Shown here piece after piece: positions 1 through 64,000 of a DNA stretch of 64,000 bases; position 1 is the stretch's first letter, and each line of letters begins with the position of its first letter. The DNA lies in NCBI RefSeq assembly GCF_947499265.1, contig NZ_CANMNK010000009.1:91314-155313 (forward strand), written 5' to 3'. The stretch comes from an uncultured Roseobacter sp. GTDB lineage: Bacteria > Pseudomonadota > Alphaproteobacteria > Rhodobacterales > Rhodobacteraceae. The position numbers and the translations under genes are program-made. The notes below the pieces were generated by a model that made no database searches, was not told the origin of the DNA, and saw only the letters and a program-made list of their open reading frames with translations.

Positions 1-49
1 AAACCGGGCGGCTTGTTCTGGTGGATCATTCACCTTTGGGCCATTTATA

Positions 50-2635
50 ATGGCTGGCAGATCAATCAACCGGGTCTTCTGGGGGTTATTGATCGGCAGC
101 TTTGCCTTTGCATTGGTGTTTTCCGCCATTGCGGTCTGGATCACGTCCAAACCGTTTTTGGCGGACACGCAAAAACAAGCAATCATGTCTCAGGCCAAGA
201 GAGAAGCCGCCCGGGTCGATGCCTTGCTCGACCCCAGTGTCTCACTCACCGCGTTTCTCGCGACCGAACCCTCTCTGGTGTCCTTTGTGATGGGCGATCA
301 GGCCCGAGACGACGCGTTTGTCGACCGCTTGAGCAATACAATCCTGCCGCAGGAAGTCACCGAGTTCTTCGTTTTTGATTTCGAAGGGCAACCCATCAGT
401 TTCCACATCGTTTCGCCGCAGGCGCAGTCCATGGAACTTGCCGCCAGTGCCGCTGATCTGGCAGCCTTTGTCCTCAGCACCGGGGAACCAACCGTGCGCA
501 CAATCGACAGCTACCGCGCGGTACAAAGCGGAACCCAGGAGCTGCTGATCGCCGCCCCCATTCGAAATAGGGGGTTTGCGGAAGGGGTCCTTGTCACGGT
601 GGTGTTCATTCCCTTTGAAACCGATACGATCTCCGACGGCACAAGCTCGATGTATGCGCGTATCGTTGATCCGTCCTCGAACTGGGCGCTGGTTTCGGCG
701 GGGCAGGGCGCGATCAATGTTCCCATTGAAGCAACCGGTCTTATTCTATCGGTAAAGTCCGAAGCCAGCCTGTTTCGCCAGATCGGTCAGGCCCTGGTGA
801 TCCAGACAATCTTGTCCATTGCCGCCGCCTTGCTCCTGCCTTTCGCGGTTTTCGGTTGGCTGGGCAAGCAAAGTATCCTGCTGCCGCACGCAGAAATGGA
901 AATGTCCCGTAACAAGCTGAGAGAGCAGCAAAAAGAACTAAAGGAGCTTGCTGCAATTGCTGAACGGGCGGGAGAGGCGATCCTGATCACTGATCTCGAT
1001 TGCCGGATAATGTGGCACAACCCGGCTTTCGAAAACATCTCGGGCTATACGTCCGAGGAAATCAGGGGCCAATTGCCCAGCAAGCTTTTGCAAGGACCCA
1101 ATACCAGCGCCGAAGCCCGTGCCCAAATCCGCGCGGCACTGCAGGCTTTCGAGCCCATCACGATCGAAGTTCTCAACTATCGCCATGGCACGGAAGAATA
1201 CTGGATCCAATTGAGCATCTCGACGATGTTCGATGACGAGGGGCAACCCTATGGCTACATGGCGATTTCTCAGGATGTTTCCGACCGCAAACGCGACGAA
1301 GCCAATTTGCTTGCCACGACATCGGCGATGGAATGGCAGGCATTGCATGATGAACTGACGGGGCTTCCGAACCGGCGCTACTTCAACACGACGTTCGATG
1401 AGATTTGCGCAAACCCCGATAAGACGAGAGTCCTGGCAATTGTCAGGATCGATCTGGATCACTTCAAAAACGTCAATGACACGATGGGCCATGAAGCAGG
1501 CGATCTTGTGTTATGCGAAGTCGCGCGAATACTGCGCGAAGAAATCGGGCCGGATGATGTCCCGGTGCGCGTCGGCGGTGACGAATTTATCGTTTTCATG
1601 ACCGTCGATGGCACGCTGCAAAAAGCGCAGATCCTTGCGACGGCCTTGCTCAAAAGGATTGCAGAGCCAATTGAATACGAGGGAAAATCCCTGCGCTACG
1701 GCGCGAGCTTCGGCATCGCATCGTCAAGCTGCAAACTTGTTGCGCATAGTGAGTTGGTACGGGCTGCGGACGCAGCACTCTATATCGCCAAGGAACGTGG
1801 TCGCAATCAGGTGGTGTGTTACGGCACCGAGGAGCACCAGCAGGTAAATGAAGTCCGCGCGACTGCGGAATTGATCCGAGTGGGTTTGGACCGTGGCGAG
1901 TTCGAGCCGTTTTTTCAACCGCAATTCGATGCGAAAACCCGCCGCATTGTCGGGGCAGAGGTGCTCGCCCGTTGGATCCATCCGCAGAAAGGTGTCGTTT
2001 TACCCTCCGAATTTCTCCAGGTCGCCCAGCAGCTCTCTATGCTGACCATTCTAGATAAGATCGTAATGGAAAAAGCCTTGCGACATGTTGCTGAGCTTGA
2101 AGATTTGGGCCTGACCCTGCCCAGAGTGTCGTTCAACGTGACGGCTGACAGACTCTGTGACCCGGAGCTTCTGATCGCCGTTGACGCTCGCCCGTTTCGC
2201 CATACCAAGATGTCGTTTGAAATCCTTGAGTCTGTCTTCCTGGATGATCAGCCGGAATATCTGGACTTCAATCTTGATCGGCTCCGCGACAAGGGCTTGT
2301 CCATCGAAATCGATGATTTCGGATCCGGGCACGCCTCAATGATCAGCCTGATGCGGGTGCGTCCGGATGTTCTGAAAATCGACCAGCGCCTGGTGTTCGG
2401 TGCACCGCACTCAAGGGTGTGTCGCAACATGGTGCGGTCGATCATCGGGATCGCGGACTCTCTGGATATCGGGGTGACGGCCGAAGGCGTGGAAACACAG
2501 GAACACGCCGACATGATGCAGGAAATGGGATGCGAAACGCTGCAGGGATTTTATTTTTCGGAGCCCATGAGGTTCGAAGACCTATGCGTGTTTTTGTCTG
2601 CGGAACGTCAAAAACACATGCAGATTGCTCAGTGA
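50..2635 (+). CDS. Membrane-bound PAS-GGDEF-EAL cyclic-di-GMP protein
   Basis: Predicted inner-membrane protein that makes and/or breaks cyclic-di-GMP. Of 861 residues, 8-30 and about 243-272 are membrane segments enclosing a periplasmic sensor region. A PAS domain (about 295-420), a GGDEF domain (LTGLPNRR near 433, intact GGDEF near 507) and an EAL domain (about 610-850) follow. The EAL signature reads EVL, a common variant, and the other catalytic stretches are present (FNVTADR, IDDFGSGH, LKID, AEGVET), so both activities are possible. Start is the first ATG in frame; the frame stays open to the window edge, so an upstream start cannot be excluded. The ligand of the periplasmic region is unknown. 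Convergent with the symporter gene across a shared terminator. Confidence 0.9.
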   Translation: MAGRSINRVFWGLLIGSFAFALVFSAIAVWITSKPFLADTQKQAIMSQAKREAARVDALLDPSVSLTAFLATEPSLVSFVMGDQARDDAFVDRLSNTILPQEVTEFFVFDFEGQPISFHIVSPQAQSMELAASAADLAAFVLSTGEPTVRTIDSYRAVQSGTQELLIAAPIRNRGFAEGVLVTVVFIPFETDTISDGTSSMYARIVDPSSNWALVSAGQGAINVPIEATGLILSVKSEASLFRQIGQALVIQTILSIAAALLLPFAVFGWLGKQSILLPHAEMEMSRNKLREQQKELKELAAIAERAGEAILITDLDCRIMWHNPAFENISGYTSEEIRGQLPSKLLQGPNTSAEARAQIRAALQAFEPITIEVLNYRHGTEEYWIQLSISTMFDDEGQPYGYMAISQDVSDRKRDEANLLATTSAMEWQALHDELTGLPNRRYFNTTFDEICANPDKTRVLAIVRIDLDHFKNVNDTMGHEAGDLVLCEVARILREEIGPDDVPVRVGGDEFIVFMTVDGTLQKAQILATALLKRIAEPIEYEGKSLRYGASFGIASSSCKLVAHSELVRAADAALYIAKERGRNQVVCYGTEEHQQVNEVRATAELIRVGLDRGEFEPFFQPQFDAKTRRIVGAEVLARWIHPQKGVVLPSEFLQVAQQLSMLTILDKIVMEKALRHVAELEDLGLTLPRVSFNVTADRLCDPELLIAVDARPFRHTKMSFEILESVFLDDQPEYLDFNLDRLRDKGLSIEIDDFGSGHASMISLMRVRPDVLKIDQRLVFGAPHSRVCRNMVRSIIGIADSLDIGVTAEGVETQEHADMMQEMGCETLQGFYFSEPMRFEDLCVFLSAERQKHMQIAQ

Positions 2636-2701
2636 GCCGATCAGAACGTAAAAGCCTATTACAACCGGCGCAAACGGATCGCCGTATCTAAATTGAGGTT
2701 T

Positions 2702-2740
2702 CCCAAGGCAGCAAGTCGCCGCCTTGGGATTGTTTGCTTT
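2702..2740. terminator. Rho-independent terminator between convergent genes
   Basis: Perfect 8-bp arms CCCAAGGC / GCCTTGGG separated by 11 bases, followed by a T-rich run (attgtttgcttt) on the plus strand. It ends the GGDEF/EAL gene. The minus-strand symporter stop codon overlaps its edge, so it may serve both directions. Confidence 0.75.
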
Positions 2741-4289
2741 AGTGTGCGAACTTCTTGATCTCTCCGGAGGCGAGACGCTCCGAATAGGACCGCAGTTCCT
2801 CACGGACAATCGACATCAGGAAGTAAAGCGCCGTGATGTTGACCACCGCCATGGCAAAGATCGCCGCATCCGAGAAATCAATCACCGGGCCAAGGCTGGC
2901 TGCGGCGCCGATGACGATAAAGATGCAGAAAATGATCTTGAAGGTCAGCTCGGAGGTCTTGCCCTCACCGAAGATATAGGTCCAGCTTTTCAACCCATAG
3001 TACGACCAGGAGATCATGGTGGAGAAGGCAAAGAGCACAACCGCAATGGCCAGAACATAGGGGAACCAGCTGATCCCGGAGGCAAATGCCGCCGATGTCA
3101 GGGCCACACCGCTGTTGCCATCCACTGTTGCAATGGCCGAACCCGCTTCGTTCAATACGTAGTTGCCGGTTTCAGCGTCCAAGATCAGCTGACCGGAGAT
3201 TGTGATCACCAAGGCTGTCATCGTGCAGATGACGACGGTATCGATCAGCGGCTCCAGCAGTGACACGAACCCCTCGGTGATGGGTTCTTTTGTCCGCACG
3301 GCGGAGTGTGCGATCGCTGCCGAACCAACCCCGGCTTCGTTTGAGAAGGCCGCGCGCTTGAACCCCTGGATCAGCGCACCGACAAAGCCACCTGCAACGC
3401 CGAGCCCGGTAAAGGCGCCCGCGAAAATCTGACCGAAGGCCCAGCCGATCTTGTCATAGTTCACCACCAGGATGATCAGCGCCGCACCGACGTAAAGAAT
3501 GCCCATAAAAGGAACGACTTTTTCCGTCACGTTTGCGATCGACTTAATGCCACCGACGATGACGGCAAACACCACGCCTGCGAAGATAAGGCCGGTGATC
3601 CAGCCCGGATAATCCCCAACGATGCCCGAAATCTGCGCATGCGCCTGGTTCGCCTGGAACATGTTCCCGCCGCCAAGTGCGCCGAGGATGCAAAACACCG
3701 AAAACAGGATGGCCAGCGCGCCGCCCCCCGGGATGCCACGTTCCTTGAACCCTTTGGAAATATAGTACATCGGGCCACCCGAAACGGTACCGTCCGGGTA
3801 TTCGTTGCGGTATTTCACGCCCAGCGTACATTCGGTGAATTTGGAGGCCATGCCCAGAAGACCGGCGAGGATCATCCAGAATGTCGCCCCCGGACCGCCA
3901 ATGCCCACGGCCACGGCAACGCCCGCGATGTTCCCCAGGCCGACGGTGCCGGAGAGCGCTGTTGCAAGCGCCTGAAAGTGGCTGACTTCGCCCGCATCGT
4001 CAGGGTCGGAATAGTCGCCTTTCACCAGCGAAACCGCGTGTCCAAAGTAGCGCAGCTGCACAAAAGAAAAGTAGATGGTGAAGATCGACGCGGCCACAAC
4101 CAGCCACAAAACGATCCACGGAAAACTGGTGCCGGGCAGGGGGGCAAAGATCAGGCTGACAAAGGGCCCGGTGAAATTTGCAAAAGCCGTGTTGACTTTT
4201 TCATCCAGGCTCATGGCCTCTTGTGCGTAAGCCGGCAGGGCCGCGCCGGTCGCCGCAGCGGCGAGCAGTGCTCTGTTAATAAATTTCAT
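2739..4289 (-). CDS. Sodium:alanine/glycine symporter (AGCS family)
   Basis: Inner-membrane secondary transporter importing alanine, glycine or a similar amino acid with Na+. The 516-residue product has the family hallmarks GTVGLGNIAGVAVAVGIGGPGA, KFTECTLGVKYR and FSNEAGVGSAAIAHS, with about ten hydrophobic segments. An N-terminal signal-like stretch ends in AYAQE. In-frame candidates are TTG 4310, ATG 4295 and ATG 4289; AAAAGGAC sits seven bases before 4289, which decides the start. It lies directly downstream of, and nearly touching, the universal stress protein gene on the same strand, so the two probably share a transcript. Exact substrate cannot be told from sequence. Confidence 0.9.
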   Translation of the reverse strand: MKFINRALLAAAATGAALPAYAQEAMSLDEKVNTAFANFTGPFVSLIFAPLPGTSFPWIVLWLVVAASIFTIYFSFVQLRYFGHAVSLVKGDYSDPDDAGEVSHFQALATALSGTVGLGNIAGVAVAVGIGGPGATFWMILAGLLGMASKFTECTLGVKYRNEYPDGTVSGGPMYYISKGFKERGIPGGGALAILFSVFCILGALGGGNMFQANQAHAQISGIVGDYPGWITGLIFAGVVFAVIVGGIKSIANVTEKVVPFMGILYVGAALIILVVNYDKIGWAFGQIFAGAFTGLGVAGGFVGALIQGFKRAAFSNEAGVGSAAIAHSAVRTKEPITEGFVSLLEPLIDTVVICTMTALVITISGQLILDAETGNYVLNEAGSAIATVDGNSGVALTSAAFASGISWFPYVLAIAVVLFAFSTMISWSYYGLKSWTYIFGEGKTSELTFKIIFCIFIVIGAAASLGPVIDFSDAAIFAMAVVNITALYFLMSIVREELRSYSERLASGEIKKFAH

Positions 4290-4302
4290 TTTCATGTCCT
4301 TT

Positions 4303-4740
4303 TCATCCAATGACCGTGACCGGCACAGTTGCGCTCATGACAAGATTTGCGGTCGAACTGCCGAAAATACGCTGTGCAAAGCCGCCCTCAGACGACCGGC
4401 ACACGATGATCTGATGCCCGCCTTCCTTTTCGCAGATGCTGTTGAGCGTGTGGGCAACGTCTCCATGACGCACAATCCCCGACGCGGTCATCCCAGCGCT
4501 TTGCAGAGAGGCGACGGCAGGATCGACAATACGCTCCTTTGCCATCGAGATTTCCTCTTCGCGGCGCTTGTGACGTTGCGCGTTTTCTTCTGCAGTCTGG
4601 AAGGAGTAGGGCGACCATTCGATCACATAAGCAACCAAAAGTTCACAATCTCCAATCCTCTCTGCCAGATCCTTGGCATACGTCAGAGCGCGGTCGCCTG
4701 ACCCTTGCCCGTCCAAGCCAATCACCAGTTTCGTGGTCAT
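4303..4740 (-). CDS. Universal stress protein, UspA family
   Basis: Small cytoplasmic protein of 145 residues with the single-domain Usp fold. It starts MTTKLVIGLDGQGSGDRAL and ends FGSSTANLVMSATVPVTVIG, a recognisable C-terminal ATP-binding region (RIFGSSTANLVM), although the usual G-x2-G-x9-GS spacing is only partly kept. First gene of a two-gene unit with the AGCS symporter. Usp domains often accompany transporters, and a regulatory role on the symporter is inferred, not shown. Confidence 0.85.
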   Translation of the reverse strand: MTTKLVIGLDGQGSGDRALTYAKDLAERIGDCELLVAYVIEWSPYSFQTAEENAQRHKRREEEISMAKERIVDPAVASLQSAGMTASGIVRHGDVAHTLNSICEKEGGHQIIVCRSSEGGFAQRIFGSSTANLVMSATVPVTVIG

Positions 4741-5116
4741 TTTCTGTCCCTTTATTTTATTTTACGAGTCCATCGTGTGGATCAACTTCAACGCATGCGT
4801 GTTTTTCAGCAAACCCAAAGTTGAGCTTGGGCGCGGTACTTCACCGGTCAGCGTTCCGGGTATTTTAGTTAAACTGACTAGATTTTGCGCCCGTAATTCG
4901 TATTTTTACGGATGAATGCTCTTTTTTTGCCTCTTTTGCAGGACAAATGACTTCCTGAACAATTTGCAAAAATGCGCAAACGATTGCCCCTTTATGTCAT
5001 TTTTGTATCAATCAAGGTGCGAGGCCTTGATGTTTTCAGCAAAGCGCGGATGCGGAGACCCGCAAGATCGGTGGTGGCAAACCGTTGCAAAGATCAGCCG
5101 AAAGCCCGTGATTTTT
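4741..5116. other. Intergenic region, no gene seen
   Basis: About 375 bases between the usp gene and the 3' end of the WYL regulator, both on the minus strand. The promoter for usp-symporter must lie here. The plus-strand ORFs crossing it (4539-5392) have no family features and overlap real genes, so I treat them as chance. Confidence 0.5.
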
Positions 5117-5791
5117 TTACGGGCTGAGGTCTTCGGACTGCCAAATTCGTCGCAGGGCTTCCCCGGACATATGAAACGCACCGGAAGTGGGTTTGACGGC
5201 TTGAATGCGATCCAATCTGAAATGACGCAAACCGTCGCGCAGCACGCACCATGCCACCAAGACCACCACATCAATGTAGTAGATCAGCGCAATGGGGTGG
5301 ATGCAGCGGTTGGTGCACCGGCCTGCTTCGTCGCGATAGGTGATCTGCAGTTCGGTTTCTTCGCGGATGTATCGGCGCGCGTCCGCAGGTGACAGCGCCC
5401 CCGCCGGGATCTGATTCCATTCGGACACACGAAAGGTTTCCGGCAATCCCGGCGTCGCTGCAGCGGCATCGGCGATCTTTGCGCTGGCGCGCACCGCGGC
5501 TTTTTCCAGCGCCTGATCACCTGTCCGGCCCAAAAGGGCAAGGCCGACAACAATGGCCTCGCGCTCCTCTTCATCCAGCATGATTGGCGGCAGATCATAT
5601 CCCGCCCGCAGGATGTACCCGACACCCGCCTCGCCATCGATCGGCAGGCCGCTGGCCTGAAGCGAAGCGATGTCGCGGTAGATCGTGCGTTTGGTTACTT
5701 CCAGCGTTTCAGCCATTTGCGCAGCGGTCATCGGCGCGGTGGCCCGGCGCAGCATCTGGATGATTTCAAAGAAACGGGTTGAACGGGTCAT
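5117..5791 (-). CDS. HTH-WYL transcriptional regulator (YafY/DeoR-like)
   Basis: DNA-binding regulator of about 224 residues. An N-terminal winged helix (TRSTRFFEIIQMLRRA ... MAETLEVTKRTIYRDIASL) is followed by a WYL-type effector domain (EREAIVVGLALLG, then ITYRDEAGRCTNRCIHPIALIYYIDVVVLVAWCVLRDGLRHFRLDRI). The ORF track start is GTG 5806; I prefer ATG 5791 because MTRSTRFFEI is the usual family start. It is divergent from a three-gene unit, with a perfect 11-bp inverted repeat between them that is the likely operator. WYL domains generally bind a small ligand; which one is unknown here. Confidence 0.88.
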   Translation of the reverse strand: MTRSTRFFEIIQMLRRATAPMTAAQMAETLEVTKRTIYRDIASLQASGLPIDGEAGVGYILRAGYDLPPIMLDEEEREAIVVGLALLGRTGDQALEKAAVRASAKIADAAAATPGLPETFRVSEWNQIPAGALSPADARRYIREETELQITYRDEAGRCTNRCIHPIALIYYIDVVVLVAWCVLRDGLRHFRLDRIQAVKPTSGAFHMSGEALRRIWQSEDLSP

Positions 5792-5808
5792 ACACTTGGG
5801 TAGCACAA

Positions 5809-5836
5809 CACTGCTGACACATACATGTCAGCAGTG
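5809..5836. promoter_or_regulatory. Palindromic operator, WYL regulator intergenic region
   Basis: Perfect 11-bp inverted repeat CACTGCTGACA - cataca - TGTCAGCAGTG centred between the divergent regulator (start 5791) and the NIF3-like gene (start 5879). Position and symmetry fit a binding site for the dimeric regulator controlling both directions. Confidence 0.7.
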
Positions 5837-5878
5837 AATTGTTAGACAGGGGCAAGCTCCGCAGTACAGGACGGCCCA

Positions 5879-6346
5879 ATGCTATCAGATTATTCAGCGC
5901 GCTCAGGCCGCTTCGACCCGGTCTTCACCCTGGAAATCCAGACCCTGCCAAAAGAGACCGACCGCCTGCTGGACGCGATCATGCACGTGCACCCGCTGGC
6001 CTATGGGCGCTATGAACGCAATGCCTCCGTTTCAGCGGTTGGCGCGGAGACGACGCAGCCGATGGCGCAGTCCACGACCACAACGCATAAATCGGGCTAC
6101 AGTGCCGGTGCCACCGAGACCTACCCAATGGTTGAGCTCAAGATTTCAATCGCGCGCGACCTCGATGCGCTGGAGCGCGTCATGGATGTGATCCTCGATC
6201 TCCACCACTATGAGCAGCCTGTCATCTACCTGCGCGAAGACTGGGCCAGCCGCGCGGCCTACGATCCGAATAACACAAATCCAAATCGGTGGTGGAACAA
6301 TGGCCGGGGGTTGCCGGACCAGATTTCCCAAGGAGAAGACCAATGA
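5879..6346 (+). CDS. Free-standing NIF3/CutA-like (PII-like fold) protein A
   Basis: Unannotated-type protein of 155 residues. I see resemblance to the PII-like insertion domain of NIF3/YqfO proteins. The stretch GRYERNASVSAVGAETTQP recalls the GNYxxCSFxxxGTGTFxP block, and YPMVELKISIARDLDAL ... LHHYEQPVIYL recalls the closing HPYEEPAYDL strand. It ends in NPNRWWNNGRGL. Start supported by AGGA eight bases upstream. First gene of a three-gene unit with overlapping stops and starts; the third gene is a diverged paralogue. Molecular function unknown; the fold assignment is inferred from motif order. Confidence 0.75.
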   Translation: MLSDYSARSGRFDPVFTLEIQTLPKETDRLLDAIMHVHPLAYGRYERNASVSAVGAETTQPMAQSTTTTHKSGYSAGATETYPMVELKISIARDLDALERVMDVILDLHHYEQPVIYLREDWASRAAYDPNNTNPNRWWNNGRGLPDQISQGEDQ

Positions 6347-6525
6347 TCAAATACTACTACCCCAACGGCGACACATGCTACCGCGCGCTGCACACGACGC
6401 ATGCGGTGTATCATGCGGCGGATGGTCGATTGATGGCGCGCACGATGAAGCCGGACAACAGCGCGCTTTATGAGTTTGAGATCACTGGCTTTGAACTGCT
6501 CGAAACCGGGGTGAAATATGACTGA
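6343..6525 (+). CDS. Small conserved-looking protein, unknown function
   Basis: Sixty-residue protein beginning MIKYYYPNGDTCYRALHTTH. The ORF track starts too early (6289); the ATG at 6343 overlaps the previous stop as ATGA and has AAGGAGAAG just upstream. No cysteine cluster, membrane segment or known domain seen. The tight coupling on both sides (it also overlaps the next gene by eight bases) implies its product works with the two NIF3-like proteins. Confidence 0.75.
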   Translation: MIKYYYPNGDTCYRALHTTHAVYHAADGRLMARTMKPDNSALYEFEITGFELLETGVKYD

Positions 6526-6967
6526 GACTTCCATCACATCAGGCGTTTTCGACACGCCCCCGATTGCAATGCTGCCCATGTGGATGGTCGCGTTTCAGGC
6601 GCCACAAGAAGACGTGGACCGGATTTTCGAAGCGGTGACGCAGGTTGCCCCGTTGGTGCAGGGCAAGACCGACCAAAATGGCTACCGTGCCCTGAGCGGT
6701 GTTGAGTATTACCGCCCGCGTGAAGGAACGCCGACAGGCGCCGAAGATGACATACGTCGTCGACCGGACGTGGATGAGATGCGCTTTTTCCTGCCCCGCG
6801 ATCAGGACCAGCTGAGATCGGTGATCGAGGCGATTTACGAGGTGCACAGCTATTACGAGCCGGTCATCACCGTCACGGATGTGCTGCGCAGCCAATGCAA
6901 GGGGCTCGATGACGAGGACAACCCGCATCGCTGGTGGAACAAGCAGGGTGATTGGAAACAGGCTTAG
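6518..6967 (+). CDS. Free-standing NIF3/CutA-like (PII-like fold) protein B
   Basis: Protein of 149 residues, a diverged paralogue of the gene at 5879. Shared layout: an opening strand (MWMVAFQAPQEDVDRIFEAV), a middle block YRALSGVEYYRPREGTPTG, a strand-helix MRFFLPRDQDQLRSVIEAIYEVHSYYEPVITV matching the NIF3/CutA HPYEEP-type motif, and a C-terminal NPHRWWNK matching NPNRWWNN. The two proteins might form a hetero-oligomer, as PII-like folds usually trimerise; that is inference. Last gene of the WYL-controlled unit; convergent with the next gene. Confidence 0.75.
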   Translation: MTETSITSGVFDTPPIAMLPMWMVAFQAPQEDVDRIFEAVTQVAPLVQGKTDQNGYRALSGVEYYRPREGTPTGAEDDIRRRPDVDEMRFFLPRDQDQLRSVIEAIYEVHSYYEPVITVTDVLRSQCKGLDDEDNPHRWWNKQGDWKQA

Positions 6968-6991
6968 GCGACGAAAATTCGCCGAGCGTGG

Positions 6992-7924
6992 CTATCCGTT
7001 CGGTTTGGTTTCGGGCAGCAGGGCCTGCAGGAGGCGTTCCAATAGCGCAATTGAAAACCGCACCGAATAGCCGCCGAAGAAGGCCGCGACCGATCCCACC
7101 GCGAGACCCGCTTCGAGGTCCAGCGCCGAGCTTGTCATCAAGATCCAGGGCACAACGAAACCAAACATGCCACCGAGCAACAAACGCGGCCAGACCTTGC
7201 GTTCCTCGCTCAGCTCGAAGGTTTTCATGCGGGTGGCCGTCAGCGCGTGGTTCAGCAGATGGACCAGTGCGCCGACGCAGCCAAAGGCAATCCAGGACGC
7301 CCATTGGATGAAATCGGTGTCTTTGCCGACCTGCCATTCCTGCGGGACCAGCGAATTCCAAAGCGAATAGACCGCAAACAGCAGCAGCAGGATGAGCAGC
7401 GTGTAGCTCACATAACGCGTCACGCGTTGCACAAAGCGACCCGCGGCAGAACTGGTGCGATCATTGGGGTCGGTGCGCCGCGTCGCCAGCAGCGAGTTGA
7501 CCGTGACGGGCAGCGCTTCGCGCGACAGGGCTTCGGTCACCTGATTATAGCAAAACTCCGATTTTTCGCGGGCCGTCAGGGAGTTGAAAAAACGCGGGAT
7601 GCCGTTGATCACCTCCGGGCTGTCCAGCTCATTGGGGTTATCGCCGGCGTAATGCTCCGCGATCGTATAGAGAATATGGACGCTCTCCGTGACCTTTCGT
7701 TCTGAAGCGATGCAGTAGTTATAGAGCAGCCGCGCCTTGGTCTGTGCATCGGGGTGTCCGGACAGAATGGGTTCATGGCTCTGCGGGGCCTCAAGGCCGA
7801 GCATATTGGGAAGTGACAGCATCGTTTCTGCGTTGGACTCGCTTTGTGGCGGCACCGCTTGGGCGGTTTTGCTGTCTTCACTTGCTGCCTCAGGGGGCTT
7901 CTTTTCCATGGTTTTTTCGGTCAT
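6992..7924 (-). CDS. Hypothetical membrane protein
   Basis: Protein of about 310 residues; the track starts at 7936 (MERAMTEK), while the ATG at 7924 gives MTEKTMEKKPPEA. Residues 1-50 are polar and probably disordered. About 50-160 is a soluble, mainly helical domain, and the C-terminal half has four hydrophobic segments (YTLLILLLLFAVYSLW, WASWIAFGCVGALVHLL, LLLGGMFGFVVPWILM, AVGSVAAFFGGYSVRFSIALL). I do not recognise the family. It is single, convergent with the NIF3-like unit and divergent from the puc operon; nothing links it to photosynthesis beyond position. Confidence 0.7.
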   Translation of the reverse strand: MTEKTMEKKPPEAASEDSKTAQAVPPQSESNAETMLSLPNMLGLEAPQSHEPILSGHPDAQTKARLLYNYCIASERKVTESVHILYTIAEHYAGDNPNELDSPEVINGIPRFFNSLTAREKSEFCYNQVTEALSREALPVTVNSLLATRRTDPNDRTSSAAGRFVQRVTRYVSYTLLILLLLFAVYSLWNSLVPQEWQVGKDTDFIQWASWIAFGCVGALVHLLNHALTATRMKTFELSEERKVWPRLLLGGMFGFVVPWILMTSSALDLEAGLAVGSVAAFFGGYSVRFSIALLERLLQALLPETKPNG

Positions 7925-8259
7925 GGCGCGCTCCAATCAACTCAAAATTCTCTCGTAGCGCATTGAATTATATTAAAAATAACTTCTGGAATCTTCAATT
8001 TGGTATTTTTCAAATGCAGCTAAACAACCAAAGGTTATGCCATGACGGGCTTTCGGCCAAGCGGTTTAGGGGTTTGGCTGCTTCAAGCCAAACCCCTCGG
8101 GCGCGCGTGAAAGCGATTTGCGTCCAAAGCCCTGCATCCACTCAGGGTCCGCGCAGTCGCCTTTCAGGCACGGTCGGCCCAGGGGCTTGCACATCTCTCT
8201 TCTCAGACGATGCGTCGCTAGAGATCATCCTCTCGACCAGCGATCAGATCACATTAAGC
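7925..8259. other. Upstream region of puc operon
   Basis: About 330 bases with no gene. AT-rich near 7965-8020, then GC-rich. It holds the promoter of the membrane-protein gene on one side and leads into the TGT-N12-ACA boxes of the puc operon on the other. I could not place a convincing sigma-70 promoter. Confidence 0.4.
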
Positions 8260-8303
8260 TGTCTAGTCAAATTTACAGTTGTGATTGTAATCTATCCGTG
8301 ACA
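8260..8303. promoter_or_regulatory. Two TGT-N12-ACA boxes (PpsR/CrtJ type) upstream of pucB
   Basis: Two sites of the form TGT-N12-ACA lie at 8260-8277 (TGTCTAGTCAAATTTACA) and 8286-8303 (TGTAATCTATCCGTGACA), eight bases apart and 99 bases before the pucB start. PpsR/CrtJ, the aerobic repressor of photosynthesis genes in purple bacteria, binds paired sites of this consensus. No ppsR gene is in the window. Confidence 0.65.
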
Positions 8304-8401
8304 CATTGATTAATACAGTGTGCGTTCTTTCAAGTAAGGTGTCCCGGACGGCAAAAATATCCCGGGTGCGGCTTCTTACGTCAATTAACGGAGGACGGAA
8401 A

Positions 8402-8557
8402 ATGGCGGAAAGTGAAGACAAAGTCTGGCCAACAGGCCTGACGCTTGAGGAAGCGGAGGAAGTGCACAGCTATCTTATCGATGGCACGCGCGTCTTTGGC
8501 GCGATTGCGCTGCTTGCTCACATTCTGGTTGCGTTTGCGACCCCCTGGCTCGGATAA
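8402..8557 (+). CDS. pucB: Light-harvesting complex 2 beta chain
   Basis: Beta polypeptide of the peripheral LH2 antenna, an inner-membrane bacteriochlorophyll protein. At 51 residues it has the normal length. It shows the beta signature [20 protein letters not shown] followed by one membrane helix [20 protein letters not shown]. His22 would face the cytoplasmic B800-type site and His40 is the B850-type ligand. The track start is too early; ATG 8402 follows a strong GGAGGA. Followed twelve bases later by pucA, then pucC, which identifies this as puc rather than puf (no pufLM). Expression is probably repressed by oxygen or light through the upstream PpsR-type boxes. Confidence 0.95.
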
Positions 8558-8569
8558 AGGAGGCACATC

Positions 8570-8923
8570 ATGAACAATGCAAAGATGTGGCTTGTCGTTA
8601 AGCCAACCGTCGGTGTTCCGCTTTTTCTAAGCGCTGTCGCCATCGGATCCTTCGCAGTCCATGTGGCTGTTTTGACCAATACATCCTGGGTGTCTGACTT
8701 CCTGTCAGGCCAGGAGCTGGGATCTGGGGATCAAACAGCCGCCGCGGCGATGCTGAATGAGACGGACACGGCCAAGGCCACCTATGTCGTACCATCAGGT
8801 GAGCACGCGGGCGAGGTGACGATCATCCTGTCGGACGGCACACCGGTAAAGGCGATCTTACAACCGCCGGAGGTACATGCCACGGCAGGTGCGTCGGGAT
8901 CGCATTCGGTCATAACCCAATAG
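8570..8923 (+). CDS. pucA: Light-harvesting complex 2 alpha chain with long C-terminal extension
   Basis: Alpha polypeptide of LH2. The first 50 residues are canonical: MNNAKMWLVVKPTVGVPLFLSAVAIGSFAVHVAVLTNTSWVSDFLSG, one membrane helix with ligand His31. Normal alpha chains end at about 50-60 residues; this one has 117. The additional 65 or so residues (AAAAMLNETDTAKATYVVPSGEHAGEVTIILSDGTPVKAILQPPEVHATAG) are soluble and would lie in the periplasm. Comparable extended alpha chains are known (Puc2A of Rhodobacter sphaeroides). Start preceded by AAAGGAGG. Second gene of the puc operon. Confidence 0.93.
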   Translation: MNNAKMWLVVKPTVGVPLFLSAVAIGSFAVHVAVLTNTSWVSDFLSGQELGSGDQTAAAAMLNETDTAKATYVVPSGEHAGEVTIILSDGTPVKAILQPPEVHATAGASGSHSVITQ

Positions 8924-8929
8924 AAGATC

Positions 8930-8957
8930 GGGCCCGTGGCGCATTGCCAGCGGGCCC
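8930..8957 (+). terminator. Intercistronic hairpin after pucBA
   Basis: GC-rich hairpin GGGCCCG-TGGC ... GCCA-GCGGGCCC with a single bulge, directly after the pucA stop and followed by aatcattttct. In puf and puc operons such hairpins protect the abundant antenna mRNA from 3' decay and limit read-through into the downstream gene. It probably acts as a partial terminator and stabiliser between pucBA and pucC. Confidence 0.75.
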
Positions 8958-9023
8958 AATCATTTTCTCTGACGAGAACCTATGTGCTGCGGTTTGCGGC
9001 ATGTTCGGGAATTGATCAAAGAC

Positions 9024-10484
9024 ATGTTTGACTATCGATCTTTCGCCACGCGCAAACTGGCGGCCATCGGCCCCAAATACCTGCCGTTTGCGGATGTGGC
9101 CACTGCGGAGGTGCCGCTGAGCCGATTGCTGCGGCTGTCGCTGTTTCAGGTCACCGTGGGCATGGCGCTGGTGCTTTTGGTGGGCACGCTCAACCGGGTG
9201 ATGATCGTTGAATTGGCAGTGCCTGCCTCGCTGGTGGCATTGATGCTGGCGCTTCCCCTCGTTTTCGCACCCTTTCGGACCCTGATCGGTTTCAAATCGG
9301 ATGTGCATGTCTCAGCACTGGGACTGCGCCGGGTGCCCTACATCTGGAAGGGCACGCTTTATCAATTCGGTGGTTTTGCCATTATGCCCTTCGCGTTGCT
9401 GGTGCTCTCTGGCTATGGCGAGGCGGTGGATGCCCCGCGCTGGGTCGGGTATAGCTCCGCGGCCCTTTCCTTTTTGCTCGTGGGCGCTGGCGTTCACATC
9501 GTGCAAACCGTAGGGCTCGCACTGGCAACAGATCTTGTTGCCGAAGAAGACCAGCCCAAGGTGGTTGGCCTGATGTATGTCATGTTGCTGGTCGGCATGG
9601 TGGTCAGTGCATTGGTGTTTGGCGCTTTGCTTGAAAACTACACGCCCGGACGGCTGATACAGGTCATTCAGGGCGCAGCGGTGGTGACAGCCGCGTTGAA
9701 CCTCTTTGCCATGTGGCAGCAGGAGGCGCGCGACCGGGACCGCGCCCGCGCCATGAAAGCCGCCCGTCCCATGCAATTTTCCGAGGCCTGGCGATTGCTG
9801 ATGCAAGCTGACGGCATGCTGCGGCTGCTGATCGTGATCGGGCTGGGGACCTTCGGTTTCGGCATGGCGGACGTGCTGCTGGAGCCCTACGGCGGTCAGG
9901 CGCTTGGTCTGTCCGTGGCCAGCACCACCAAACTGACGGCGCTTTTTGCGGCAGGCACGCTATTGGGGTTTGCCGTGGCCTCGCGCGGGCTGGCCCAAGG
10001 CGGGGCGCCCGCACGGTTTGCCGTGATCGGGGCCTGCATCGGCGTGCCGGGGTTTGCCGGCATCATTGTTTCATCGATGGGCATCGGCGTGGCCGTCTTC
10101 CTGGCAGGCGTTTTTGCCACCGGGCTCGGCGCGGGTCTTTTCGGTCACGCGACGCTGACGGCGACCATCAGGGCGGCACCCAAAGAGCGGATCGGTCTGG
10201 CGTTGGGGGCCTGGGGCGCTGTGCAGGCCACGGCGGCGGGCATCGGTATCGCGCTGGCGGGGATCGTGCGGGATTTGATCGTCGGTCTGCAAGGCGCGGC
10301 TGGAAGTGCTGCGCAAACGCCCTACAATGTCGTATTCACAATCGAGATCGTGTTCTTGATCATGGCGGTTGTCGTCGCAATGCCATTTCTCAAAAACACC
10401 AAGAGACAAAGACTTCAGCCGGAGACGCGCGCACCTGGTCCTGAGCTTTCGAACGCAAACACAAACCCGGTGGAGGTATCATGA
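9024..10484 (+). CDS. pucC: PucC-type assembly factor (BCD family, MFS fold)
   Basis: Inner-membrane protein of the bacteriochlorophyll-delivery branch of the major facilitator superfamily, needed for LH2 assembly. About 486 residues with roughly twelve membrane segments; family features include LRRVPYIWKGTLYQFGGFAIMPFALLVLSG and GFGMADVLLEPYGGQALGLSV. The track starts at ATG 8982; I favour ATG 9024 (MFDYRSFATRKLAAIGPKYLPFAD), the usual family start, though 14 more residues are possible. Third gene of the operon, behind the hairpin. Its stop overlaps the ATG of the repeat-protein gene (ATGA), so those two are translationally coupled. Confidence 0.92.
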   Translation: MFDYRSFATRKLAAIGPKYLPFADVATAEVPLSRLLRLSLFQVTVGMALVLLVGTLNRVMIVELAVPASLVALMLALPLVFAPFRTLIGFKSDVHVSALGLRRVPYIWKGTLYQFGGFAIMPFALLVLSGYGEAVDAPRWVGYSSAALSFLLVGAGVHIVQTVGLALATDLVAEEDQPKVVGLMYVMLLVGMVVSALVFGALLENYTPGRLIQVIQGAAVVTAALNLFAMWQQEARDRDRARAMKAARPMQFSEAWRLLMQADGMLRLLIVIGLGTFGFGMADVLLEPYGGQALGLSVASTTKLTALFAAGTLLGFAVASRGLAQGGAPARFAVIGACIGVPGFAGIIVSSMGIGVAVFLAGVFATGLGAGLFGHATLTATIRAAPKERIGLALGAWGAVQATAAGIGIALAGIVRDLIVGLQGAAGSAAQTPYNVVFTIEIVFLIMAVVVAMPFLKNTKRQRLQPETRAPGPELSNANTNPVEVS

Positions 10485-11530
10485 CACAGGTAATCACGCG
10501 GTATTTCGACAGCGTAGAACAAGCCCGTCTGGTCAGACAGGAACTCGTATATCGGAGACGGTTCAATCAGAAAATCCTGCGCCTTTACGACGATGCGAAA
10601 GGCGCGGCGGATGCTCTTGTTGCCGCCGATGTCGCGGCGGAGACGGCGGAGGCCTATCAAAAGCGTCTGGCAAAAGGCGGCGCCGTGCTGATGGTGCGCG
10701 CGGGTTTCAAACCGCTTAGCGTGGCCCAGACCGCGCGGAACGTCACGGCGGCGATGGGGGCCGTTGATCTGGGTGATCTGGTCGAAGAGGTCTATGTCAA
10801 GGACGCACTGAAACCGTCGCTCAGCATCCTGCAAGACCATCCGCTGATGTTCACCCGGCCCAGGGATCCCTATGCCACGAACTTCCACATGGCGGACTGG
10901 CCGATCCCGCTGATCAGCCGACGCAAGCCATTTGCGGAAATGCTGTTCTCGCCCCATGCACGGATGGCCGACTTCCCGATCCCGCTGATCAGCCGCCGAA
11001 AACCTTACACGGGGTCCGCGATCCAACCCCACGCACGGATGGCCAATTTTCCGATCCCGCTGATCAGCCGCCGTGAGCCGTTTACCGGCTCGATATTCCC
11101 GCGTCATGCCCGGATGGCGAATTTCCCGATCCCCTTGATCAGCCGCAGAAAGCCCTACACAGGGTCGCTGATCCCGCGCCATCAGCGGATGGCAAACTGG
11201 CCGTTCCCGCATCTCATCAATGGCAAGACCGGCACAAACTCCCTAATCCCGGGGGGGCCACGGATGGCCAATTTCCCGATCTCACTGCTGAGCGGTCGCA
11301 AGCCCTTCGACAAATCCATCTTCAAGCGTCACGCAAGGATGGCTAGTTTCCCGATTTCGCTGATCAGCCGCCGTAAGCCCTTCACCGGGTCAATGTTCCC
11401 ACGTCATGCGCGGATGGCCGATGTCCTGCTGCCCTTGGTGATCAAACATGGCGACGATGCACCGCGAAATGCAAATAAGGGCTTCTCGTTCTCGAAGTTC
11501 TTTGGCCTGCCAACGTTGATCAAACGCTAA
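10481..11530 (+). CDS. puc-operon protein with eight 25-residue tandem repeats
   Basis: Protein of 349 residues coupled to pucC by an ATGA overlap. Residues 1-110 form a soluble alpha/beta region (VITRYFDSVEQARLVRQEL ... LRLYDD ... KGGAVLMVRAGFKPLSVAQTARNVTAAMG) reminiscent of small ferredoxin-like stress domains. From residue 137, eight units of exactly 25 residues follow, consensus MANFPIPLISRRKPFTGSxFPRHAR, the last degenerate. The repeats are strongly basic with a hydrophobic FPIPLIS core and no membrane-length helix. A KR-rich tail GFSFSKFFGLPTLIKR ends the protein. Position implies a role in LH2 assembly or membrane organisation. It occupies the place of the pucD/pucE genes of Rhodobacter capsulatus, but I cannot confirm homology. 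Confidence 0.88.
   Translation: MTQVITRYFDSVEQARLVRQELVYRRRFNQKILRLYDDAKGAADALVAADVAAETAEAYQKRLAKGGAVLMVRAGFKPLSVAQTARNVTAAMGAVDLGDLVEEVYVKDALKPSLSILQDHPLMFTRPRDPYATNFHMADWPIPLISRRKPFAEMLFSPHARMADFPIPLISRRKPYTGSAIQPHARMANFPIPLISRREPFTGSIFPRHARMANFPIPLISRRKPYTGSLIPRHQRMANWPFPHLINGKTGTNSLIPGGPRMANFPISLLSGRKPFDKSIFKRHARMASFPISLISRRKPFTGSMFPRHARMADVLLPLVIKHGDDAPRNANKGFSFSKFFGLPTLIKR
10889..11488 (+). repeat. Eight 75-bp in-frame tandem repeats
   Basis: Units begin at 10889, 10964, 11039, 11114, 11189, 11264, 11339 and 11414, each opening with ATGGC(g/c/t/a)(g/a) and spaced exactly 75 bases. Units 2, 3, 4 and 7 are closest to consensus; 5 and 8 are diverged. The fixed period with no indels argues for selection on the 25-residue unit. 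Confidence 0.92.
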
Positions 11531-12192
11531 CGCGCTGGAATAACGAACGATTTCTGCTTCACCTGAAGATCGGGCCACCCAAATATGCGCCCGGTCGCTT
11601 CATGTAGCCCTTCTAGATTCTGGCAAAACCTGTCCGTTTGATTTGCTTTTCCGGACAGCTTGTATCGCTTACGGCCTGCATTTCTGAGACTAATGCGGAC
11701 CCCACCGCCATTCAAAACCGCAATACATGGCACTCAAACGCGGCCCGAAGCTGTTCTTGAAACAGGCCAGTGGCGGAGAGACAGTCCGTCTTATTAAGTT
11801 TTTAATGTGTTGTATTTAAATATAATTATTTTACACTATAGAAATGGTACCACATAAAGTACCACCAGAGATCTGCGATGACCGGACTCGCGACGACAAT
11901 TAGGTACTCAGAAGTGGTTCAAAGGTACTGTTTGCAACAAACTGATCAAATTACTGCTCCCGGCCCGAAGCGGACGTTGGTTCGCGGTGCCTGTTGGCAG
12001 CAATGCGGACAAAAGCTGCCTTTCGCTGTGTCTGCTCCAATGAGCGCTTTTACAGTGAAAAGGTCCAACTATGTAGACGATACCTTATCGAAGAAGTCTT
12101 TTCGACTGCTAGCAAAGAGGCGTGTTTAGGGCGACGCTGTGTTGCGTTCGAGGTGCGGTGTTATGGGTCGAGACTAGTCCAGTTAAAAGGCC
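11531..12192. other. Backbone-island junction, no gene
   Basis: About 660 bases between the puc operon and the first island gene. It contains the 16-bp tRNA-Ser 3' end copy (11769-11784), after which the sequence turns AT-rich (11791-11850, tttttaatgtgttgtatttaaatataattatttt). Short ORFs here (11527-11733, 11878-12129, 11994-12278) have no recognisable features. Confidence 0.5.
11769..11784. repeat. Attachment-site copy (tRNA-Ser 3' end), distal end of left island
   Basis: AGTGGCGGAGAGACAG is identical and in the same orientation to 37990-38005, which spans the 3' end of tRNA-Ser(CGA) (complement CTGTCTCTCCGCCA plus two bases). The flanks differ (ccAGTGG..CAGtccg versus gtAGTGG..CAGggat). 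Sixteen matching bases with a tRNA 3' end and an integrase at the other end are typical of an attL/attR pair. Confidence 0.78.
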
Positions 12193-12474
12193 TCAGAATT
12201 CATCAAATTCTGGAACATTGCCAAGCCTTACAAGGAAACTTGGTGATCCGACTTCGCCGCTGTTCGGGTCTTCGCTGACTGTGTAGGCATCGACACCCGC
12301 GCACTTTTCGGATCGGACTTCTCTTTCCGCTCTGTTTTGCGCTTCCGATGCTGTCGAATGCTCAAATTGCTTGTCAATTTTCAGGGTTACTTGACCATCG
12401 CGCCCTACTGCCTTCTCAACATATGTCTGGCAGATGTAGTGAACCTTTACTGCGCTCTTGTCTGAATCTGTCAT
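12193..12474 (-). CDS. Small soluble protein, unknown function
   Basis: Protein of 93 residues, MTDSDKSAVKVHYICQTYVEK. The track start (12525) is too early; ATG 12474 has GAGGAAGTATCT just upstream, a good ribosome site. One pair of cysteines (YICQTY, SEKCAG), no membrane segment. The pattern IxQTY ... FEHSTASEAQNRAER looks like a compact alpha/beta protein but I recognise no family. Last gene of the minus-strand series 16495-12193. Confidence 0.65.
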   Translation of the reverse strand: MTDSDKSAVKVHYICQTYVEKAVGRDGQVTLKIDKQFEHSTASEAQNRAEREVRSEKCAGVDAYTVSEDPNSGEVGSPSFLVRLGNVPEFDEF

Positions 12475-12617
12475 AGATACTTCCTCGGAAAGAGTGGGAA
12501 CGGTTGCGAAGGTTGGGAGAGACATGAGGCGGAAACGTATTTGTCTGCTTCTCGCATAACCAGATCATGAATTGCCAGGTTTGGTGGCAAACAGAAAACA
12601 GGGAATCAGTGTTGGTA

Positions 12618-12851
12618 TCATCCCTTTTTGACGGCTTTGGATGCGTTTTTTTTCTTCGTTGCAGAGGCGGCGTCGGTAGGGGTGTTCGCTTCCCTCTCGA
12701 GCCTAGCAGTGCGAAGCCGGGCGATCTTAACTTGTCGTTGCTGTGCTTCTTCGTCGATTATTTCCCTGACGACACGCGTTGTCTTGTCCATCGCCGTTTC
12801 CGGCTGGGGATCAAGTGCTTTAAACAGGCTAGTTTTTGTCGGCTTGGGCAA
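12618..12851 (-). CDS. Small basic protein, TTG start
   Basis: Protein of 77 residues (MPKPTKTSLFKALDPQPETAMDKTTRVVREIIDEEAQQRQVKIARLRTARLEREA) with a charged helix and a Lys/Ala-rich tail. The start is TTG, supported by AAGGAG eight bases upstream and no in-frame ATG nearby. Resembles small hypothetical proteins I associate with roseobacters; function unknown. Lies between the racemase-like gene and the 93-residue gene, same strand. Confidence 0.6.
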   Translation of the reverse strand: MPKPTKTSLFKALDPQPETAMDKTTRVVREIIDEEAQQRQVKIARLRTARLEREANTPTDAASATKKKNASKAVKKG

Positions 12852-12900
12852 TGGTCAATCTCCTTAGGGACTTCATATTCACATTTTTGAGCGAGGCGCT

Positions 12901-14022
12901 TCAAACCAACGTCAGGTCTTTGATTGCACCTTGGATCTTTCGCGACCGCTTTGGGGACCGGTTCGAGAGCAGCTTTGTTTCCACGTCGGGTGCGGCCATG
13001 GCCTGCATCAACGCGCTATAGTTTATCTGAAATCTCATCTCGGTTCCGACCGGTAGCGATGAGCGGTTCGTGCAAATGACAAGATGATCGCTAGTTGCGC
13101 CGACAAATGAGTGTCCGGAAGGCATCGAAAGCCCCGAAACATCCGTGTCCTGATGCCCAATTGCGAGGAGCAGACGTGTGGTGTAACCACTGTTCGGGAC
13201 AAGGCGAAGTCTTACCAAAACCGGATCGACACAGTTGGTAGGTGTAAATACCGGCTTTGTATCGGTCTCAATAACTTCAGCGACCAGTGTGAATGCATCC
13301 TTATAGAGGCCGCCTATCTGATCTCCTGTAACCGGATTAACGCCTAGAAGTATGGCTTCCCCCAGCCTCAGATCGTTGATCCGCCCAGTCGATTGCCCGC
13401 CGAGCGCCCAGGGCAAACTAGCGGAACCGCCACCAGATACCGTTTTGAGGAAAGGGCCACATGCTCCTTCGGTTTCCGTCGCCAGATCGCAGAGAGCTGC
13501 CATCTTGCTTGCATTGGGGGCCATTCCACTGAGGCAGGCAAAGTTCGACCCGATACCTTTCAACGCAACACCGGGCATATTCATGACGTGCCGTGCAATT
13601 GTGGCCAGGTTCTCTCGCAGTATCCCTTCACGCAGATCGCCCATCTCGACCATCAGGATAATGCCATGGGTCGTGTTTTCCCGGATCGCAGCAGCGGCCA
13701 AGGCTGCGATCACAACTGGCTCTGTGTTGTAGCTTGCCTCGCAGAGTTGGACGACCTCGTTGGCTTGGCTCAGCAGGGGTGTTCGGATCAAAGTAATGGG
13801 GTTTGTTAGACCAGCTGCGCGCAACCTCTGCACGTTACTGAGACGCGCATCTGCAAGACCCAGAGCGCCACCGTCCAGCATGGCCTGAGCGACGGCAGGA
13901 TGTCCACACACTGCTTTGGTCACGCCAGTGACACTGATGCCACGCGTCCTCAGCCGTCCGACAACTGTCTGAGTGTTGTGGCGTATCTTGCTCAGATCCA
14001 CTTCTATGCGAGGAGTGCTCAT
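12901..14022 (-). CDS. Alanine/ornithine racemase-like PLP enzyme
   Basis: Protein of 373 residues with the fold-type III PLP barrel seen in alanine and ornithine racemases. It opens PRIEVDLSKIRHNTQTVV and continues GVTKAVCGHPAVAQAMLDGGA, where the PLP lysine is expected (VTKAVCG). GSNFACLSG, SGGGSASLPWAL and LRLGEAILLG follow. The phosphate-binding and hinge features are present. Its start overlaps the stop of the DUF1611 gene as ATGA, so the two are translationally coupled. DUF1611 proteins paired with such enzymes have been tied to D-glutamate metabolism; a D-amino acid substrate is therefore inferred. No signal peptide, so cytoplasmic. Confidence 0.82.
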   Translation of the reverse strand: MSTPRIEVDLSKIRHNTQTVVGRLRTRGISVTGVTKAVCGHPAVAQAMLDGGALGLADARLSNVQRLRAAGLTNPITLIRTPLLSQANEVVQLCEASYNTEPVVIAALAAAAIRENTTHGIILMVEMGDLREGILRENLATIARHVMNMPGVALKGIGSNFACLSGMAPNASKMAALCDLATETEGACGPFLKTVSGGGSASLPWALGGQSTGRINDLRLGEAILLGVNPVTGDQIGGLYKDAFTLVAEVIETDTKPVFTPTNCVDPVLVRLRLVPNSGYTTRLLLAIGHQDTDVSGLSMPSGHSFVGATSDHLVICTNRSSLPVGTEMRFQINYSALMQAMAAPDVETKLLSNRSPKRSRKIQGAIKDLTLV

Positions 14023-15218
14023 ACCGCAGCCACAGGCGTTTTTTCCTGCAGGTCCGGATACGCGGCAACGAGCATGGCGAGCAAATGCGCTGCCGGTCGG
14101 CTTAACGCATCGGTCACAGGCAATCCAAGTTTTTGAGATTGTGCTGCAATAGCGTCCGTAATTTCGGCTTCGGACATCCCTTCATGATTGAGTGTGACGC
14201 CGATAACCTTCGTATCGGCAAACGCTTCGATAAGAGCAATCTCACGCGCAGGGGTGGGCATCGGCATATTCGGAAAATCGCAGCGATGCGCGCGTTTGGG
14301 CGCGTGCTGAAGGATGACCGCATCGGGTTGGCTGCCCCGCAATATAAAAGCGGAGGTGCAAAATGCCGGGTGGCTTAGCGCGCCCTGACCCTCGATCAGG
14401 ATCACGTCAGGCCGTTCACCGTCCGAGGCGGCAACAATCGCACCCTCAAGCTCGCCACAGCAGAACTGCGGCGGCACCGCGTCCATTGCCACACCGTATT
14501 TTGCGCCCTGCATCAAACCCGTCTGGCCCGTGCCGACAAGCACAGTCTTGATCCCTTTTGCGTTCAGCGCACGTGCCAGCACTGTCGCTGTCGTCCGCTT
14601 GCCAATGGCGCAATCGGTCCCGAGAACCGCAATACGCAGAGCTTCCACCCCTGCTACGCTGCCATCAAACAGTCGCATGTCTTTGCTTGGCTTGGGTTTT
14701 CGTATGTCGCGAATGGTGACATCCCGTTGGGAAGCGGCGGTAGCGATTTCAGGGTCGTCGCTCAAATATTCATGCAAACCACTGACGATGTTCAAACCAA
14801 GTGCTATGGCATCCAGAATGACGCTCCGATCAGATGGTGAGATTTTCCCAGTCGAGGGTGCCATCCCGTAGATGAGCGTATCGGGGATCAGCGCCTCATG
14901 GACGAGAGCCGCATTCAGATCATTGAAGACCGGTATGTTGTTCATCGCATCGTCAAGAACCAACCCGCTGTCCTGCCCACCGTGGTTGCTGTCAATGACA
15001 GATTGGATCCGGTAGGCTTCTGAATGACGCACGAGGCCGTTTGCCGTCTTGCCATCAATTTTGGCGAAGTTGCCCTCGCAATAGATGATGGCGCTTGGGG
15101 GAATGATCGGCTGGGTTACGGTCTTGGATTGGGTGCTATCGTTTTGAACTGATGGAGACACTTGCGCGCCACTGTCATTCCGCTGGATGCTATCGATGGT
15201 CTTAAGGTCGGGTTCCAT
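14019..15218 (-). CDS. DUF1611 family protein (DgcN-like, P-loop)
   Basis: Cytoplasmic protein of 399 residues. After about 45 polar residues comes the DUF1611 N-terminal domain (AIIYCEGNFAKIDGKTANGLVRHSEAY) and then the C-terminal P-loop domain with GTDCAIGKRTTATVLARAL, GTGQTGLMQG and VILIEGQGALSHP. The family includes the D-glutamate N-acetyltransferase DgcN. The track start (15329) reaches into the next gene's tail; ATG 15218 has AAGGA seven bases upstream. Coupled to the racemase-like gene. With a GltS-type glutamate symporter in the same island, D-glutamate or D-glutamate-derivative metabolism is the best guess. Confidence 0.82.
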   Translation of the reverse strand: MEPDLKTIDSIQRNDSGAQVSPSVQNDSTQSKTVTQPIIPPSAIIYCEGNFAKIDGKTANGLVRHSEAYRIQSVIDSNHGGQDSGLVLDDAMNNIPVFNDLNAALVHEALIPDTLIYGMAPSTGKISPSDRSVILDAIALGLNIVSGLHEYLSDDPEIATAASQRDVTIRDIRKPKPSKDMRLFDGSVAGVEALRIAVLGTDCAIGKRTTATVLARALNAKGIKTVLVGTGQTGLMQGAKYGVAMDAVPPQFCCGELEGAIVAASDGERPDVILIEGQGALSHPAFCTSAFILRGSQPDAVILQHAPKRAHRCDFPNMPMPTPAREIALIEAFADTKVIGVTLNHEGMSEAEITDAIAAQSQKLGLPVTDALSRPAAHLLAMLVAAYPDLQEKTPVAAV

Positions 15219-15312
15219 GTTTGGGTCCTTTGGATGACTGGCACAAATGGCATCACTGCCATCGGTGCCGAGATTTGAAGCCGGAGTAGTCGTGGTCCTG
15301 CGCGGTGCGCGC

Positions 15313-16095
15313 TCAGTCGTCGAGCACACACAAGCCTTTTGATTTGCGGAAGTTCTTGTTGCATCCCCAACGGTTTCCGGATCGGTCGAGATGAGCGTTC
15401 GCGGGAACCTCTATGGTTTTGCACCCCTCGCCAGACGCGGCATATCCTCGTTCGCACTTCCACCCCTGGCCGTACGCCGCATCATCGAAGTAGGCATGCT
15501 CGGGAACCACCACGGCCACGCACAGACCATCCAGTTCGAAAAAGCCCCGCTCACATGTCCAGGGTTGGCCGTAGCTAGATGTATTCAGGTAGGCGTTAGG
15601 CGGAACCGCAATGGCGCTACATGCGTCTCCATCGGCCCGAAACCCACGTTCGCAAAGCCATTTGGGCCCATAAGATGTATCTGCCAGATAGGAGTTTGCG
15701 GGAAGGACAATCTCTTGGCAGGTGTCGTCGAGTTTGAAAAATCCGCGCAGGCAGTGCCAGCGTTCACCCGATGGGTCCAGAAACCCGCCCTCGGGGACAA
15801 TCACTTCAACACAGGCATCTTCATGGCTCCTGCTAAAGCCGTGGAAACACTCCCAACCTAGACCATATGTGTGGTTGGTCTCATAAGCATTTTCCGGCAC
15901 AATCACTGCCGCACAGGCATCGCCATTCAGTCTATACCCCTTATTGCATTGCCACCCATCCCCGTAGCTTTTTGCGCTGGCGTTCTCGGGCATCGGCTGC
16001 CCGGTGGATTGGGCCAATGCAGGCATCGCAAAGAGAAGCAAAGCGAAGATTGAGACGACAAATAAAGCCAAAATGGTTTGAACGGCTGTCGACAT
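15313..16095 (-). CDS. Secreted Cys-rich tandem-repeat protein
   Basis: Exported protein of about 260 residues. A clear signal peptide (MSTAVQTILALFVVSIFALLLFAMPALAQ) precedes seven units of roughly 33 residues with consensus VPxNAYL..(S/T)YGxxWxCERGFxxxGxxC, two cysteines per unit, probably one disulfide each. Starts at 16161 and 16131 are in frame but the signal peptide fits ATG 16095. It sits 95 bases upstream of the DUF1611 gene on the same strand. I do not know a named family; it looks like an envelope-surface adhesive or carbohydrate-binding array, which is a guess. Confidence 0.8.
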   Translation of the reverse strand: MSTAVQTILALFVVSIFALLLFAMPALAQSTGQPMPENASAKSYGDGWQCNKGYRLNGDACAAVIVPENAYETNHTYGLGWECFHGFSRSHEDACVEVIVPEGGFLDPSGERWHCLRGFFKLDDTCQEIVLPANSYLADTSYGPKWLCERGFRADGDACSAIAVPPNAYLNTSSYGQPWTCERGFFELDGLCVAVVVPEHAYFDDAAYGQGWKCERGYAASGEGCKTIEVPANAHLDRSGNRWGCNKNFRKSKGLCVLDD

Positions 16096-16141
16096 ACGTG
16101 TCCCGCAAGCTGCCTGCGGCGGTCGCAGCATTAGGTCGGAC

Positions 16142-16495
16142 CTATGATCCATCCAGCTCAAGCCCCGCGAGACAAGCCGCTGCGAGCTCCCGGTTTGGCG
16201 TGTCGGAGCCCGGTGGCGTCGCCCAGCCCGTATCCATCATAGCCTTGCGGCGGTTGAACCCAGAGGCCTCCCGAAGGACGACCAGTTTTTCTGCGCTTTC
16301 CGGGTCAGTCGCTGACATATCCAGGCAGACTGGCACCATCGCCAGTGTCACTTCTTCGCCTGCAAGTTTCTGCGCCATGTCCTGAGCATTGCCGCTGGTT
16401 GTCCAGCCACCCCAGGTAAAGCCGAGGATAGAGACCGCAATCGCACCGGTTAAAGCACCGTAAATACCTGGTTTCGTCCATTCTGGAAAAGTCAT
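16142..16495 (-). CDS. Small single-pass membrane protein, unknown
   Basis: Protein of 117 residues. One hydrophobic segment near the N-terminus (GIYGALTGAIAVSILGFTWGGW) precedes a soluble tail (NAQDMAQKLAGEEVTLAMVPVCLDMSATDPESAEKLVVLREAS). A similar layout is common in hypothetical proteobacterial proteins that I cannot name. It precedes the Cys-rich secreted protein on the same strand and may begin that transcription unit. Confidence 0.65.
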   Translation of the reverse strand: MTFPEWTKPGIYGALTGAIAVSILGFTWGGWTTSGNAQDMAQKLAGEEVTLAMVPVCLDMSATDPESAEKLVVLREASGFNRRKAMMDTGWATPPGSDTPNRELAAACLAGLELDGS

Positions 16496-16558
16496 TTCAT
16501 ATCCCTTGACGGAGAAAGCGCCGCCTCACTGTTTTGTTTGTTTTTGTCCAGCTCTGAT

Positions 16559-16810
16559 TTACGTCAGGGCCATTTCTAAGTCGCGGTGATCGTTAAAGCG
16601 CAATCGGCATCCGCCGGTGACCCGACGGATCGGCAGATGCGTTAAGGTCTTTCGCTCCGCCACCATGCTGTGACTTTGCGTAAATTCATCTCCCTCAAAG
16701 AACTCACAACTGCCTGGCGGCGAGTCATCGGGAGAACCGGCCACCACAAACGGATGGGCAAATGTCACAAGTGATGTGGTCGTGCGCGACAACATCGGCA
16801 AACTTCTCAA
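16559..16810 (-). CDS. Small hypothetical protein, non-ATG start possible
   Basis: 83 codons from TTG 16810, which has AAGGGA at good spacing, or 78 from ATG 16795. The sequence SLVTFAHPFVVAGSPDDSPPGSCEFFEGDEFTQ resembles small proteins I have seen as hypothetical genes in alphaproteobacteria (a PF.L.G.D...P.G.Y pattern). An overlapping ATG at 16805 in another frame gives only 29 codons. Function unknown. Confidence 0.5.
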   Translation of the reverse strand: MRSLPMLSRTTTSLVTFAHPFVVAGSPDDSPPGSCEFFEGDEFTQSHSMVAERKTLTHLPIRRVTGGCRLRFNDHRDLEMALT

Positions 16811-17458
16811 ACATCAGATCCCTTTCAGAGGACGTGACAGCTGAATTTTAATGGTGGAAGATTGTAGTCCGCTCTGGCAGAGCGATGGGCCTAGACCTCA
16901 GAAAACCACATCTCTTGGACCCTCTATGTAGTCTCTTGGCGTCGCAATTACAATGTTATCTGACCTGGCTCTGTTTCTAAGTCCGCCAATACCCTTGAAA
17001 GTAATGAGAGTTAGAAAGCCTTCACCTTTTGTATCGGCAAAACCCTCGCCAGTTACGTCACTTTTTTTGGTATGCTACCCAGATGCCGACCTTCGCTGCA
17101 TTCCAGAAAATCTACAAGATGGGCTCAATCGAGACCTTAGCCGCAGCGTGCAACGATGATCGCTAAGCGGACTCTGCAGTCATTCAATTTCTCACTATCG
17201 CTGACGCAGCAAATACTTGCGAACGCGGTACATCGTTCGCTGTATCGCAGCCGAGTTTACCCATTCCGCCATATAGAGCGTGGAGTTGACCAAAGAGCTC
17301 GCTTCAGCACCGGAATACGATACGTTTCGTCTGCAGGTCTTGCTCGATACGGCAAAACGGAAAAGAACCATTAACCAATTTCCTACAAATCACGACCTGG
17401 TTTTAAGTTCTTTTACTTCTTCACGGCATTTCTTCAGCACTTTTTGAAGAGGTAAACC
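16811..17458. other. Intergenic region between divergent units
   Basis: About 650 bases separating the minus-strand DUF1611 unit from the plus-strand FecR-CHASE2 unit. Short plus-strand ORFs (16953-17159, 17156-17374) have no features I can support. Promoters for both directions must be here; none was convincing by eye. Confidence 0.45.
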
Positions 17459-18343
17459 ATGTCTTTGCGCATACTTGTCACGTTTGTTTTTCTGATCAGT
17501 GCTGCTGTCCAAGCTGCCGCTGAAGGGTGGGAACTCCAGCGCGCGGATGGGAACGTTCGCATTTCAGTCGATGGGAAGACCTGGAGCCGTGCAAAGGACG
17601 GGACGACCCTGTCCAGCGGGACCTGGATCCGAACTGGCCCGCGCAGCCGCGCGATCCTCGGTCGCGGAGTTGAGCGGATCATTTACCGTGCGAATACACT
17701 CGCGGCGGTCTCCGTTTCTCAGCCGACGGGTCAAACCACGCAGGTCACTCACCAGCGTGGATCTGTCTTTTTGTCTGTGGTTACCAAGCAGCGCAAACGC
17801 ACCAGCGTTGTCACACCGCACCTGGCCGCCGTCATTAAGGGGACGGTTTTGGAGGTTACCACGGACGAGCAAAGCGCATCCGTTCGGGTCGACAAGGGCG
17901 TTGTCGAGGTCCGCAGCGATGAACGCAGCGTTGATGTCGAAGCGGGTCGTGAGGCCGTCTCCGATGGTCAATCTCTGAGCGTCGCTGCTGCAGAAGTGAC
18001 CAGTCAAGTTCCTGGTGCACCGAATACCTTCAGCACCGATTTGCGAGAAGTTCCCGCGTCGAACAGTCAGAACAATGGGGGCGCGACAGGACCTGCCAAT
18101 ACCGGCAACAACGGCGTTGGTAACGGCAACGGCGGCGGGAACGGCAACGGTGGCGGGAATGGTAACGGTGGCGGGAATGGCAACGGTGGCGGGAACGGCA
18201 ACGGTGGCGGGAATGGCAACGGTGGCGGGAATGGCAACGGCAACAATGGGAATGGAAACGGCAACGGTGGCGGGAACGGTAACGGCGGCGGGAACGGCAA
18301 CGGCAACAACGGGAATGGAAACGGCAATGGAGGCGGAAACTGA
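17459..18343 (+). CDS. Exported FecR-domain protein with Gly/Asn-repeat tail
   Basis: Protein of 294 residues. The signal peptide (MSLRILVTFVFLISAAVQAAAEG) is followed by a FecR-like beta domain (residues 30-180: VRISVDGKTWSRAKDGTTLSSGTWIRTGPRSRAIL ... HRGSVFLSVV ... FxVVTPHLAAVIKGTVLEV). From about residue 220 it is almost purely GNGNGG repeats. FecR domains in periplasmic proteins often sit beside CHASE2 sensors; here the CHASE2-GGDEF-EAL gene starts 17 bases later. Likely a periplasmic partner of that sensor. It probably shares its promoter. Confidence 0.85.
   Translation: MSLRILVTFVFLISAAVQAAAEGWELQRADGNVRISVDGKTWSRAKDGTTLSSGTWIRTGPRSRAILGRGVERIIYRANTLAAVSVSQPTGQTTQVTHQRGSVFLSVVTKQRKRTSVVTPHLAAVIKGTVLEVTTDEQSASVRVDKGVVEVRSDERSVDVEAGREAVSDGQSLSVAAAEVTSQVPGAPNTFSTDLREVPASNSQNNGGATGPANTGNNGVGNGNGGGNGNGGGNGNGGGNGNGGGNGNGGGNGNGGGNGNGNNGNGNGNGGGNGNGGGNGNGNNGNGNGNGGGN
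18118..18342 (+). repeat. GN-rich short tandem repeats (12-15 bp units)
   Basis: Arrays of aacggcggcggg / aacggtggcggg and aacggcaacaacggg units encode the (GNGNGG)n tail of the FecR-domain protein. Copy number is likely to change by slippage. Confidence 0.9.
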
Positions 18344-18360
18344 CACCCTCCTCCCATGTC

Positions 18361-21087
18361 ATGCGGCATTTGCTTGTCGTACATTTGATTGTCGCCGCGA
18401 TCCTCCTGGCTGATCGCGGCGGCTTTTTACGTGGGCTGAATGACCGCGTGGAAGACATCAGGTCAGGTCTACTCGACCGCAGCGCGTCCGGCGATTTTGT
18501 GTTTGTGGCGATTGACGCAGACTCCATCCGCGCTGTGGGCACCTGGCCCTGGTCTCGTCAGGTACATGCCGACATCCTCGAAAACCTGTCCAGAGCAGGC
18601 GCTATTGATGTCTTTTTTGACATCGACTTTGCATTCCCTGCCGATCCGGCTGGTGATGCGGCCTTTGCAGCAGCTCTGGACAGATCGGGGAGCGCCTATT
18701 TGCCTGTCTTTCAACAGCTTAGCCGCACGAACAGCAGCGAGGAAATCATCAATTGGCCCATGGAGGATTTTGCGCAGCGAAGCTGGCCCGCACTGGTCAA
18801 CGTTTTCGGCGATACGCAGGGGGCAATCCGCTTCTATCCGTACGGCGCGGTAATCGCGGAAGAGTATATCCCATCAGCCGCTGCTTTGATCACCGGCACG
18901 TTTTCGGAGCGATCCGGCAGCTTTCCGATCAACTACGCCATTCGACCGGACAGCGTACCGGTTTTGTCTGCGGTCGACGTCGCTGAAGGCAGGTTTGAAG
19001 CGGATATGATCGCTGGGCGTTCAATCGTCGTAGGGGCTTCCGCTATTGAGTTGGGCGATCTCTTTGCGGTTCCTGTCCACGGAATTATCCCAGGACCACT
19101 TGTGCATGTCTTGGCAGCCGAGACCCTGGCGGGTGGTATCGTCCCAGCGACCCTTGCGACAGGTTGGATTTTGCTGGGCTTGCTTGTGCTGTTGCTTTTG
19201 TTCCAGATGCGGGCGTTCCGAAAGCCGACGGCTTTGATCACCGCCGCTGGGCTGGCCCTCGTTGCGAGCGAGGTTGCAGCTTTCGGGGTCTTCGCGCAGC
19301 ATGCCATCGTGGTTCCCACAGCACCTCTGTACCCAGGCCTGCTTGTCTTTTGCAGTTGGTCGCTCCTCTGGCGGTTGAAGATCAACAGAACAATCATAGC
19401 CAGGCAACGGCAGGAGGTCGCCAACACCTCAGCTCTTTTGCGGCAGGTTTTCGAGGACAGCTTCGATGCCATCGCCATCCTCGATGAAACGGGCAGAGTG
19501 CGGATGCACAGCGATTCCGCAGCGCGTCTGTTCGATTATTCCGACACACAAGACCTGATGCTTCCTGCGCGGCTAAAAACCGAAGCTATGACGGCGATGC
19601 GGGCAGGCGGCGATGGGGCAATGCGCACCTACGAGTCCCTCGGCAACGGCACCGCCCTGCACCTGGAGTATACGGTCACGCCGTCGGAGACCGTGACCTT
19701 CGATCAAAACAAAGAGCAGACGGTTCAGATTGCCACGCTGTCGATGCGCGACGTCACAAAGATCAAGCAGCAAGAACGCGATATCGCCTATCTTTCCAGC
19801 TACGACGCACTCACGGGCGCCCTCCGGCGCAGCGTTTTTCTCGATTTCATCAAGCTCCGTGCAGAGGCAGGCGAGTGTTTCGCGATCTTTGTATTCAATT
19901 TGAGCCGCTTCAAAACCGTGAACGTCGTTTTGGGCCGGGATGTCGGGGACGCTCTTCTGCGACATGTCGTCAAGCGTTTGGAAGAAGCAGAGTTGAACAT
20001 CTCTGCTGCTGCACGCCTTGGCGGAGACACGTTCGCATGCTTCACCGAGTTCGCGGTGGATGACACCGACGCGCAAGACCTGGCGCATCGCCTTTGCGAG
20101 ATCATCGGCAAGCCTTACGAGCTTGAAGACTCCAACGCCCGCGTCGGCCTGAAACTTGGTTATTCCATCATTGATCCCGGCACCGATGTTTCGGCTTCGG
20201 ATGCGCTGTCCCAGGCCGAGGAGGCATTGGATGCTGCCAAGCTGGCCGGAAACGATGCCCCTCATCCTTACAACCCCGCGATGTCAAAGAAGCAGTTCCG
20301 GTCCCGGGCGATAGAGCGTGCGATGGGTCGCGCTTTGGACCGCGAAGAGTTCGAGGTCTGGTATCAGCCACAGCATCGCGTTGATGACCTCAAGCTCATA
20401 GGCTCCGAAGCTCTCTTGCGCTGGAAATCCGATACGCTTGGACAGGTCTACCCTGACGAATTCATCGAAATCGCGGAATCAACGGGTTTCATCAACGAAT
20501 TGGGGGCGTGGGTTCTGGACAAGGCGGTGCGTGACACGATGCGCTTGCCCCCTCACATGAGCGTTGCCGTAAATGTCTCAGGCGTTCAGATGACTTCGGA
20601 GAACATCGTCAGCGACATCAACAGGCTGTTGCAAGAGACCCAATTCCCCGCCACGCGCCTCTGTCTTGAACTTACAGAGACGGTTTTGTTCGATGGGACA
20701 GGGGAACTGGTGGAAATGATGCGCGATATCCAGTTTCGAGGTGTCTGCTGGGCCTTGGATGATTTCGGAACGGGCTATTCGTCGCTGGGGTACCTGTCGC
20801 AGCTTCCAATCGAAAAACTGAAGGTCGACAAATCCTTCATGCTTGGCCTCGGCACCGACCCAGCCGCAGAGCCGATACTGACTGCGGTCGGAGATCTGTG
20901 TCGTGGTCTTGGCATGACTCTGCTGTGCGAAGGCGTGGAAACCGACGAGCACCTGAAATTCCTCCAAACCAGAGAAGTTGCCGAGGCTCAAGGATACCTC
21001 TTTGGCAAGCCGATGCCGTTTTCCGACTTTCAAGCATATGCGACCGACTGCGCGACATCGAACCGGCGCGGCAAGGCCAACAGTTAG
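18361..21087 (+). CDS. CHASE2-PAS-GGDEF-EAL cyclic-di-GMP phosphodiesterase
   Basis: Inner-membrane sensor of 908 residues. A first membrane helix (5-20) is followed by a periplasmic CHASE2 domain (about 25-255: FVFVAIDADSIRAVGTWPWSRQVHADIL). Three more helices (about 262-345), a PAS domain (365-470), a degenerate GGDEF (GGDTF near 553) and an intact EAL (EALLRW near 681, ELTET, DDFGTGYSSL near 799, KVDKSF, CEGVET) follow. Most likely a phosphodiesterase with a non-catalytic GGDEF. No clear ribosome site, so translation may be coupled to the FecR gene 17 bases upstream. Confidence 0.9.
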   Translation: MRHLLVVHLIVAAILLADRGGFLRGLNDRVEDIRSGLLDRSASGDFVFVAIDADSIRAVGTWPWSRQVHADILENLSRAGAIDVFFDIDFAFPADPAGDAAFAAALDRSGSAYLPVFQQLSRTNSSEEIINWPMEDFAQRSWPALVNVFGDTQGAIRFYPYGAVIAEEYIPSAAALITGTFSERSGSFPINYAIRPDSVPVLSAVDVAEGRFEADMIAGRSIVVGASAIELGDLFAVPVHGIIPGPLVHVLAAETLAGGIVPATLATGWILLGLLVLLLLFQMRAFRKPTALITAAGLALVASEVAAFGVFAQHAIVVPTAPLYPGLLVFCSWSLLWRLKINRTIIARQRQEVANTSALLRQVFEDSFDAIAILDETGRVRMHSDSAARLFDYSDTQDLMLPARLKTEAMTAMRAGGDGAMRTYESLGNGTALHLEYTVTPSETVTFDQNKEQTVQIATLSMRDVTKIKQQERDIAYLSSYDALTGALRRSVFLDFIKLRAEAGECFAIFVFNLSRFKTVNVVLGRDVGDALLRHVVKRLEEAELNISAAARLGGDTFACFTEFAVDDTDAQDLAHRLCEIIGKPYELEDSNARVGLKLGYSIIDPGTDVSASDALSQAEEALDAAKLAGNDAPHPYNPAMSKKQFRSRAIERAMGRALDREEFEVWYQPQHRVDDLKLIGSEALLRWKSDTLGQVYPDEFIEIAESTGFINELGAWVLDKAVRDTMRLPPHMSVAVNVSGVQMTSENIVSDINRLLQETQFPATRLCLELTETVLFDGTGELVEMMRDIQFRGVCWALDDFGTGYSSLGYLSQLPIEKLKVDKSFMLGLGTDPAAEPILTAVGDLCRGLGMTLLCEGVETDEHLKFLQTREVAEAQGYLFGKPMPFSDFQAYATDCATSNRRGKANS

Positions 21088-21464
21088 GGGCTAGCCGATA
21101 GGGGATGCACTGACGCGCTGCTTTGGCAGAAGCGCTTTGCCGCAGCGATCAGCCTGCCGCATATTACAAGCCATGCAGCAGCAAACAGCGATTGGAAACA
21201 AGCCTGATTTTGCCTGCTTCTTGTGAAGCGCCAGTGCCAAGTCTGCTGCAGGCCGCACCAATGACCAGTTGTCCCGCTGCTGAACTGCGGCAACTCTTGG
21301 ATCACCACAGCAACTCTCCCGGCGAAGTGCACCCACAGCAAAAAAACGAAATAACGGGTTGGGCTCACAGCAGACTTCCGACGGTTTCGGTCAGTTGACG
21401 GGTGGCAGCCCAAAGCCGACCTTCAATTCCACACTAGAAAGCAGTGCCATTCGCGGCAGAGTGT
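21088..21464. other. Intergenic region, no gene
   Basis: About 375 bases between two convergent genes. It holds a copy of a dispersed motif (GCAGCCCAAAGCCGACCTT, 21405-21423). The minus ORF 21084-21413 has no supporting feature. Confidence 0.45.
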
Positions 21465-22679
21465 TTACAGTCCGACAAAAAAGCGGATTGCGAAGGCGTT
21501 GGCGAGGTCCACGAAAAACGCGGATACCAGCGGCAACACAATGAAAGCCAATGGCGCTGCCCCGTACCGTTTTGTAACTGAGGACATGTTTGCGATGGCT
21601 GTAGGCGTCGCCCCAAGCGCAAATCCCGCGAAGCCTGCACTGAGGACAGCGGCAAGGTATCCGCGCCCGATCACACGGAACACCACAAATAGGATAAAGG
21701 CCACCGTCATAACCACCTGCATCAGCAGAACAGCGATGAGTGGCCCACCCAGTTCCGCGAGTGTCCAAAGCTTCATGCTCATCAACGACATCGCCAGGAA
21801 CACCGACAGCGCATAGTCGGACAGGACAGCCAACGCCTTGCTTCCCGCAGGCCAAGTCAATGAACTGAGGACGTACGGGATCGTGTTCGACATCAGGATT
21901 CCCATCAGAAGGCAAGGAACAAAGAGCGGCAGCTTCAGGCCCATCTCGCCGATAAACTGATGTGCGACCCAGCCCAGCAGAATGGCAATATGCGCCGCCA
22001 GTGTCGCACGCATCAGACTGACGTGGTTCACGCTTTCTCCGGTATCATTGTCATAGCTCAGGCCAACCACTGGTGTCTGATCTGTCTCGCCTGAGAGGTG
22101 GTGGCGGTCGATGAGCCATTTGGCAATCGGACCCCCAATCAATGCGGCTAGAACGAGACCGAGCGTGGCGGTCGCAATACCCACTTCAGCGGCCGCATTG
22201 AATCCGGTCATTTCTCCAATCTGTGGTCCCCAGGCAATGGCAGTTCCGTGCCCGCCGATGAGTGACGCGGATCCAAGAAGCACCGATACAGCATTGGGCA
22301 GGCCGAAAAAGGTCACTCCCAGCAACCCAACAAGATTTTGGAGAAGCATGAAGCCAACGGTCAGAACGAGTAAAATAAAAAGGAGTCTTCCGCCTCTGAG
22401 CAAATCGGCAATTCGTGCGTTCAAGCCGATGGTGGCAAAAAACAAAACCAGTAGATAGTCCCGAACGTCCATTTCAAACACGATCTCGCGCCCCGTGAGG
22501 GAAAACCAGATCCACGTCAGAAAGGCGACAGCGATGCCTCCTGAAACCGGTTCTGGTATGTTGTAGTTCTTCAGGAAAGAAACCCGCCGCGTAAGAAGTG
22601 CTCCGAGGAAGAAGACGATGAAACCCAGCGTTGCTGCAATAAAGGCAGGGACAATGATCGTGGCGGCTTGATCTGCCAT
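21465..22679 (-). CDS. gltS: Sodium/glutamate symporter (GltS family)
   Basis: Inner-membrane Na+-coupled glutamate importer, 404 residues from ATG 22679 (MADQAATIIVPAFIAATLGF); the track adds 14 residues upstream. It shows the family's two-fold repeat of about five segments each, with NIPEPVSGGIAVAF, SASLIGGHGTAIAWGP and LGATPTAIANMSSVTKRYG as hallmarks. GltS carriers typically accept L- and D-glutamate. It is a single gene, not in the DUF1611 operon, but lies in the same island and would supply that pathway's expected substrate. Confidence 0.9.
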   Translation of the reverse strand: MADQAATIIVPAFIAATLGFIVFFLGALLTRRVSFLKNYNIPEPVSGGIAVAFLTWIWFSLTGREIVFEMDVRDYLLVLFFATIGLNARIADLLRGGRLLFILLVLTVGFMLLQNLVGLLGVTFFGLPNAVSVLLGSASLIGGHGTAIAWGPQIGEMTGFNAAAEVGIATATLGLVLAALIGGPIAKWLIDRHHLSGETDQTPVVGLSYDNDTGESVNHVSLMRATLAAHIAILLGWVAHQFIGEMGLKLPLFVPCLLMGILMSNTIPYVLSSLTWPAGSKALAVLSDYALSVFLAMSLMSMKLWTLAELGGPLIAVLLMQVVMTVAFILFVVFRVIGRGYLAAVLSAGFAGFALGATPTAIANMSSVTKRYGAAPLAFIVLPLVSAFFVDLANAFAIRFFVGL

Positions 22680-23001
22680 GTGGGTGCTGCCTTGAGTGTT
22701 TCTATCGAGCAGTTTCTCCAATCAAGGTCGCAGAGGTCGATACTGAGTGCAATGGGGGACGAGCGGTATCCGACCTAGTGACGGATTTACCGCTAGGCAG
22801 CCCAAAGCTGACATTGGCTCCGGACGCCCCAGGAAGCAAGTCGCGGACTAAGCCGCCTGATGCTCATACAGCAAGATCGGCCTTAGCGCGGCAACAACCT
22901 TTCGAATTAGGTCGCGGCAGTGCAGCGCGATGTTCTCGAATGCGGTCAATGAAGGTTGTCAAATAGGGCCAGTTTGGAACCGGTCGTTCGCCGTGTCGGT
23001 G
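22680..23001. other. Intergenic region, no gene
   Basis: About 320 bases upstream of gltS. It contains another copy of the dispersed motif (GCAGCCCAAAGCTGACATT, 22798-22816). No ORF worth reporting. Confidence 0.4.
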
Positions 23002-23880
23002 TCAAACATTGTCCCAGCGCTTCAACAGCCAGTACCACTGTTCCGGATTGGCCATTATCCGTGAAGACAAACTGTCGTTAAAGGCGTGTGTCATGGTGAC
23101 TGGATCTGTGGGCGGAACCGGAGCTTCGAAGATTACGTTAAACGCATTCCCATCCTCGATACGAATGCCAAAGGCCGGTATCATTGGCAGGTCGTATTTC
23201 AGGGCCATTTGGGCTGCCGAAAGAGACGTGAGAGCATCGTGACCAAGAAACGGTATCCGCACACCTTCAGAATACTTCTCATCAAGTAGGATGGAGATAA
23301 TGCCGCCCTGTCTTAGGTGGCGGACGAGAGCCCGTGTTCCAACTTGGCCGGTCGCCAAAATCGGTTTACCCCCGGCTTGAATGGCAGTGAATATCCTGCG
23401 TTCGTAATGTCGGTTTTTGTTTGGACGGTAAATGGCGCCGCTTTCCAATCCATGCAATTTGATCGCGGCTCGGATCGCTTCCCACTGCCCGAAGTGCCCC
23501 GAAACGACGATTCCACCTTTACCAGCTACATTTGCTTCTTTGAGAGCCTCAATCCCGGGGCCAGATATTCTGAATTTGTGATGCTGGGTCTGAAGCTCGG
23601 TGTCATGATAAATCTCGAAAAGTGTCCTTCCCATTTGACGGCCCATTTCCTCACCTAGCTTTGCACGCAAACCAGGCTTCATATCAGGAAAAACGCGTCT
23701 GATTTCTCGGTCGAACCGGCGTCTCGCTGGCGGGAAAATGCGCATGACCACCCCCAGAGTTGTCCCGAGGCCCTGGGAGCGTGCATCAAATGAACGCCAA
23801 CGCGACGCTGTCAGCGCCAACCATAGAGGGAAGTACTGGGCGTGGTGCACGAATGATTTAAGCGATTTAGGAAACACCAT
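23002..23880 (-). CDS. Lipid A acyltransferase (LpxL/LpxM/HtrB family)
   Basis: Protein of 292 residues from the inner-membrane family that adds secondary acyl chains to lipid A. The catalytic HX4E motif is present (SGHFGQWEAI), as are IYRPNKNRHYERRI and GGIISILLDEKYSEGVRIPFLG, typical of the family. The length is normal and the frame intact. An N-terminal hydrophobic stretch (YFPLWLALTA) would anchor it. Because it lies inside an island it is probably an additional copy that alters lipid A rather than the housekeeping enzyme. Confidence 0.88.
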   Translation of the reverse strand: MVFPKSLKSFVHHAQYFPLWLALTASRWRSFDARSQGLGTTLGVVMRIFPPARRRFDREIRRVFPDMKPGLRAKLGEEMGRQMGRTLFEIYHDTELQTQHHKFRISGPGIEALKEANVAGKGGIVVSGHFGQWEAIRAAIKLHGLESGAIYRPNKNRHYERRIFTAIQAGGKPILATGQVGTRALVRHLRQGGIISILLDEKYSEGVRIPFLGHDALTSLSAAQMALKYDLPMIPAFGIRIEDGNAFNVIFEAPVPPTDPVTMTHAFNDSLSSRIMANPEQWYWLLKRWDNV

Positions 23881-24122
23881 CCCATATGAACGGGATGTTC
23901 ATCGATGCCAACCGAATATGGTGAGAAAAGCACAAAATAATAAGCATTGGGAAGTAGATTCGTCCGCTTCGCGCTCAAGGCGGAAATGAACTTCTTTCTA
24001 TGAAGCCTCGAAGTTCGGGTGCCATTAGCGAAATCTAGTCTTCAGGGCACTATCGGGATTTTGCCCTTGCTGCTTTTGAAACGGTGCTGGTCTATTGTCC
24101 ATAACTCGTCCATTGTTCGTCA

Positions 24123-24371
24123 ATGTTGGAAAAGCTGAACGTCTCAATTGACAAAATTCGCGTTCCGTCCAAGCGCGCGAAAGCCCTTGACGAAAAAAAG
24201 CTGGAATTGATTGCCGAAGATATGATTGAGAAAGGTCAAACTACGCCAATCCAAGTGAGGATTGATGGTGATGGCTATGTTCTCATAGAAGGCTTGCACA
24301 GGCTCGAAGCTCTTAGGGCGCTTGGTGAGGCGAATGTCGAAGCTTACATTGTACGAGCTCGCTTGCATTAA
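24123..24371 (+). CDS. Orphan ParB/Srx-fold N-terminal domain protein
   Basis: Protein of 82 residues consisting only of a ParB/sulfiredoxin-like nucleotide-binding fold: VSIDKIRVPSKRAKALDEKKLELIAEDMIEKGQTTPIQVR, then GYVLIEGLHRLEALRALGEANVEAYIV, where GLHRLEA corresponds to the ParB box GxxR. No helix-turn-helix or dimerisation part follows, so it is not a partition protein. Free-standing domains like this occur in mobile DNA. No clear ribosome site. Confidence 0.7.
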   Translation: MLEKLNVSIDKIRVPSKRAKALDEKKLELIAEDMIEKGQTTPIQVRIDGDGYVLIEGLHRLEALRALGEANVEAYIVRARLH

Positions 24372-24706
24372 ACTGCGATCGGTGGGCCTATCCGGTGCGT
24401 CGAAAGCGACTTAATTACAAGGGCCTGTTTTTGAGAAGCCGACTTGGCGGTACGGTATCAGGTCCCAAGTGCGGTCGTTCCAAAGAGTCAAAACGGTTGA
24501 AATCTGAACTAAATGTTCGCTGCGTCATTCATGGATGCTTAAGTTGGGATGAAGGTTATACAGCCGCATTTGCGAGAAAGACCTCTTGAGGTTTAAGTCA
24601 ATTGGGTAGCCGACAAGCACGTCAACTTGGAGCAATCTTTGAACTATGTTGATCCTCCCCCAATTGAAGTAGTCCTCCGCTATTTTTAGGAAAACGGAGG
24701 AAACAC
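24372..24706. other. Intergenic region before IS3 remnant
   Basis: About 335 bases without a convincing gene (plus ORF 24395-24589 has no features). The last 60 bases (tgatcctcccccaattgaag...) may contain the left end of the IS3-type element that follows. Confidence 0.4.
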
Positions 24707-24856
24707 ATGGCCAACAAACGACCAAAGCCGGAAGAGATTGTCACGAAGTTACGGCAGGTTGAGGTACTGACAGGGCAAGGCATGCCACGTCTGGATGCTA
24801 TCCGGCAGATCGGTGTGACTGAACAGACGTATTACCGCTGGAGTGCAGGCGGATAG
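24707..24856 (+). pseudogene. Truncated IS3-family transposase OrfA
   Basis: Forty-nine codons, MANKRPKPEEIVTKLRQVEVLTGQGMPRLDAIRQIGVTEQTYYRWSAGG, then a stop. This is the helix-turn-helix N-terminus of an IS3-family (IS407-group type) OrfA; full versions continue after YYRWR with a leucine-zipper helix. The sequence diverges exactly there and no OrfB follows. It is too short for the ORF track. It marks an old insertion or a rearrangement point just before the GC-rich SRPBCC block. Confidence 0.82.
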
Positions 24857-25176
24857 GCCCGCATTCTGATCACCGGTGAGTGAGAATGACCAAAGAAGCG
24901 ATGATTGACACTAAGGACCTTCGCGGCGCGCCTCATCAACAGGAACAACGCGGACAAAACGGCCGTTCAACTTCTTCCAGTAAGGGTCCGCTTTGCATGC
25001 TTCGCGAACGTAGAAATCACGCCGAAGAACATCCATATCTCGCGTGAAGGGCGGACACAAAGCCATGGGAGTCCCAGTCGCGACGGTCTGCCATCGATCA
25101 CTTCGCCGGCTTCCGGTGCTGTCTACCTGTCGGACCGTGAGAGGTATCGTTAGTGTGATAAGCGACTGGCGGGATT
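24857..25176. other. Junction region between IS3 remnant and TetR gene
   Basis: About 320 bases. A minus-strand frame (24911-25189) contains ALCPPFTRDMDVLRRDFYVREACKADPYWKKLNGRFVRVVPVDEARR, which reads like genuine protein but has no clear start and no family I can name. Possibly the tail of a gene cut by the IS event. Confidence 0.35.
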
Positions 25177-25749
25177 CTATCCCTTCCAACCGTCAATGGT
25201 CTCAACTGCCACCTGTGCCATCGGCGCCGCTGCAATGGTCGAGCCCATAAGGCGGATCTGGCTGAGCGCACCCCAAAGCAGCCCGAGAAGGAACTCCGCT
25301 TTGCCACGCGGATCGCTCACGCCGTCCGCTTCAGCGGCGGCGCGGAAGGCATCGAACCACATCGTTCGGTAGGCCTCGACAGCCTCGCGAATTTTCGGGC
25401 TCGCACGACCCAGCTCGAAGACCGTGTTGACCATCAGGCATCCACAGTTCGTCACGTCTTCCTCGTTCTCCGTCGGCTGCGCGAGGCCCTGAAACATCAT
25501 CTGCGCAGCTTCCAAGCGTGGCGGGTCGAAGACCTGCCCGATCACCCCGCGGGCCATCTCGCTATAGGTAGCGAGCACCCGCAGGAAGATATCCTCCTTG
25601 TCGCCAAAGACATTGGCGATGCCGCGCACGCCGATGCCAGTTGCTTCCTCCAGCATTCGCGTGGTGGTCGCGTCATAGCCGTGGCGCCAGAACACCTGCA
25701 CCATCTTTTGCAAGGCTTCGTCTTCGTCGAAATTCCGGGGTCTGGCCAT
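25177..25749 (-). CDS. TetR-family regulator 1 of the SRPBCC cluster
   Basis: Protein of 190 residues. The N-terminal helix-turn-helix (MARPRNFDEDEALQKMVQVFWRHGYDATTTRMLEEATGIGVRGIANVFGDKEDIF) is typical TetR, followed by an all-helical ligand domain with CGCLMVNTVFELG. Divergent from the tautomerase-SRPBCC-hydrolase unit; the 95-base gap holds a dense set of TGCAT/ATGCA repeats that is its likely operator. Probably represses that unit until a small hydrophobic ligand binds. Confidence 0.88.
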   Translation of the reverse strand: MARPRNFDEDEALQKMVQVFWRHGYDATTTRMLEEATGIGVRGIANVFGDKEDIFLRVLATYSEMARGVIGQVFDPPRLEAAQMMFQGLAQPTENEEDVTNCGCLMVNTVFELGRASPKIREAVEAYRTMWFDAFRAAAEADGVSDPRGKAEFLLGLLWGALSQIRLMGSTIAAAPMAQVAVETIDGWKG

Positions 25750-25765
25750 TATTTTACATCAACTG

Positions 25766-25809
25766 TTGCATTATGCATCACCTCATGCAATATACATCGC
25801 ACGATGCAA
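25766..25809. promoter_or_regulatory. Repeated TGCA-type operator between TetR 1 and its target unit
   Basis: ttgcattatgcatcacctcatgcaatatacatcgcacgatgcaa contains TTGCAT, ATGCAT, CATGCAA and GATGCAA in both orientations within 44 bases. It lies between divergent starts (25749 and 25845). Fits one or two TetR dimers overlapping the promoters. Confidence 0.5.
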
Positions 25810-25844
25810 AAAACCATACCCATCGTGAGCCAAAGGAGAAAACT

Positions 25845-26042
25845 ATGCCAACCATCCGTGTCACCGTCCCGAAAGCCGCTTGGTCAAAGGACGAGAAAGC
25901 CCAGATCGTCGCCAAGCTGACCGACGGGCTCAACGCCGTCGCCAGCGATGCCGGCAAGGGCGACATCAAACCATACATCAACGTCCATATCGAAGAGACC
26001 GCCGAGGGCGGCTACGCGATGGGCGGTAACGTGGTCGCCTGA
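25845..26042 (+). CDS. 4-oxalocrotonate tautomerase-family protein
   Basis: Small enzyme of 65 residues, MPTIRVTVPKAAWSKDEKAQIVAKLTDGLNAVASD. Pro2, exposed after Met removal, is the catalytic base of this family. The track starts at 25641; the true ATG follows CAAAGGAGAA. Length and beta-alpha-beta layout match the family. The substrate is unknown; the neighbours (SRPBCC proteins and hydrolases) suggest handling of an enol, ketone or polyketide-like compound. First gene of the TetR 1 target unit. Confidence 0.82.
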   Translation: MPTIRVTVPKAAWSKDEKAQIVAKLTDGLNAVASDAGKGDIKPYINVHIEETAEGGYAMGGNVVA

Positions 26043-26092
26043 GCCTGTACGGTGGCCTATCTGGCCACCGCGTTTCTCAAAGGAGCAAGACT

Positions 26093-26614
26093 ATGAAGAT
26101 CAAGAAAACACTGACCGTCAACGCCCCGCCCGATGCGGTGTGGGATATCTTGGGGCCGAACTACGTCCGCGCGGGCGACTGGGCTTCGAGCGTCTATGTC
26201 TCTGGCGCGCGGCCCGGCACGCCCAAGATCGCGGGCGCACCTGCGGCGGGGCGGACCTGCGAAACCTCGCTTGGACCCTTCACGGAGACCATCGAAGCCT
26301 ATGACGAAGCGCGCCGCCATGTGGCCTATTCGGCCACCGGCGACAAGATGCCTAGCTTTATGAAAGGTCTGCGCAATGCCTGGACGGTGCGACCGAAAGG
26401 CGGCGTCAGCGAGGTCGAAATGGAGTTGAACGCGGACATCGCCTTCCCTTTCAACATCCTGATGGCCCCCATGATGAAGATGCAATTCGGCAAGGTTCTG
26501 CGCGAGGCAACCGAAGAGCTGAAGCACTATGCGGAAACCGGAAAACCGCACCCGCGCAAGCTGAAGGCCGACAGCAGCAAGAAGGCGGTCGCCGCACGCG
26601 CCGCCACCGCCTGA
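26093..26614 (+). CDS. SRPBCC (polyketide cyclase/START-like) protein
   Basis: Cytoplasmic protein of 173 residues with a hydrophobic-ligand-binding helix-grip fold: KKTLTVNAPPDAVWDILGPNYVRAGDWASSVYVSGARPG, later MPSFMKGLRNAWTVRP and a C-terminal helix. The tail GKPHPRKL matches GEPHPREL at the end of the next gene's product, pointing to common descent with its second domain. Preceded by AAAGGAGC. Role: binding or transforming a small lipophilic compound; no catalytic residues can be assigned. Confidence 0.82.
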   Translation: MKIKKTLTVNAPPDAVWDILGPNYVRAGDWASSVYVSGARPGTPKIAGAPAAGRTCETSLGPFTETIEAYDEARRHVAYSATGDKMPSFMKGLRNAWTVRPKGGVSEVEMELNADIAFPFNILMAPMMKMQFGKVLREATEELKHYAETGKPHPRKLKADSSKKAVAARAATA

Positions 26615-26638
26615 CACCCCAACCCCAAAGGAAAAGTC

Positions 26639-27700
26639 ATGAAACATCTTTCGACTGTGGCTTCGGCCGCACTGATCTCGCTCGCCCTGGCGCAAGGTGC
26701 CGTGGCCCAGGACATGCCACCGCGCGCCATCGGTTCGCTCGACGTCGATGCGGCCACGACAGCGCCGCTGCAAGTAACGCGCAGCGTTCATCTCGACGCC
26801 GCCCCCGAAACGATCTTTGCTACGATTGCCGACAATGAGAACTGGGTAAGTTGGTTCGATAGCCTTGAGAGCGTCGAGGGGCAGGACGGCTCTCGCACCT
26901 TTACCTTTACCGGCGGTCAGGGGGCGCTGACCGAGAACATCGTCGCCTTCGACGAGCCGAGCGTGTTTGCCTGGTCGATCAGCGAGGGCAATCCGCTGGG
27001 ACTCGAAAACCATCTTGGTGCGCTGCATGTGATGCCCGACGCGGAGGACGGCGAAGGCTCGGTCGTGAGCCTTTCGGTCTTCTACAACCATCCCGACCTT
27101 GCGGGGATCGCGCCGGTGACCGAAGGCGGCGGAGCGACGATCACTGATGCGCTGGTTTCCGTTCATGGTGGTTCGGTCACGCAAGAGGTCTTTGGCACCG
27201 ACAAGATCACCATCCGCACGACTCGCGTGACCGATGCCAGCGTGGCTGAGCTTTGGGGCGTGATGGTCGATGGCTTCGGCGATGTGGCCCAGTGGTCCAG
27301 CGTGATCTCGGAGGCGACACTCTTCGGCGAGACGGGCACGTCGAATGACGGTCTGCTGGGCGTCGGGCGGAAGTGTTTCATTCCAGGCTTCGGTTCCGAG
27401 GTGGAAGAACGCGTGGTCGAGGTCAATCGTGAGGCGGGTCGATTTGCCTACGAGGTGCTGGCCGGTCTTCCGCCCTTTGCCTCCAACGGGCTCAGCCAGT
27501 GGGAGTTCGAGGACCTTGGGGATGGTACGACGCGTGTAACCTCGACCATCACGATGGATATCGCCGAGGGAACACCGGGCATGGCTCTGGGCATGACCAA
27601 GGCGCAGTTCGGCCAGTTGATGACCATGAGCATCGACGAGTTCGTGCACTTCGTCCGGACCGGCGAGCCGCATCCCCGCGAACTGGCAAGCCGTTCGTGA
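26639..27700 (+). CDS. Exported protein with two SRPBCC domains
   Basis: Protein of 353 residues. The signal peptide MKHLSTVASAALISLALAQGAVAQ is followed by two helix-grip domains, roughly 45-185 (VTRSVHLDAAPETIFATIADNENWVSWFDSLESVEG) and 195-345 (ITIRTTRVTDASVAELWGVMVDGFGDVAQWSSVISEA). Tandem SRPBCC domains behind a signal peptide are unusual, since most family members are cytoplasmic. The end FVRTGEPHPREL echoes the preceding protein. It would bind a hydrophobic ligand in the periplasm. Two bases separate its stop from the next start. Confidence 0.8.
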   Translation: MKHLSTVASAALISLALAQGAVAQDMPPRAIGSLDVDAATTAPLQVTRSVHLDAAPETIFATIADNENWVSWFDSLESVEGQDGSRTFTFTGGQGALTENIVAFDEPSVFAWSISEGNPLGLENHLGALHVMPDAEDGEGSVVSLSVFYNHPDLAGIAPVTEGGGATITDALVSVHGGSVTQEVFGTDKITIRTTRVTDASVAELWGVMVDGFGDVAQWSSVISEATLFGETGTSNDGLLGVGRKCFIPGFGSEVEERVVEVNREAGRFAYEVLAGLPPFASNGLSQWEFEDLGDGTTRVTSTITMDIAEGTPGMALGMTKAQFGQLMTMSIDEFVHFVRTGEPHPRELASRS

Positions 27701-27701
27701 C

Positions 27702-28427
27702 ATGCGGGTCGTGACGCTCGCGGTGACGAGCCTTCTTGCGGCGCTTTCGGGCGCCGCAAGCCGTGCCGAGACGGTGGCGATCCCGGATGCAAGAGAGGCC
27801 GTCGTTCAGGTGATCTCGCGCGGGGAAGGGGCCGATCCTGCGCTCATCGTAGGCCTGCATGGATACGGGGCCAGCGAGCCGCAGATCGCGACGCTGCTGC
27901 CGGTCGAGCTCGATTTTCCGCATGTCTATGTTGCGGTTCGGGCGCCGCTCGCGCTGGAGGACGGTGGCTATGCCTGGTTCCGCTTTGCGGCGGAAGCGGG
28001 CGGGATCGTCATAGCACCAGGCGCGGTCGAGCGCGCGGTGGATGATCTCGCAACCCTGCTGCCGCGGATCGCGGAGGCCACTGGAGCAGCCTCGGACGAT
28101 ATCCATGTCGTCGGATACTCCCAAGGCGGAACGCTCGCCCTGGCGCTTGCGCTGGACCGACCCGAAGCTGTGGCCAGCGTGGCGGCCTTCGCGGGGGCAC
28201 TGCCAAGTGACCTCGCCACACCACAAGCCACCGCGCCGCTGCCAGTTCTCGCAGCGCACGGGCGACTGGATCCCCTGATCTCCGAACAAGACATCGCGCT
28301 GACCCGGGCCATGCTTGCCGCGGCCGGGCGGCGGGTCACCCCGTTTGACGAGGGCGTGCCCCATGTCGTTGGAAACGCGGGCCGGCTGCGGCTGCAGATT
28401 TGGCTGGCAGACCGTCTGGCGGACTGA
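27702..28427 (+). CDS. Exported alpha/beta hydrolase (carboxylesterase type)
   Basis: Protein of 241 residues with a signal peptide (MRVVTLAVTSLLAALSGAASRAE). The serine hydrolase triad is readable: nucleophile in VVGYSQGGTLALAL (about residue 140), Asp in HGRLDPLIS and His in GVPHVVGN; LHGYGASEPQ forms the oxyanion region. Resembles the phospholipase/carboxylesterase group. Last gene of the TetR 1 target unit, nearly touching the double-SRPBCC gene, so periplasmic ester hydrolysis is probably linked to the ligand of that protein. Confidence 0.82.
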   Translation: MRVVTLAVTSLLAALSGAASRAETVAIPDAREAVVQVISRGEGADPALIVGLHGYGASEPQIATLLPVELDFPHVYVAVRAPLALEDGGYAWFRFAAEAGGIVIAPGAVERAVDDLATLLPRIAEATGAASDDIHVVGYSQGGTLALALALDRPEAVASVAAFAGALPSDLATPQATAPLPVLAAHGRLDPLISEQDIALTRAMLAAAGRRVTPFDEGVPHVVGNAGRLRLQIWLADRLAD

Positions 28428-28455
28428 GCAAAACGCCACCCGTGAGGCGGGGCGC

Positions 28456-29052
28456 TCAACCCGCGGCCCAGCCCTCCACGGTCCGAACCGCCTCGCGCAT
28501 AAACGAGTTCCCGCCCGAGGCGTCGCCCGCTGCCCGGTTGAGCACCATTGCCGCCATCACGGCGCCCTTGACGAACTCCGCTGCGGAGGCCGGATCGACA
28601 TCATCCCGCACCGTTCCGGTCGCGCGGCCCCGGATCAACAACGCCGCGACTTCGTCCCTCAGCGTGTCGAAATGCCGGTCGGTCGCTTCGCGGAGTGGGC
28701 CGCTGTCGAGCGATACGTTCTCGATGGTAGTGTTGACCATAAGACAGCCCAGGTGCCTCAGCGTCTCGGGGTGCGGCGCGACCATGCCTTCGAGAACCTC
28801 GACGATGGCTTGAGGATCGTCACGCTTGCGAAGGACGTCATAGACATAGGTTTCGGTGTCGCCGGAATAGGACGAGAGCGCTTCAAGCATCAGCCCTTCT
28901 TTACCGCCGAATTCGGTGCGGATCGCAAAGCGCCCGAGGCCGGTCTCCTCCTCGATGGCGCGAATGCCAAGCCCCTGATAGCCGTGCTTCCAGAACAGAT
29001 TGCGCACGCGCTCGACAACCTCTGCACGGTCATAACTTTTTGGACGCGCCAT
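28456..29052 (-). CDS. TetR-family regulator 2 of the SRPBCC cluster
   Basis: Protein of 198 residues, MARPKSYDRAEVVERVRNLFWKHGYQGLGIRAIEEETGLGRFAIRTEFGGKEGLM. The 340-codon track ORF starts far upstream in the neighbouring gene; ATG 29052 overlaps the stop of the MBL-like gene (ATGA). It shares the layout of TetR 1, including a GCLMVNT segment, so the two regulators are probably related. Likely represses its own unit and the divergent hydrolase-SRPBCC unit through the twin 16-bp sites at 29746-29783. Confidence 0.87.
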   Translation of the reverse strand: MARPKSYDRAEVVERVRNLFWKHGYQGLGIRAIEEETGLGRFAIRTEFGGKEGLMLEALSSYSGDTETYVYDVLRKRDDPQAIVEVLEGMVAPHPETLRHLGCLMVNTTIENVSLDSGPLREATDRHFDTLRDEVAALLIRGRATGTVRDDVDPASAAEFVKGAVMAAMVLNRAAGDASGGNSFMREAVRTVEGWAAG

Positions 29053-29714
29053 CAGAGACCCTCCACAATGTCTTTCAAGCCCATCGCAAGTCCAGTTCCT
29101 GCGACGCGATTGCCATGCGCCGGAAAAAGCTGCGTCGGCTGGTCCCGCTCGATCTGCGCGAGCGCCCAGGCCTTGTAGCGCGGCGGATCGCCAAGGCACA
29201 TTGTGGCAAAGGCTCCCCGCGCCTTGGGCTCCGTGGCGGGCGCGTCGTCCGTGCCCGCCGGCCCCGCGAACGCGTCGCAGACGGCCCACGCGACGCCGTC
29301 CGCCGTTTCCGCGCGGAGCCAGACCTCCGGTGCCTTCAGACCCTCGGGAAAGAGAAACGCAGCACCATCGACGAGTGACGGCATCTTTGCTGATGGTCGA
29401 ACACCCAGACGTTTCTCCAGCCGGTCGCAGGCACCCTCGGGTGCACAGAGCGATGCCTCTGGAAAAGCATCCATCCATGCCGCGATGCCGAGATGATGAT
29501 AAGGCGACGGCGCGATGATGGCCGCGACCCCGCCGCGCGCACGGGCCGCGTCGACAGCCTCCGAATCGGGCGCAGGGACAGGCGAGTAAAGCGCCAGCGC
29601 GCCGTCGGCCAGACGCGCCGCCATCATCCGGGCAGCCCCTCGGCGCGCGGTGAAAAGGTTGGACGATCCGGGCACCAGGCTCAATGGATCAAGGGGTTTG
29701 ACGGGCAAGGGCAA
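29052..29714 (-). CDS. Metallo-beta-lactamase-fold-like protein (DUF4336 type)
   Basis: Protein of 220 residues with an overall MBL-like order: NLFTARRGAARMMAARL, a central APSPYHHLGIAAWMDAFP and a late FPAHGNRVAG. The usual HxHxDH metal motif is replaced by PYHHLG, as in proteins of the DUF4336 kind, so metal binding and hydrolase activity are doubtful. Its stop overlaps the start of TetR 2. Function unknown; the company suggests metabolism of the same compound. Confidence 0.7.
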   Translation of the reverse strand: MPLPVKPLDPLSLVPGSSNLFTARRGAARMMAARLADGALALYSPVPAPDSEAVDAARARGGVAAIIAPSPYHHLGIAAWMDAFPEASLCAPEGACDRLEKRLGVRPSAKMPSLVDGAAFLFPEGLKAPEVWLRAETADGVAWAVCDAFAGPAGTDDAPATEPKARGAFATMCLGDPPRYKAWALAQIERDQPTQLFPAHGNRVAGTGLAMGLKDIVEGL

Positions 29715-29732
29715 CCTCTTTTGGATTCTGCG

Positions 29733-29762
29733 TTGACAATCATTTCACTTCATACGTAGTGT
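29733..29762 (+). promoter_or_regulatory. Sigma-70-like promoter of the second SRPBCC unit
   Basis: TTGACA at 29733-29738, an 18-base spacer and TAGTGT at 29757-29762 lie 58 bases before the hydrolase start. The first CACT-N8-AGTG site overlaps the spacer and -10, as expected for repression. Confidence 0.5.
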
Positions 29763-29783
29763 TATAGCACTTCACTTGTAGTG
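29746..29783. promoter_or_regulatory. Twin 16-bp operator sites for TetR 2
   Basis: CACTTCATACGTAGTG (29746-29761) and CACTTCACTTGTAGTG (29768-29783) share CACT-TCA...GT-AGTG and start 22 bases apart, two helical turns. Both have inverted CACT/AGTG ends. They lie between the divergent MBL-like and hydrolase genes. Confidence 0.65.
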
Positions 29784-29819
29784 ATACACAGACTTCACCC
29801 TTCCGACCAGAGGAAATCC

Positions 29820-30776
29820 ATGAAACATCTTCTTCTTTCGACCGTGCTCTTGTTCGTGGCAGGGCAGCCCGCCTGGGCTGAAACCCCACGGGAAGCCCAT
29901 CGCGCAACGCTCGAACGCGCGGACATTGGCGGGCACGGCATTGCCTATCTTGATCTCGGCGACCCTGCCGATCCTGCTGTCATGCTGCTGCACGGTATCC
30001 CGACTTCGTCCTACCTCTATCGGGACGTCGCCCCACAGATCGCCGCTGCGGGTTACCGTGTCATCGCGCCTGACCTTCTGGGCCACGGGGCGTCCGACAG
30101 GCCGGACGATATGGCCGCCTACGCGACCGACGCCCGCGCCGTGCGGATGTTCGCGCTGGCCGACATGCTCGGGATCGAGAACTTCGCGCTGGTCCTCCAC
30201 GACGTTGGCGGCATGACCGGGTGGGCCATGGTCGGGCAGGCACCCGAACGGCTGTCAGCGGTCGTCGCGACCAACACGCTGGCCGGTCTCGATGGCGTCA
30301 CGCCTGCGCCGCTCGTGATGCAGATGATGGCCGGTCAGGTCTCGCCCACGGACGCCTTCGCGGATCTCGATGACCCGGCTGCGGCGCGAGACATGGCGCA
30401 GATGTGGATGGATCAGGGCTATTCCGGCCCCGGCACCGCACCCGCCGAGGAGGTCGATGCCTATGGCGCGGATCTTGTGGGTGCAAGCACCGCCTACGCC
30501 GCATTTTTCGGCATGGCCGTCCCAGCTTTCATGCAGGGTGGTGAGGCGCTTACCACTGATCTTGCCGCCTATGACGGACCCACCGCCATCATCTTTGGCG
30601 AACAGGATGGCTTCTTTGCAGCCGACATCGTGATCGCCGATCTCGCGGCGAAACTCGGCACGAACGCTGGCGATATCACCCGCCTGCCGGAGACTGGACA
30701 CTTCCTGCAAGCGCAGGCGCCTGCGGCTTACGTCGCCGCCCTCACTGACTTCCTGAACACTAATCTGGAGAACTAA
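29820..30776 (+). CDS. Exported alpha/beta hydrolase, haloalkane-dehalogenase-like
   Basis: Protein of 318 residues with a signal peptide (MKHLLLSTVLLFVAGQPAWAE). Motifs: LLHGIPTSSYLYRDV, LLGHGASDRPDD, nucleophile segment FALVLHDVGGMTGWAM (about residue 127) and a late ETGHFLQ holding the catalytic His. The nucleophile elbow has Asp (HDVGG), as in haloalkane and fluoroacetate dehalogenases, not the Ser of esterases. The true ATG follows AGAGGAAATCC; the track start is 13 codons too early. First gene of the TetR 2 target unit. Halide specificity cannot be read from sequence. Confidence 0.82.
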   Translation: MKHLLLSTVLLFVAGQPAWAETPREAHRATLERADIGGHGIAYLDLGDPADPAVMLLHGIPTSSYLYRDVAPQIAAAGYRVIAPDLLGHGASDRPDDMAAYATDARAVRMFALADMLGIENFALVLHDVGGMTGWAMVGQAPERLSAVVATNTLAGLDGVTPAPLVMQMMAGQVSPTDAFADLDDPAAARDMAQMWMDQGYSGPGTAPAEEVDAYGADLVGASTAYAAFFGMAVPAFMQGGEALTTDLAAYDGPTAIIFGEQDGFFAADIVIADLAAKLGTNAGDITRLPETGHFLQAQAPAAYVAALTDFLNTNLEN

Positions 30777-30779
30777 CCC

Positions 30780-31238
30780 ATGGCAAAAGTCACCACCCGC
30801 CGCAAAATTGATGCCCCCGCGTCCGAGGTCTGGAAAAGCCTCGACGATTACGGCGGCATCGCGAAATGGAACGAAAACCTCGCCGCTTCGCGCATCCTGC
30901 CAGGCAGCGCGGAAACCGGCCTCGGCGCGAAGCGCCAGTGCGATCTCAACGCGGACGGCAGCCAATACCTGCGCGAAACCATCAACCAGTACGAGCCGGG
31001 GCGGAAACTCGGCCTCGTCATCGACGACACGACCATGCCGATGAAAGGCGCGACCTGCCTGTTCGAAGTGCGCGAGTTGGGCCCGAACCGGAGCGAGTTG
31101 ATCTTCACCATGGACTTCAAGCCGCCCATGGGCCCAATCGGCATGCTGATGCTGCCGATGATGAAACCCATGCTGCGCGGCAAGATGGCCAAGGCGCTGG
31201 ATGGCAACGCGCGTCACGTCGAAGGCGTGATGGCCTGA
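30780..31238 (+). CDS. SRPBCC family protein
   Basis: Cytoplasmic helix-grip protein of 152 residues: KVTTRRKIDAPASEVWKSLDDYGGIAKWNENLAASRILPGS, later RGKMAKALDGNARHVEGVMA. It begins three bases after the hydrolase stop, so it is in the same operon. The central pattern and length match single-domain polyketide cyclase/START-like proteins. Ligand unknown. Confidence 0.82.
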   Translation: MAKVTTRRKIDAPASEVWKSLDDYGGIAKWNENLAASRILPGSAETGLGAKRQCDLNADGSQYLRETINQYEPGRKLGLVIDDTTMPMKGATCLFEVRELGPNRSELIFTMDFKPPMGPIGMLMLPMMKPMLRGKMAKALDGNARHVEGVMA

Positions 31239-31273
31239 TCGACCGAAATCTCAATACAGATAGGACTGAAAAA

Positions 31274-31720
31274 ATGACCAAGACATCCGCCTCCGTGAGC
31301 CTTGCAACCCACATCGACGCACCGCTCGACGCCGTGCGCGCCGCCGTGCACGATCCGGCCTGGAGCAAATGGGTTCCGTTCCTGAAATCCGACACCTGCG
31401 AGGGGGACGCCGCCGGATCGGCGCGCGTTTGCGTCATGGCGCATCCCGACCCGCAGCTTGATGGCTACGAATTGCAGGAGACGATCACCGAGAACGACCG
31501 CGATGCGGGGCGCTTCGGCTACGCCATTGCCAACCCGCCGTTCCCGGTGGAGAACCTCGGCGGCACCGTCACCACGGAGCAGACCGACGACGGCGTGCTT
31601 GCGATCTGGACGGCACATTTCGACGCCGAGCCAGAAGTGCTGGAGGAGGTCCGGCCGATGATGCTGCACTCCTACCATGCGGCCTTTCAGGGCCTCGAGG
31701 CCCACGCGACGGTAGGGTGA
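31274..31720 (+). CDS. SRPBCC family protein
   Basis: Protein of 148 residues: SVSLATHIDAPLDAVRAAVHDPAWSKWVPFLKSDTCEGD ... ANPPFPVENLGGTVTTEQTDDGVLAIWTAHFDA. The 31274 ATG is the natural start; the 284-codon track ORF begins out of context upstream. Third gene of the TetR 2 target unit and the fifth SRPBCC domain of the cluster. Ligand unknown. Confidence 0.8.
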   Translation: MTKTSASVSLATHIDAPLDAVRAAVHDPAWSKWVPFLKSDTCEGDAAGSARVCVMAHPDPQLDGYELQETITENDRDAGRFGYAIANPPFPVENLGGTVTTEQTDDGVLAIWTAHFDAEPEVLEEVRPMMLHSYHAAFQGLEAHATVG

Positions 31721-32099
31721 CTTGATCAGGGGCCAGCATCATCGCTGGCCTCAATCGAGGTCCTCTAGAGAACCTTGTTCCGGCAATCCAAGCAGCCCGA
31801 TTGCCATACTCTCTATTGTAGACTGATTTCGCTAGAGGATTATCTGAGACTACTCCCCATCACCGCTTACTGGCCGCAAACCTCCCAAGACTTAGATGTC
31901 GGCTCGTGGCGCATTGCCGCTATTTGAGCAGAGCGCAGCATTCGGGAGGTATGGGCTCTTCGCCGACCTTAGCCGCGCGACGCATCAACGGCAGCGGGCA
32001 GCCCGAAGCAGACATCGACGTTGCGCCCACTAACCATCGGAAGTACTTTCCCAGATGAATAGACTAGCAAGGCCCAACACCCCGTGGAACTGAGGTAAA
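31721..32099. other. Intergenic region with a 7-bp hairpin
   Basis: Contains GGCCAGC-atcatc-GCTGGCC (31731-31750) just after the last SRPBCC gene, without a T run, and a copy of the dispersed motif (GCAGCCCGAAGCAGACAT, 31998-32015). Composition drops here from GC-rich to AT-rich. No gene seen. Confidence 0.45.
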
Positions 32100-33185
32100 G
32101 TGAGCGTGACCGCCAATAGTGAAGTCGAGATTGAGTACTTGACGGATGATGACACTGAGACATCCAGTGTTGAATTCAATATCGTTGTGACATCAAGCGA
32201 TTGGACGCTTGAGCTACTGGCTAACAAGTTTAAAAGTGGCGACATCATTATTCCCGACTACCAGAGAAAATATGTTTGGGACATCCGTAGAGCATCAACT
32301 CTGATAGAGAGTTTCGCAATCGGACTCCCTGTTCCTCAAGTCTTTTTCTATGAGAATAGCGATGGCCAGCTTGAAGTGATTGACGGACAGCAACGCATTA
32401 CCTCCATAGCGTATTTCTTCGAAGGTTTCTTCGGCGAGGAAGATGCGAACGGAAATAGGAAAGTATTTAAGCTAAAGGGCCTCGAACAACGGAAAGACTT
32501 AGAAGGCAAGTCATTCAATGAACTTGACGAGCGAACAAAACGCAGGATCAAAAATGCCAGTTTACGTGGCGTAACTGTCAAACAACTGACCCCTGAGGAA
32601 GAACAACCAGAAAGTGTCTATCATATCTTTGAAAGACTGAATACCGGTGGGCAACCGCTCAATGCACAAGAGATACGGAACGCTGTGTATCGGGGAAAGC
32701 TACTAACCGAACTCGAACGACTGAATGGTGATGAAAACTGGCGAACCATATATGGCAAGCCCGACCCTGACCCTAAACAACGAGACGTTGAGCTAATCCT
32801 GAGACTTCTGGCGTTCTACAAAAACACGTCCAACTATGTGCCTCCGATGAAGGACTTCCTTTCCACGGAAATGTCTAAGAACAGGAACTATGCTTCCGAT
32901 CGCGCCCAAGAATTTAGCGCGACTTTTTCGCGGGCTACAGAGGCCATAGTCGCCGTGCTGGACAAACCGTTTCGTCCACGGGGACTTCTGAACGCAGCTA
33001 CTTTGGAAGCTGTAATGGTGTCATTGATGGAGCAAGGTCCAGATGCCGAGTTTACGAAGGACAAATACGATGAGCTCATTGGCAACCAAGAATTCAAGGA
33101 TGTGATATTCTCGAACACTTCGAACATTGATAACGTGAAGTCGCGGAGTAGAATCGCGAACCAAATCCTGTTTGGACATGAGTGA
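32100..33185 (+). CDS. DUF262 (GmrSD N-terminal type) protein
   Basis: Protein of 361 residues. The DUF262 domain, a ParB/Srx-related nucleotide-binding fold, is clear: DIIIPDYQRKYVWDIRRASTLIESFAIGLPVPQVFFYE, then VIDGQQRITSIAYFF and HIFERLNTGGQPLNAQEIRNAVYRG. DUF262 forms the nucleotide-dependent half of GmrSD-type restriction enzymes and other defence proteins. The C-terminal nuclease part (DUF1524) is absent; instead, a separate HEPN gene overlaps the stop by eight bases. The two probably act as one toxin-antitoxin or abortive-infection system. GTG start. Confidence 0.87.
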   Translation: MSVTANSEVEIEYLTDDDTETSSVEFNIVVTSSDWTLELLANKFKSGDIIIPDYQRKYVWDIRRASTLIESFAIGLPVPQVFFYENSDGQLEVIDGQQRITSIAYFFEGFFGEEDANGNRKVFKLKGLEQRKDLEGKSFNELDERTKRRIKNASLRGVTVKQLTPEEEQPESVYHIFERLNTGGQPLNAQEIRNAVYRGKLLTELERLNGDENWRTIYGKPDPDPKQRDVELILRLLAFYKNTSNYVPPMKDFLSTEMSKNRNYASDRAQEFSATFSRATEAIVAVLDKPFRPRGLLNAATLEAVMVSLMEQGPDAEFTKDKYDELIGNQEFKDVIFSNTSNIDNVKSRSRIANQILFGHE

Positions 33186-33717
33186 ACGTCTAGACGAGAG
33201 CTTTCTACATATTCGTAACTTGGCTCGCGACATTGACGAAAAACTGAGCGGCACGTCTAGTGCTGAGCAGCGGTTACGAAACGAAATTGCTGGCATGTTT
33301 GCCGTCACGATTGCCGCCTCATATGAGGGGATCGTGAAGGAGACTCTGGTGGAGTATGCAGGTAAATTTCACACCAAGTATCAAGCTCATGTTGAGAAGG
33401 ATTTTGAAAGACTAAACGCGCGCATTTCCATAAACGATCTAAAGTCATATTCGCGTCGATTTGGTCTTGCTGAATGGACGGGCCACGGCGTCAAGAAAAA
33501 CTCGACGACATTCCACAAAGTGTTGGCCGAAAAAGAGAAGGTGGTTGAGCGACGGTTTCGAACTGATCTTCAAAAAAGCTACGACAGCATCTTTATTTGG
33601 AGAAATTCATACGCTCATGAGCGTTCGACCACAGCGACTTTCAATGACGTATACAGGGCGCACAGAGTTGCTCAATACGTCGTTCGATCCTTTGTTACCG
33701 CATTTGAATTGGGGTGA
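33178..33717 (+). CDS. HEPN-domain ribonuclease-like protein (RiboL-PSP/MAE_28990 type)
   Basis: Protein of 179 residues. Helical HEPN fold with the catalytic R-x4-H motif in SIFIWRNSYAHERSTT and a preceding helix GMFAVTIAASYEGIVKETLVEYA. HEPN proteins of this type are metal-independent RNases found in toxin-antitoxin and phage-defence loci. ATG 33178 lies inside the DUF262 gene's last codons, so translation is coupled. Inferred role: effector nuclease of the pair, with DUF262 as sensor or regulator. Confidence 0.84.
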   Translation: MSERLDESFLHIRNLARDIDEKLSGTSSAEQRLRNEIAGMFAVTIAASYEGIVKETLVEYAGKFHTKYQAHVEKDFERLNARISINDLKSYSRRFGLAEWTGHGVKKNSTTFHKVLAEKEKVVERRFRTDLQKSYDSIFIWRNSYAHERSTTATFNDVYRAHRVAQYVVRSFVTAFELG

Positions 33718-33847
33718 AGTCTTGCAGTGGACATGAAACGCTGCTGAGTCCGCAAGGTACACAAAAGTTTGCAAATTTGCAATGTCCGCTTCCTGCGCTT
33801 TGCTGTCTTTTGAACAGGCTGCAACAAAGGCTCAGAACCCCTCCACA

Positions 33848-34867
33848 CTACCTCGCCATCCCCTTGATCAATTCCGCCTGCCTTTGCCGTGACACCGGCA
33901 TGTAGGACCCGACAGTTACCGCCATGCTGTCGTGGCCCATGTTCATCGACCACGCTTTGAATTGCTCCATGTCGTTGCACATCTCCTTGCCAAGCATGGC
34001 AAGCGTCGTGCGGAAGCTGTGGGGCGTGTATTCCGGCAACTGCACCATAGCAAAGGCGTTGCGGATGATGGCGTTGAGTTTGCTGCCGTTGCTGTAGGGA
34101 TCGCGCGAAAGACCCAGATTGACAAAACCACCGCCCTCAGAAAAGCCTCTCTCAGGCTTGGGAAAGAGCGCGTCCTGGCCCCCGAACAGCTTTTCGTGGC
34201 GCAGATACTCAACCCATGCAGTGAAGCACGCCAGATAGGCCGGATCGACAGGGTAAAATGTCGTGTCGATGGTCTTCGAGAACTTGGTATTCACATCGCG
34301 CCCGTCTTGCAAAACCTTGCCGTGAAAGAGGTCAATGTGCTTCAGGCGCAGGGACGCAACGGCACCGACACGCGCGCCTGTGAGCATAAAGAAGGCAAAG
34401 AGCGCCTTATCGCGTTTCTCAAAATCGGACCCGTCCGGCATCGCCTGAAAGGCATGGTATGCTGCCTCAACGCTTGGGTATTCCTTGTCACGTTTAGCGT
34501 GGGCCGCGCGCGCCGCCTTCAGACTGTTTTTGAAGTATGCTGTGTCGCTGTAAGTGATCTTGGACTTGTAGCCTTGCTGCCCCGCCAGCCATTCAAAGAA
34601 GCCGCGCACCAATGCCAGGGTGGCGTCGATGGTGGACCCGCTCAAAGGGTTGCCGGTCCTGCCTTTGGCCTTCGCCAAATCAGTTTTGAACTTGGCGGGT
34701 TGCTCGATATGGAACCGCTTGAACGGCTTGAACCCGGTTGATTGTTCGAACTTCAACAGGGCCGACAACACCTTGTCTGTGGACTTTTCATCCAGCCCTT
34801 TTGCCTGCTCCAGATAATGCACGTAGGCCCGTTTCGCCCGCTCGTTTGCTTCGACTGTTTTCCGCAT
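33848..34867 (-). CDS. Tyrosine recombinase/phage integrase (second recombinase of the island)
   Basis: Protein of 339 residues. An N-terminal SAM-like core-binding domain (1-120) precedes a catalytic domain with TGARVGAVASLRLKHIDL, TPHSFRTTLAML and the late MGHDSMAVTVGSYMPV carrying the tyrosine. Intact. With the two small HTH genes upstream on the same strand, it resembles the end of a prophage- or ICE-like element. It is separate from the P4-type integrase that borders the tRNA. Confidence 0.87.
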   Translation of the reverse strand: MRKTVEANERAKRAYVHYLEQAKGLDEKSTDKVLSALLKFEQSTGFKPFKRFHIEQPAKFKTDLAKAKGRTGNPLSGSTIDATLALVRGFFEWLAGQQGYKSKITYSDTAYFKNSLKAARAAHAKRDKEYPSVEAAYHAFQAMPDGSDFEKRDKALFAFFMLTGARVGAVASLRLKHIDLFHGKVLQDGRDVNTKFSKTIDTTFYPVDPAYLACFTAWVEYLRHEKLFGGQDALFPKPERGFSEGGGFVNLGLSRDPYSNGSKLNAIIRNAFAMVQLPEYTPHSFRTTLAMLGKEMCNDMEQFKAWSMNMGHDSMAVTVGSYMPVSRQRQAELIKGMAR

Positions 34868-34964
34868 TGGGAAACTCCTTTTTGACCGCTCAAGTGATGT
34901 ATTTTTCAGATGGGTTGCCCGTAGCCCTCGAAGTGATGGTTCACGTTAGGTTTGTGAGGTTCGA

Positions 34965-35390
34965 CTAGGCTTGCGACCCACTGCGTCTATCAATGGCGAA
35001 TACTTCGCTCAAAGCCGCCAAACTGGCCTCGGCACTGAACTTCTGACATGGGCGTTCGCAGGTCTCACAAAGCGCTTCGAGACGACCTCTTGTCTGGTTG
35101 ATCGGCACATAGTCCACCATCATGCCAAATGGCTTTTTTGGCGCTCGGCATTTGAAGCAATAGAATTGATCTGCGGCCAATGTGATCGTGCGCTTTTGCT
35201 GTCGTTTCGCCACGAACTCGATCAACGCCTCGCCGAGAATGTAGTGGGGCCGACCTTGATCGAGAACCTTCAACCCTTCGCCTTTCCACGCCCGCACCGT
35301 TTGGACAGATAGACCCAAAATACAGGCGGCGTCCTCATAGGTATAATGCCGGTGTTTCTTGATCCCGCGCGTTGAGACGCGTTTACCCAT
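34965..35390 (-). CDS. HTH protein with CxxC pairs (excisionase/MerR-like)
   Basis: Protein of 141 residues from ATG 35390 (MGKRVSTRGIKKHRHYTYEDAACILGLSVQTVRAWKGEGL); the track start is too early. An N-terminal winged helix of the MerR/excisionase type is followed by a treble-clef-like metal site FYCFKCRAPKKP ... ALCETCERPC. The ATG shares a base with the upstream stop (TGATG), indicating coupling. Likely a small regulator or directionality factor for the recombinase. Confidence 0.72.
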   Translation of the reverse strand: MGKRVSTRGIKKHRHYTYEDAACILGLSVQTVRAWKGEGLKVLDQGRPHYILGEALIEFVAKRQQKRTITLAADQFYCFKCRAPKKPFGMMVDYVPINQTRGRLEALCETCERPCQKFSAEASLAALSEVFAIDRRSGSQA

Positions 35391-35602
35391 CAGGCCGCCC
35401 CCTCTTTCGAGGGATCGACCCGGCTTGCCTCTGCCCATGTGTTGAGATCAGCGCCGCGATAGATGATCTTGCGGCCCAGCTTGTAGAACGCCGGACCCAT
35501 GCCTTTGTGCCGCCATTGCGCCAGCTTGTCCCGGTCGCCGATGAGGTTGAGTTCCTCATCGCCAAGAACGTAGTTTCGGTTTTGCTCGAATAGGTTTGCC
35601 AT
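35390..35602 (-). CDS. Excisionase/AlpA-like small HTH protein
   Basis: Protein of 70 residues: NYVLGDEELNLIGDRDKLAQWRHKGMGPAFYKLGRKIIYRGADLNTWAEASRV. The order helix-turn-helix, then PAFYKLGRKIIYR..DL..W, is that of the HTH_17/AlpA excisionase family. Directly upstream of, and overlapping, the CxxC HTH gene. Role: recombination directionality or regulation, inferred from the family and place. Confidence 0.78.
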   Translation of the reverse strand: MANLFEQNRNYVLGDEELNLIGDRDKLAQWRHKGMGPAFYKLGRKIIYRGADLNTWAEASRVDPSKEGAA

Positions 35603-35721
35603 GTGTAAGCCGCTTTTAGTGGTTTCGGATTATTAAGGGCTACTCTCAGCAAATTTCGCTTACACCTCTGAAATACGTACTAGCCTATGGTTTATTCAGC
35701 GCATGCATTTCCCATCGGGAT

Positions 35722-36651
35722 TTACGTCTTGAGTCGGCCACTTAAGAAACGCGCGACTGTTGCAACATCGATCAATTCAGTCCCTTGCGGCTTATTTTTT
35801 GACCTTTTTCCAAGATATGATCGACGAATTTTAGAATCGTGCGGCATCCGTTCAACAGCGGACAATATCTGCCCTCCAATGGCTGACCAATTGCCGTACT
35901 TTCGTTGATCTTGTGCAAGGATTTCTTGAGCCATGACTTCGCAATGTGCTTTCCAATCCTCGCTTCGCTTAATCAGAGTTTCCGTCGCTTTTCCACTCTG
36001 GCCTCTAAGCCTTTCGACTTGCTCCTGTCGCTTCATCAGTTCGACACTATGGGTAATCTTCTGGCGCAATTGTTCCCATAAAACACCGATGAGAAACAAA
36101 CTGCCCCCTTCACCACTTGCAGTGAACTCTCTCATTATTCTCGCAGCGTACCACGTTGGCCGGAACAATTGCCCGTTGTCGCAAAGGTATTTTTCAACCT
36201 CCTTAAAGATTGCATGTGTGTTCTTGATCGCTGGCTTTAGGTCATAGAATTCACCAAACTCATTTTGTGCCGACTGCTTTTCAGCGACCCATTTCCTGAG
36301 GTGCCGCTGCGGTTCTGGGACATCATCACGGCTATCGAATATCTCATCGAACTCGACTGAATTGCCGTCATTGCACCAATAGTCGGCCTCAAAACTGAAG
36401 AACCCGGCATAAATAAGCAGGTCAACACAAAAGCCTATTGTTTCTTCTTGATCGGCACGCAGGGCAAATGAAAATGCCATATCTGAGACAGTTTTCTCAT
36501 CTCCAACAAGGAGATCATTGATTATGCTTTCGCCAAGAGAAACATCTTCTTCGAAAACTGCCCTTATCATTTGTTTTTCTGCGAGATAGATCGAGCGTCG
36601 TATCCCGCTCACTCCTTTGTCAGAAGGCGGTTCGCTTTCATCGTGACTCAT
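35722..36651 (-). CDS. Hypothetical protein coupled to the P4-type integrase
   Basis: Protein of 309 residues, MSHDESEPPSDKGVSGIRRSIYLAEKQMIRAVFEED. Mostly acidic and helical, with a probable coiled-coil at 195-235 (VLWEQLRQKITHSVELMKRQEQVERLRGQSG). No signal peptide, metal site or known catalytic motif. Its ATG overlaps the integrase stop (ATGA), so it is made together with the integrase. Unknown; integrase-linked unknown genes are often control or anti-phage cargo. Confidence 0.7.
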   Translation of the reverse strand: MSHDESEPPSDKGVSGIRRSIYLAEKQMIRAVFEEDVSLGESIINDLLVGDEKTVSDMAFSFALRADQEETIGFCVDLLIYAGFFSFEADYWCNDGNSVEFDEIFDSRDDVPEPQRHLRKWVAEKQSAQNEFGEFYDLKPAIKNTHAIFKEVEKYLCDNGQLFRPTWYAARIMREFTASGEGGSLFLIGVLWEQLRQKITHSVELMKRQEQVERLRGQSGKATETLIKRSEDWKAHCEVMAQEILAQDQRKYGNWSAIGGQILSAVERMPHDSKIRRSYLGKRSKNKPQGTELIDVATVARFLSGRLKT

Positions 36652-37841
36652 GCTAGCTTGAGTACGTTGTGATCATTGGCGGCCACATATCCCGACCACC
36701 GCTCCATCAGCAGCCTGCGCTTGTCCAGTAGATCCGACCGCGCATAGGCCCGTTCCACGTCTGACCCAACCTGATGCGCCAAGCTCATTTCCGCCACTTC
36801 ACGTGGTGCGTTTGCGACCTCTGAGGCCCAATCGCGGAAGGTAGAGCGGAAACCGTGGACCGTGACCCCCTCAACCTTCATTCGGCGCAAGAGCATGAGC
36901 ATCGACATATTGGACAGCGGCTTGTGGCGTTTCTGGCCTTCGAACACGTACTCAGATTGCATCGCTTGCAGCGGCTCGATGATCGACAGCATTTCATCCG
37001 TCAGCGGCACGCGGTGATCCGCACCTGTTTTCATACGCACCGCCGGGCAGGTCCACACCCGCGCCTCCAGATCGACCTCGCCCCACTGCATACCCAAGAC
37101 TTCACCCGTGCGCGATCCGGTCAAACACGTAAACATCAGCGCTTTAGCGGCCATCGCGTTGCGGGTTTTCAGATCAGCGTAGAACGCGGGCACGTCACGC
37201 CAGTGCATCGCCTTGTGGTGTTTGACCTTGGCTTTCACTTTAGGCAAGGCCTGCGCATCCTTGATCGCCGTGACGGGGTTTTCGCCAGACCGGAATCCTT
37301 TGGAGCGCGCCACATCCAGCACCGTCTTGATCCGCTGCGCCAGCCGTTTCGCAGTTTCGTGCTTTTCCGTCCAGATCGGGGCGAGACACATCATCACTTC
37401 GGGCTGGTCAACACTGTCAATCGGCATCCGGCCAATCTTGGGAAAGGCATAGTCGCGCAGTGTATTGATCCATTGTTGACCATGCTTGGCGTTTTTCCAC
37501 GTGGGCAATCGGTCAATGTGGACCTGTTTGGCGAACTCTTCGAAGGTGGGAATGTCACGCGTGGCATTGAAACGCGGGTTCAGGCCGGTCTTGGCCATGC
37601 GCCGATATTCCAGCGCCCGCTCCCGCGCTTGGTTGATCGTAACGATATCCGCGCCCCCCAAACCAAAGTCCGTCCGCAGCGGCGCGCCCTTCTTGTTCTT
37701 CTGGCCCTTGACCACCACCCGCACGATCCAGCGCCGCGCACCAGACGGATCGACCACAAGGTAAAGGCCGTTCCCGTCGCCATGCCGCCCGGGGCCAAGG
37801 TTTTCCACCAGCTTCTTTGTCAGCTTGCCGGACAGGGCCAT
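36648..37841 (-). CDS. P4-type tyrosine integrase bordering tRNA-Ser
   Basis: Protein of 397 residues from ATG 37841 (MALSGKLTKKLVENLGPGRHGDGNGLYLVV); the track adds ten residues. The DUF4102 arm-binding domain comes first, then a core-binding region and the catalytic part: FTCLTGSRTGEVLGMQW, VHGFRSTFRDWASE and SLAHQVGSDVERAYARSDLLDKRR with the tyrosine in ERAYARS. These integrases insert islands into tRNA 3' ends. The gene starts about 150 bases from the tRNA-Ser 3' end, the usual arrangement. Confidence 0.92.
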   Translation of the reverse strand: MALSGKLTKKLVENLGPGRHGDGNGLYLVVDPSGARRWIVRVVVKGQKNKKGAPLRTDFGLGGADIVTINQARERALEYRRMAKTGLNPRFNATRDIPTFEEFAKQVHIDRLPTWKNAKHGQQWINTLRDYAFPKIGRMPIDSVDQPEVMMCLAPIWTEKHETAKRLAQRIKTVLDVARSKGFRSGENPVTAIKDAQALPKVKAKVKHHKAMHWRDVPAFYADLKTRNAMAAKALMFTCLTGSRTGEVLGMQWGEVDLEARVWTCPAVRMKTGADHRVPLTDEMLSIIEPLQAMQSEYVFEGQKRHKPLSNMSMLMLLRRMKVEGVTVHGFRSTFRDWASEVANAPREVAEMSLAHQVGSDVERAYARSDLLDKRRLLMERWSGYVAANDHNVLKLA

Positions 37842-37989
37842 TCCTAAAATACCACATTCTCTACCACTCAAGGAAAGAATAAAGACACCATCGAAAGAAA
37901 CTCAAGGAAATGATGAAACAGCGCAACCGCTTATCAAACAAAGAAAAAAGCCGCCCAAGGTAGCTCATTCAAATTCAGAAAAATGTGGT

Positions 37990-38005
37990 AGTGGCGGAGA
38001 GACAG
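37990..38005. repeat. Attachment site in tRNA-Ser 3' end, proximal end of left island
   Basis: AGTGGCGGAGAGACAG, identical to 11769-11784. It overlaps the last 14 tRNA positions including the encoded CCA. See the island entry. Confidence 0.78.
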
Positions 38006-38081
38006 GGATTCGAACCCTGGGTGGGCTTGCACCCACAACGGTTTTCGAGACCGCCCCGTTCGACCACTCCGGCACCTCTCC
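37992..38081 (-). tRNA. tRNA-Ser (anticodon CGA)
   Basis: Ninety nucleotides with a 7-bp acceptor stem (GGAGAGG / TCTCTCC), D arm, anticodon loop CTCGAAA (anticodon CGA, reads UCG), a long class II variable arm (GTGGGTGCAAGCCCAC), T arm GGGTTCGAATCCC and an encoded CCA. Intact. Its 3' end is repeated at 11769 and its 5' half at 45469, so it is the integration target for two elements. Confidence 0.97.
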
Positions 38082-38084
38082 GCG
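38039..38084. repeat. 46-bp tRNA 5'-half repeat, proximal end of right island
   Basis: CGGTTTTCGAGACCGCCCCG... to CGCG, covering the anticodon arm, D arm, acceptor 5' strand and three bases upstream. It is identical to 45469-45514 in the same orientation. The flanks differ on both sides (acaa/tttgat versus tatt/ggggtc). Confidence 0.85.
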
Positions 38085-38094
38085 TTTGATTTCA

Positions 38095-38298
38095 TTACGC
38101 TTTTCCTTTTTGGCCTGCAAGGCCCTTCGTCGGTTTTAAAACCGGTTTTAAGGTTTCACGTTCTGGTCTGTTTTTGTTCCGTTCTTTTTGTGCGCGCTTG
38201 GCCTCAGCTTTTCGCATCTCAGCGCCAGCGTACTTTTGGAACATTGCTTCTGTCAGGTACCCTGTCACTGACATCCTTCTATTTTTCTGAGATTTCAC
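38095..38298 (-). CDS. Small basic protein, start uncertain
   Basis: 67 codons from GTG 38298, or 59 from ATG 38274 (MSVTGYLTEAMFQKYAGAEMRKAEAKRAQKERNKNRPERE), with AGAAGG directly before it. Highly charged, with a KR-rich helix and tail. It overlaps the end of the next small gene upstream. No known family; possibly an accessory of the recombinase. Confidence 0.45.
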   Translation of the reverse strand: MKSQKNRRMSVTGYLTEAMFQKYAGAEMRKAEAKRAQKERNKNRPERETLKPVLKPTKGLAGQKGKA

Positions 38299-38488
38299 AC
38301 CCCAAGAGGCGACACAAAATGGCCGCTAGCTCCGGGTCCTGCGGAACAAAAATCCGGTCAGTTTCTCCGATCTGATCGAACGCCACGAGCTGGACATTTT
38401 TCGCTTCCATGAAGCGACGGCCTCTGGCGGCGCGCTCGCGCTTTTCTTTGATCTCTGCGGCTCGCTCCAGTATCTCATCGTCAGTCAT
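38279..38488 (-). CDS. Small acidic-basic protein, unknown
   Basis: Protein of 69 residues, MTDDEILERAAEIKEKRERAARGRRFMEAKNVQLVAFDQIGETDRIFVPQDPELAAILCRLLGC. A charged N-terminal helix precedes a small alpha/beta part. Divergent from the serine recombinase gene and followed by an overlapping small gene. Could be an antitoxin-like or recombinase-control protein; nothing in the sequence decides it. Confidence 0.55.
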   Translation of the reverse strand: MTDDEILERAAEIKEKRERAARGRRFMEAKNVQLVAFDQIGETDRIFVPQDPELAAILCRLLGCEISEK

Positions 38489-38609
38489 GCTCGATCCTTT
38501 TCGATAAAATAGATCGTGTAATAATTACCTAACTATTACACTTACCGAAGTCAAGCAAATGAGCAAATAGTTCTTGTAATAATTATTTTCGCCTGCCATG
38601 TAAGATTTC

Positions 38610-39284
38610 ATGCAAGAGCAGAAAGAATTCACAGGGGCGAAGTACGGTTACGTCAGGGTCTCGACAGAAGAGCAGACCGATCAGATGCAGCGAGATGCTT
38701 TGATTGAGTACGGCGTTTCGCCCGGCATGATCTTCGGCGACAAGATGACAGGTGCGCATATGCAGCGGCCTGGCTTGTTGGGTGTGTTGAACCTGTGTCG
38801 GCCAGGGGACATGCTGGTTGTCTGGAAACTCGATAGGCTAGGGCGCACGGTTAAGGGTGTTCTTGAGGTGATAGAAAACCTCAACGAAAAGAACATCGAG
38901 TTGAAATCGATCACTGAGGAAATCAACACCACCACACCCATGGGCCGCATGATCATGACGATACTGTTGGCGCTGGCCCAGATGGAGCGTGAGTTGATTT
39001 CGGAGCGTACCGCAGCGGGAATTGCCTCTAAGCAAGCGACTGGATGGAAGCCGGGACCAAAGCATCGGATACGCGATTACCCGAAGCGTTTGGCCAAGTT
39101 CACTGAATTGCTGATGGACGATAAGCTCAAGGATATGACGGCTGCTGAAATCATCCAGACGATGAACGACGCAGATCCAAAAGCACCAAAGATCAACGCG
39201 CCGCAGATGTACTACAATTGGAAGCGTGAAGGGTTTCCCGGCCTTGAGCTGAGCGATCCGCCGCTTGAAGGTGACGATGAATAG
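38610..39284 (+). CDS. Serine recombinase (resolvase/invertase family)
   Basis: Protein of 224 residues. The catalytic serine is in YVRVSTEEQ (Ser18-19 region), followed by the resolvase core LVVWKLDRLGRTVKGVLEVIENL and ALAQMERELISERTAAGIAS. A C-terminal DNA-binding part (about 150-224) lacks the short Hin-type helix-turn-helix and is somewhat longer. Pin/Tn3-resolvase-like size. It opens the right island; it may resolve or invert DNA but is not the type that usually targets tRNAs. Confidence 0.88.
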   Translation: MQEQKEFTGAKYGYVRVSTEEQTDQMQRDALIEYGVSPGMIFGDKMTGAHMQRPGLLGVLNLCRPGDMLVVWKLDRLGRTVKGVLEVIENLNEKNIELKSITEEINTTTPMGRMIMTILLALAQMERELISERTAAGIASKQATGWKPGPKHRIRDYPKRLAKFTELLMDDKLKDMTAAEIIQTMNDADPKAPKINAPQMYYNWKREGFPGLELSDPPLEGDDE

Positions 39285-39340
39285 GGGATGAAGTGCGAGA
39301 TTTATTTGAGCATGCCAGTGCAGGAGGTAACGAGTAATCA

Positions 39341-40147
39341 ATGCGAGCGATGGAAAGACTGACCTTACCTAGGTTGGCTGGTCTTGATGACCTTTTTACT
39401 CTGTTTCGAGAGAAGTCATCTTCAAGGGACATGCTGTTTCGTGGGCAGTCTGATGCGGATTGGGAACTTGTTCCAAGCCTTTACCGTCAAGGTATTGGGG
39501 GAATCAACGTAGGGCGTGGGCCGCGGCACAACGAAAGAGCTTACGATGCCGTAGAGAAGAGAATCTCCAATCGGTTCTTCTCGGAGGGATATCCGTTTCT
39601 CACTACAATCGAGCGTTCGACTCGCAACGACTTAGCGATAATGCAGCACTTCGGCTGTCCAACTAGGCTGTTGGATTGGTCACGGGATCCGCTGGTCGCG
39701 CTTTATTTCGCGCTGTATTCTTCTAAAGAAAATACTGATGCTGCGCTTTATTTAATCTCACCTACTGGTCAAATTGGCACAACAATTGATGGACCGTATC
39801 CGGCGGGATTGCCTCACAGGGGTAGGTTGATGATGATTGCGCCATCTACAATTGATAGGCGCGTAATCGCGCAAAAGTCGATGTTTACTATCCAGTCGTT
39901 TGGAGAGAACGAACTGGAATTCACGCCTCTTGATCGTCGGGAGATCTTAAGGGAGACACCGGTTAATCCCACTGACCCTCATGAGCAAACTACCGCTTTT
40001 GTCAAATTCATAATTCCCAACGGGCGAAAGTGGTATCTTATGGATCGACTGCTCAGCATGGGAGTAAACCATGCGACACTGTTTCCCGGTCTTGAAGGGA
40101 TCGGTTCCTCGATAGCCCACGCGGTGCGTCATAGGCATCTCGTTTGA
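39341..40147 (+). CDS. FRG-domain protein
   Basis: Protein of 268 residues with the FRG domain: LFRGQSDADWELVPSLYRQG near the N-terminus and LAIMQHFGCPTRLLDWSRDPLVALYFAL centrally. FRG domains, related to ADP-ribosyl-transfer-like folds, occur in prophages and defence islands; their activity is poorly known. It sits 57 bases after the recombinase gene, in the same direction. The first codons contain two ATGs (MRAMERL); either may be used. Confidence 0.82.
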   Translation: MRAMERLTLPRLAGLDDLFTLFREKSSSRDMLFRGQSDADWELVPSLYRQGIGGINVGRGPRHNERAYDAVEKRISNRFFSEGYPFLTTIERSTRNDLAIMQHFGCPTRLLDWSRDPLVALYFALYSSKENTDAALYLISPTGQIGTTIDGPYPAGLPHRGRLMMIAPSTIDRRVIAQKSMFTIQSFGENELEFTPLDRREILRETPVNPTDPHEQTTAFVKFIIPNGRKWYLMDRLLSMGVNHATLFPGLEGIGSSIAHAVRHRHLV

Positions 40148-40393
40148 GAATCGATCAACCGAGAGATCTTTGGAACGATGGATGAGAGAATAGGAGCCAA
40201 TGTCTGCTGTGAGCCCGAACCTCGCGTATGCTGCGCGTCGCACGAACGTCCGCCTTGTCAAACCGAATTCCTTACCAGAATCGGCAATGCTGCAATCTAC
40301 ATCACTCTTCCAAATAGAGGTTATTGCGCTATGGTTTTACCTTAGTGACAGCCCACATTCTGCGACTACAGATTTCGATGAGTGGATTTGAAA

Positions 40394-41395
40394 ATGGATT
40401 ACGCCAGTACATATGGTTTGTTGGGGATCCCGGATGGAGTCGCAACCGCTTTCGTTCTGATTTCGTTGAGCCTCTTGCTAACGCCTTGGTTTGGAGGCCT
40501 TGAGATTGGTCCGCTCAAAGTGCCAAAGCCAAGAGAACACCAAGCTCTACTACTGAAGCGTTCTACCCCTATTGTCTTTCTGATTACTCTGGCACTTTTT
40601 TATCCTGTTTGGCCAAAGGATGACGGAACAAAATCGGCAGATACTCTCAACGAATTAGCATTGCGTTGGTTGGAGGAAGAACTAGGGCGGACCAGTTGGA
40701 ATGGAGGAGAGCAATGGGGTGAGGTCGTATTTGAAGACTCTGGCCGAGCGGCGCGATACTCTAATGCGCCGGGCCGTTCGAAGGGTTCCATCAGAATTAT
40801 TGGCGGCGATTTCAGCGGGTCTGGATTCATCGTCTTCTCAGGGGCTTGGTTCCAAGACGATGGTCGTGAGGGTGAACTGGAGCTGATCCCAGGTTACGAA
40901 AACGAAATCCAAGTCCGCTGGGGACCCGAGAATAAGATATTTTCTGAATGGGTGAAACTAAATTTGGAAGGACCATTGACAGATGATCCGGAATTGCCGG
41001 TTCTTCGGTGGGCAGCACTTGAGCAAAGTGCGTCCTCCTTTGGGCCGATATTTGTTGACTCGCTAAAGGTGCAAGCGGCCGGTACGGGCGGACGAACCGT
41101 GCAGAGAGTTGTCGAATTAGATGCAGGGAGTGGCCGCGCATTCCTCCCAGGCAGCATCGACTTCGAAGAATTTTCGAGAAGCGGAGGTGGGCGAATAGAA
41201 GCACGCTTCCTAGAAGACAGGTTCCAGTATATAGAATTGAACGTGGAGATTGATGGAGATACCAAAATCGTCCGTTTGCCCCAGAAAATTTACATATCTC
41301 TGTATGCAGAGACTGGTTCAGGAGCAGGAAATTTCAATAGAGGCGCATGGATAAATGGAAACGTCACGGCTCGCATTGTAGAGGTCCCGAGTTAG
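40394..41395 (+). CDS. Membrane-anchored protein, unknown
   Basis: Protein of 333 residues. Two hydrophobic segments near the start (VATAFVLISLSLLLTPWFGG and STPIVFLITLALFYPVW) anchor a large periplasmic region rich in beta strands (residues 80-333). ATG 40394 is preferred to the 40382 start. No recognised domain. It follows the FRG gene at about 250 bases and could be its membrane partner, but nothing proves it. Confidence 0.6.
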   Translation: MDYASTYGLLGIPDGVATAFVLISLSLLLTPWFGGLEIGPLKVPKPREHQALLLKRSTPIVFLITLALFYPVWPKDDGTKSADTLNELALRWLEEELGRTSWNGGEQWGEVVFEDSGRAARYSNAPGRSKGSIRIIGGDFSGSGFIVFSGAWFQDDGREGELELIPGYENEIQVRWGPENKIFSEWVKLNLEGPLTDDPELPVLRWAALEQSASSFGPIFVDSLKVQAAGTGGRTVQRVVELDAGSGRAFLPGSIDFEEFSRSGGGRIEARFLEDRFQYIELNVEIDGDTKIVRLPQKIYISLYAETGSGAGNFNRGAWINGNVTARIVEVPS

Positions 41396-41509
41396 TAGGA
41401 CAGGTTCCCAATCGTTCACCGGAAAAGCAGACACTGATTTCGCTTCTTTGAATGTCCGCTTCGTCCGCCTTGCCGACATCGGAAGATGAAATATTAGGAG
41501 GCCTTCGCA

Positions 41510-41725
41510 TTGGACGGATTTTTCTTGATCGGGTATTTGCTTGCGCTGGCCATTGCGATTTGGCTCTACTTTGTTGTCCCCGCCCAGATGGCACAGGCAC
41601 GTAACCGAAGCCGGTTGATCTGGGTTTTGATCAGTCTTGTCGGATCGCCGTTGCTGGCAATACTCTTGCTTTATGCGCTTGGTGAGGCACGTGAAAACGG
41701 CCTAGACCAGTCGTTGAAATATTAG
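41510..41725 (+). CDS. Small two-helix membrane protein, TTG start
   Basis: Protein of 71 residues: FFLIGYLLALAIAIWLYFVVPAQMAQARNRSRLIWVLISLVGSPLLAILLLYALGEA. Two membrane helices joined by a basic loop. The TTG start is supported by a perfect AGGAGG eight bases upstream and absence of an in-frame ATG. Similar short proteins are common as unknown genes. Confidence 0.65.
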   Translation: MDGFFLIGYLLALAIAIWLYFVVPAQMAQARNRSRLIWVLISLVGSPLLAILLLYALGEARENGLDQSLKY

Positions 41726-41932
41726 GAGCCAAAGGTCGCCTCCAAGTCCGAGTTTGTCAGTGCTGGCCCTTCACGGTACGGCAGCTAAGCGCAGAAACCG
41801 GACCTTGCAAAGTCCGGACCGTTTCCCGAAAGCGGATTTTCGAAGGTGCATTTAGCGAGTTTCTGCACGGAGCTCCTAGCGGAGTTGAATTCAAAAATAT
41901 GTTTCAATTGGGACCGAAGGAGGGCACTGTGA

Positions 41933-43579
41933 ATGAGTTTCGAACGAGAGAGTTTTACGGTCATGAAAAGCAAGGTTTTGAGTTCAGTTTTGGTATGTGT
42001 TGCGTCTCCTTTGTTCTGCGAGACATACGTTGTAACAAGCGCGCCTAGCTCGGTGATAGTGTATACTGAAGGCGCCAAGGTGACTCGCAATTTGACCGTT
42101 GAGTTGCCCGTTGGACGGCACGATGTTATTCTTCCAGACTTGCCGCCCGAATTGGAGTATCAAATTCCGCAAGTCACCGTGACCAACGCAGTCTTGGGAC
42201 CGGTGTCGGTACGGAAAGATGCATTGCCCCCTCTCTCTGAAGAGGAAACAGACGACGTTGTAACGGCGCGCGAGCAATTGATGGTTGCCCAGAAGAGCTT
42301 GGCCGATCACGAGGACCAAGAAGCGCGCGTAATGTCAGCGGCGGAAGCCGCCAAATTGCAGATAGAGTTTCTCAAAGCGCTGGCTAGGAATGAAGGTTTA
42401 TCATCGGACGCCGGCGACTTGAATGAAGTTGCAGTTATGGTCGGAGAACAAACCCAGAGCGCACGGCTACAGATACTAGATGCGGAAAAAACCGTCCGCG
42501 GCATGCGAGAGACACGAGAAAGCCTGGAACAAGCACTCGAAGAGGCGGAGGAAGCTCTAGCAGCCTTGCTGACATCGGACGAGGATCGTTTTCAAGCGGC
42601 CATCACTTTGTCGACGGACACAGCTGCAACTGCAGAACTCTCCGTTTCTTATTTCGTTTCCGCCAGCTGGGAGCCGCTCTACGATGTGACCCTTTCGACG
42701 GCAAAAACAGCACAGATTGGCATTCGGCGAGGAGCCGCTATAGAGCAGTCCAGTGGAGAGGATTGGAACGATGTAGAAGTACGCTTGTCTACACTGACGG
42801 TGTCGGAAAAACTGAAACCCTCTTCGGTTTTTCCACGAAAGCTTGTGGCGGTGGATCCCGCACCACCTTTGCAGTCACTTGACCGCGGCTCAGTGCAGTT
42901 AGCAGAGCCGATTGTCGAGGCACCTGTTATCGTAGAAGAAGCTGCAGCTGCAACCTATGATGGACCAGGAGTTACCTACGATGTGCCTGCACGCATCACG
43001 GTTGCAAACGATGTGGACGCGGCTCGGATCGCTCTGGATACGATCACATTGCCTGCGGTCGTGTTCGCGAGAGCGGTCCCACTCAGAGACGAAACGGCGT
43101 ACCTGATGGCGCGATTCAAGAACACGACCGACGAGCCTTTCCTTTCGTCAAACGAGACCCTATTTTCAGTGGAAAATCAATTCGTTGGGCTGTCTGACAT
43201 GCCTGAGATCCTTGCCGGTGATGAAGGTATCCTCGCTTTCGGGCCAATAGAAGACCTTAGACTGGATCTGAAGGTTCTCGACCGAAGCGACGGCGACAGT
43301 GGCATTCTAAATCGCTCCAATGTTCGAGACGAAGAAACCCTGATCACTGTGAAGAATCTGGGCGACCAGTCTTATTCTTTGGAACTGATTGGCCAGGTTC
43401 CTTACAGCGAACAAGAAGAGCTTCAGATTACATTCACAGCTGATCCCGAACCATCGGAAGAGAACTACGATTTCATGAGAGGTGTCCTGAAGTGGGACCT
43501 CGAAGTTAGACCGAATGAAGAGATAGTCGTTTCAGTGAGCCAAAGCATTCGCTGGCCTGAAGATAAGTCACTTGAGTAG
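41933..43579 (+). CDS. DUF4139/DUF4140 mucoidy-inhibitor-like secreted protein
   Basis: Protein of 548 residues. A signal-like start (MKSKVLSSVLVCVASPLFCE) precedes the DUF4140-type N-terminal strand APSSVIVYTEGAKVTRNLTVELPVGRHDVILPDLPPEL. A coiled coil (about 100-215) and the DUF4139 beta domain (about 220-545: SVSYFVSASWEPLYDVTL, GEDWNDVEVRLSTLTVSE) follow. The strong GGAGGG lies before ATG 41933; a second ATG (41963) opens the signal peptide proper. Function of the family is unclear; the name comes from a Pseudomonas mucoidy factor. Confidence 0.85.
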   Translation: MSFERESFTVMKSKVLSSVLVCVASPLFCETYVVTSAPSSVIVYTEGAKVTRNLTVELPVGRHDVILPDLPPELEYQIPQVTVTNAVLGPVSVRKDALPPLSEEETDDVVTAREQLMVAQKSLADHEDQEARVMSAAEAAKLQIEFLKALARNEGLSSDAGDLNEVAVMVGEQTQSARLQILDAEKTVRGMRETRESLEQALEEAEEALAALLTSDEDRFQAAITLSTDTAATAELSVSYFVSASWEPLYDVTLSTAKTAQIGIRRGAAIEQSSGEDWNDVEVRLSTLTVSEKLKPSSVFPRKLVAVDPAPPLQSLDRGSVQLAEPIVEAPVIVEEAAAATYDGPGVTYDVPARITVANDVDAARIALDTITLPAVVFARAVPLRDETAYLMARFKNTTDEPFLSSNETLFSVENQFVGLSDMPEILAGDEGILAFGPIEDLRLDLKVLDRSDGDSGILNRSNVRDEETLITVKNLGDQSYSLELIGQVPYSEQEELQITFTADPEPSEENYDFMRGVLKWDLEVRPNEEIVVSVSQSIRWPEDKSLE

Positions 43580-43895
43580 GAATTGAATTCCGATTTCTGG
43601 GGACCCGACACTTCGGAATTGACCGTAGAGCACTCGTGCGCAATCTTTAGGTCGTTGCTCCGAAGCGAATGGCGGCAAAGTTCGCTTACGTAGTATCGGG
43701 GCTACAAATCCAATGACCGCTTTGGGCTGCCGCGGTTCAACTGACTAAAACTCTCGGATGACGCCTATAGCCCGGCAGCTAGGAGGAGCGCCCAGACCTT
43801 TGCAAAGTCAGGTGCAAGGCTCTAATGACCTTAGAAACCATCTTCGTAATATGAGGCGTGCCCCCTACTAATTTAGGTCTGAGGAGTGATTGGCT
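43580..43895. other. Intergenic region, no gene
   Basis: About 315 bases with no supported ORF. Contains a copy of the dispersed motif (ATGACCGCTTTGGGCTGC, 43713-43730). Confidence 0.4.
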
Positions 43896-44342
43896 ATGGA
43901 GATTTCTACGGAGCTTGTGACGAAGTTGGTGGTACTCGCAACCGCGTTGGTTGGACTCTACAAAGTTGCTGGCGCGGACGTGCATGACCCAATGGGCGAA
44001 CGCATCCGCGAGGCAATTGGTATCGTCATTGTTCCTGCCGCCATGCTGGTGCTGCTTTGGCTGTTTACGAGCGTGCTACCCTCGATCACAATTTACGAAC
44101 CGACTCCGATCAATCACGAGGCGGACGATGCCGAGCAGATGCTCGCCATCACTGAGCGGTTCTGGAAACAGGACATGCGGCAGGATGCCCTTAGGTTGAC
44201 GATAGAGCATGCTCTCGCAACAGGCCGCTATGACATAGCTGTGAAAGCTGCCGCGGACCTGAACCCAACTGGTCCGGCCGATGATGTGCGGATGAGAGCC
44301 GTAAAAGCGCTCGCGGAGAAGCAAAAACACTCGCTGCCGTAA
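43896..44342 (+). CDS. Small membrane protein with helical soluble tail
   Basis: Protein of 148 residues from ATG 43896 (GAGGAG nine bases upstream; the track uses TTG 43890). Two membrane helices (LVTKLVVLATALVGLYKVAG and AIGIVIVPAAMLVLLWLFTSVL) are followed by a soluble helical tail ITERFWKQDMRQDALRLTIEHALATGRYDIAVKAAADL that looks TPR-like. Unknown function. Confidence 0.6.
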   Translation: MEISTELVTKLVVLATALVGLYKVAGADVHDPMGERIREAIGIVIVPAAMLVLLWLFTSVLPSITIYEPTPINHEADDAEQMLAITERFWKQDMRQDALRLTIEHALATGRYDIAVKAAADLNPTGPADDVRMRAVKALAEKQKHSLP

Positions 44343-44548
44343 GAGTAGCGTATGATGCGGAACAGAAGGTGGGGTCAACGCCGCGCTTCCAATCTAATTA
44401 GCCTTAAGAACGTCAAGAGACGAAGCGGACTTTACATTGAGTACACTTAATCGCCGTAAAGTCCTGCGATACTGTCATCGACCGCTCAAAACGAAGGTCC
44501 GCTTTGGGCTGCGAGCCGTCACTAGGATATGAAAGAATCGGAGCCGTT

Positions 44549-45241
44549 TCAAACCAGTTTTTCAATCGGTTCGATAAGCTCCGGGCCATCGTCATCACGG
44601 CCAATATTATTGACTTCGTGGTACTTGAAACGCCCCTCCCATCCCATACCAAGTGAATTTTTGGCGACGGTTGTGGTGATTTCGCCTCTGATCCAGCCGT
44701 TCAGTTCGTCCTGCGTCATCAGCACAGTCATTCGGTTATGAATGTGAGCGATCTGCTCGGATGGCTCTCGCGTCAGAAGGGTGCAGGTTTTCGTTCCGTC
44801 TGGCAATGTCGAGTGCAGCCCTGCGAAGAAGAGCACCGGTGCGTTTGTTTGGATGGTGATGTAGTTTGGTCGCCGGTCGTTCTTCGGACCCGTCCACTCA
44901 TAGTATCCGATTGCTAGAATAGCGCATCGCGCATGATTCCAAGCCGTTTTGAATGTGGGTTTGTCGGCAGCGGTCTCAATGCGAGCGTTGAATGTGGTCT
45001 GTTTTCAATCTTTCACATCGTGCTTGAACCAATGTGGCACAAACCACCGGCGGGCGGTGGTGAGAAGGTACCCTTCGTCTTTCTGACGGATCATGCTAAC
45101 CGATTGTGTTGGCTTGATGTTCCACCCGGTGGCCGGTTGGCGCGCGTTGTCGTCAAGCGAAGCCTTCTCGTAGAGGAAGTCCTCGATGATCTCTAGCATC
45201 TGGGCTTGCGTTAGGTTCCCACCGACTAATCTTCCACACAT
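44549..45241 (-). pseudogene. SRAP/YedK-type SOS-response peptidase gene with in-frame TGA
   Basis: Reads MCGRLVGGNLTQAQMLEIIEDFLYEKASLDDNARQPATGWNIKPTQSVSMIRQ ... WFVPHWFKHDVKD, then TGA at 45005-45007, then continues in the same frame KQTTFNARIETAADKPTFKTAWNHARCAILAIGYYEWTGP ... GLHSTLPDGTKTCTLLTREPSEQIAHIHNRM to the end. The catalytic Cys2 and the conserved Asn, Glu and His sites are all present. The TGA stands where relatives have Trp (TGG), codon 79 of 230, so a single base change separates it from a full gene. SRAP proteins crosslink abasic sites in single-stranded DNA. The ORF track shows it as two separate ORFs. Confidence 0.88.
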
Positions 45242-45468
45242 GTTGGAAGCTTAGGAGGCGATCCTGAGGCAGACAATAGATGATTTATTGTGCTGAATCG
45301 TAGAGCGTGGGTGGGCTGTTGGTTCGGTGTCGAGAATGGGTTGCTTTGATGGTTTTTAATAACTGCCTTGGTTCTGGTGAAAAGCGGGGTTTCAAGGATT
45401 CCCGAAATGTTCTCTATTCATTCCAATTGCGTTTTAATCCTACATCATTGAATTAAAGCGCAATATTG

Positions 45469-45514
45469 CGGTTTTCGAGACCGCCCCGTTCGACCACTCC
45501 GGCACCTCTCCGCG
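45469..45514. repeat. 46-bp tRNA 5'-half repeat, distal end of right island
   Basis: Identical to 38039-38084: anticodon to acceptor 5' strand plus three upstream bases of tRNA-Ser(CGA). No tRNA 3' half is present here, so this copy is not a functional tRNA. It marks where backbone sequence resumes. Confidence 0.85.
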
Positions 45515-45671
45515 GGGGTCTGGTGGACAGTATTTATGCGCCTTTTGATGCTGTGACAAGGGGAGATTGGCCAGCGACCGCTGCACATGGGGAATTTCAT
45601 TGCCCCGAGACACAATTCCCCTAGACTCTCGCCCAACATCGAACAGATACCAATAATCACAGGAGACCGAC

Positions 45672-46511
45672 ATGACCGCCCTGATCCGAAATTATGCTCT
45701 GGTGCTGATGGTTGCGCTGATGGGCGTGGCAGCCGCAACCGGGGTGCGTGCGTCAAATCTGGACCGCCTCGAAGCTTTCATGGAAGTGACCGGGTTTGAT
45801 GTCGCGCTGGAAAGCATCCGGCTGTCGGCGGAGACAGCACCCAATATGATCGGGCTGGAGGCGGATGATTTCGGCACGGAATGGACGCGGCTGGTGGAGG
45901 AAGTCTTCGACACCGAGCAGATGCATTCAATGGCCATCGACATCCTGTCCCAAACGCTTGACGAGGAGAATTTGAATCACGCGGTCGAATTCTATGCCTC
46001 CGCCCTCGGACAACGCCTCGTGCTCGCTGAAAACGCCTCTCACATGAAAGAGGACGAACAGCTGAAGACCGAGAGCGGCGAGGCCATTGTCGCCGGGCTA
46101 TTGCAGCTTGGCTCCCCCCGTCTTGAGGAGCTGAAACGCCTGAACAATGCCACCGGGTCCGAGGACGCCTCCATCCGGGCCATTCAGGAGGTGCAGGTGC
46201 GGTTCCTCATGGCGGCGGCTTCGGCCGGCGTGATCGATCTGCGCATGGATGAGGAAGACCTGCGCGAAAGCCTGAAATCGCAGGAAGGCGAGATGCGGCT
46301 CAGCATGCAGCGCTCCGCCTTGTCCGGATCGGCCTATACCTATCAGGCGTTTTCAGATGACGAAATCACGGCCTACGCGGATGCCCTGGAAAATCCGAAG
46401 ATGCGGCAGGTCTATGAATTGATGAACGCCGTGCAGTTCGAGATCATGGCGAACCGATATGAGGCCGTGGCCCAGCGGATGCAGTCGTTGCGGCCAAGCC
46501 AAGACCTCTGA
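45672..46511 (+). CDS. Exported DUF2059-type protein
   Basis: Protein of 279 residues. The signal peptide ALVLMVALMGVAAATGVRAS is followed by a helical DUF2059-like region (LDRLEAFMEVTGFDVALESIRLSAETAP ... HAVEFYASALGQRLVLAENAS, and FSDDEITAYADALENPKMRQVYELMNAVQFEIM). Probably periplasmic. Role unknown. First of a two-gene pair with a paralogue four bases downstream. First backbone gene after the island junction. Confidence 0.78.
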   Translation: MTALIRNYALVLMVALMGVAAATGVRASNLDRLEAFMEVTGFDVALESIRLSAETAPNMIGLEADDFGTEWTRLVEEVFDTEQMHSMAIDILSQTLDEENLNHAVEFYASALGQRLVLAENASHMKEDEQLKTESGEAIVAGLLQLGSPRLEELKRLNNATGSEDASIRAIQEVQVRFLMAAASAGVIDLRMDEEDLRESLKSQEGEMRLSMQRSALSGSAYTYQAFSDDEITAYADALENPKMRQVYELMNAVQFEIMANRYEAVAQRMQSLRPSQDL

Positions 46512-46514
46512 CCC

Positions 46515-47324
46515 ATGCGCGTAATCGCTCTTGTCATCACGTTTTGTCTGACGGCGATACCGCTGTGGGCGGATGCGCGGGTGACCATCTTGATGGATGC
46601 GCTGCGGTTGCCGGATCTGGTCCAGACGATCCGCGCGGAAGGTTTGCGCGACGCGCAGGCGATTAATGAGGACATGCTGGACGGGCAGGGCGGCCCCTTC
46701 TGGGAGGCGCAGGTTCATGCGCTCTATGATCCGGTGGTGATGACGGATGTGCTGTTTCGTGCCCTGCGGCAGGGCCTGGACGATGACGCGCTTGATGCCG
46801 CGGTGACGTTCTTTGACAGCCTGCGCGGTCAACGGATCATGGAGATGGAAATCGCCGCCCGTCAGGCCATGATGGACGAAGCGGTGCAGGAGGCATCGAT
46901 TGAAGCCTATGATACGCTGGCCGCATCTGACGACCCGCATGCGGCACTGGTGGCGCAATTCGTGCAGACCAATGATCTGCTGGAACTCAACGTGGCCGTC
47001 GCCATGAGCAGCAGTTACCAATTTTATCGCGGCATGGCGGATGGTGGTCTTCTGAAAAGCTCCGAGAGCGATATACTCTCCGACGTCTGGGCCTCGGAGG
47101 GCACGGTGCGCAATGAGGCGCGCGATTGGCTCTTTGGCTATTTCATGCTGGCCTATCAGCCCTTGGATCTTGCTGATCTGCAGGCTTATCTCGCCTTCTC
47201 CGAAAGCCCTGCGGGCCAGGCGCTGAATACCGCGCTGATTTTCGGATCGGAAACCATGTTCAAGGATATTGCCTACGGTCTGGGGCGGGCTGTCGCGATG
47301 AATGCCGTGGGCAACGACATCTGA
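46515..47324 (+). CDS. Exported DUF2059-like protein, paralogue
   Basis: Protein of 269 residues with a signal peptide (MRVIALVITFCLTAIPLWADA). Helical layout like the preceding protein: LMDALRLPDLVQTIRAEGL ... LDAAVTFFDSLRGQRIMEMEIAARQAM and LADLQAYLAFSESPAGQALNTALI. Same operon (four bases apart), diverged duplicate. Function unknown. Confidence 0.78.
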   Translation: MRVIALVITFCLTAIPLWADARVTILMDALRLPDLVQTIRAEGLRDAQAINEDMLDGQGGPFWEAQVHALYDPVVMTDVLFRALRQGLDDDALDAAVTFFDSLRGQRIMEMEIAARQAMMDEAVQEASIEAYDTLAASDDPHAALVAQFVQTNDLLELNVAVAMSSSYQFYRGMADGGLLKSSESDILSDVWASEGTVRNEARDWLFGYFMLAYQPLDLADLQAYLAFSESPAGQALNTALIFGSETMFKDIAYGLGRAVAMNAVGNDI

Positions 47325-47510
47325 TCCATTCACGCTTGACATAAGCGCCCGGGTGGTGCATCTGGCGGCTTCGTAAAGCAGGTCCGGTTCGCCGGGCCTT
47401 GTTGTCTTATAAATGAACACTCCGACCGGAGTGCGCTGTTCGAGGTGGCCATCAGGCCAAAACGCCCGAGATCGGGGACCACAGGACGCGGGTAATGCGA
47501 AGGAAACGCG
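47325..47510 (+). promoter_or_regulatory. Leader region of rplU-rpmA
   Basis: TTGACA at 47336 is a likely -35 element, without a good -10. The transcribed leader holds the small hairpin CACTCC-gacc-GGAGTG (47417-47432), of the type seen in L21 leaders, before the GAAGGAAACGCG ribosome site. Confidence 0.45.
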
Positions 47511-48185
47511 ATGTTTGCAGTCCTCAAGACTGGCGGCAAGCAGTACAAGGTTCAATCGGGCGATATGCTCCGCGTTGAAAAACTGGCTGCCGATGCGGGT
47601 GAAACCGTTCAATTCAATGATATTCTGATGCTGGGGGGCGACAAGACCGTTGTCGGCGCACCCTTCGTCAAGGACGCCGGCGTTCAGGCCGAGGTCGTCG
47701 ATCAGGTCAAGGGCGAGAAGGTCATCAACTTCGTCAAGCGTCGCCGGAAGCACTCTTCCAAGCGCACGAAGGGCCACCGCCAGAAACTGACCCTGATCAA
47801 GGTCACCGATATTCTGGCCTCCGGCGCAGATAAGTCCGGCGTGAAAGCGGCCATGGGCGCAGGCTCCGTTTCCGCAAAAGCGGTCGAAGCGGCAGCCCCC
47901 AAGAAAGCGGCCCCGAAGAAAGCCGAAGCCAAGGCCGACGCGCCGAAGGCAAAGGCGGCTCCTAAGGCGGCCAAAGCCGACGCGGGTGCGGACGATCTGA
48001 AAAAGCTGTCCGGCGTTGGTCCGGCGCTTGAGAAAAAGCTGATCGAAGGCGGCGTGACCTCCTTTGCTCAGATTGCGGCATGGACGGAAGAGGACGTTGC
48101 TGCTATGGACGAGAAACTGTCGTTCAAAGGCCGGATCGAGCGCGAAGGCTGGATCGAACAGGCCAAAGAACTGGCTAAAGGCTAA
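47511..48185 (+). CDS. rplU: 50S ribosomal protein L21 with C-terminal HhH extension
   Basis: Ribosomal large-subunit protein. Residues 1-105 are canonical L21 ([25 protein letters not shown] ... [28 protein letters not shown]). Then comes an Ala/Lys/Pro linker (about 120-160) and a helix-hairpin-helix-like end ([64 protein letters not shown]). Total 224 residues, twice the usual length. Such extensions occur in Rhodobacterales. Eleven bases before rpmA. Confidence 0.95.
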
Positions 48186-48196
48186 GGAGAGACCAA

Positions 48197-48466
48197 ATGG
48201 CACATAAAAAAGCAGGTGGTTCATCCCGGAACGGTCGCGACTCAGCGGGCCGTCGTCTTGGCGTGAAACTCTACGGTGGTCAGGCGGCCATCCCCGGCAA
48301 CATCATCGTACGTCAGCGCGGCACCAAGTTCTGGCCGGGTGAAGGCGTGGGCATGGGCAAGGATCACACGATCTTTGCAACTGTCGATGGCGCCGTGACC
48401 TTCCACAAGGGTCTCAAGAACCGTACGTTTATTTCGGTCCTGCCGGTGGCGGAGGCCGCTGAATAA
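48197..48466 (+). CDS. rpmA: 50S ribosomal protein L27
   Basis: Protein of 89 residues, [65 protein letters not shown], full length and canonical. Its N-terminus reaches the peptidyl transferase centre. Preceded by AAGGAGAG and cotranscribed with rplU. A terminator follows. Confidence 0.97.
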
Positions 48467-48495
48467 GCCCTTTCCCAAGGACATGACACATTCAG

Positions 48496-48532
48496 GGGGA
48501 TCGGCGACACCGCCGGTCCCCTTTCTCATTTT
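48496..48532 (+). terminator. Rho-independent terminator after rpmA
   Basis: GGGGATCGGCG-acac-CGCCGGTCCCC (one T-G pair) followed by TTTCTCATTTT. Ends the ribosomal-protein unit just before the GNAT gene. Confidence 0.8.
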
Positions 48533-48557
48533 CGCCATACCGAAATGTTAGGCTCAC

Positions 48558-49061
48558 ATGATGTCGAAGAGCATCCACACCGAACGGCTGACGCTGCGTC
48601 CTTACCGGGATGAGGACGCGACCGTTGTGGCTGAGCTGATTGGCAACCTGTCGGTATCGCGCTGGCTGACCCGCGTGCCGCATCCCTATACGCTACAGGA
48701 TGCGCTGAGCTATTTCGAGCTTTCCTCAGGCGCGGAAAACGTGCTGGCCATCACGCTTGAGGATGATGTGATCGGCGGCTGCGCAATCGAGACTGAGCTT
48801 GGCTACTGGCTGGGAGAACCCTACTGGGGCAAGGGCTATGCGTCGGAGGCCGCGGCCGCGCTTGTGGACCGCCACTTTCGCACAAACACCACGACATTGC
48901 GGTCTGGCTACATGCCGGGCAACAATGCGTCAGCGCGCGTGCTGTCCAAGCTGGGGTTCGAGCCTGCGGATGTTCAGGACGCGGAATGCCGCGCGTTGCA
49001 CACCACGGTGAGCCTGCAGAAAATGAGGTTGTCGGTTGAGAGCTGGAGGGCGCGGTCATGA
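48558..49061 (+). CDS. GNAT-family N-acetyltransferase (RimJ/RimL-like)
   Basis: Protein of 167 residues (MMSKSIHTERLTLRPYRDEDATVVAELIGNLSVSRWLTRVPHPY). Acetyl-CoA-binding motif region GYWLGEPYWGKGYASEAAAALVDRHF and the late NNASARVLSKLGFEP are typical of the RimJ/RimL group. Probably acetylates a protein N-terminus or an amine; substrate unknown. Its stop overlaps the LysE gene start. Confidence 0.88.
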   Translation: MMSKSIHTERLTLRPYRDEDATVVAELIGNLSVSRWLTRVPHPYTLQDALSYFELSSGAENVLAITLEDDVIGGCAIETELGYWLGEPYWGKGYASEAAAALVDRHFRTNTTTLRSGYMPGNNASARVLSKLGFEPADVQDAECRALHTTVSLQKMRLSVESWRARS

Positions 49062-49660
49062 GCGTCGCTGTCGCCAGTTTCGCCATCTTTGCCGCCTCTC
49101 AGGTCGGCACGCCAGGCCCTGCCAATATGGCCCTGATGGCCACCGGCGCGCGCTACGGGTTTCGTGCGGCATTGCCTTTTGTTGCAGGGGTGGCTCTGGG
49201 CAAACAGCTGGTGATCTGGCCTGTCGGTTTTGGCCTGATGGAACTGGCCGACAGAGCGCCATGGGTGTTCGAGGCGCTGAAGTATGCCTCTGCCGCCTAT
49301 ATCATCTGGCTTGCCTGGAAAGTCGCAAACCTGCGCTTGACCGCCACACAAGATGCCCAGAGCGCGCCCGGATTTGCCGCCGGTCTTATCGTACACCCGC
49401 TGAACCCCAAGGCCTGGGCGATGATTGTCGGTGGATTTACAGCTTTTGTGGCGCCCGGCACGCCTGCCATTACCGCAACAGCAACCATTGCTGCGGTATT
49501 GCTCAGCTGCCAGATTCTGTTGCATCCGCTTTGGACACTTGCCGGTGAGGCAATCGCCAAGACCGTAGCAGGAACGGCAATGGAACCTTATCTCATGTGG
49601 ACCCTCGCGGCGTTGACCGTCGCGTCGGTGTTATTCGTATTGTTCGGAGGAGGGACATGA
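49058..49660 (+). CDS. LysE-family amino-acid exporter
   Basis: Inner-membrane exporter of 200 residues with about six helices. MSVAVASFAIFAASQVGTPGPANMALMATGARYGFRAALPFVAGVALG has the LysE/RhtB hallmark TPGPAN. NPKAWAMIVGGFTAFV is also typical. Overlaps the GNAT genes on both sides (ATGA each), forming a tight three-gene unit. Substrate not decidable. Confidence 0.88.
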   Translation: MSVAVASFAIFAASQVGTPGPANMALMATGARYGFRAALPFVAGVALGKQLVIWPVGFGLMELADRAPWVFEALKYASAAYIIWLAWKVANLRLTATQDAQSAPGFAAGLIVHPLNPKAWAMIVGGFTAFVAPGTPAITATATIAAVLLSCQILLHPLWTLAGEAIAKTVAGTAMEPYLMWTLAALTVASVLFVLFGGGT

Positions 49661-50199
49661 CGGTGGAAATGAAAAAGATAATCGCGCAGCCCACGGTGGA
49701 AACCGATCGCTTTGTGCTGCGGCCCCTGCGTAAATCTGACATGGGCCTCATCGACCTTTATGGCGGTGACGAACGCGTGGCGCGCATGACCACCTCCATT
49801 CCACACCCCGTGCCGCCGGGCATGACCGAGGCGTTTGTGGCCCGCGCGATGTCCGATGAGCGTGATGAGGACGTCTGGGCGATGGATGGGACTCTCTCGG
49901 ATGGCTCTGAACTGATGGGCCTGATTTCGCTGGAGCGGATGGACCGCGACCAATCCGAAGTGAGCTATTGGGTGGCACCGCCCTATTGGAACACCGGCCT
50001 CGCATCAGATGCGGTTCAGGCTCTGGTGAGCGCCAATCCGTTGCGCAACAAGACCATGTTCGCCAGCGTGTTTCAGGACAACCCGGCCTCGGCGCGGGTG
50101 CTGACCCATTGCGGGTTCGAATACCTTGGCGATGCGGAAAGCTTCAGCGTGGCACGTGATACCACGGTGCCCACCTGGACCTATTTGCGAAAACTGTGA
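49657..50199 (+). CDS. GNAT-family N-acetyltransferase (RimJ/RimL-like)
   Basis: Protein of 180 residues from ATG 49657 (GGAGGG just upstream, overlapping the LysE stop); the track start is 20 codons early. ETDRFVLRPLRKSDMGLIDLYGGDERVARMTTSIPHPVPPG, SYWVAPPYWNTGLASDAVQALV and NPASARVLTHCGFEYLG show the RimJ/RimL-type fold. A paralogue of the gene at 48558. Confidence 0.88.
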   Translation: MTVEMKKIIAQPTVETDRFVLRPLRKSDMGLIDLYGGDERVARMTTSIPHPVPPGMTEAFVARAMSDERDEDVWAMDGTLSDGSELMGLISLERMDRDQSEVSYWVAPPYWNTGLASDAVQALVSANPLRNKTMFASVFQDNPASARVLTHCGFEYLGDAESFSVARDTTVPTWTYLRKL

Positions 50200-50225
50200 T
50201 TGAGGGCAGCGCCCCTTAAGGCTAG

Positions 50226-52363
<2,138 letters not shown>

Positions 52364-52421
52364 ACCGTGACGTGGAAAACGGCATGGTCGATCTCCAACA
52401 TGAAGTACAGGGCGCAACACA

Positions 52422-53687
52422 ATGAAAGATCTTGAAAATATTCCTGAATTGATGGCGGATATCGGCGCGCGTGCACAGGCGGCGGCCGCCCAGCTGGGCT
52501 TTGCCAGTGCAGAGCGGAAACATGCGGCGCTGATTTCAGCGGCCGAATACGTGTGGAAAGACAGGGCAAGCATTCTGGAGGCGAATGAGAAAGACCTCGC
52601 CTACGGACGCGAAAAGGGACTTTCCGACGCGATGATGGACCGGCTGGCGCTGGATGAGGATCGGTTGCGCGGGATTATCGACGGTCTGCGCGCGGTGGCA
52701 GAGCAGGCAGATCCTGTGGGTGAGGTGATCGCCGATTGGACCCAGCCCAGCGGGTTGCACATACAGCGGGTCAGAACGCCCTTGGGCGTTGTCGGCGTGA
52801 TCTATGAAAGCCGCCCCAATGTCACCGCGGATGCCGGTGCCTTATGTCTGAAGGCGGGCAATGCGGTGATCCTGCGCGGTGGTTCCGAAAGCTTTCATTC
52901 CTCCAGCGCGCTGCACGCCTGTCTGGTGCAGGGGCTGCGCGATGCCAATCTTCCCGAAGATGCCATCCAACTGGTGCCCACGCGGGATCGTGCGGCGGTT
53001 TCGGAAATGTTGACCATGACCGACACCATTGATGTGATCGTCCCGCGCGGCGGTAAAGGGTTGGTCGGCCTGGTACAGCGTGAAGCGCGCGTGCCCGTTT
53101 TTGCCCATCTGGAGGGGATCGTGCACATCTACATCGATGCGGACGCCGACTCTGAAAAAGTGCTCAAGGTCGTGCTGAACGCAAAAACGCGGCGCACCGG
53201 CATATGTGGCTCGGCGGAGTGTCTTTTGATCCACCGGGATGCGGTGCAGACGCTCGGGTGCGGTGTTATCCGCGCGCTCATCGACGCCGGCGTTGAAGTG
53301 CGCACCGATGACGCGCTGCGCGACATCGAAGGCACGGTTGCCGCGACCGAAGAAGATTGGGGGCGCGAATATCTCGATATGATCATCGCCGCGCGGGTGG
53401 TGCCCGATCTTGATGCCGCCATGGCGCATATCCGCACCTATGGATCGAACCATACCGATTGTGTTCTGACCGAAAACGCCGAAGTGGCGCGCCGGTTCAT
53501 GACGGAACTGGATTCCGCGATCCTGATGCACAATGCGTCAACTCAGTTCGCCGATGGCGGCGAATTCGGCATGGGGGCGGAAATCGGGATCGCGACGGGC
53601 AAGATGCATGCGCGCGGACCCGTGGGCGCGGCCCAATTGACGAGCTTCAAATATCTGGTGACCGGGCAGGGGACCGTGCGGGCTTAA
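52422..53687 (+). CDS. proA: Gamma-glutamyl phosphate reductase
   Basis: Second enzyme of proline synthesis, 421 residues, aldehyde-dehydrogenase fold. Features: [38 protein letters not shown], the catalytic Cys in [13 protein letters not shown] (about residue 261), and the C-terminal [27 protein letters not shown]. Fifty-eight bases after proB. Its stop overlaps the convergent chpT stop by four bases. Confidence 0.97.
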
Positions 53688-54280
53688 AACCGCAGCTTGA
53701 CGTCCGTTTCGGACATTTCGCTGACGATGCGGCGATTGTCGTCCGCCGCGACCGTGGGCAGGAGCGCAAACTGCACCTGCGCCGGGCGCAGATCCTGTGG
53801 TGCCTCTTTGGTAGCGAGGATCGCCCATAACGGCTCGTCGATGTTCAGCTTGTCCGCCCGTCCGTGCAGCAGCCAGCTGCCATCGTCGTGGCTGATTTCA
53901 ATCCGGCCCCCATAGGGCATAGCGTTTTCCAGGCATTGCAGGGCCAGAAATGCCATGCGCACCCCTGCGCGCGGCTGCGGATCGAGTGGGCCCCAGGCAA
54001 CGTCAAGGCGGCTTGCCTCCATCAGATCATCGAGAATCGAAATGACCTCGGCCCGGCCCATCATCTGTTCCCCCGCCGCCCCGAAAGCGATGCGAAAAAA
54101 GCGAATGCGGGCGCTGGCATTTCCGACGCTTTCCTGGATCAGATCGATCTCCGGTCCGGGCGTGGCACCGGCCATGCCCAAAAGCTCCAACCCATTGTTG
54201 ATTGCCCCGATTGGCGATATGAGATCATGGCAGATGCGGCTGCCGATTAACGCGGCAAGGTTAACGTTGCTCTGGCCCAT
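53684..54280 (-). CDS. chpT: Histidine phosphotransferase ChpT
   Basis: Protein of 198 residues that relays phosphate from CckA to CtrA and CpdR in the alphaproteobacterial cell-cycle/motility pathway. [34 protein letters not shown] contains the phosphorylated His18 in a helical bundle, followed by a degenerate histidine-kinase-like C-terminal domain ([18 protein letters not shown]). Divergent from the DUF3553 gene. Confidence 0.92.
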
Positions 54281-54308
54281 CTACTGTCTCCTGCTCAAAA
54301 AGGGTTCT

Positions 54309-54491
54309 ATGGAAGATCTGAATGCCATCCTGTCACCCGGTATGTTGGTGCAGCACCCTGATCGCCCCGAGTGGGGTACCGGGCAGGTGCAAAGTAACGT
54401 AAATGCCCGTGTCACCGTGAATTTTCGGGACGAAGGAAAGATCGTCATTGATAGCACCCGCGTTGCATTGCTTCCGGTATTTGATGGCTGA
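54309..54491 (+). CDS. DUF3553 domain protein
   Basis: Sixty residues, MEDLNAILSPGMLVQHPDRPEWGTGQVQSNVNARVTVNFRDEGKIVIDSTRVALLPVFDG. A compact beta barrel resembling the CarD/UvrD-tail type fold found in DUF3553 proteins. The track places the start far upstream in antisense of chpT; ATG 54309 follows AAAAAGGGTTCT. Function unknown. Confidence 0.82.
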   Translation: MEDLNAILSPGMLVQHPDRPEWGTGQVQSNVNARVTVNFRDEGKIVIDSTRVALLPVFDG

Positions 54492-54595
54492 AGAACCTTG
54501 CCAAAAGGTTAACGCGCCCATTTGCTTTGTAAACCCGGCGAACGTGTCACGTTGCAAGCAGGAGTAGAATTAACTATGTCCAATGGGCATTTGAC

Positions 54596-55384
54596 ATGAT
54601 CACCGCGGACCCCGCCAAAATGGACGCAAAGCCTCAGACGACGTTTTCGATCAAGCTCGCTGAAACCCAAGGCGAGCTCGAAGCGGCGCAGCGTTTGCGA
54701 TACAATGTTTTCGTCGAAGAGCTGGGCGGGGGGGGCACCATGGTGGACCACGCCGCACGGTTGGAGATCGACCGGTTTGATCCCTATTTCGACCATCTGT
54801 TGCTGACCGACAGCGCGCGCGGCGAGGTTGTCGGGGTCTATCGGATCATGCGGCGGGATCAGGCAGCGGCGGCCGGGCAATTCTATTCAGCGGATGAATA
54901 TGATCTCAGCATTTTGCTGAATTCGAACCGCAACGTCCTTGAACTCGGGCGTTCCTGTCTACACCCGGCCTACCGGGGCGGCATGGCGATGTTTCACCTT
55001 TGGAACGGGCTGGCGCGATACATCGCAGATCACGACATCGAAATTCTGTTTGGCGTGGCAAGCTTTCACGGCACGGATATCGCCAAGCTTTCGGAAGCGC
55101 TGTCCTTGCTGCATCACCGGCATCTGGCGCCACAGGACCTCAGGGTCAGGGCGCAACCCGCCGCATTTCAGCGCATGGACCTGATTGCAGAGGATCGGCT
55201 GGACACCCGCGCGGCGATGCTGGCGGTCCCCGCGCTGATCAAGGCTTATTTGCGCCTGGGCGGCTTTGTCGGGGAGGGGGCCTATATCGATCATGCGTTC
55301 AATACCACGGATGTCTGCCTGATCCTCGACACCGCACGGATGAACGCGCGACAGGCAAAGCTCTACCAGGGCCCGGCTGCATGA
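54596..55384 (+). CDS. olsB: Ornithine-acyl-ACP N-acyltransferase
   Basis: First enzyme of ornithine-lipid synthesis, joining a 3-hydroxyacyl chain to ornithine. 262 residues: AETQGELEAAQRLRYNVFVEELGGGG and LELGRSCLHPAYRGGMAMFHLWNGLARYI are typical of OlsB/hemolysin-like GNAT proteins. Followed by olsA with an ATGA overlap, which settles the assignment. Ornithine lipids are abundant in roseobacters and phosphate-starved cells. Confidence 0.92.
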   Translation: MITADPAKMDAKPQTTFSIKLAETQGELEAAQRLRYNVFVEELGGGGTMVDHAARLEIDRFDPYFDHLLLTDSARGEVVGVYRIMRRDQAAAAGQFYSADEYDLSILLNSNRNVLELGRSCLHPAYRGGMAMFHLWNGLARYIADHDIEILFGVASFHGTDIAKLSEALSLLHHRHLAPQDLRVRAQPAAFQRMDLIAEDRLDTRAAMLAVPALIKAYLRLGGFVGEGAYIDHAFNTTDVCLILDTARMNARQAKLYQGPAA

Positions 55385-56199
55385 GTGCGACCTGGTACGG
55401 CGACGCGCCGCCGCCAGAAGCCCGGATCAGCGCGCTGGGGTGGGGGCTGGTGATCCTGCGCGGGGTGCCGCTGGCGTTTCTGGTCTTTGGTGGCCTGCTG
55501 CTGTTGCTGCTGATCCGCATTTTCGAGCGCCCCTTATGTGGCGCGGCGCGTCCGCTCACGCCGTTCATCACCGTTTTTGTCTGCCGTACCGCGTTGCGGA
55601 TCATGGGGATCGGCTTTGATGTGGTCGGGCAGCCGATGACGGGGCAGGGCGCGGTGGTGGCCAATCACTCCAGCTGGCTGGACATCTTCGTGCTGAATGC
55701 CCGCAAGCGGATCTATTTTGTCTCCAAATCCGAAGTGGCCGCCTGGCCGGGCATCGGCTGGCTGGCCCGGGCAACCGGCACGGTTTTCATCGAGCGCAAT
55801 CGGGCCCGCGCCGCCGAACAGGCCGAGGTGTTCCAAGCCAGATTGCACGCCGGGCACCGGCTCTTGTTCTTTCCCGAAGGCACCAGCAGCGATGGAAAAC
55901 GTGTCCTGCCCTTCAAGAGCACGTTGTTTGCCGCCTTTTTCACACCGGAACTGCGCGATGTGCTGTCAGTACAACCCGTGAGCCTGCACTATCATGCGCC
56001 CCCCGGGGCGGACTCGCGGTTTTACGGCTGGTGGGGCGACATGGATTTTGGCAGCCACATGCTGCGCCTTCTCGCGTCCGCAAAGCAGGGCCGCGTCACC
56101 GTTGTCTATGGCGCGCCCCTCAAAGTTGCAGACTATGGGGATCGTAAAGCGCTCGCCGCCGCGTGCGAAGCGCAGGTGCGCGCGGGGCACCAACAGTGA
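55381..56199 (+). CDS. olsA: Lyso-ornithine lipid O-acyltransferase (PlsC fold)
   Basis: Second step of ornithine-lipid synthesis. 272 residues from the ATG overlapping the olsB stop. One membrane helix (VPLAFLVFGGLLLLLLIRIF) and the acyltransferase motifs NHSSWLD (HX4D), TVFIERN and FFPEGTSSDGKR. The 399-codon track ORF starts out of frame context inside olsB. Confidence 0.92.
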   Translation: MSATWYGDAPPPEARISALGWGLVILRGVPLAFLVFGGLLLLLLIRIFERPLCGAARPLTPFITVFVCRTALRIMGIGFDVVGQPMTGQGAVVANHSSWLDIFVLNARKRIYFVSKSEVAAWPGIGWLARATGTVFIERNRARAAEQAEVFQARLHAGHRLLFFPEGTSSDGKRVLPFKSTLFAAFFTPELRDVLSVQPVSLHYHAPPGADSRFYGWWGDMDFGSHMLRLLASAKQGRVTVVYGAPLKVADYGDRKALAAACEAQVRAGHQQ

Positions 56200-56232
56200 G
56201 CGCAAGAGGCGGTCTCACCCGCGCGCCTTGAT

Positions 56233-56811
56233 TCAGTGGAAAAAGGCGCTGTCCGGAACCAATTCCAGCCCGTCACTGTCCGGTCCCCATTCCATCATCA
56301 GACAGGCTGTGCCCTTGCGCTGAAAATAGGTGGCCTGCAACGGGTAGTAGCCCGCTGACGGGACATCGACCTCGATTTCGCCCGCGTAGCCACAGGCATG
56401 CACCTGATCGTAGTCGCCAACGACGTGACCGCCGATGCTGATCTCCAACCCGTCGTTGTTCAGGAAATCCAGCACATAGGTGCCCGGCGCATCGAATTTG
56501 ATGTAGCCCGAAATATCCGCCGCCACCTTCATCGCCTTGCCGGAGGTCAGCGTGGCATCCCCTTCTTTCGTGTCATCATAGGAAAGGCCGGCCAGCGGGG
56601 TGCCCGCCTCGCTCTTGCGTTTCAGCGCCTTGCGCGCGCTTTGTACGTTGCGCACGTCATTGGGAAACGCATAGGACACCGCCAGTCCGGGGCTCAGCGC
56701 GTCGGCACTGGGTTGCGGGTCTGCGGGGTTGAGGGTCAGCGGCGCAGCCAGGGTCAGGCCCGGCATCAGCAAGGCGACCGCCACGCAGGCGGATTTCACA
56801 GGTATCGTCAT
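56233..56811 (-). CDS. Exported PA14-like beta-sandwich protein
   Basis: Protein of 192 residues from ATG 56811 (GGAG upstream; GTG 56817 is also possible). The signal peptide MTIPVKSACVAVALLMPGLTLAA is followed by a region at 90-190 (ADISGYIKFDAPGTYVLDFLNNDGLEISIGGHVVGDYDQVHACGYAGEIEVDVPSAGYYPLQATYFQRKGTACLMMEW) with the strand order of a PA14 carbohydrate-binding domain. Periplasmic or surface; ligand unknown. Convergent with olsA. Confidence 0.75.
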   Translation of the reverse strand: MTIPVKSACVAVALLMPGLTLAAPLTLNPADPQPSADALSPGLAVSYAFPNDVRNVQSARKALKRKSEAGTPLAGLSYDDTKEGDATLTSGKAMKVAADISGYIKFDAPGTYVLDFLNNDGLEISIGGHVVGDYDQVHACGYAGEIEVDVPSAGYYPLQATYFQRKGTACLMMEWGPDSDGLELVPDSAFFH

Positions 56812-57113
56812 GGTCACTCCCGGTTGTCGATCATTGGATCAATGGCCCTCTGCGGGGCCTGTCAGGCGATACTAAGATGGGTTTTTGCGTGGAGACAAGC
56901 ATTCCGGCGCAAATTGCGGTCACATATTGCGCGATTCACGTGGTTACAGGCTTGCGATCCCACAATGGCTGGCCTATACGGCGGCCACTGAAACCCACAG
57001 GCGGGGTTTGGGCTTATTGGGGGAGACATCCTCAAAGGTCCGCCGGTTGGCACTGAAACACAACAAACAGTGTCATGCCCCCGCCGAGGATAAAACCGGA
57101 AAGGTAAACACAC
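56812..57113. other. Leader of rpsB
   Basis: About 300 bases between the divergent PA14-like gene and rpsB. It should hold the promoter and leader of the rpsB-tsf operon. No gene; no structure that I could identify with confidence. Confidence 0.4.
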
Positions 57114-57920
57114 ATGGCTCTTCCAGAGTTCACCATGCGCCAATTGCTTGAAGCAGGCGTACACTTCGGCCACCAGACGCAGCGTTGGAACCCCCGCATG
57201 GGCCCGTTCATCTACGGCGCGCGCAATGGCATTCACATCATGGACCTCACGCAAACCGTTCCCATGCTGGACCAGGCGCTGAACGTGATCCGTGAAACCG
57301 TCGCCAAGGGCGGCAGCATTCTCTTCGTTGGCACCAAGCGTCAGGCGCAGCAGCCGATTGCCGATGCCGCAGAGAAATGCGCACAGTATTACATGAACCA
57401 CCGTTGGCTCGGCGGCACGCTGACCAACTGGCAGACCGTGTCGCAGTCGATCAACCGCCTCAAGCAGATTGACGAGCAATCCGAGCGCGGCTTTGAAGGT
57501 CTGACCAAGAAAGAGCGGCTGGGCATGGAACGGGACCAGGGCAAGCTGCAGGCCTCTCTGGGCGGCATCCGCGAAATGGGCGGGCGTCCGGACCTGATCT
57601 TTGTCATCGACGTGAAAAAAGAAGCGCTGGCCGTGGCCGAAGCCAACAAGCTGGGCATCCCGGTTGTGGCCGTGGTCGACACCAACTGCCCGCCCGATGG
57701 CATCGATTACATCATTCCGGGCAATGATGACGCCGCCCGCGCCATCTCGCTCTATTGCGATCTGGCCGCGCGCGCGGCCCTCGACGGCATGTCCGCGCAA
57801 CTGGGGGCAGCAGGCGTTGACCTTGGTGCGATGGAAGAAGCACCGGTTGAAGAGGCCGTAGCGGAAGAGGCAGTTGGAGCCCCAGCCGCCGAGGCGCCTG
57901 CGGAAGAAGCGCAGGCCTGA
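57114..57920 (+). CDS. rpsB: 30S ribosomal protein S2
   Basis: Protein of 268 residues: [52 protein letters not shown] ... [28 protein letters not shown], followed by an acidic Glu/Ala tail ([23 protein letters not shown]) usual in this order. First gene of the rpsB-tsf operon. Confidence 0.97.
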
Positions 57921-58046
57921 ACGGCGTCACACGCATGACACATGGGGCGGGGAAAACCTGCCCCAACACGACATGATTTTAGGCGGGCCGTTGGTCCGTG
58001 TGTATGGCGGACATCTGGTCCGACGATTCCAAAAGGAGAACCTCAG

Positions 58047-58922
58047 ATGGCAATCACAGCATCTATGGTCAAAGAGCTGCGCGACAGCACCGGCGCAGGC
58101 ATGATGGACGCGAAAAAGGCCCTGACCGAAAGCGATGGCGATATGGAAGCCGCCGTGGACTGGCTGCGCACCAAGGGTCTGGCCAAGGCGGCCAAGAAAT
58201 CCGGTCGTACTGCGGCCGAAGGTCTGGTGGCTGTTAAGGTCAACGGCGGACACGGTGTTGCGGTTGAAGTGAACTCGGAAACCGATTTCGTCGGCAAAAA
58301 CGCGGAGTTCCAGGAAATGGTCGCCGGCATCGCGGATGTCGCACTTGGCGTGTCCGACGTGGACGCACTGAACGCGGCCGACATGGGTGGCAAATCGGTT
58401 GCAACCGTCGTGACAGACAAGATCGCCACCATTGGCGAAAACATGTCCGTGCGCCGGATGTCCGCCATCGATGGCGACACTGTTGTGTCCTACGTGCATA
58501 ATGCGGCGGCACCGGGTATGGGTAAAATCGGCGTTCTGGTCGCATTGACCGGTGGCGACGAGGCCTTTGGCAAGCAGGTTGCAATGCACATTGCGGCGGT
58601 AAACCCTGCTTCCTTGTCCGAAGACGATCTCGACCCGGCGGTCGTTGAGAAGGAAAAGCAGGTTCAGATGGACATTGCACGCGAAAGCGGCAAGCCCGAA
58701 GCGGTTATCGAAAAGATGATCATCGGACGGATGAAGAAATACATGTCCGAAGTGACCCTGTTGAACCAGTCCTTCGTGGTGAACCCCGACCTGACCGTCG
58801 GTGACGCGGCAAAAGAAGCCGGTGCAACGATCACCGGGTTTGTGCGTCTGGAAGTGGGCGAAGGCATCGAAGTGGTCAAGGAAGACTTCGCGGCTGAAGT
58901 TGCGAAAGCCGCCAAAGGCTGA
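58047..58922 (+). CDS. tsf: Elongation factor Ts
   Basis: Guanine-nucleotide exchange factor for EF-Tu, 291 residues. [43 protein letters not shown] is the conserved TS-N/UBA start, and the dimerisation domains follow ([22 protein letters not shown]). ATG 58047 after AAAAGGAG; the track start is too early. Strong terminator downstream. Confidence 0.97.
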
Positions 58923-58950
58923 GACAGACCAACATCTTTGAGATCTAAGG

Positions 58951-58975
58951 AGGGCGCAGCACTGCGCCCTTTTTC
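58951..58975 (+). terminator. Rho-independent terminator after tsf
   Basis: AGGGCGCAG-ca-CTGCGCCCT directly followed by TTTTTCATTT. Strong GC stem; ends the rpsB-tsf operon. Confidence 0.9.
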
Positions 58976-59055
58976 ATTTAAAAGCAGGATTACGCAGTTT
59001 CACAAGCGATCAGTCTGAGAATTACTATTTAAAAGCAGACTACTACAAGTCGAAC

Positions 59056-59493
59056 TTAACCTTTCACATGTGCATGCATTGCATCCAGAGCCATGATGTA
59101 TCCGCGCGCGCCAAACCCGCAGATGATCCCAATCGACACTTTCGCGATATAGGACACATGCCGGAAATCTTCGCGCGCGTGCACGTTGCTCAGATGTAAT
59201 TCAATCGCGGGCAGGTCAACCGATGCAATGGCGTCCATCAATGCCACAGAGGTATGTGTATAGGCGCCAGCGTTGAGAACGATGCCGTCCGATACACCGC
59301 GCGCGGCATGAATATGATCGATCAGCGCACCTTCGTGGTTGGACTGTGCAAAACTGACCGTGCAACCGTTGGCATCGGCCCAATCGGCGCACATCTTCTC
59401 GATGTCCGCAAGCGTGGTCGCGCCATAGACCTCAGGTTGCCGCGACCCGAGCAGATTGATGTTGGGACCGTTCAGGACAAGGATAGAGGTCAT
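59056..59493 (-). CDS. aroQ: 3-dehydroquinate dehydratase, type II
   Basis: Shikimate-pathway enzyme of 145 residues from ATG 59493 (MTSILVLNGPNINLLGSRQPEVYGATTLADIEKMC). The catalytic Tyr is in VYGATT; NAGAYTHTSVAL and ELHLSNVHAREDFRHVSY carry the conserved His and Arg sites. The track start is 21 codons early. Convergent with tsf. Confidence 0.95.
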   Translation of the reverse strand: MTSILVLNGPNINLLGSRQPEVYGATTLADIEKMCADWADANGCTVSFAQSNHEGALIDHIHAARGVSDGIVLNAGAYTHTSVALMDAIASVDLPAIELHLSNVHAREDFRHVSYIAKVSIGIICGFGARGYIMALDAMHAHVKG

Positions 59494-59696
59494 AAGGTGC
59501 TCACTTGAAAGGATTGGCCATGCATAGACGCATGTTGCGCGATCTGTCCAGAGCAAGGGCAGGGGTGCCTTGTCAGATCTTGTTTTGAGGAGACCAAAGC
59601 TTCTGCGGTGATGGCAGGCTATTTTCGAAGATTACGACCAAGGAGGATGATCCTGCTCAATCACCCCCATGAGCGTTCCCAGACAAAACACGAAGG

Positions 59697-60920
59697 TCAG
59701 TCCTCCGCCCGCTTGCTCTCCGGCTTCAGCCGCCCAACCAATGCGCCGCAGGTCTCGATGATGGCTTTCAACCGCTCTTCCAGCCGGGTCATTTCGAGCG
59801 TCGATGACTTCAGCGTTTCGCTTTGATCCCCCAGATCCGCAAGGCTGGTATAAATCGTCTCGCTGGTCGTCGTTTGAGCTTCGGCATTTGCAACGACCTG
59901 CCGCAGGGTTTCCAGCAAATCTGTCGCAGCGGCGGTATCCTCAACCTTGGTCAGCGCCCCATCCAGTGCGGCGATGGATCCTCGTACAGCATCAAACCAT
60001 TCGTTTGACAGGCGCGGTTCCTGTTTTGCGCTGAGCATTGCCTGCCGCTCTAACCGTCGGACACCGGATACAACATCGTCCACTGTATCGCGCAAGGCCC
60101 CCTGCACGGCGATGATGTCATCATTGGCGGTCACAACCTTGGCCAGAACCGTGTCGAGTTCGGCCACGATGCCGGTGATGCGATCCAGAAAAAGATTTAG
60201 ATCGCGCGCCAGAACGCCAAATTCGTCAGAGGTTCGGATTTCCGCGCGATGATCCAGACGACCGTAAGCCCGCGCAAGGTTGCTGATGACGGATCTGAGT
60301 TCCATCAGGGGTTTCAGGCGCGCGCGCAGGATCAGAAACAACAGCAGTGAATGCAAAACGATCTTTCCGGCGGCAAGAATGCCTGTCAATTGCACGTCCT
60401 TCAGCCAAAGGGCGAAATCCCGGTAGAGGTAATTGCGCACCGTGACCGTCCCCAGCACATCACCGACTGCGGCCTGAGTATGGCAGGCAAGACAGAATTC
60501 TTCGGCAAGGATATCGGTTTTGAAAGTCTGGAAACGGCCTTCGGGCCAGTCTTCTGCGGGGATGCCACGCGGCGTAAATCCAAACCCCTCTTCTATGGAG
60601 GCCACCGTCACAGGCGCGGGTTCGATGGCGATGACATAGCCCAGGTCGGACCAGTTTTCCTCAAGTATTGGATACATCGTCCGGGCGGCCACCGGGCCGC
60701 CTTCGTTCCGCATGATGGACCGGACGTTCTCCGCAAGATCTTCGGCGACGATTTCGGCTTCGTCTGTGCCGTCGAAGTAATAATTGTAGTAGACCAATGC
60801 CGCTTTGAGCGAGAATTCGACAACGGTTACGATGACCAGAACCAGAAAGAAGTCGCGGATCATGTGCACAAGAAATGACTTGTCGAACCGGCCGATGGAG
60901 GGACTGTTCTGATCAATCAT
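59697..60920 (-). CDS. Membrane HAMP sensor with periplasmic c-type haem motif
   Basis: Protein of 407 residues. A membrane helix (FFLVLVIVTVVEFSLKAALVYYNYYF) precedes a periplasmic domain containing EEFCLACHTQAAVGD, a CxxCH haem-attachment motif as in DUF3365/Tll0287-like sensors. A second helix (AAGKIVLHSLLLFLILRARL), a HAMP-like region and a long coiled coil follow. No kinase, cyclase or methyl-accepting hairpin at the C-terminus, so any output must go through a partner. Redox or gas sensing is inferred. Confidence 0.78.
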   Translation of the reverse strand: MIDQNSPSIGRFDKSFLVHMIRDFFLVLVIVTVVEFSLKAALVYYNYYFDGTDEAEIVAEDLAENVRSIMRNEGGPVAARTMYPILEENWSDLGYVIAIEPAPVTVASIEEGFGFTPRGIPAEDWPEGRFQTFKTDILAEEFCLACHTQAAVGDVLGTVTVRNYLYRDFALWLKDVQLTGILAAGKIVLHSLLLFLILRARLKPLMELRSVISNLARAYGRLDHRAEIRTSDEFGVLARDLNLFLDRITGIVAELDTVLAKVVTANDDIIAVQGALRDTVDDVVSGVRRLERQAMLSAKQEPRLSNEWFDAVRGSIAALDGALTKVEDTAAATDLLETLRQVVANAEAQTTTSETIYTSLADLGDQSETLKSSTLEMTRLEERLKAIIETCGALVGRLKPESKRAED

Positions 60921-61288
60921 GCATTTGTCCGACGCTGCATCTGAGGAGACAGGTAGAGCGGCAAGACCTCATTTAAAGGCTCAAGGCTCGGAGCATCAGA
61001 TTCGAATAATGCGTTTTGTCTCTTCCAAATGGATCGGTGGAGGAGGGCGGTCGCACAAAAGGGGCCGTGGGAAATCGCGGAAAAGATCGGTCTCAGGCGC
61101 CAATGCGATGTGAGCGCGCTTACCTTTCGCTTCCGGCATACAATCGCGGAGGCTTGCGGTTTTTCATTGATCGCGTGGCATTTGAGCTATCTTCAAGTTT
61201 AATGCAATGGGTGTGATGAAGCCGCTCCGGGCGGCTCTGACACCAACAATGGCCACGCGATCCTTTCACACGAACAGATGGGAATTTT
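60921..61288. other. Intergenic region between divergent genes
   Basis: About 370 bases. A small hairpin AGCCGC-tccgg-GCGGCT (61220-61236) sits about 50 bases before the binding-protein gene. No supported gene (60919-61216 ORFs are featureless). Confidence 0.4.
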
Positions 61289-62929
61289 ATGACCTTTTCC
61301 GACACCGTCCACCCTGCCGCACGTGATTACGCCAAAGAAGTTGCCGCGGGGACCCTGTCGCGGCGCGAATTCCTGACCCGGGCCACATCTCTGGGTGCCA
61401 GCGCCGCAGCTGCCTATGGGTTGCTGGGGTTGTCGCAACCGGTCAAGGCCGCAGCACATGCGCAAACCGGCGGGACCCTTCGGATCGAATCTCTGGTGAA
61501 GGCGCTCAAGGATCCACGCACCTATGACTGGCCGCAAATGTCGAATTACACGCGCGGCTACCTCGAATATCTGGTGGAGTACCAAATCGACGGCAGCTTG
61601 ACGCCAATGCTGCTGGAAGGGTGGGAAATCAATGAAGATGCGACCGAATACACGCTGTCGGTGCGTCCCGGCGTGACCTGGAACAACGGCGATGCCTTCA
61701 CGGCCGAGGACGTCGCCTTCAACATCGCGCGCTGGTGCGACAAGGGTGTGGAGGGTAACTCAATGGCCTCCCGGATGGGATCGCTGGTGGATGACGCGAC
61801 CGGGCAGGCGCGCGAGGGCGCCCTCACCGTGGTCGACGACACCACGCTGCGCCTGACGCTGGGCCAGCCGGATATCACATTGATTGCCGGTTTCTCCGAT
61901 TATCCTGCGGCCATCGTGCATCAAAGCTTTAACGGCGACCCGCTGGACAACCCGATCGGCACCGGCCCCTATCTGCCCGAGGACTTCGAGGTCGGCATCC
62001 GCGCGGTCCTGGTCAAGAACGCGGATCACAACTGGTGGGGGGAGGGCGCCCACCTGGACCGGATCGAATACCTTGATTTCGGCACCGATCAGGCGGCCAT
62101 CGTCTCTGCCGTGGACGCCGATGAGGTGGACATGGTCTACGAATCCATTGGCGATTTCATCTTCCTGCTGGATGATATCGGCTGGACCAAATCCGAGGCT
62201 GTGACGGCCAACACGGTTGTTTTGCGCCCCAATCAAATTGCGGAAGTGGGCGGGGTGCAACCCTATGCCGACGCCCGGGTGCGGCGCGCTCTGGCGATGG
62301 CCGTGGACAATCGCGTGCTGCTTGAGCTGGGTTTTTCCGACAATGGGCGGGTGGCCGAAAACCACCACGTCTCGCCGTTGCATCCCGAATATGCCGAATT
62401 GCCGGCGCCTGTCTTTGATCCCGCGGCGGCCAAGGCGTTGATGGATGAGGCCGGCATGGGCGATTTCGAGCACGAATTGATCTCGATTGACGACACGTGG
62501 CGCAAGAACACAACCGATGCGGCCGCAGCAATGCTGCGCGATGCGGGCTTCAACGTGAAGCGTACGGTTCTGCCGGGCGCGACCTTTTGGAACGATTGGG
62601 TGAAATACCCGCTGTCGACAACCGATTGGGCGCAACGACCATTGGGCGTGCAGGTGCTCGCACTGGCCTATCGATCAGGCGAGCCCTGGAATGAGAGCGC
62701 CTTTTCCAACACGGAATTTGACGCGCTGTTGGCGGATGCGCTGGCCATCGCGGACGCGGATCAGCGCCGCGAGGTGATGGCCAAGCTGCAGAAGATCATG
62801 CAGGATGAGGGTGTGGTGATCCAACCCTATTGGCGTTCGGTTTATCGCCATCACAAGGAAAGCGTCGTCGGTGCGGAGATGCACCCCACGTTCGAGATAC
62901 ATGTTTCCAAGTTGGGATATGCCGCCTAG
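61289..62929 (+). CDS. Tat-exported oligopeptide-type solute-binding protein
   Basis: Periplasmic substrate-binding protein of 546 residues, SBP_bac_5 family. The N-terminus has a twin-arginine signal (SRREFLTRATSLGASAAAAYGLLGL). The mature part shows YLVEYQIDGSLTPMLLEGWEINEDATEYTLSVRPGVTWNNGDAFTAEDVAFNI, a strong family signature. No permease or ATPase genes follow, so its ABC transporter partners are elsewhere. Peptide, nickel or opine substrates are possible. Confidence 0.9.
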   Translation: MTFSDTVHPAARDYAKEVAAGTLSRREFLTRATSLGASAAAAYGLLGLSQPVKAAAHAQTGGTLRIESLVKALKDPRTYDWPQMSNYTRGYLEYLVEYQIDGSLTPMLLEGWEINEDATEYTLSVRPGVTWNNGDAFTAEDVAFNIARWCDKGVEGNSMASRMGSLVDDATGQAREGALTVVDDTTLRLTLGQPDITLIAGFSDYPAAIVHQSFNGDPLDNPIGTGPYLPEDFEVGIRAVLVKNADHNWWGEGAHLDRIEYLDFGTDQAAIVSAVDADEVDMVYESIGDFIFLLDDIGWTKSEAVTANTVVLRPNQIAEVGGVQPYADARVRRALAMAVDNRVLLELGFSDNGRVAENHHVSPLHPEYAELPAPVFDPAAAKALMDEAGMGDFEHELISIDDTWRKNTTDAAAAMLRDAGFNVKRTVLPGATFWNDWVKYPLSTTDWAQRPLGVQVLALAYRSGEPWNESAFSNTEFDALLADALAIADADQRREVMAKLQKIMQDEGVVIQPYWRSVYRHHKESVVGAEMHPTFEIHVSKLGYAA

Positions 62930-63189
62930 CGATTGTGGCGGGATTTGACGTCGCTCGCTTGGAATATGCACGCGAGGCGACGTCCTCAATGCGATCATAG
63001 GTATTCTCAGTTGATTGCTGGCCCATTTAGTCCATGACGCACGCGAACCACTGGCATCCAGGGTAGGGAGCTTAGTACCTTCCTCTCAGGGCATTAAGGC
63101 AGCAGTGTCCTTGGATTGCTCAATCGTCGGGAATAGTTTTGAACACCGCCCGTTGTCTTTGTGAACTCACAGTGTCAACGGAGCATACA

Positions 63190-63573
63190 ATGACATCGGC
63201 AAATCTGCACAATGAAGCGTCCGGTCAGTTGAATCGCCAGGATCAACCTCCTCCTACGCTATGGACGAGCCAGATCAGAGGTCGGGCCGAAAGCGCGCTG
63301 GATTGTGAAACATCGGTTTCATTAGCATGCCACCTCAATCCCATCTTTGAAATGGCCGAGGATTGGGCCGTTCTGATTCAGTCTCTGAAAAAACAGTATT
63401 TCAGCCTTGTCTTTAAGGAAGGCCAGTTGACGTTGTTCAATGATGTAACAGGGACCGATCTCTGTACTTGTGCGTCACTGGGAATTGAGTTTGCTACATT
63501 GAAGGATCGGTTAGGCAAGCCCAGCGTTCGGGCGCCGTCTGGCAGGTTTATCTCCAAAAAATACCGATCATAG
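63190..63573 (+). CDS. Hypothetical protein
   Basis: Protein of 127 residues from ATG 63190 (MTSANLHNEASGQLNRQ); the track adds 17. Soluble, no signal, with FEMAEDWAVLIQSLKKQYFSLVFKEGQLTLFNDVTGTDLC a mixed alpha/beta segment. No family recognised. Single gene. Confidence 0.5.
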   Translation: MTSANLHNEASGQLNRQDQPPPTLWTSQIRGRAESALDCETSVSLACHLNPIFEMAEDWAVLIQSLKKQYFSLVFKEGQLTLFNDVTGTDLCTCASLGIEFATLKDRLGKPSVRAPSGRFISKKYRS

Positions 63574-64000
63574 CAGGCCTGCCAGCTCACATTTCCTACG
63601 TTCACTCAATCTATGCCAATCCATCAGTTCCCGCGCAGTTCGTCGCTTCGCGTCAGGCGTCTGCTGTTTCTATGGCGTCACAGACTTGGATTACTTCACG
63701 TTGGAGACTAGCAAGAGAGATGACAAAGATCAGAATTCGCTATGACTTTGTTTTCTCCAGATAGGGAATCTCAACAAAGCGGCCTCTTCATATGACAATC
63801 CGACATCAACTGTCCGATTTTTTTTGTTAGTGAGACTGCGAGATATGAAAAAAACATTTGCTTAGCATTTTGAAATGTTGAGATTCACATTTCGCTGAGT
63901 TTTTGGATGTTTGAGGATCTTGTCTAACGTCAGCACCAATGGGACAGTTTAGGCTAATTTGATAAGAGAGGGTTTCTGGCACATCGTAACCACCAAGGCG
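63574..64000. other. Window end, no gene seen
   Basis: About 430 bases, AT-rich from 63690. The last 80 bases look like the start of another unit or of an insertion sequence, but are cut by the window edge. Confidence 0.4.

Follow-up and report, generated by a model that had tools for sequence, protein, structure and literature searches.

A DUF262-HEPN gene pair in a Roseobacter genomic island as a probable PD-T4-2-like anti-phage unit

In the 64,000-nucleotide stretch of DNA analysed here from an uncultured Roseobacter sp. (the window), two overlapping genes encode a DUF262 protein and a HEPN protein. Together they probably act as a compact anti-phage unit of two genes, of the DUF262-HEPN (PD-T4-2-like) kind, in which a DUF262 sensor would gate a HEPN RNase to bring about abortive infection. 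That the pair is a likely phage-defence unit, as the initial annotation had also proposed, is well supported by the conservation and mobility of the pair, by its hotspot neighbours and by the validated relative PD-T4-2. The two reading frames, their 8-bp overlap, a WRNSYAHE motif, an AT-rich setting and a separate HEPN gene in place of a fused DUF1524 nuclease were all found as that annotation had described them. Its implied novelty did not hold: a 2013 catalogue already included the operon type (PMC3710099), PD-T4-2 was validated in 2022 (PMC9519451; PMC10952713) and public plasmid annotations already name DUF262 and HEPN genes next to each other. As a kind, the DUF262-HEPN pair is already known and of low novelty.

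The first gene (32100..33185, forward strand, GTG start, TGA stop) encodes a stand-alone DUF262 (GmrSD_N, ParB/Srx-like) protein of 361 amino acids, which matched PF03235 far beyond chance (E=5.7e-34) and PHROG 2598 at 6e-82. The codons of its nucleotide-pocket motif IDGQQR (residues 94-99; 32379..32396, forward strand) are intact, and D95, G96, Q98 and R99 showed no variation among 17 aligned DUF262 proteins. The protein is probably an NTP-dependent sensor or regulator. Its structure model was poor (pLDDT 54) and unusable. No DUF1524 match was detected in this protein or in the six others scanned, namely the HEPN protein and right-hand neighbours.

The second gene (33178..33717, forward strand, ATG start, TGA stop) encodes a RiboL-PSP-type HEPN protein of 179 amino acids, again with a Pfam match far beyond chance (HEPN_RiboL-PSP, PF18735, E=2.8e-17). 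HEPN superfamily proteins with an Rx4-6H motif are mostly RNases. Here the catalytic motif RNSYAH (Rx4H; codons 33601..33618, forward strand) is intact, forming part of W-RNSYAH-E at residues 141-148, and on this basis the pair is predicted to target RNA. When 15 diverse HEPN partners were aligned, E50, R142 and H147 were the sole invariant residues, as would be expected for a catalytic centre. The protein is a probable RNase effector. Its predicted structure was all-helical at moderate confidence (pLDDT 73), and a PDB fold search with this model gave nothing significant, the HEPN toxin 7ae6 appearing at E=1.4 and TM 0.34-0.40. PADLOC returned no match of any kind for the HEPN protein.

The two genes share exactly 8 bp (ATGAGTGA; 33178..33185, forward strand), which suggests translational coupling. 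An ORF finder had started the HEPN gene at a TTG at 33172, which is disfavoured because the ATG and an identical 8-bp overlap are kept in three related loci (L020, L021 and L026). These belong to a set of seven alphaproteobacterial loci (L020-L026) that retain the pair, with identities to the window of 61-82 % for DUF262 and 45-79 % for HEPN; in each the HEPN gene overlaps or abuts the DUF262 gene and Rx4H is intact. Pairwise protein distances of the two components were correlated (r=0.92). Nonsynonymous differences per site amounted to 12-26 % for DUF262 and 12-35 % for HEPN, with synonymous sites saturated; both genes are under purifying selection. We compared 5-kb flanks of the window, L020-L026, two enterobacterial plasmids and one viral contig. 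Flanking genes were in common only around L024 and L026, which share about the same insertion site in a ribosomal-protein region, and the flanks of the compared loci otherwise had no third gene in common. The minimal unit is therefore the two genes alone. In the alphaproteobacteria of L024 and L026 the pair (L024 3202-4879; L026 6001-7618) lies within the ribosomal-protein cluster, with the rplD part on one side of it and the rplB/rpsC part on the other, a surprising site for a defence unit.

In the DUF262 tree a copy from Sphingorhabdus falls within the Rhodobacterales clade, which points to horizontal transfer. By tblastn the HEPN protein had matches on 20 conjugative plasmids of E. coli and Salmonella, which also top the DUF262 match list. 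Two of these plasmids were examined closely and carry the genes side by side (DUF262 48 %, HEPN 29 % identity). On the E. coli plasmid CP057779 a related pair occupies 5609-7249. More distant pairs were found in Kocuria, Hymenobacter, Exiguobacterium, Rhodococcus and a 3.9-kb E. coli plasmid. Across 289 sampled genomes from the alphaproteobacterial class, PF18735 turned up at 13 places, and at nine of these it was encoded immediately after DUF262. Phage records contained no HEPN match; viral contigs carry DUF262 relatives, one of which (on L043) has a true HEPN partner of the window lineage.

PADLOC's best-scoring model for the window DUF262 protein was NsnA (PDLC03877, 3.5e-72). NsnABC is the system known as Menshen. 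In keeping with this, Menshen has an OLD/AAA partner (PMC10952713); a literature search under the name NsnA found nothing relevant. The full gene set is exemplified by a Photobacterium plasmid locus (L007), where DUF262 is accompanied by NsnB (AAA, DUF3696) and NsnC instead of HEPN. Both are missing at the window, where the next genes encode the HEPN protein and a tyrosine recombinase, and an assignment to Menshen was rejected on these grounds. GmrSD, BrxU and SspE have in common with the window protein a DUF262 domain with the DGQQR pocket, but their DUF1524 HNH nuclease is neither fused nor adjacent at the window, where the effector is HEPN. A GmrSD with an overlooked DUF1524 was likewise rejected, since none was found in the proteins scanned. 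DUF262 without DUF1524 also occurs in Menshen and Dazbog (PMC10952713).

The closest description by operon type is that of Anantharaman 2013 (PMC3710099), who recorded RiboL-PSP-HEPN as an "operon with ParB" and put DUF262 in the ParB class. The window pair has the PF18735 HEPN with an intact Rx4-6H motif directly behind a ParB/DUF262 gene; theirs is a computational catalogue in which the pair has neither a name nor an assayed function. The same work describes MAE_28990 HEPN proteins as co-operonic with ParB nuclease and DNA methylase genes. On a Roseomonas plasmid (L010 3908-6803) we observed a tight operon of DUF262, a MAE_28990-type HEPN and a DNA cytosine methyltransferase, a possible modification-linked variant of the DUF262-HEPN system.

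Of experimentally tested systems, PD-T4-2 is the closest. According to Vassallo 2022 (PMC9519451), PD-T4-2 protects both E. coli K-12 and its native strain from T4, and T4 plaquing rises dramatically on ECOR65 lacking it. A 2023 review places the system under both DUF262 and PF18735 (PMC10952713); by hmmscan, three PD-T4-2_B proteins had no PF18735 match. PD-T4-2 shares with the window pair a two-gene layout in which a small HEPN protein is encoded after DUF262, and in the three members found the HEPN gene starts at the DUF262 stop or a few bases from it. The stand-alone window DUF262 matched the PD-T4-2_A model (PDLC04027, E=5e-45, residues 49-357), although NsnA scored higher. In contrast, the window HEPN had no match to PD-T4-2_B (PDLC04028) at E<=0.1 in PADLOC, and no PD-T4-2_B match was found in the window's own genome at E<=0.001. 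Profile-profile comparison (hhalign) of the window HEPN with PD-T4-2_B was weak, at 27 % probability, and two distant HEPN proteins paired with other DUF262 genes matched PD-T4-2_B weakly (4.4e-4 and 7.9e-3). The aligned PD-T4-2_A proteins read IDGLQR where the window protein reads IDGQQR. In the DUF262 tree, whose deepest branching order is uncertain owing to long branches, PD-T4-2_A formed a separate clade (support 100/99) and the window fell in a 13-row RiboL-HEPN set (97/99). Membership of PD-T4-2 proper was rejected because PD-T4-2_B was unmatched and the DUF262 clades are separate. Together with the hhalign result and the motif difference, these observations indicate that the pair is best regarded as a sister lineage to PD-T4-2, of the same kind and not a strict member.

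Local GC content at the pair is 48 %, against 55-65 % around it. The initial annotation had placed it in an integrase-bounded island, which held for the right side. There we found a tyrosine recombinase (33848..34867, reverse strand, PF00589), 49 % identical by BLASTP to a recombinase from the counterpart island in another species (L060), a helix-turn-helix protein with a weak match (34965..35438, reverse strand; HTH_28, 9.6e-5, under the curated cut-off), a tRNA-linked tyrosine integrase (36648..37871, reverse strand; PF13356, PF22022, PF00589) and, as the right-hand integration site, a tRNA-Ser(CGA) gene identified by ARAGORN (37992..38081, reverse strand). By the integrase, a 309-amino-acid gene (35722-36651) was unmatched in Pfam, NCBIfam and PHROGs, and PADLOC gave nothing notable; islands related to that of the window carry unmatched genes at the equivalent position. 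On the left the claim failed, as a GC-rich block lies there and a search within 24-40 kb revealed neither an integrase nor an att repeat; the sole left att candidate is a 16-nt copy of the tRNA end at 11769-11784. This left neighbour (about 24953-31958) is a 7-kb block ~100 % identical to nearly the whole of a 7199-bp contig from another species of the genus, and has therefore moved recently. In relatives, numerous contig ends match a repeat at ~24650-24842, a pattern suggestive of an insertion sequence. To the right, the 5' half of tRNA-Ser(CGA) recurs 7.4 kb away as a perfect 46-bp direct repeat (38039-38084 and 45469-45514). Between the two copies lies a second element, which carries genes for a resolvase-type recombinase (38610-39284), for an FRG-domain protein (39341-40147) and for a DUF4139/DUF4140 protein (41933-43579).

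Several genomes within the genus carry the tRNA-linked integrase at tRNA-Ser, with 82-86 % DNA identity in five. In two other species of the genus, different cargo lies beside it: Avs3a in G005 (L063 314-6574, 2223 bits) and HsdM in G004 (L061 3376-4554). None of the same-genus genomes with this integrase has a window-type DUF262 homologue except G013, where it lies elsewhere in the genome. This exchange of cargo at one integrase supports a variable defence hotspot, and the tRNA-Ser site is likely to be one.

DUF262 is an NTP-hydrolysing domain; when SspE recognises the DNA mark, its NTPase is set off and in turn switches on the nuclease domain (PMC10952713). By analogy, the window DUF262 would bind NTP and sense an infection cue, which in GmrSD/BrxU/SspE-type relatives is modified DNA; it would then release or activate the HEPN RNase, whose cleavage of RNA would stop the infected cell, most probably by abortive infection. 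The main rival is a maintenance module of the toxin-antitoxin type, in which DUF262 keeps a HEPN RNase toxin inactive and the pair is selected for island or plasmid retention instead of phage defence. Two overlapping genes with a HEPN effector, plasmid copies near replication and pemIK genes on conjugative plasmids and lone chromosomal insertions of the pair would fit such a module. However, PD-T4-2, a relative, confers protection from T4, restriction systems also have the large DUF262 NTPase/sensor domain, and Avs3a and HsdM occupy the same integrase site in relatives; we regard the maintenance module as unlikely. That DUF262 itself cuts nucleic acid with HEPN as an accessory is highly improbable: ParB-like domains were treated as nucleases in the 2013 catalogue (PMC3710099), but reviewed systems have DUF262 as the NTPase/sensing part and DUF1524 as the nuclease (PMC10952713), invariance across HEPN partners is confined to the three residues above, and the effectors next to DUF262 are swapped (HEPN; AAA (DUF3696) with NsnC; MAE_28990 HEPN with a methyltransferase).

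Under the preferred reading of a DUF262-gated HEPN RNase, the RiboL-PSP-HEPN/DUF262(DGQQR) lineage might, more tentatively, be a distinct subtype missed by PADLOC, with another trigger or RNA target than PD-T4-2: a mobile, two-gene, NTP-gated RNase defence of alphaproteobacteria and enterobacterial plasmids. The HEPN side of this lineage on E. coli plasmids escapes the PADLOC models used. The findings support the view of DUF262 as a general sensor module with exchangeable effectors, among them DUF1524, HEPN, an OLD-like ATPase, and HEPN with a methyltransferase.
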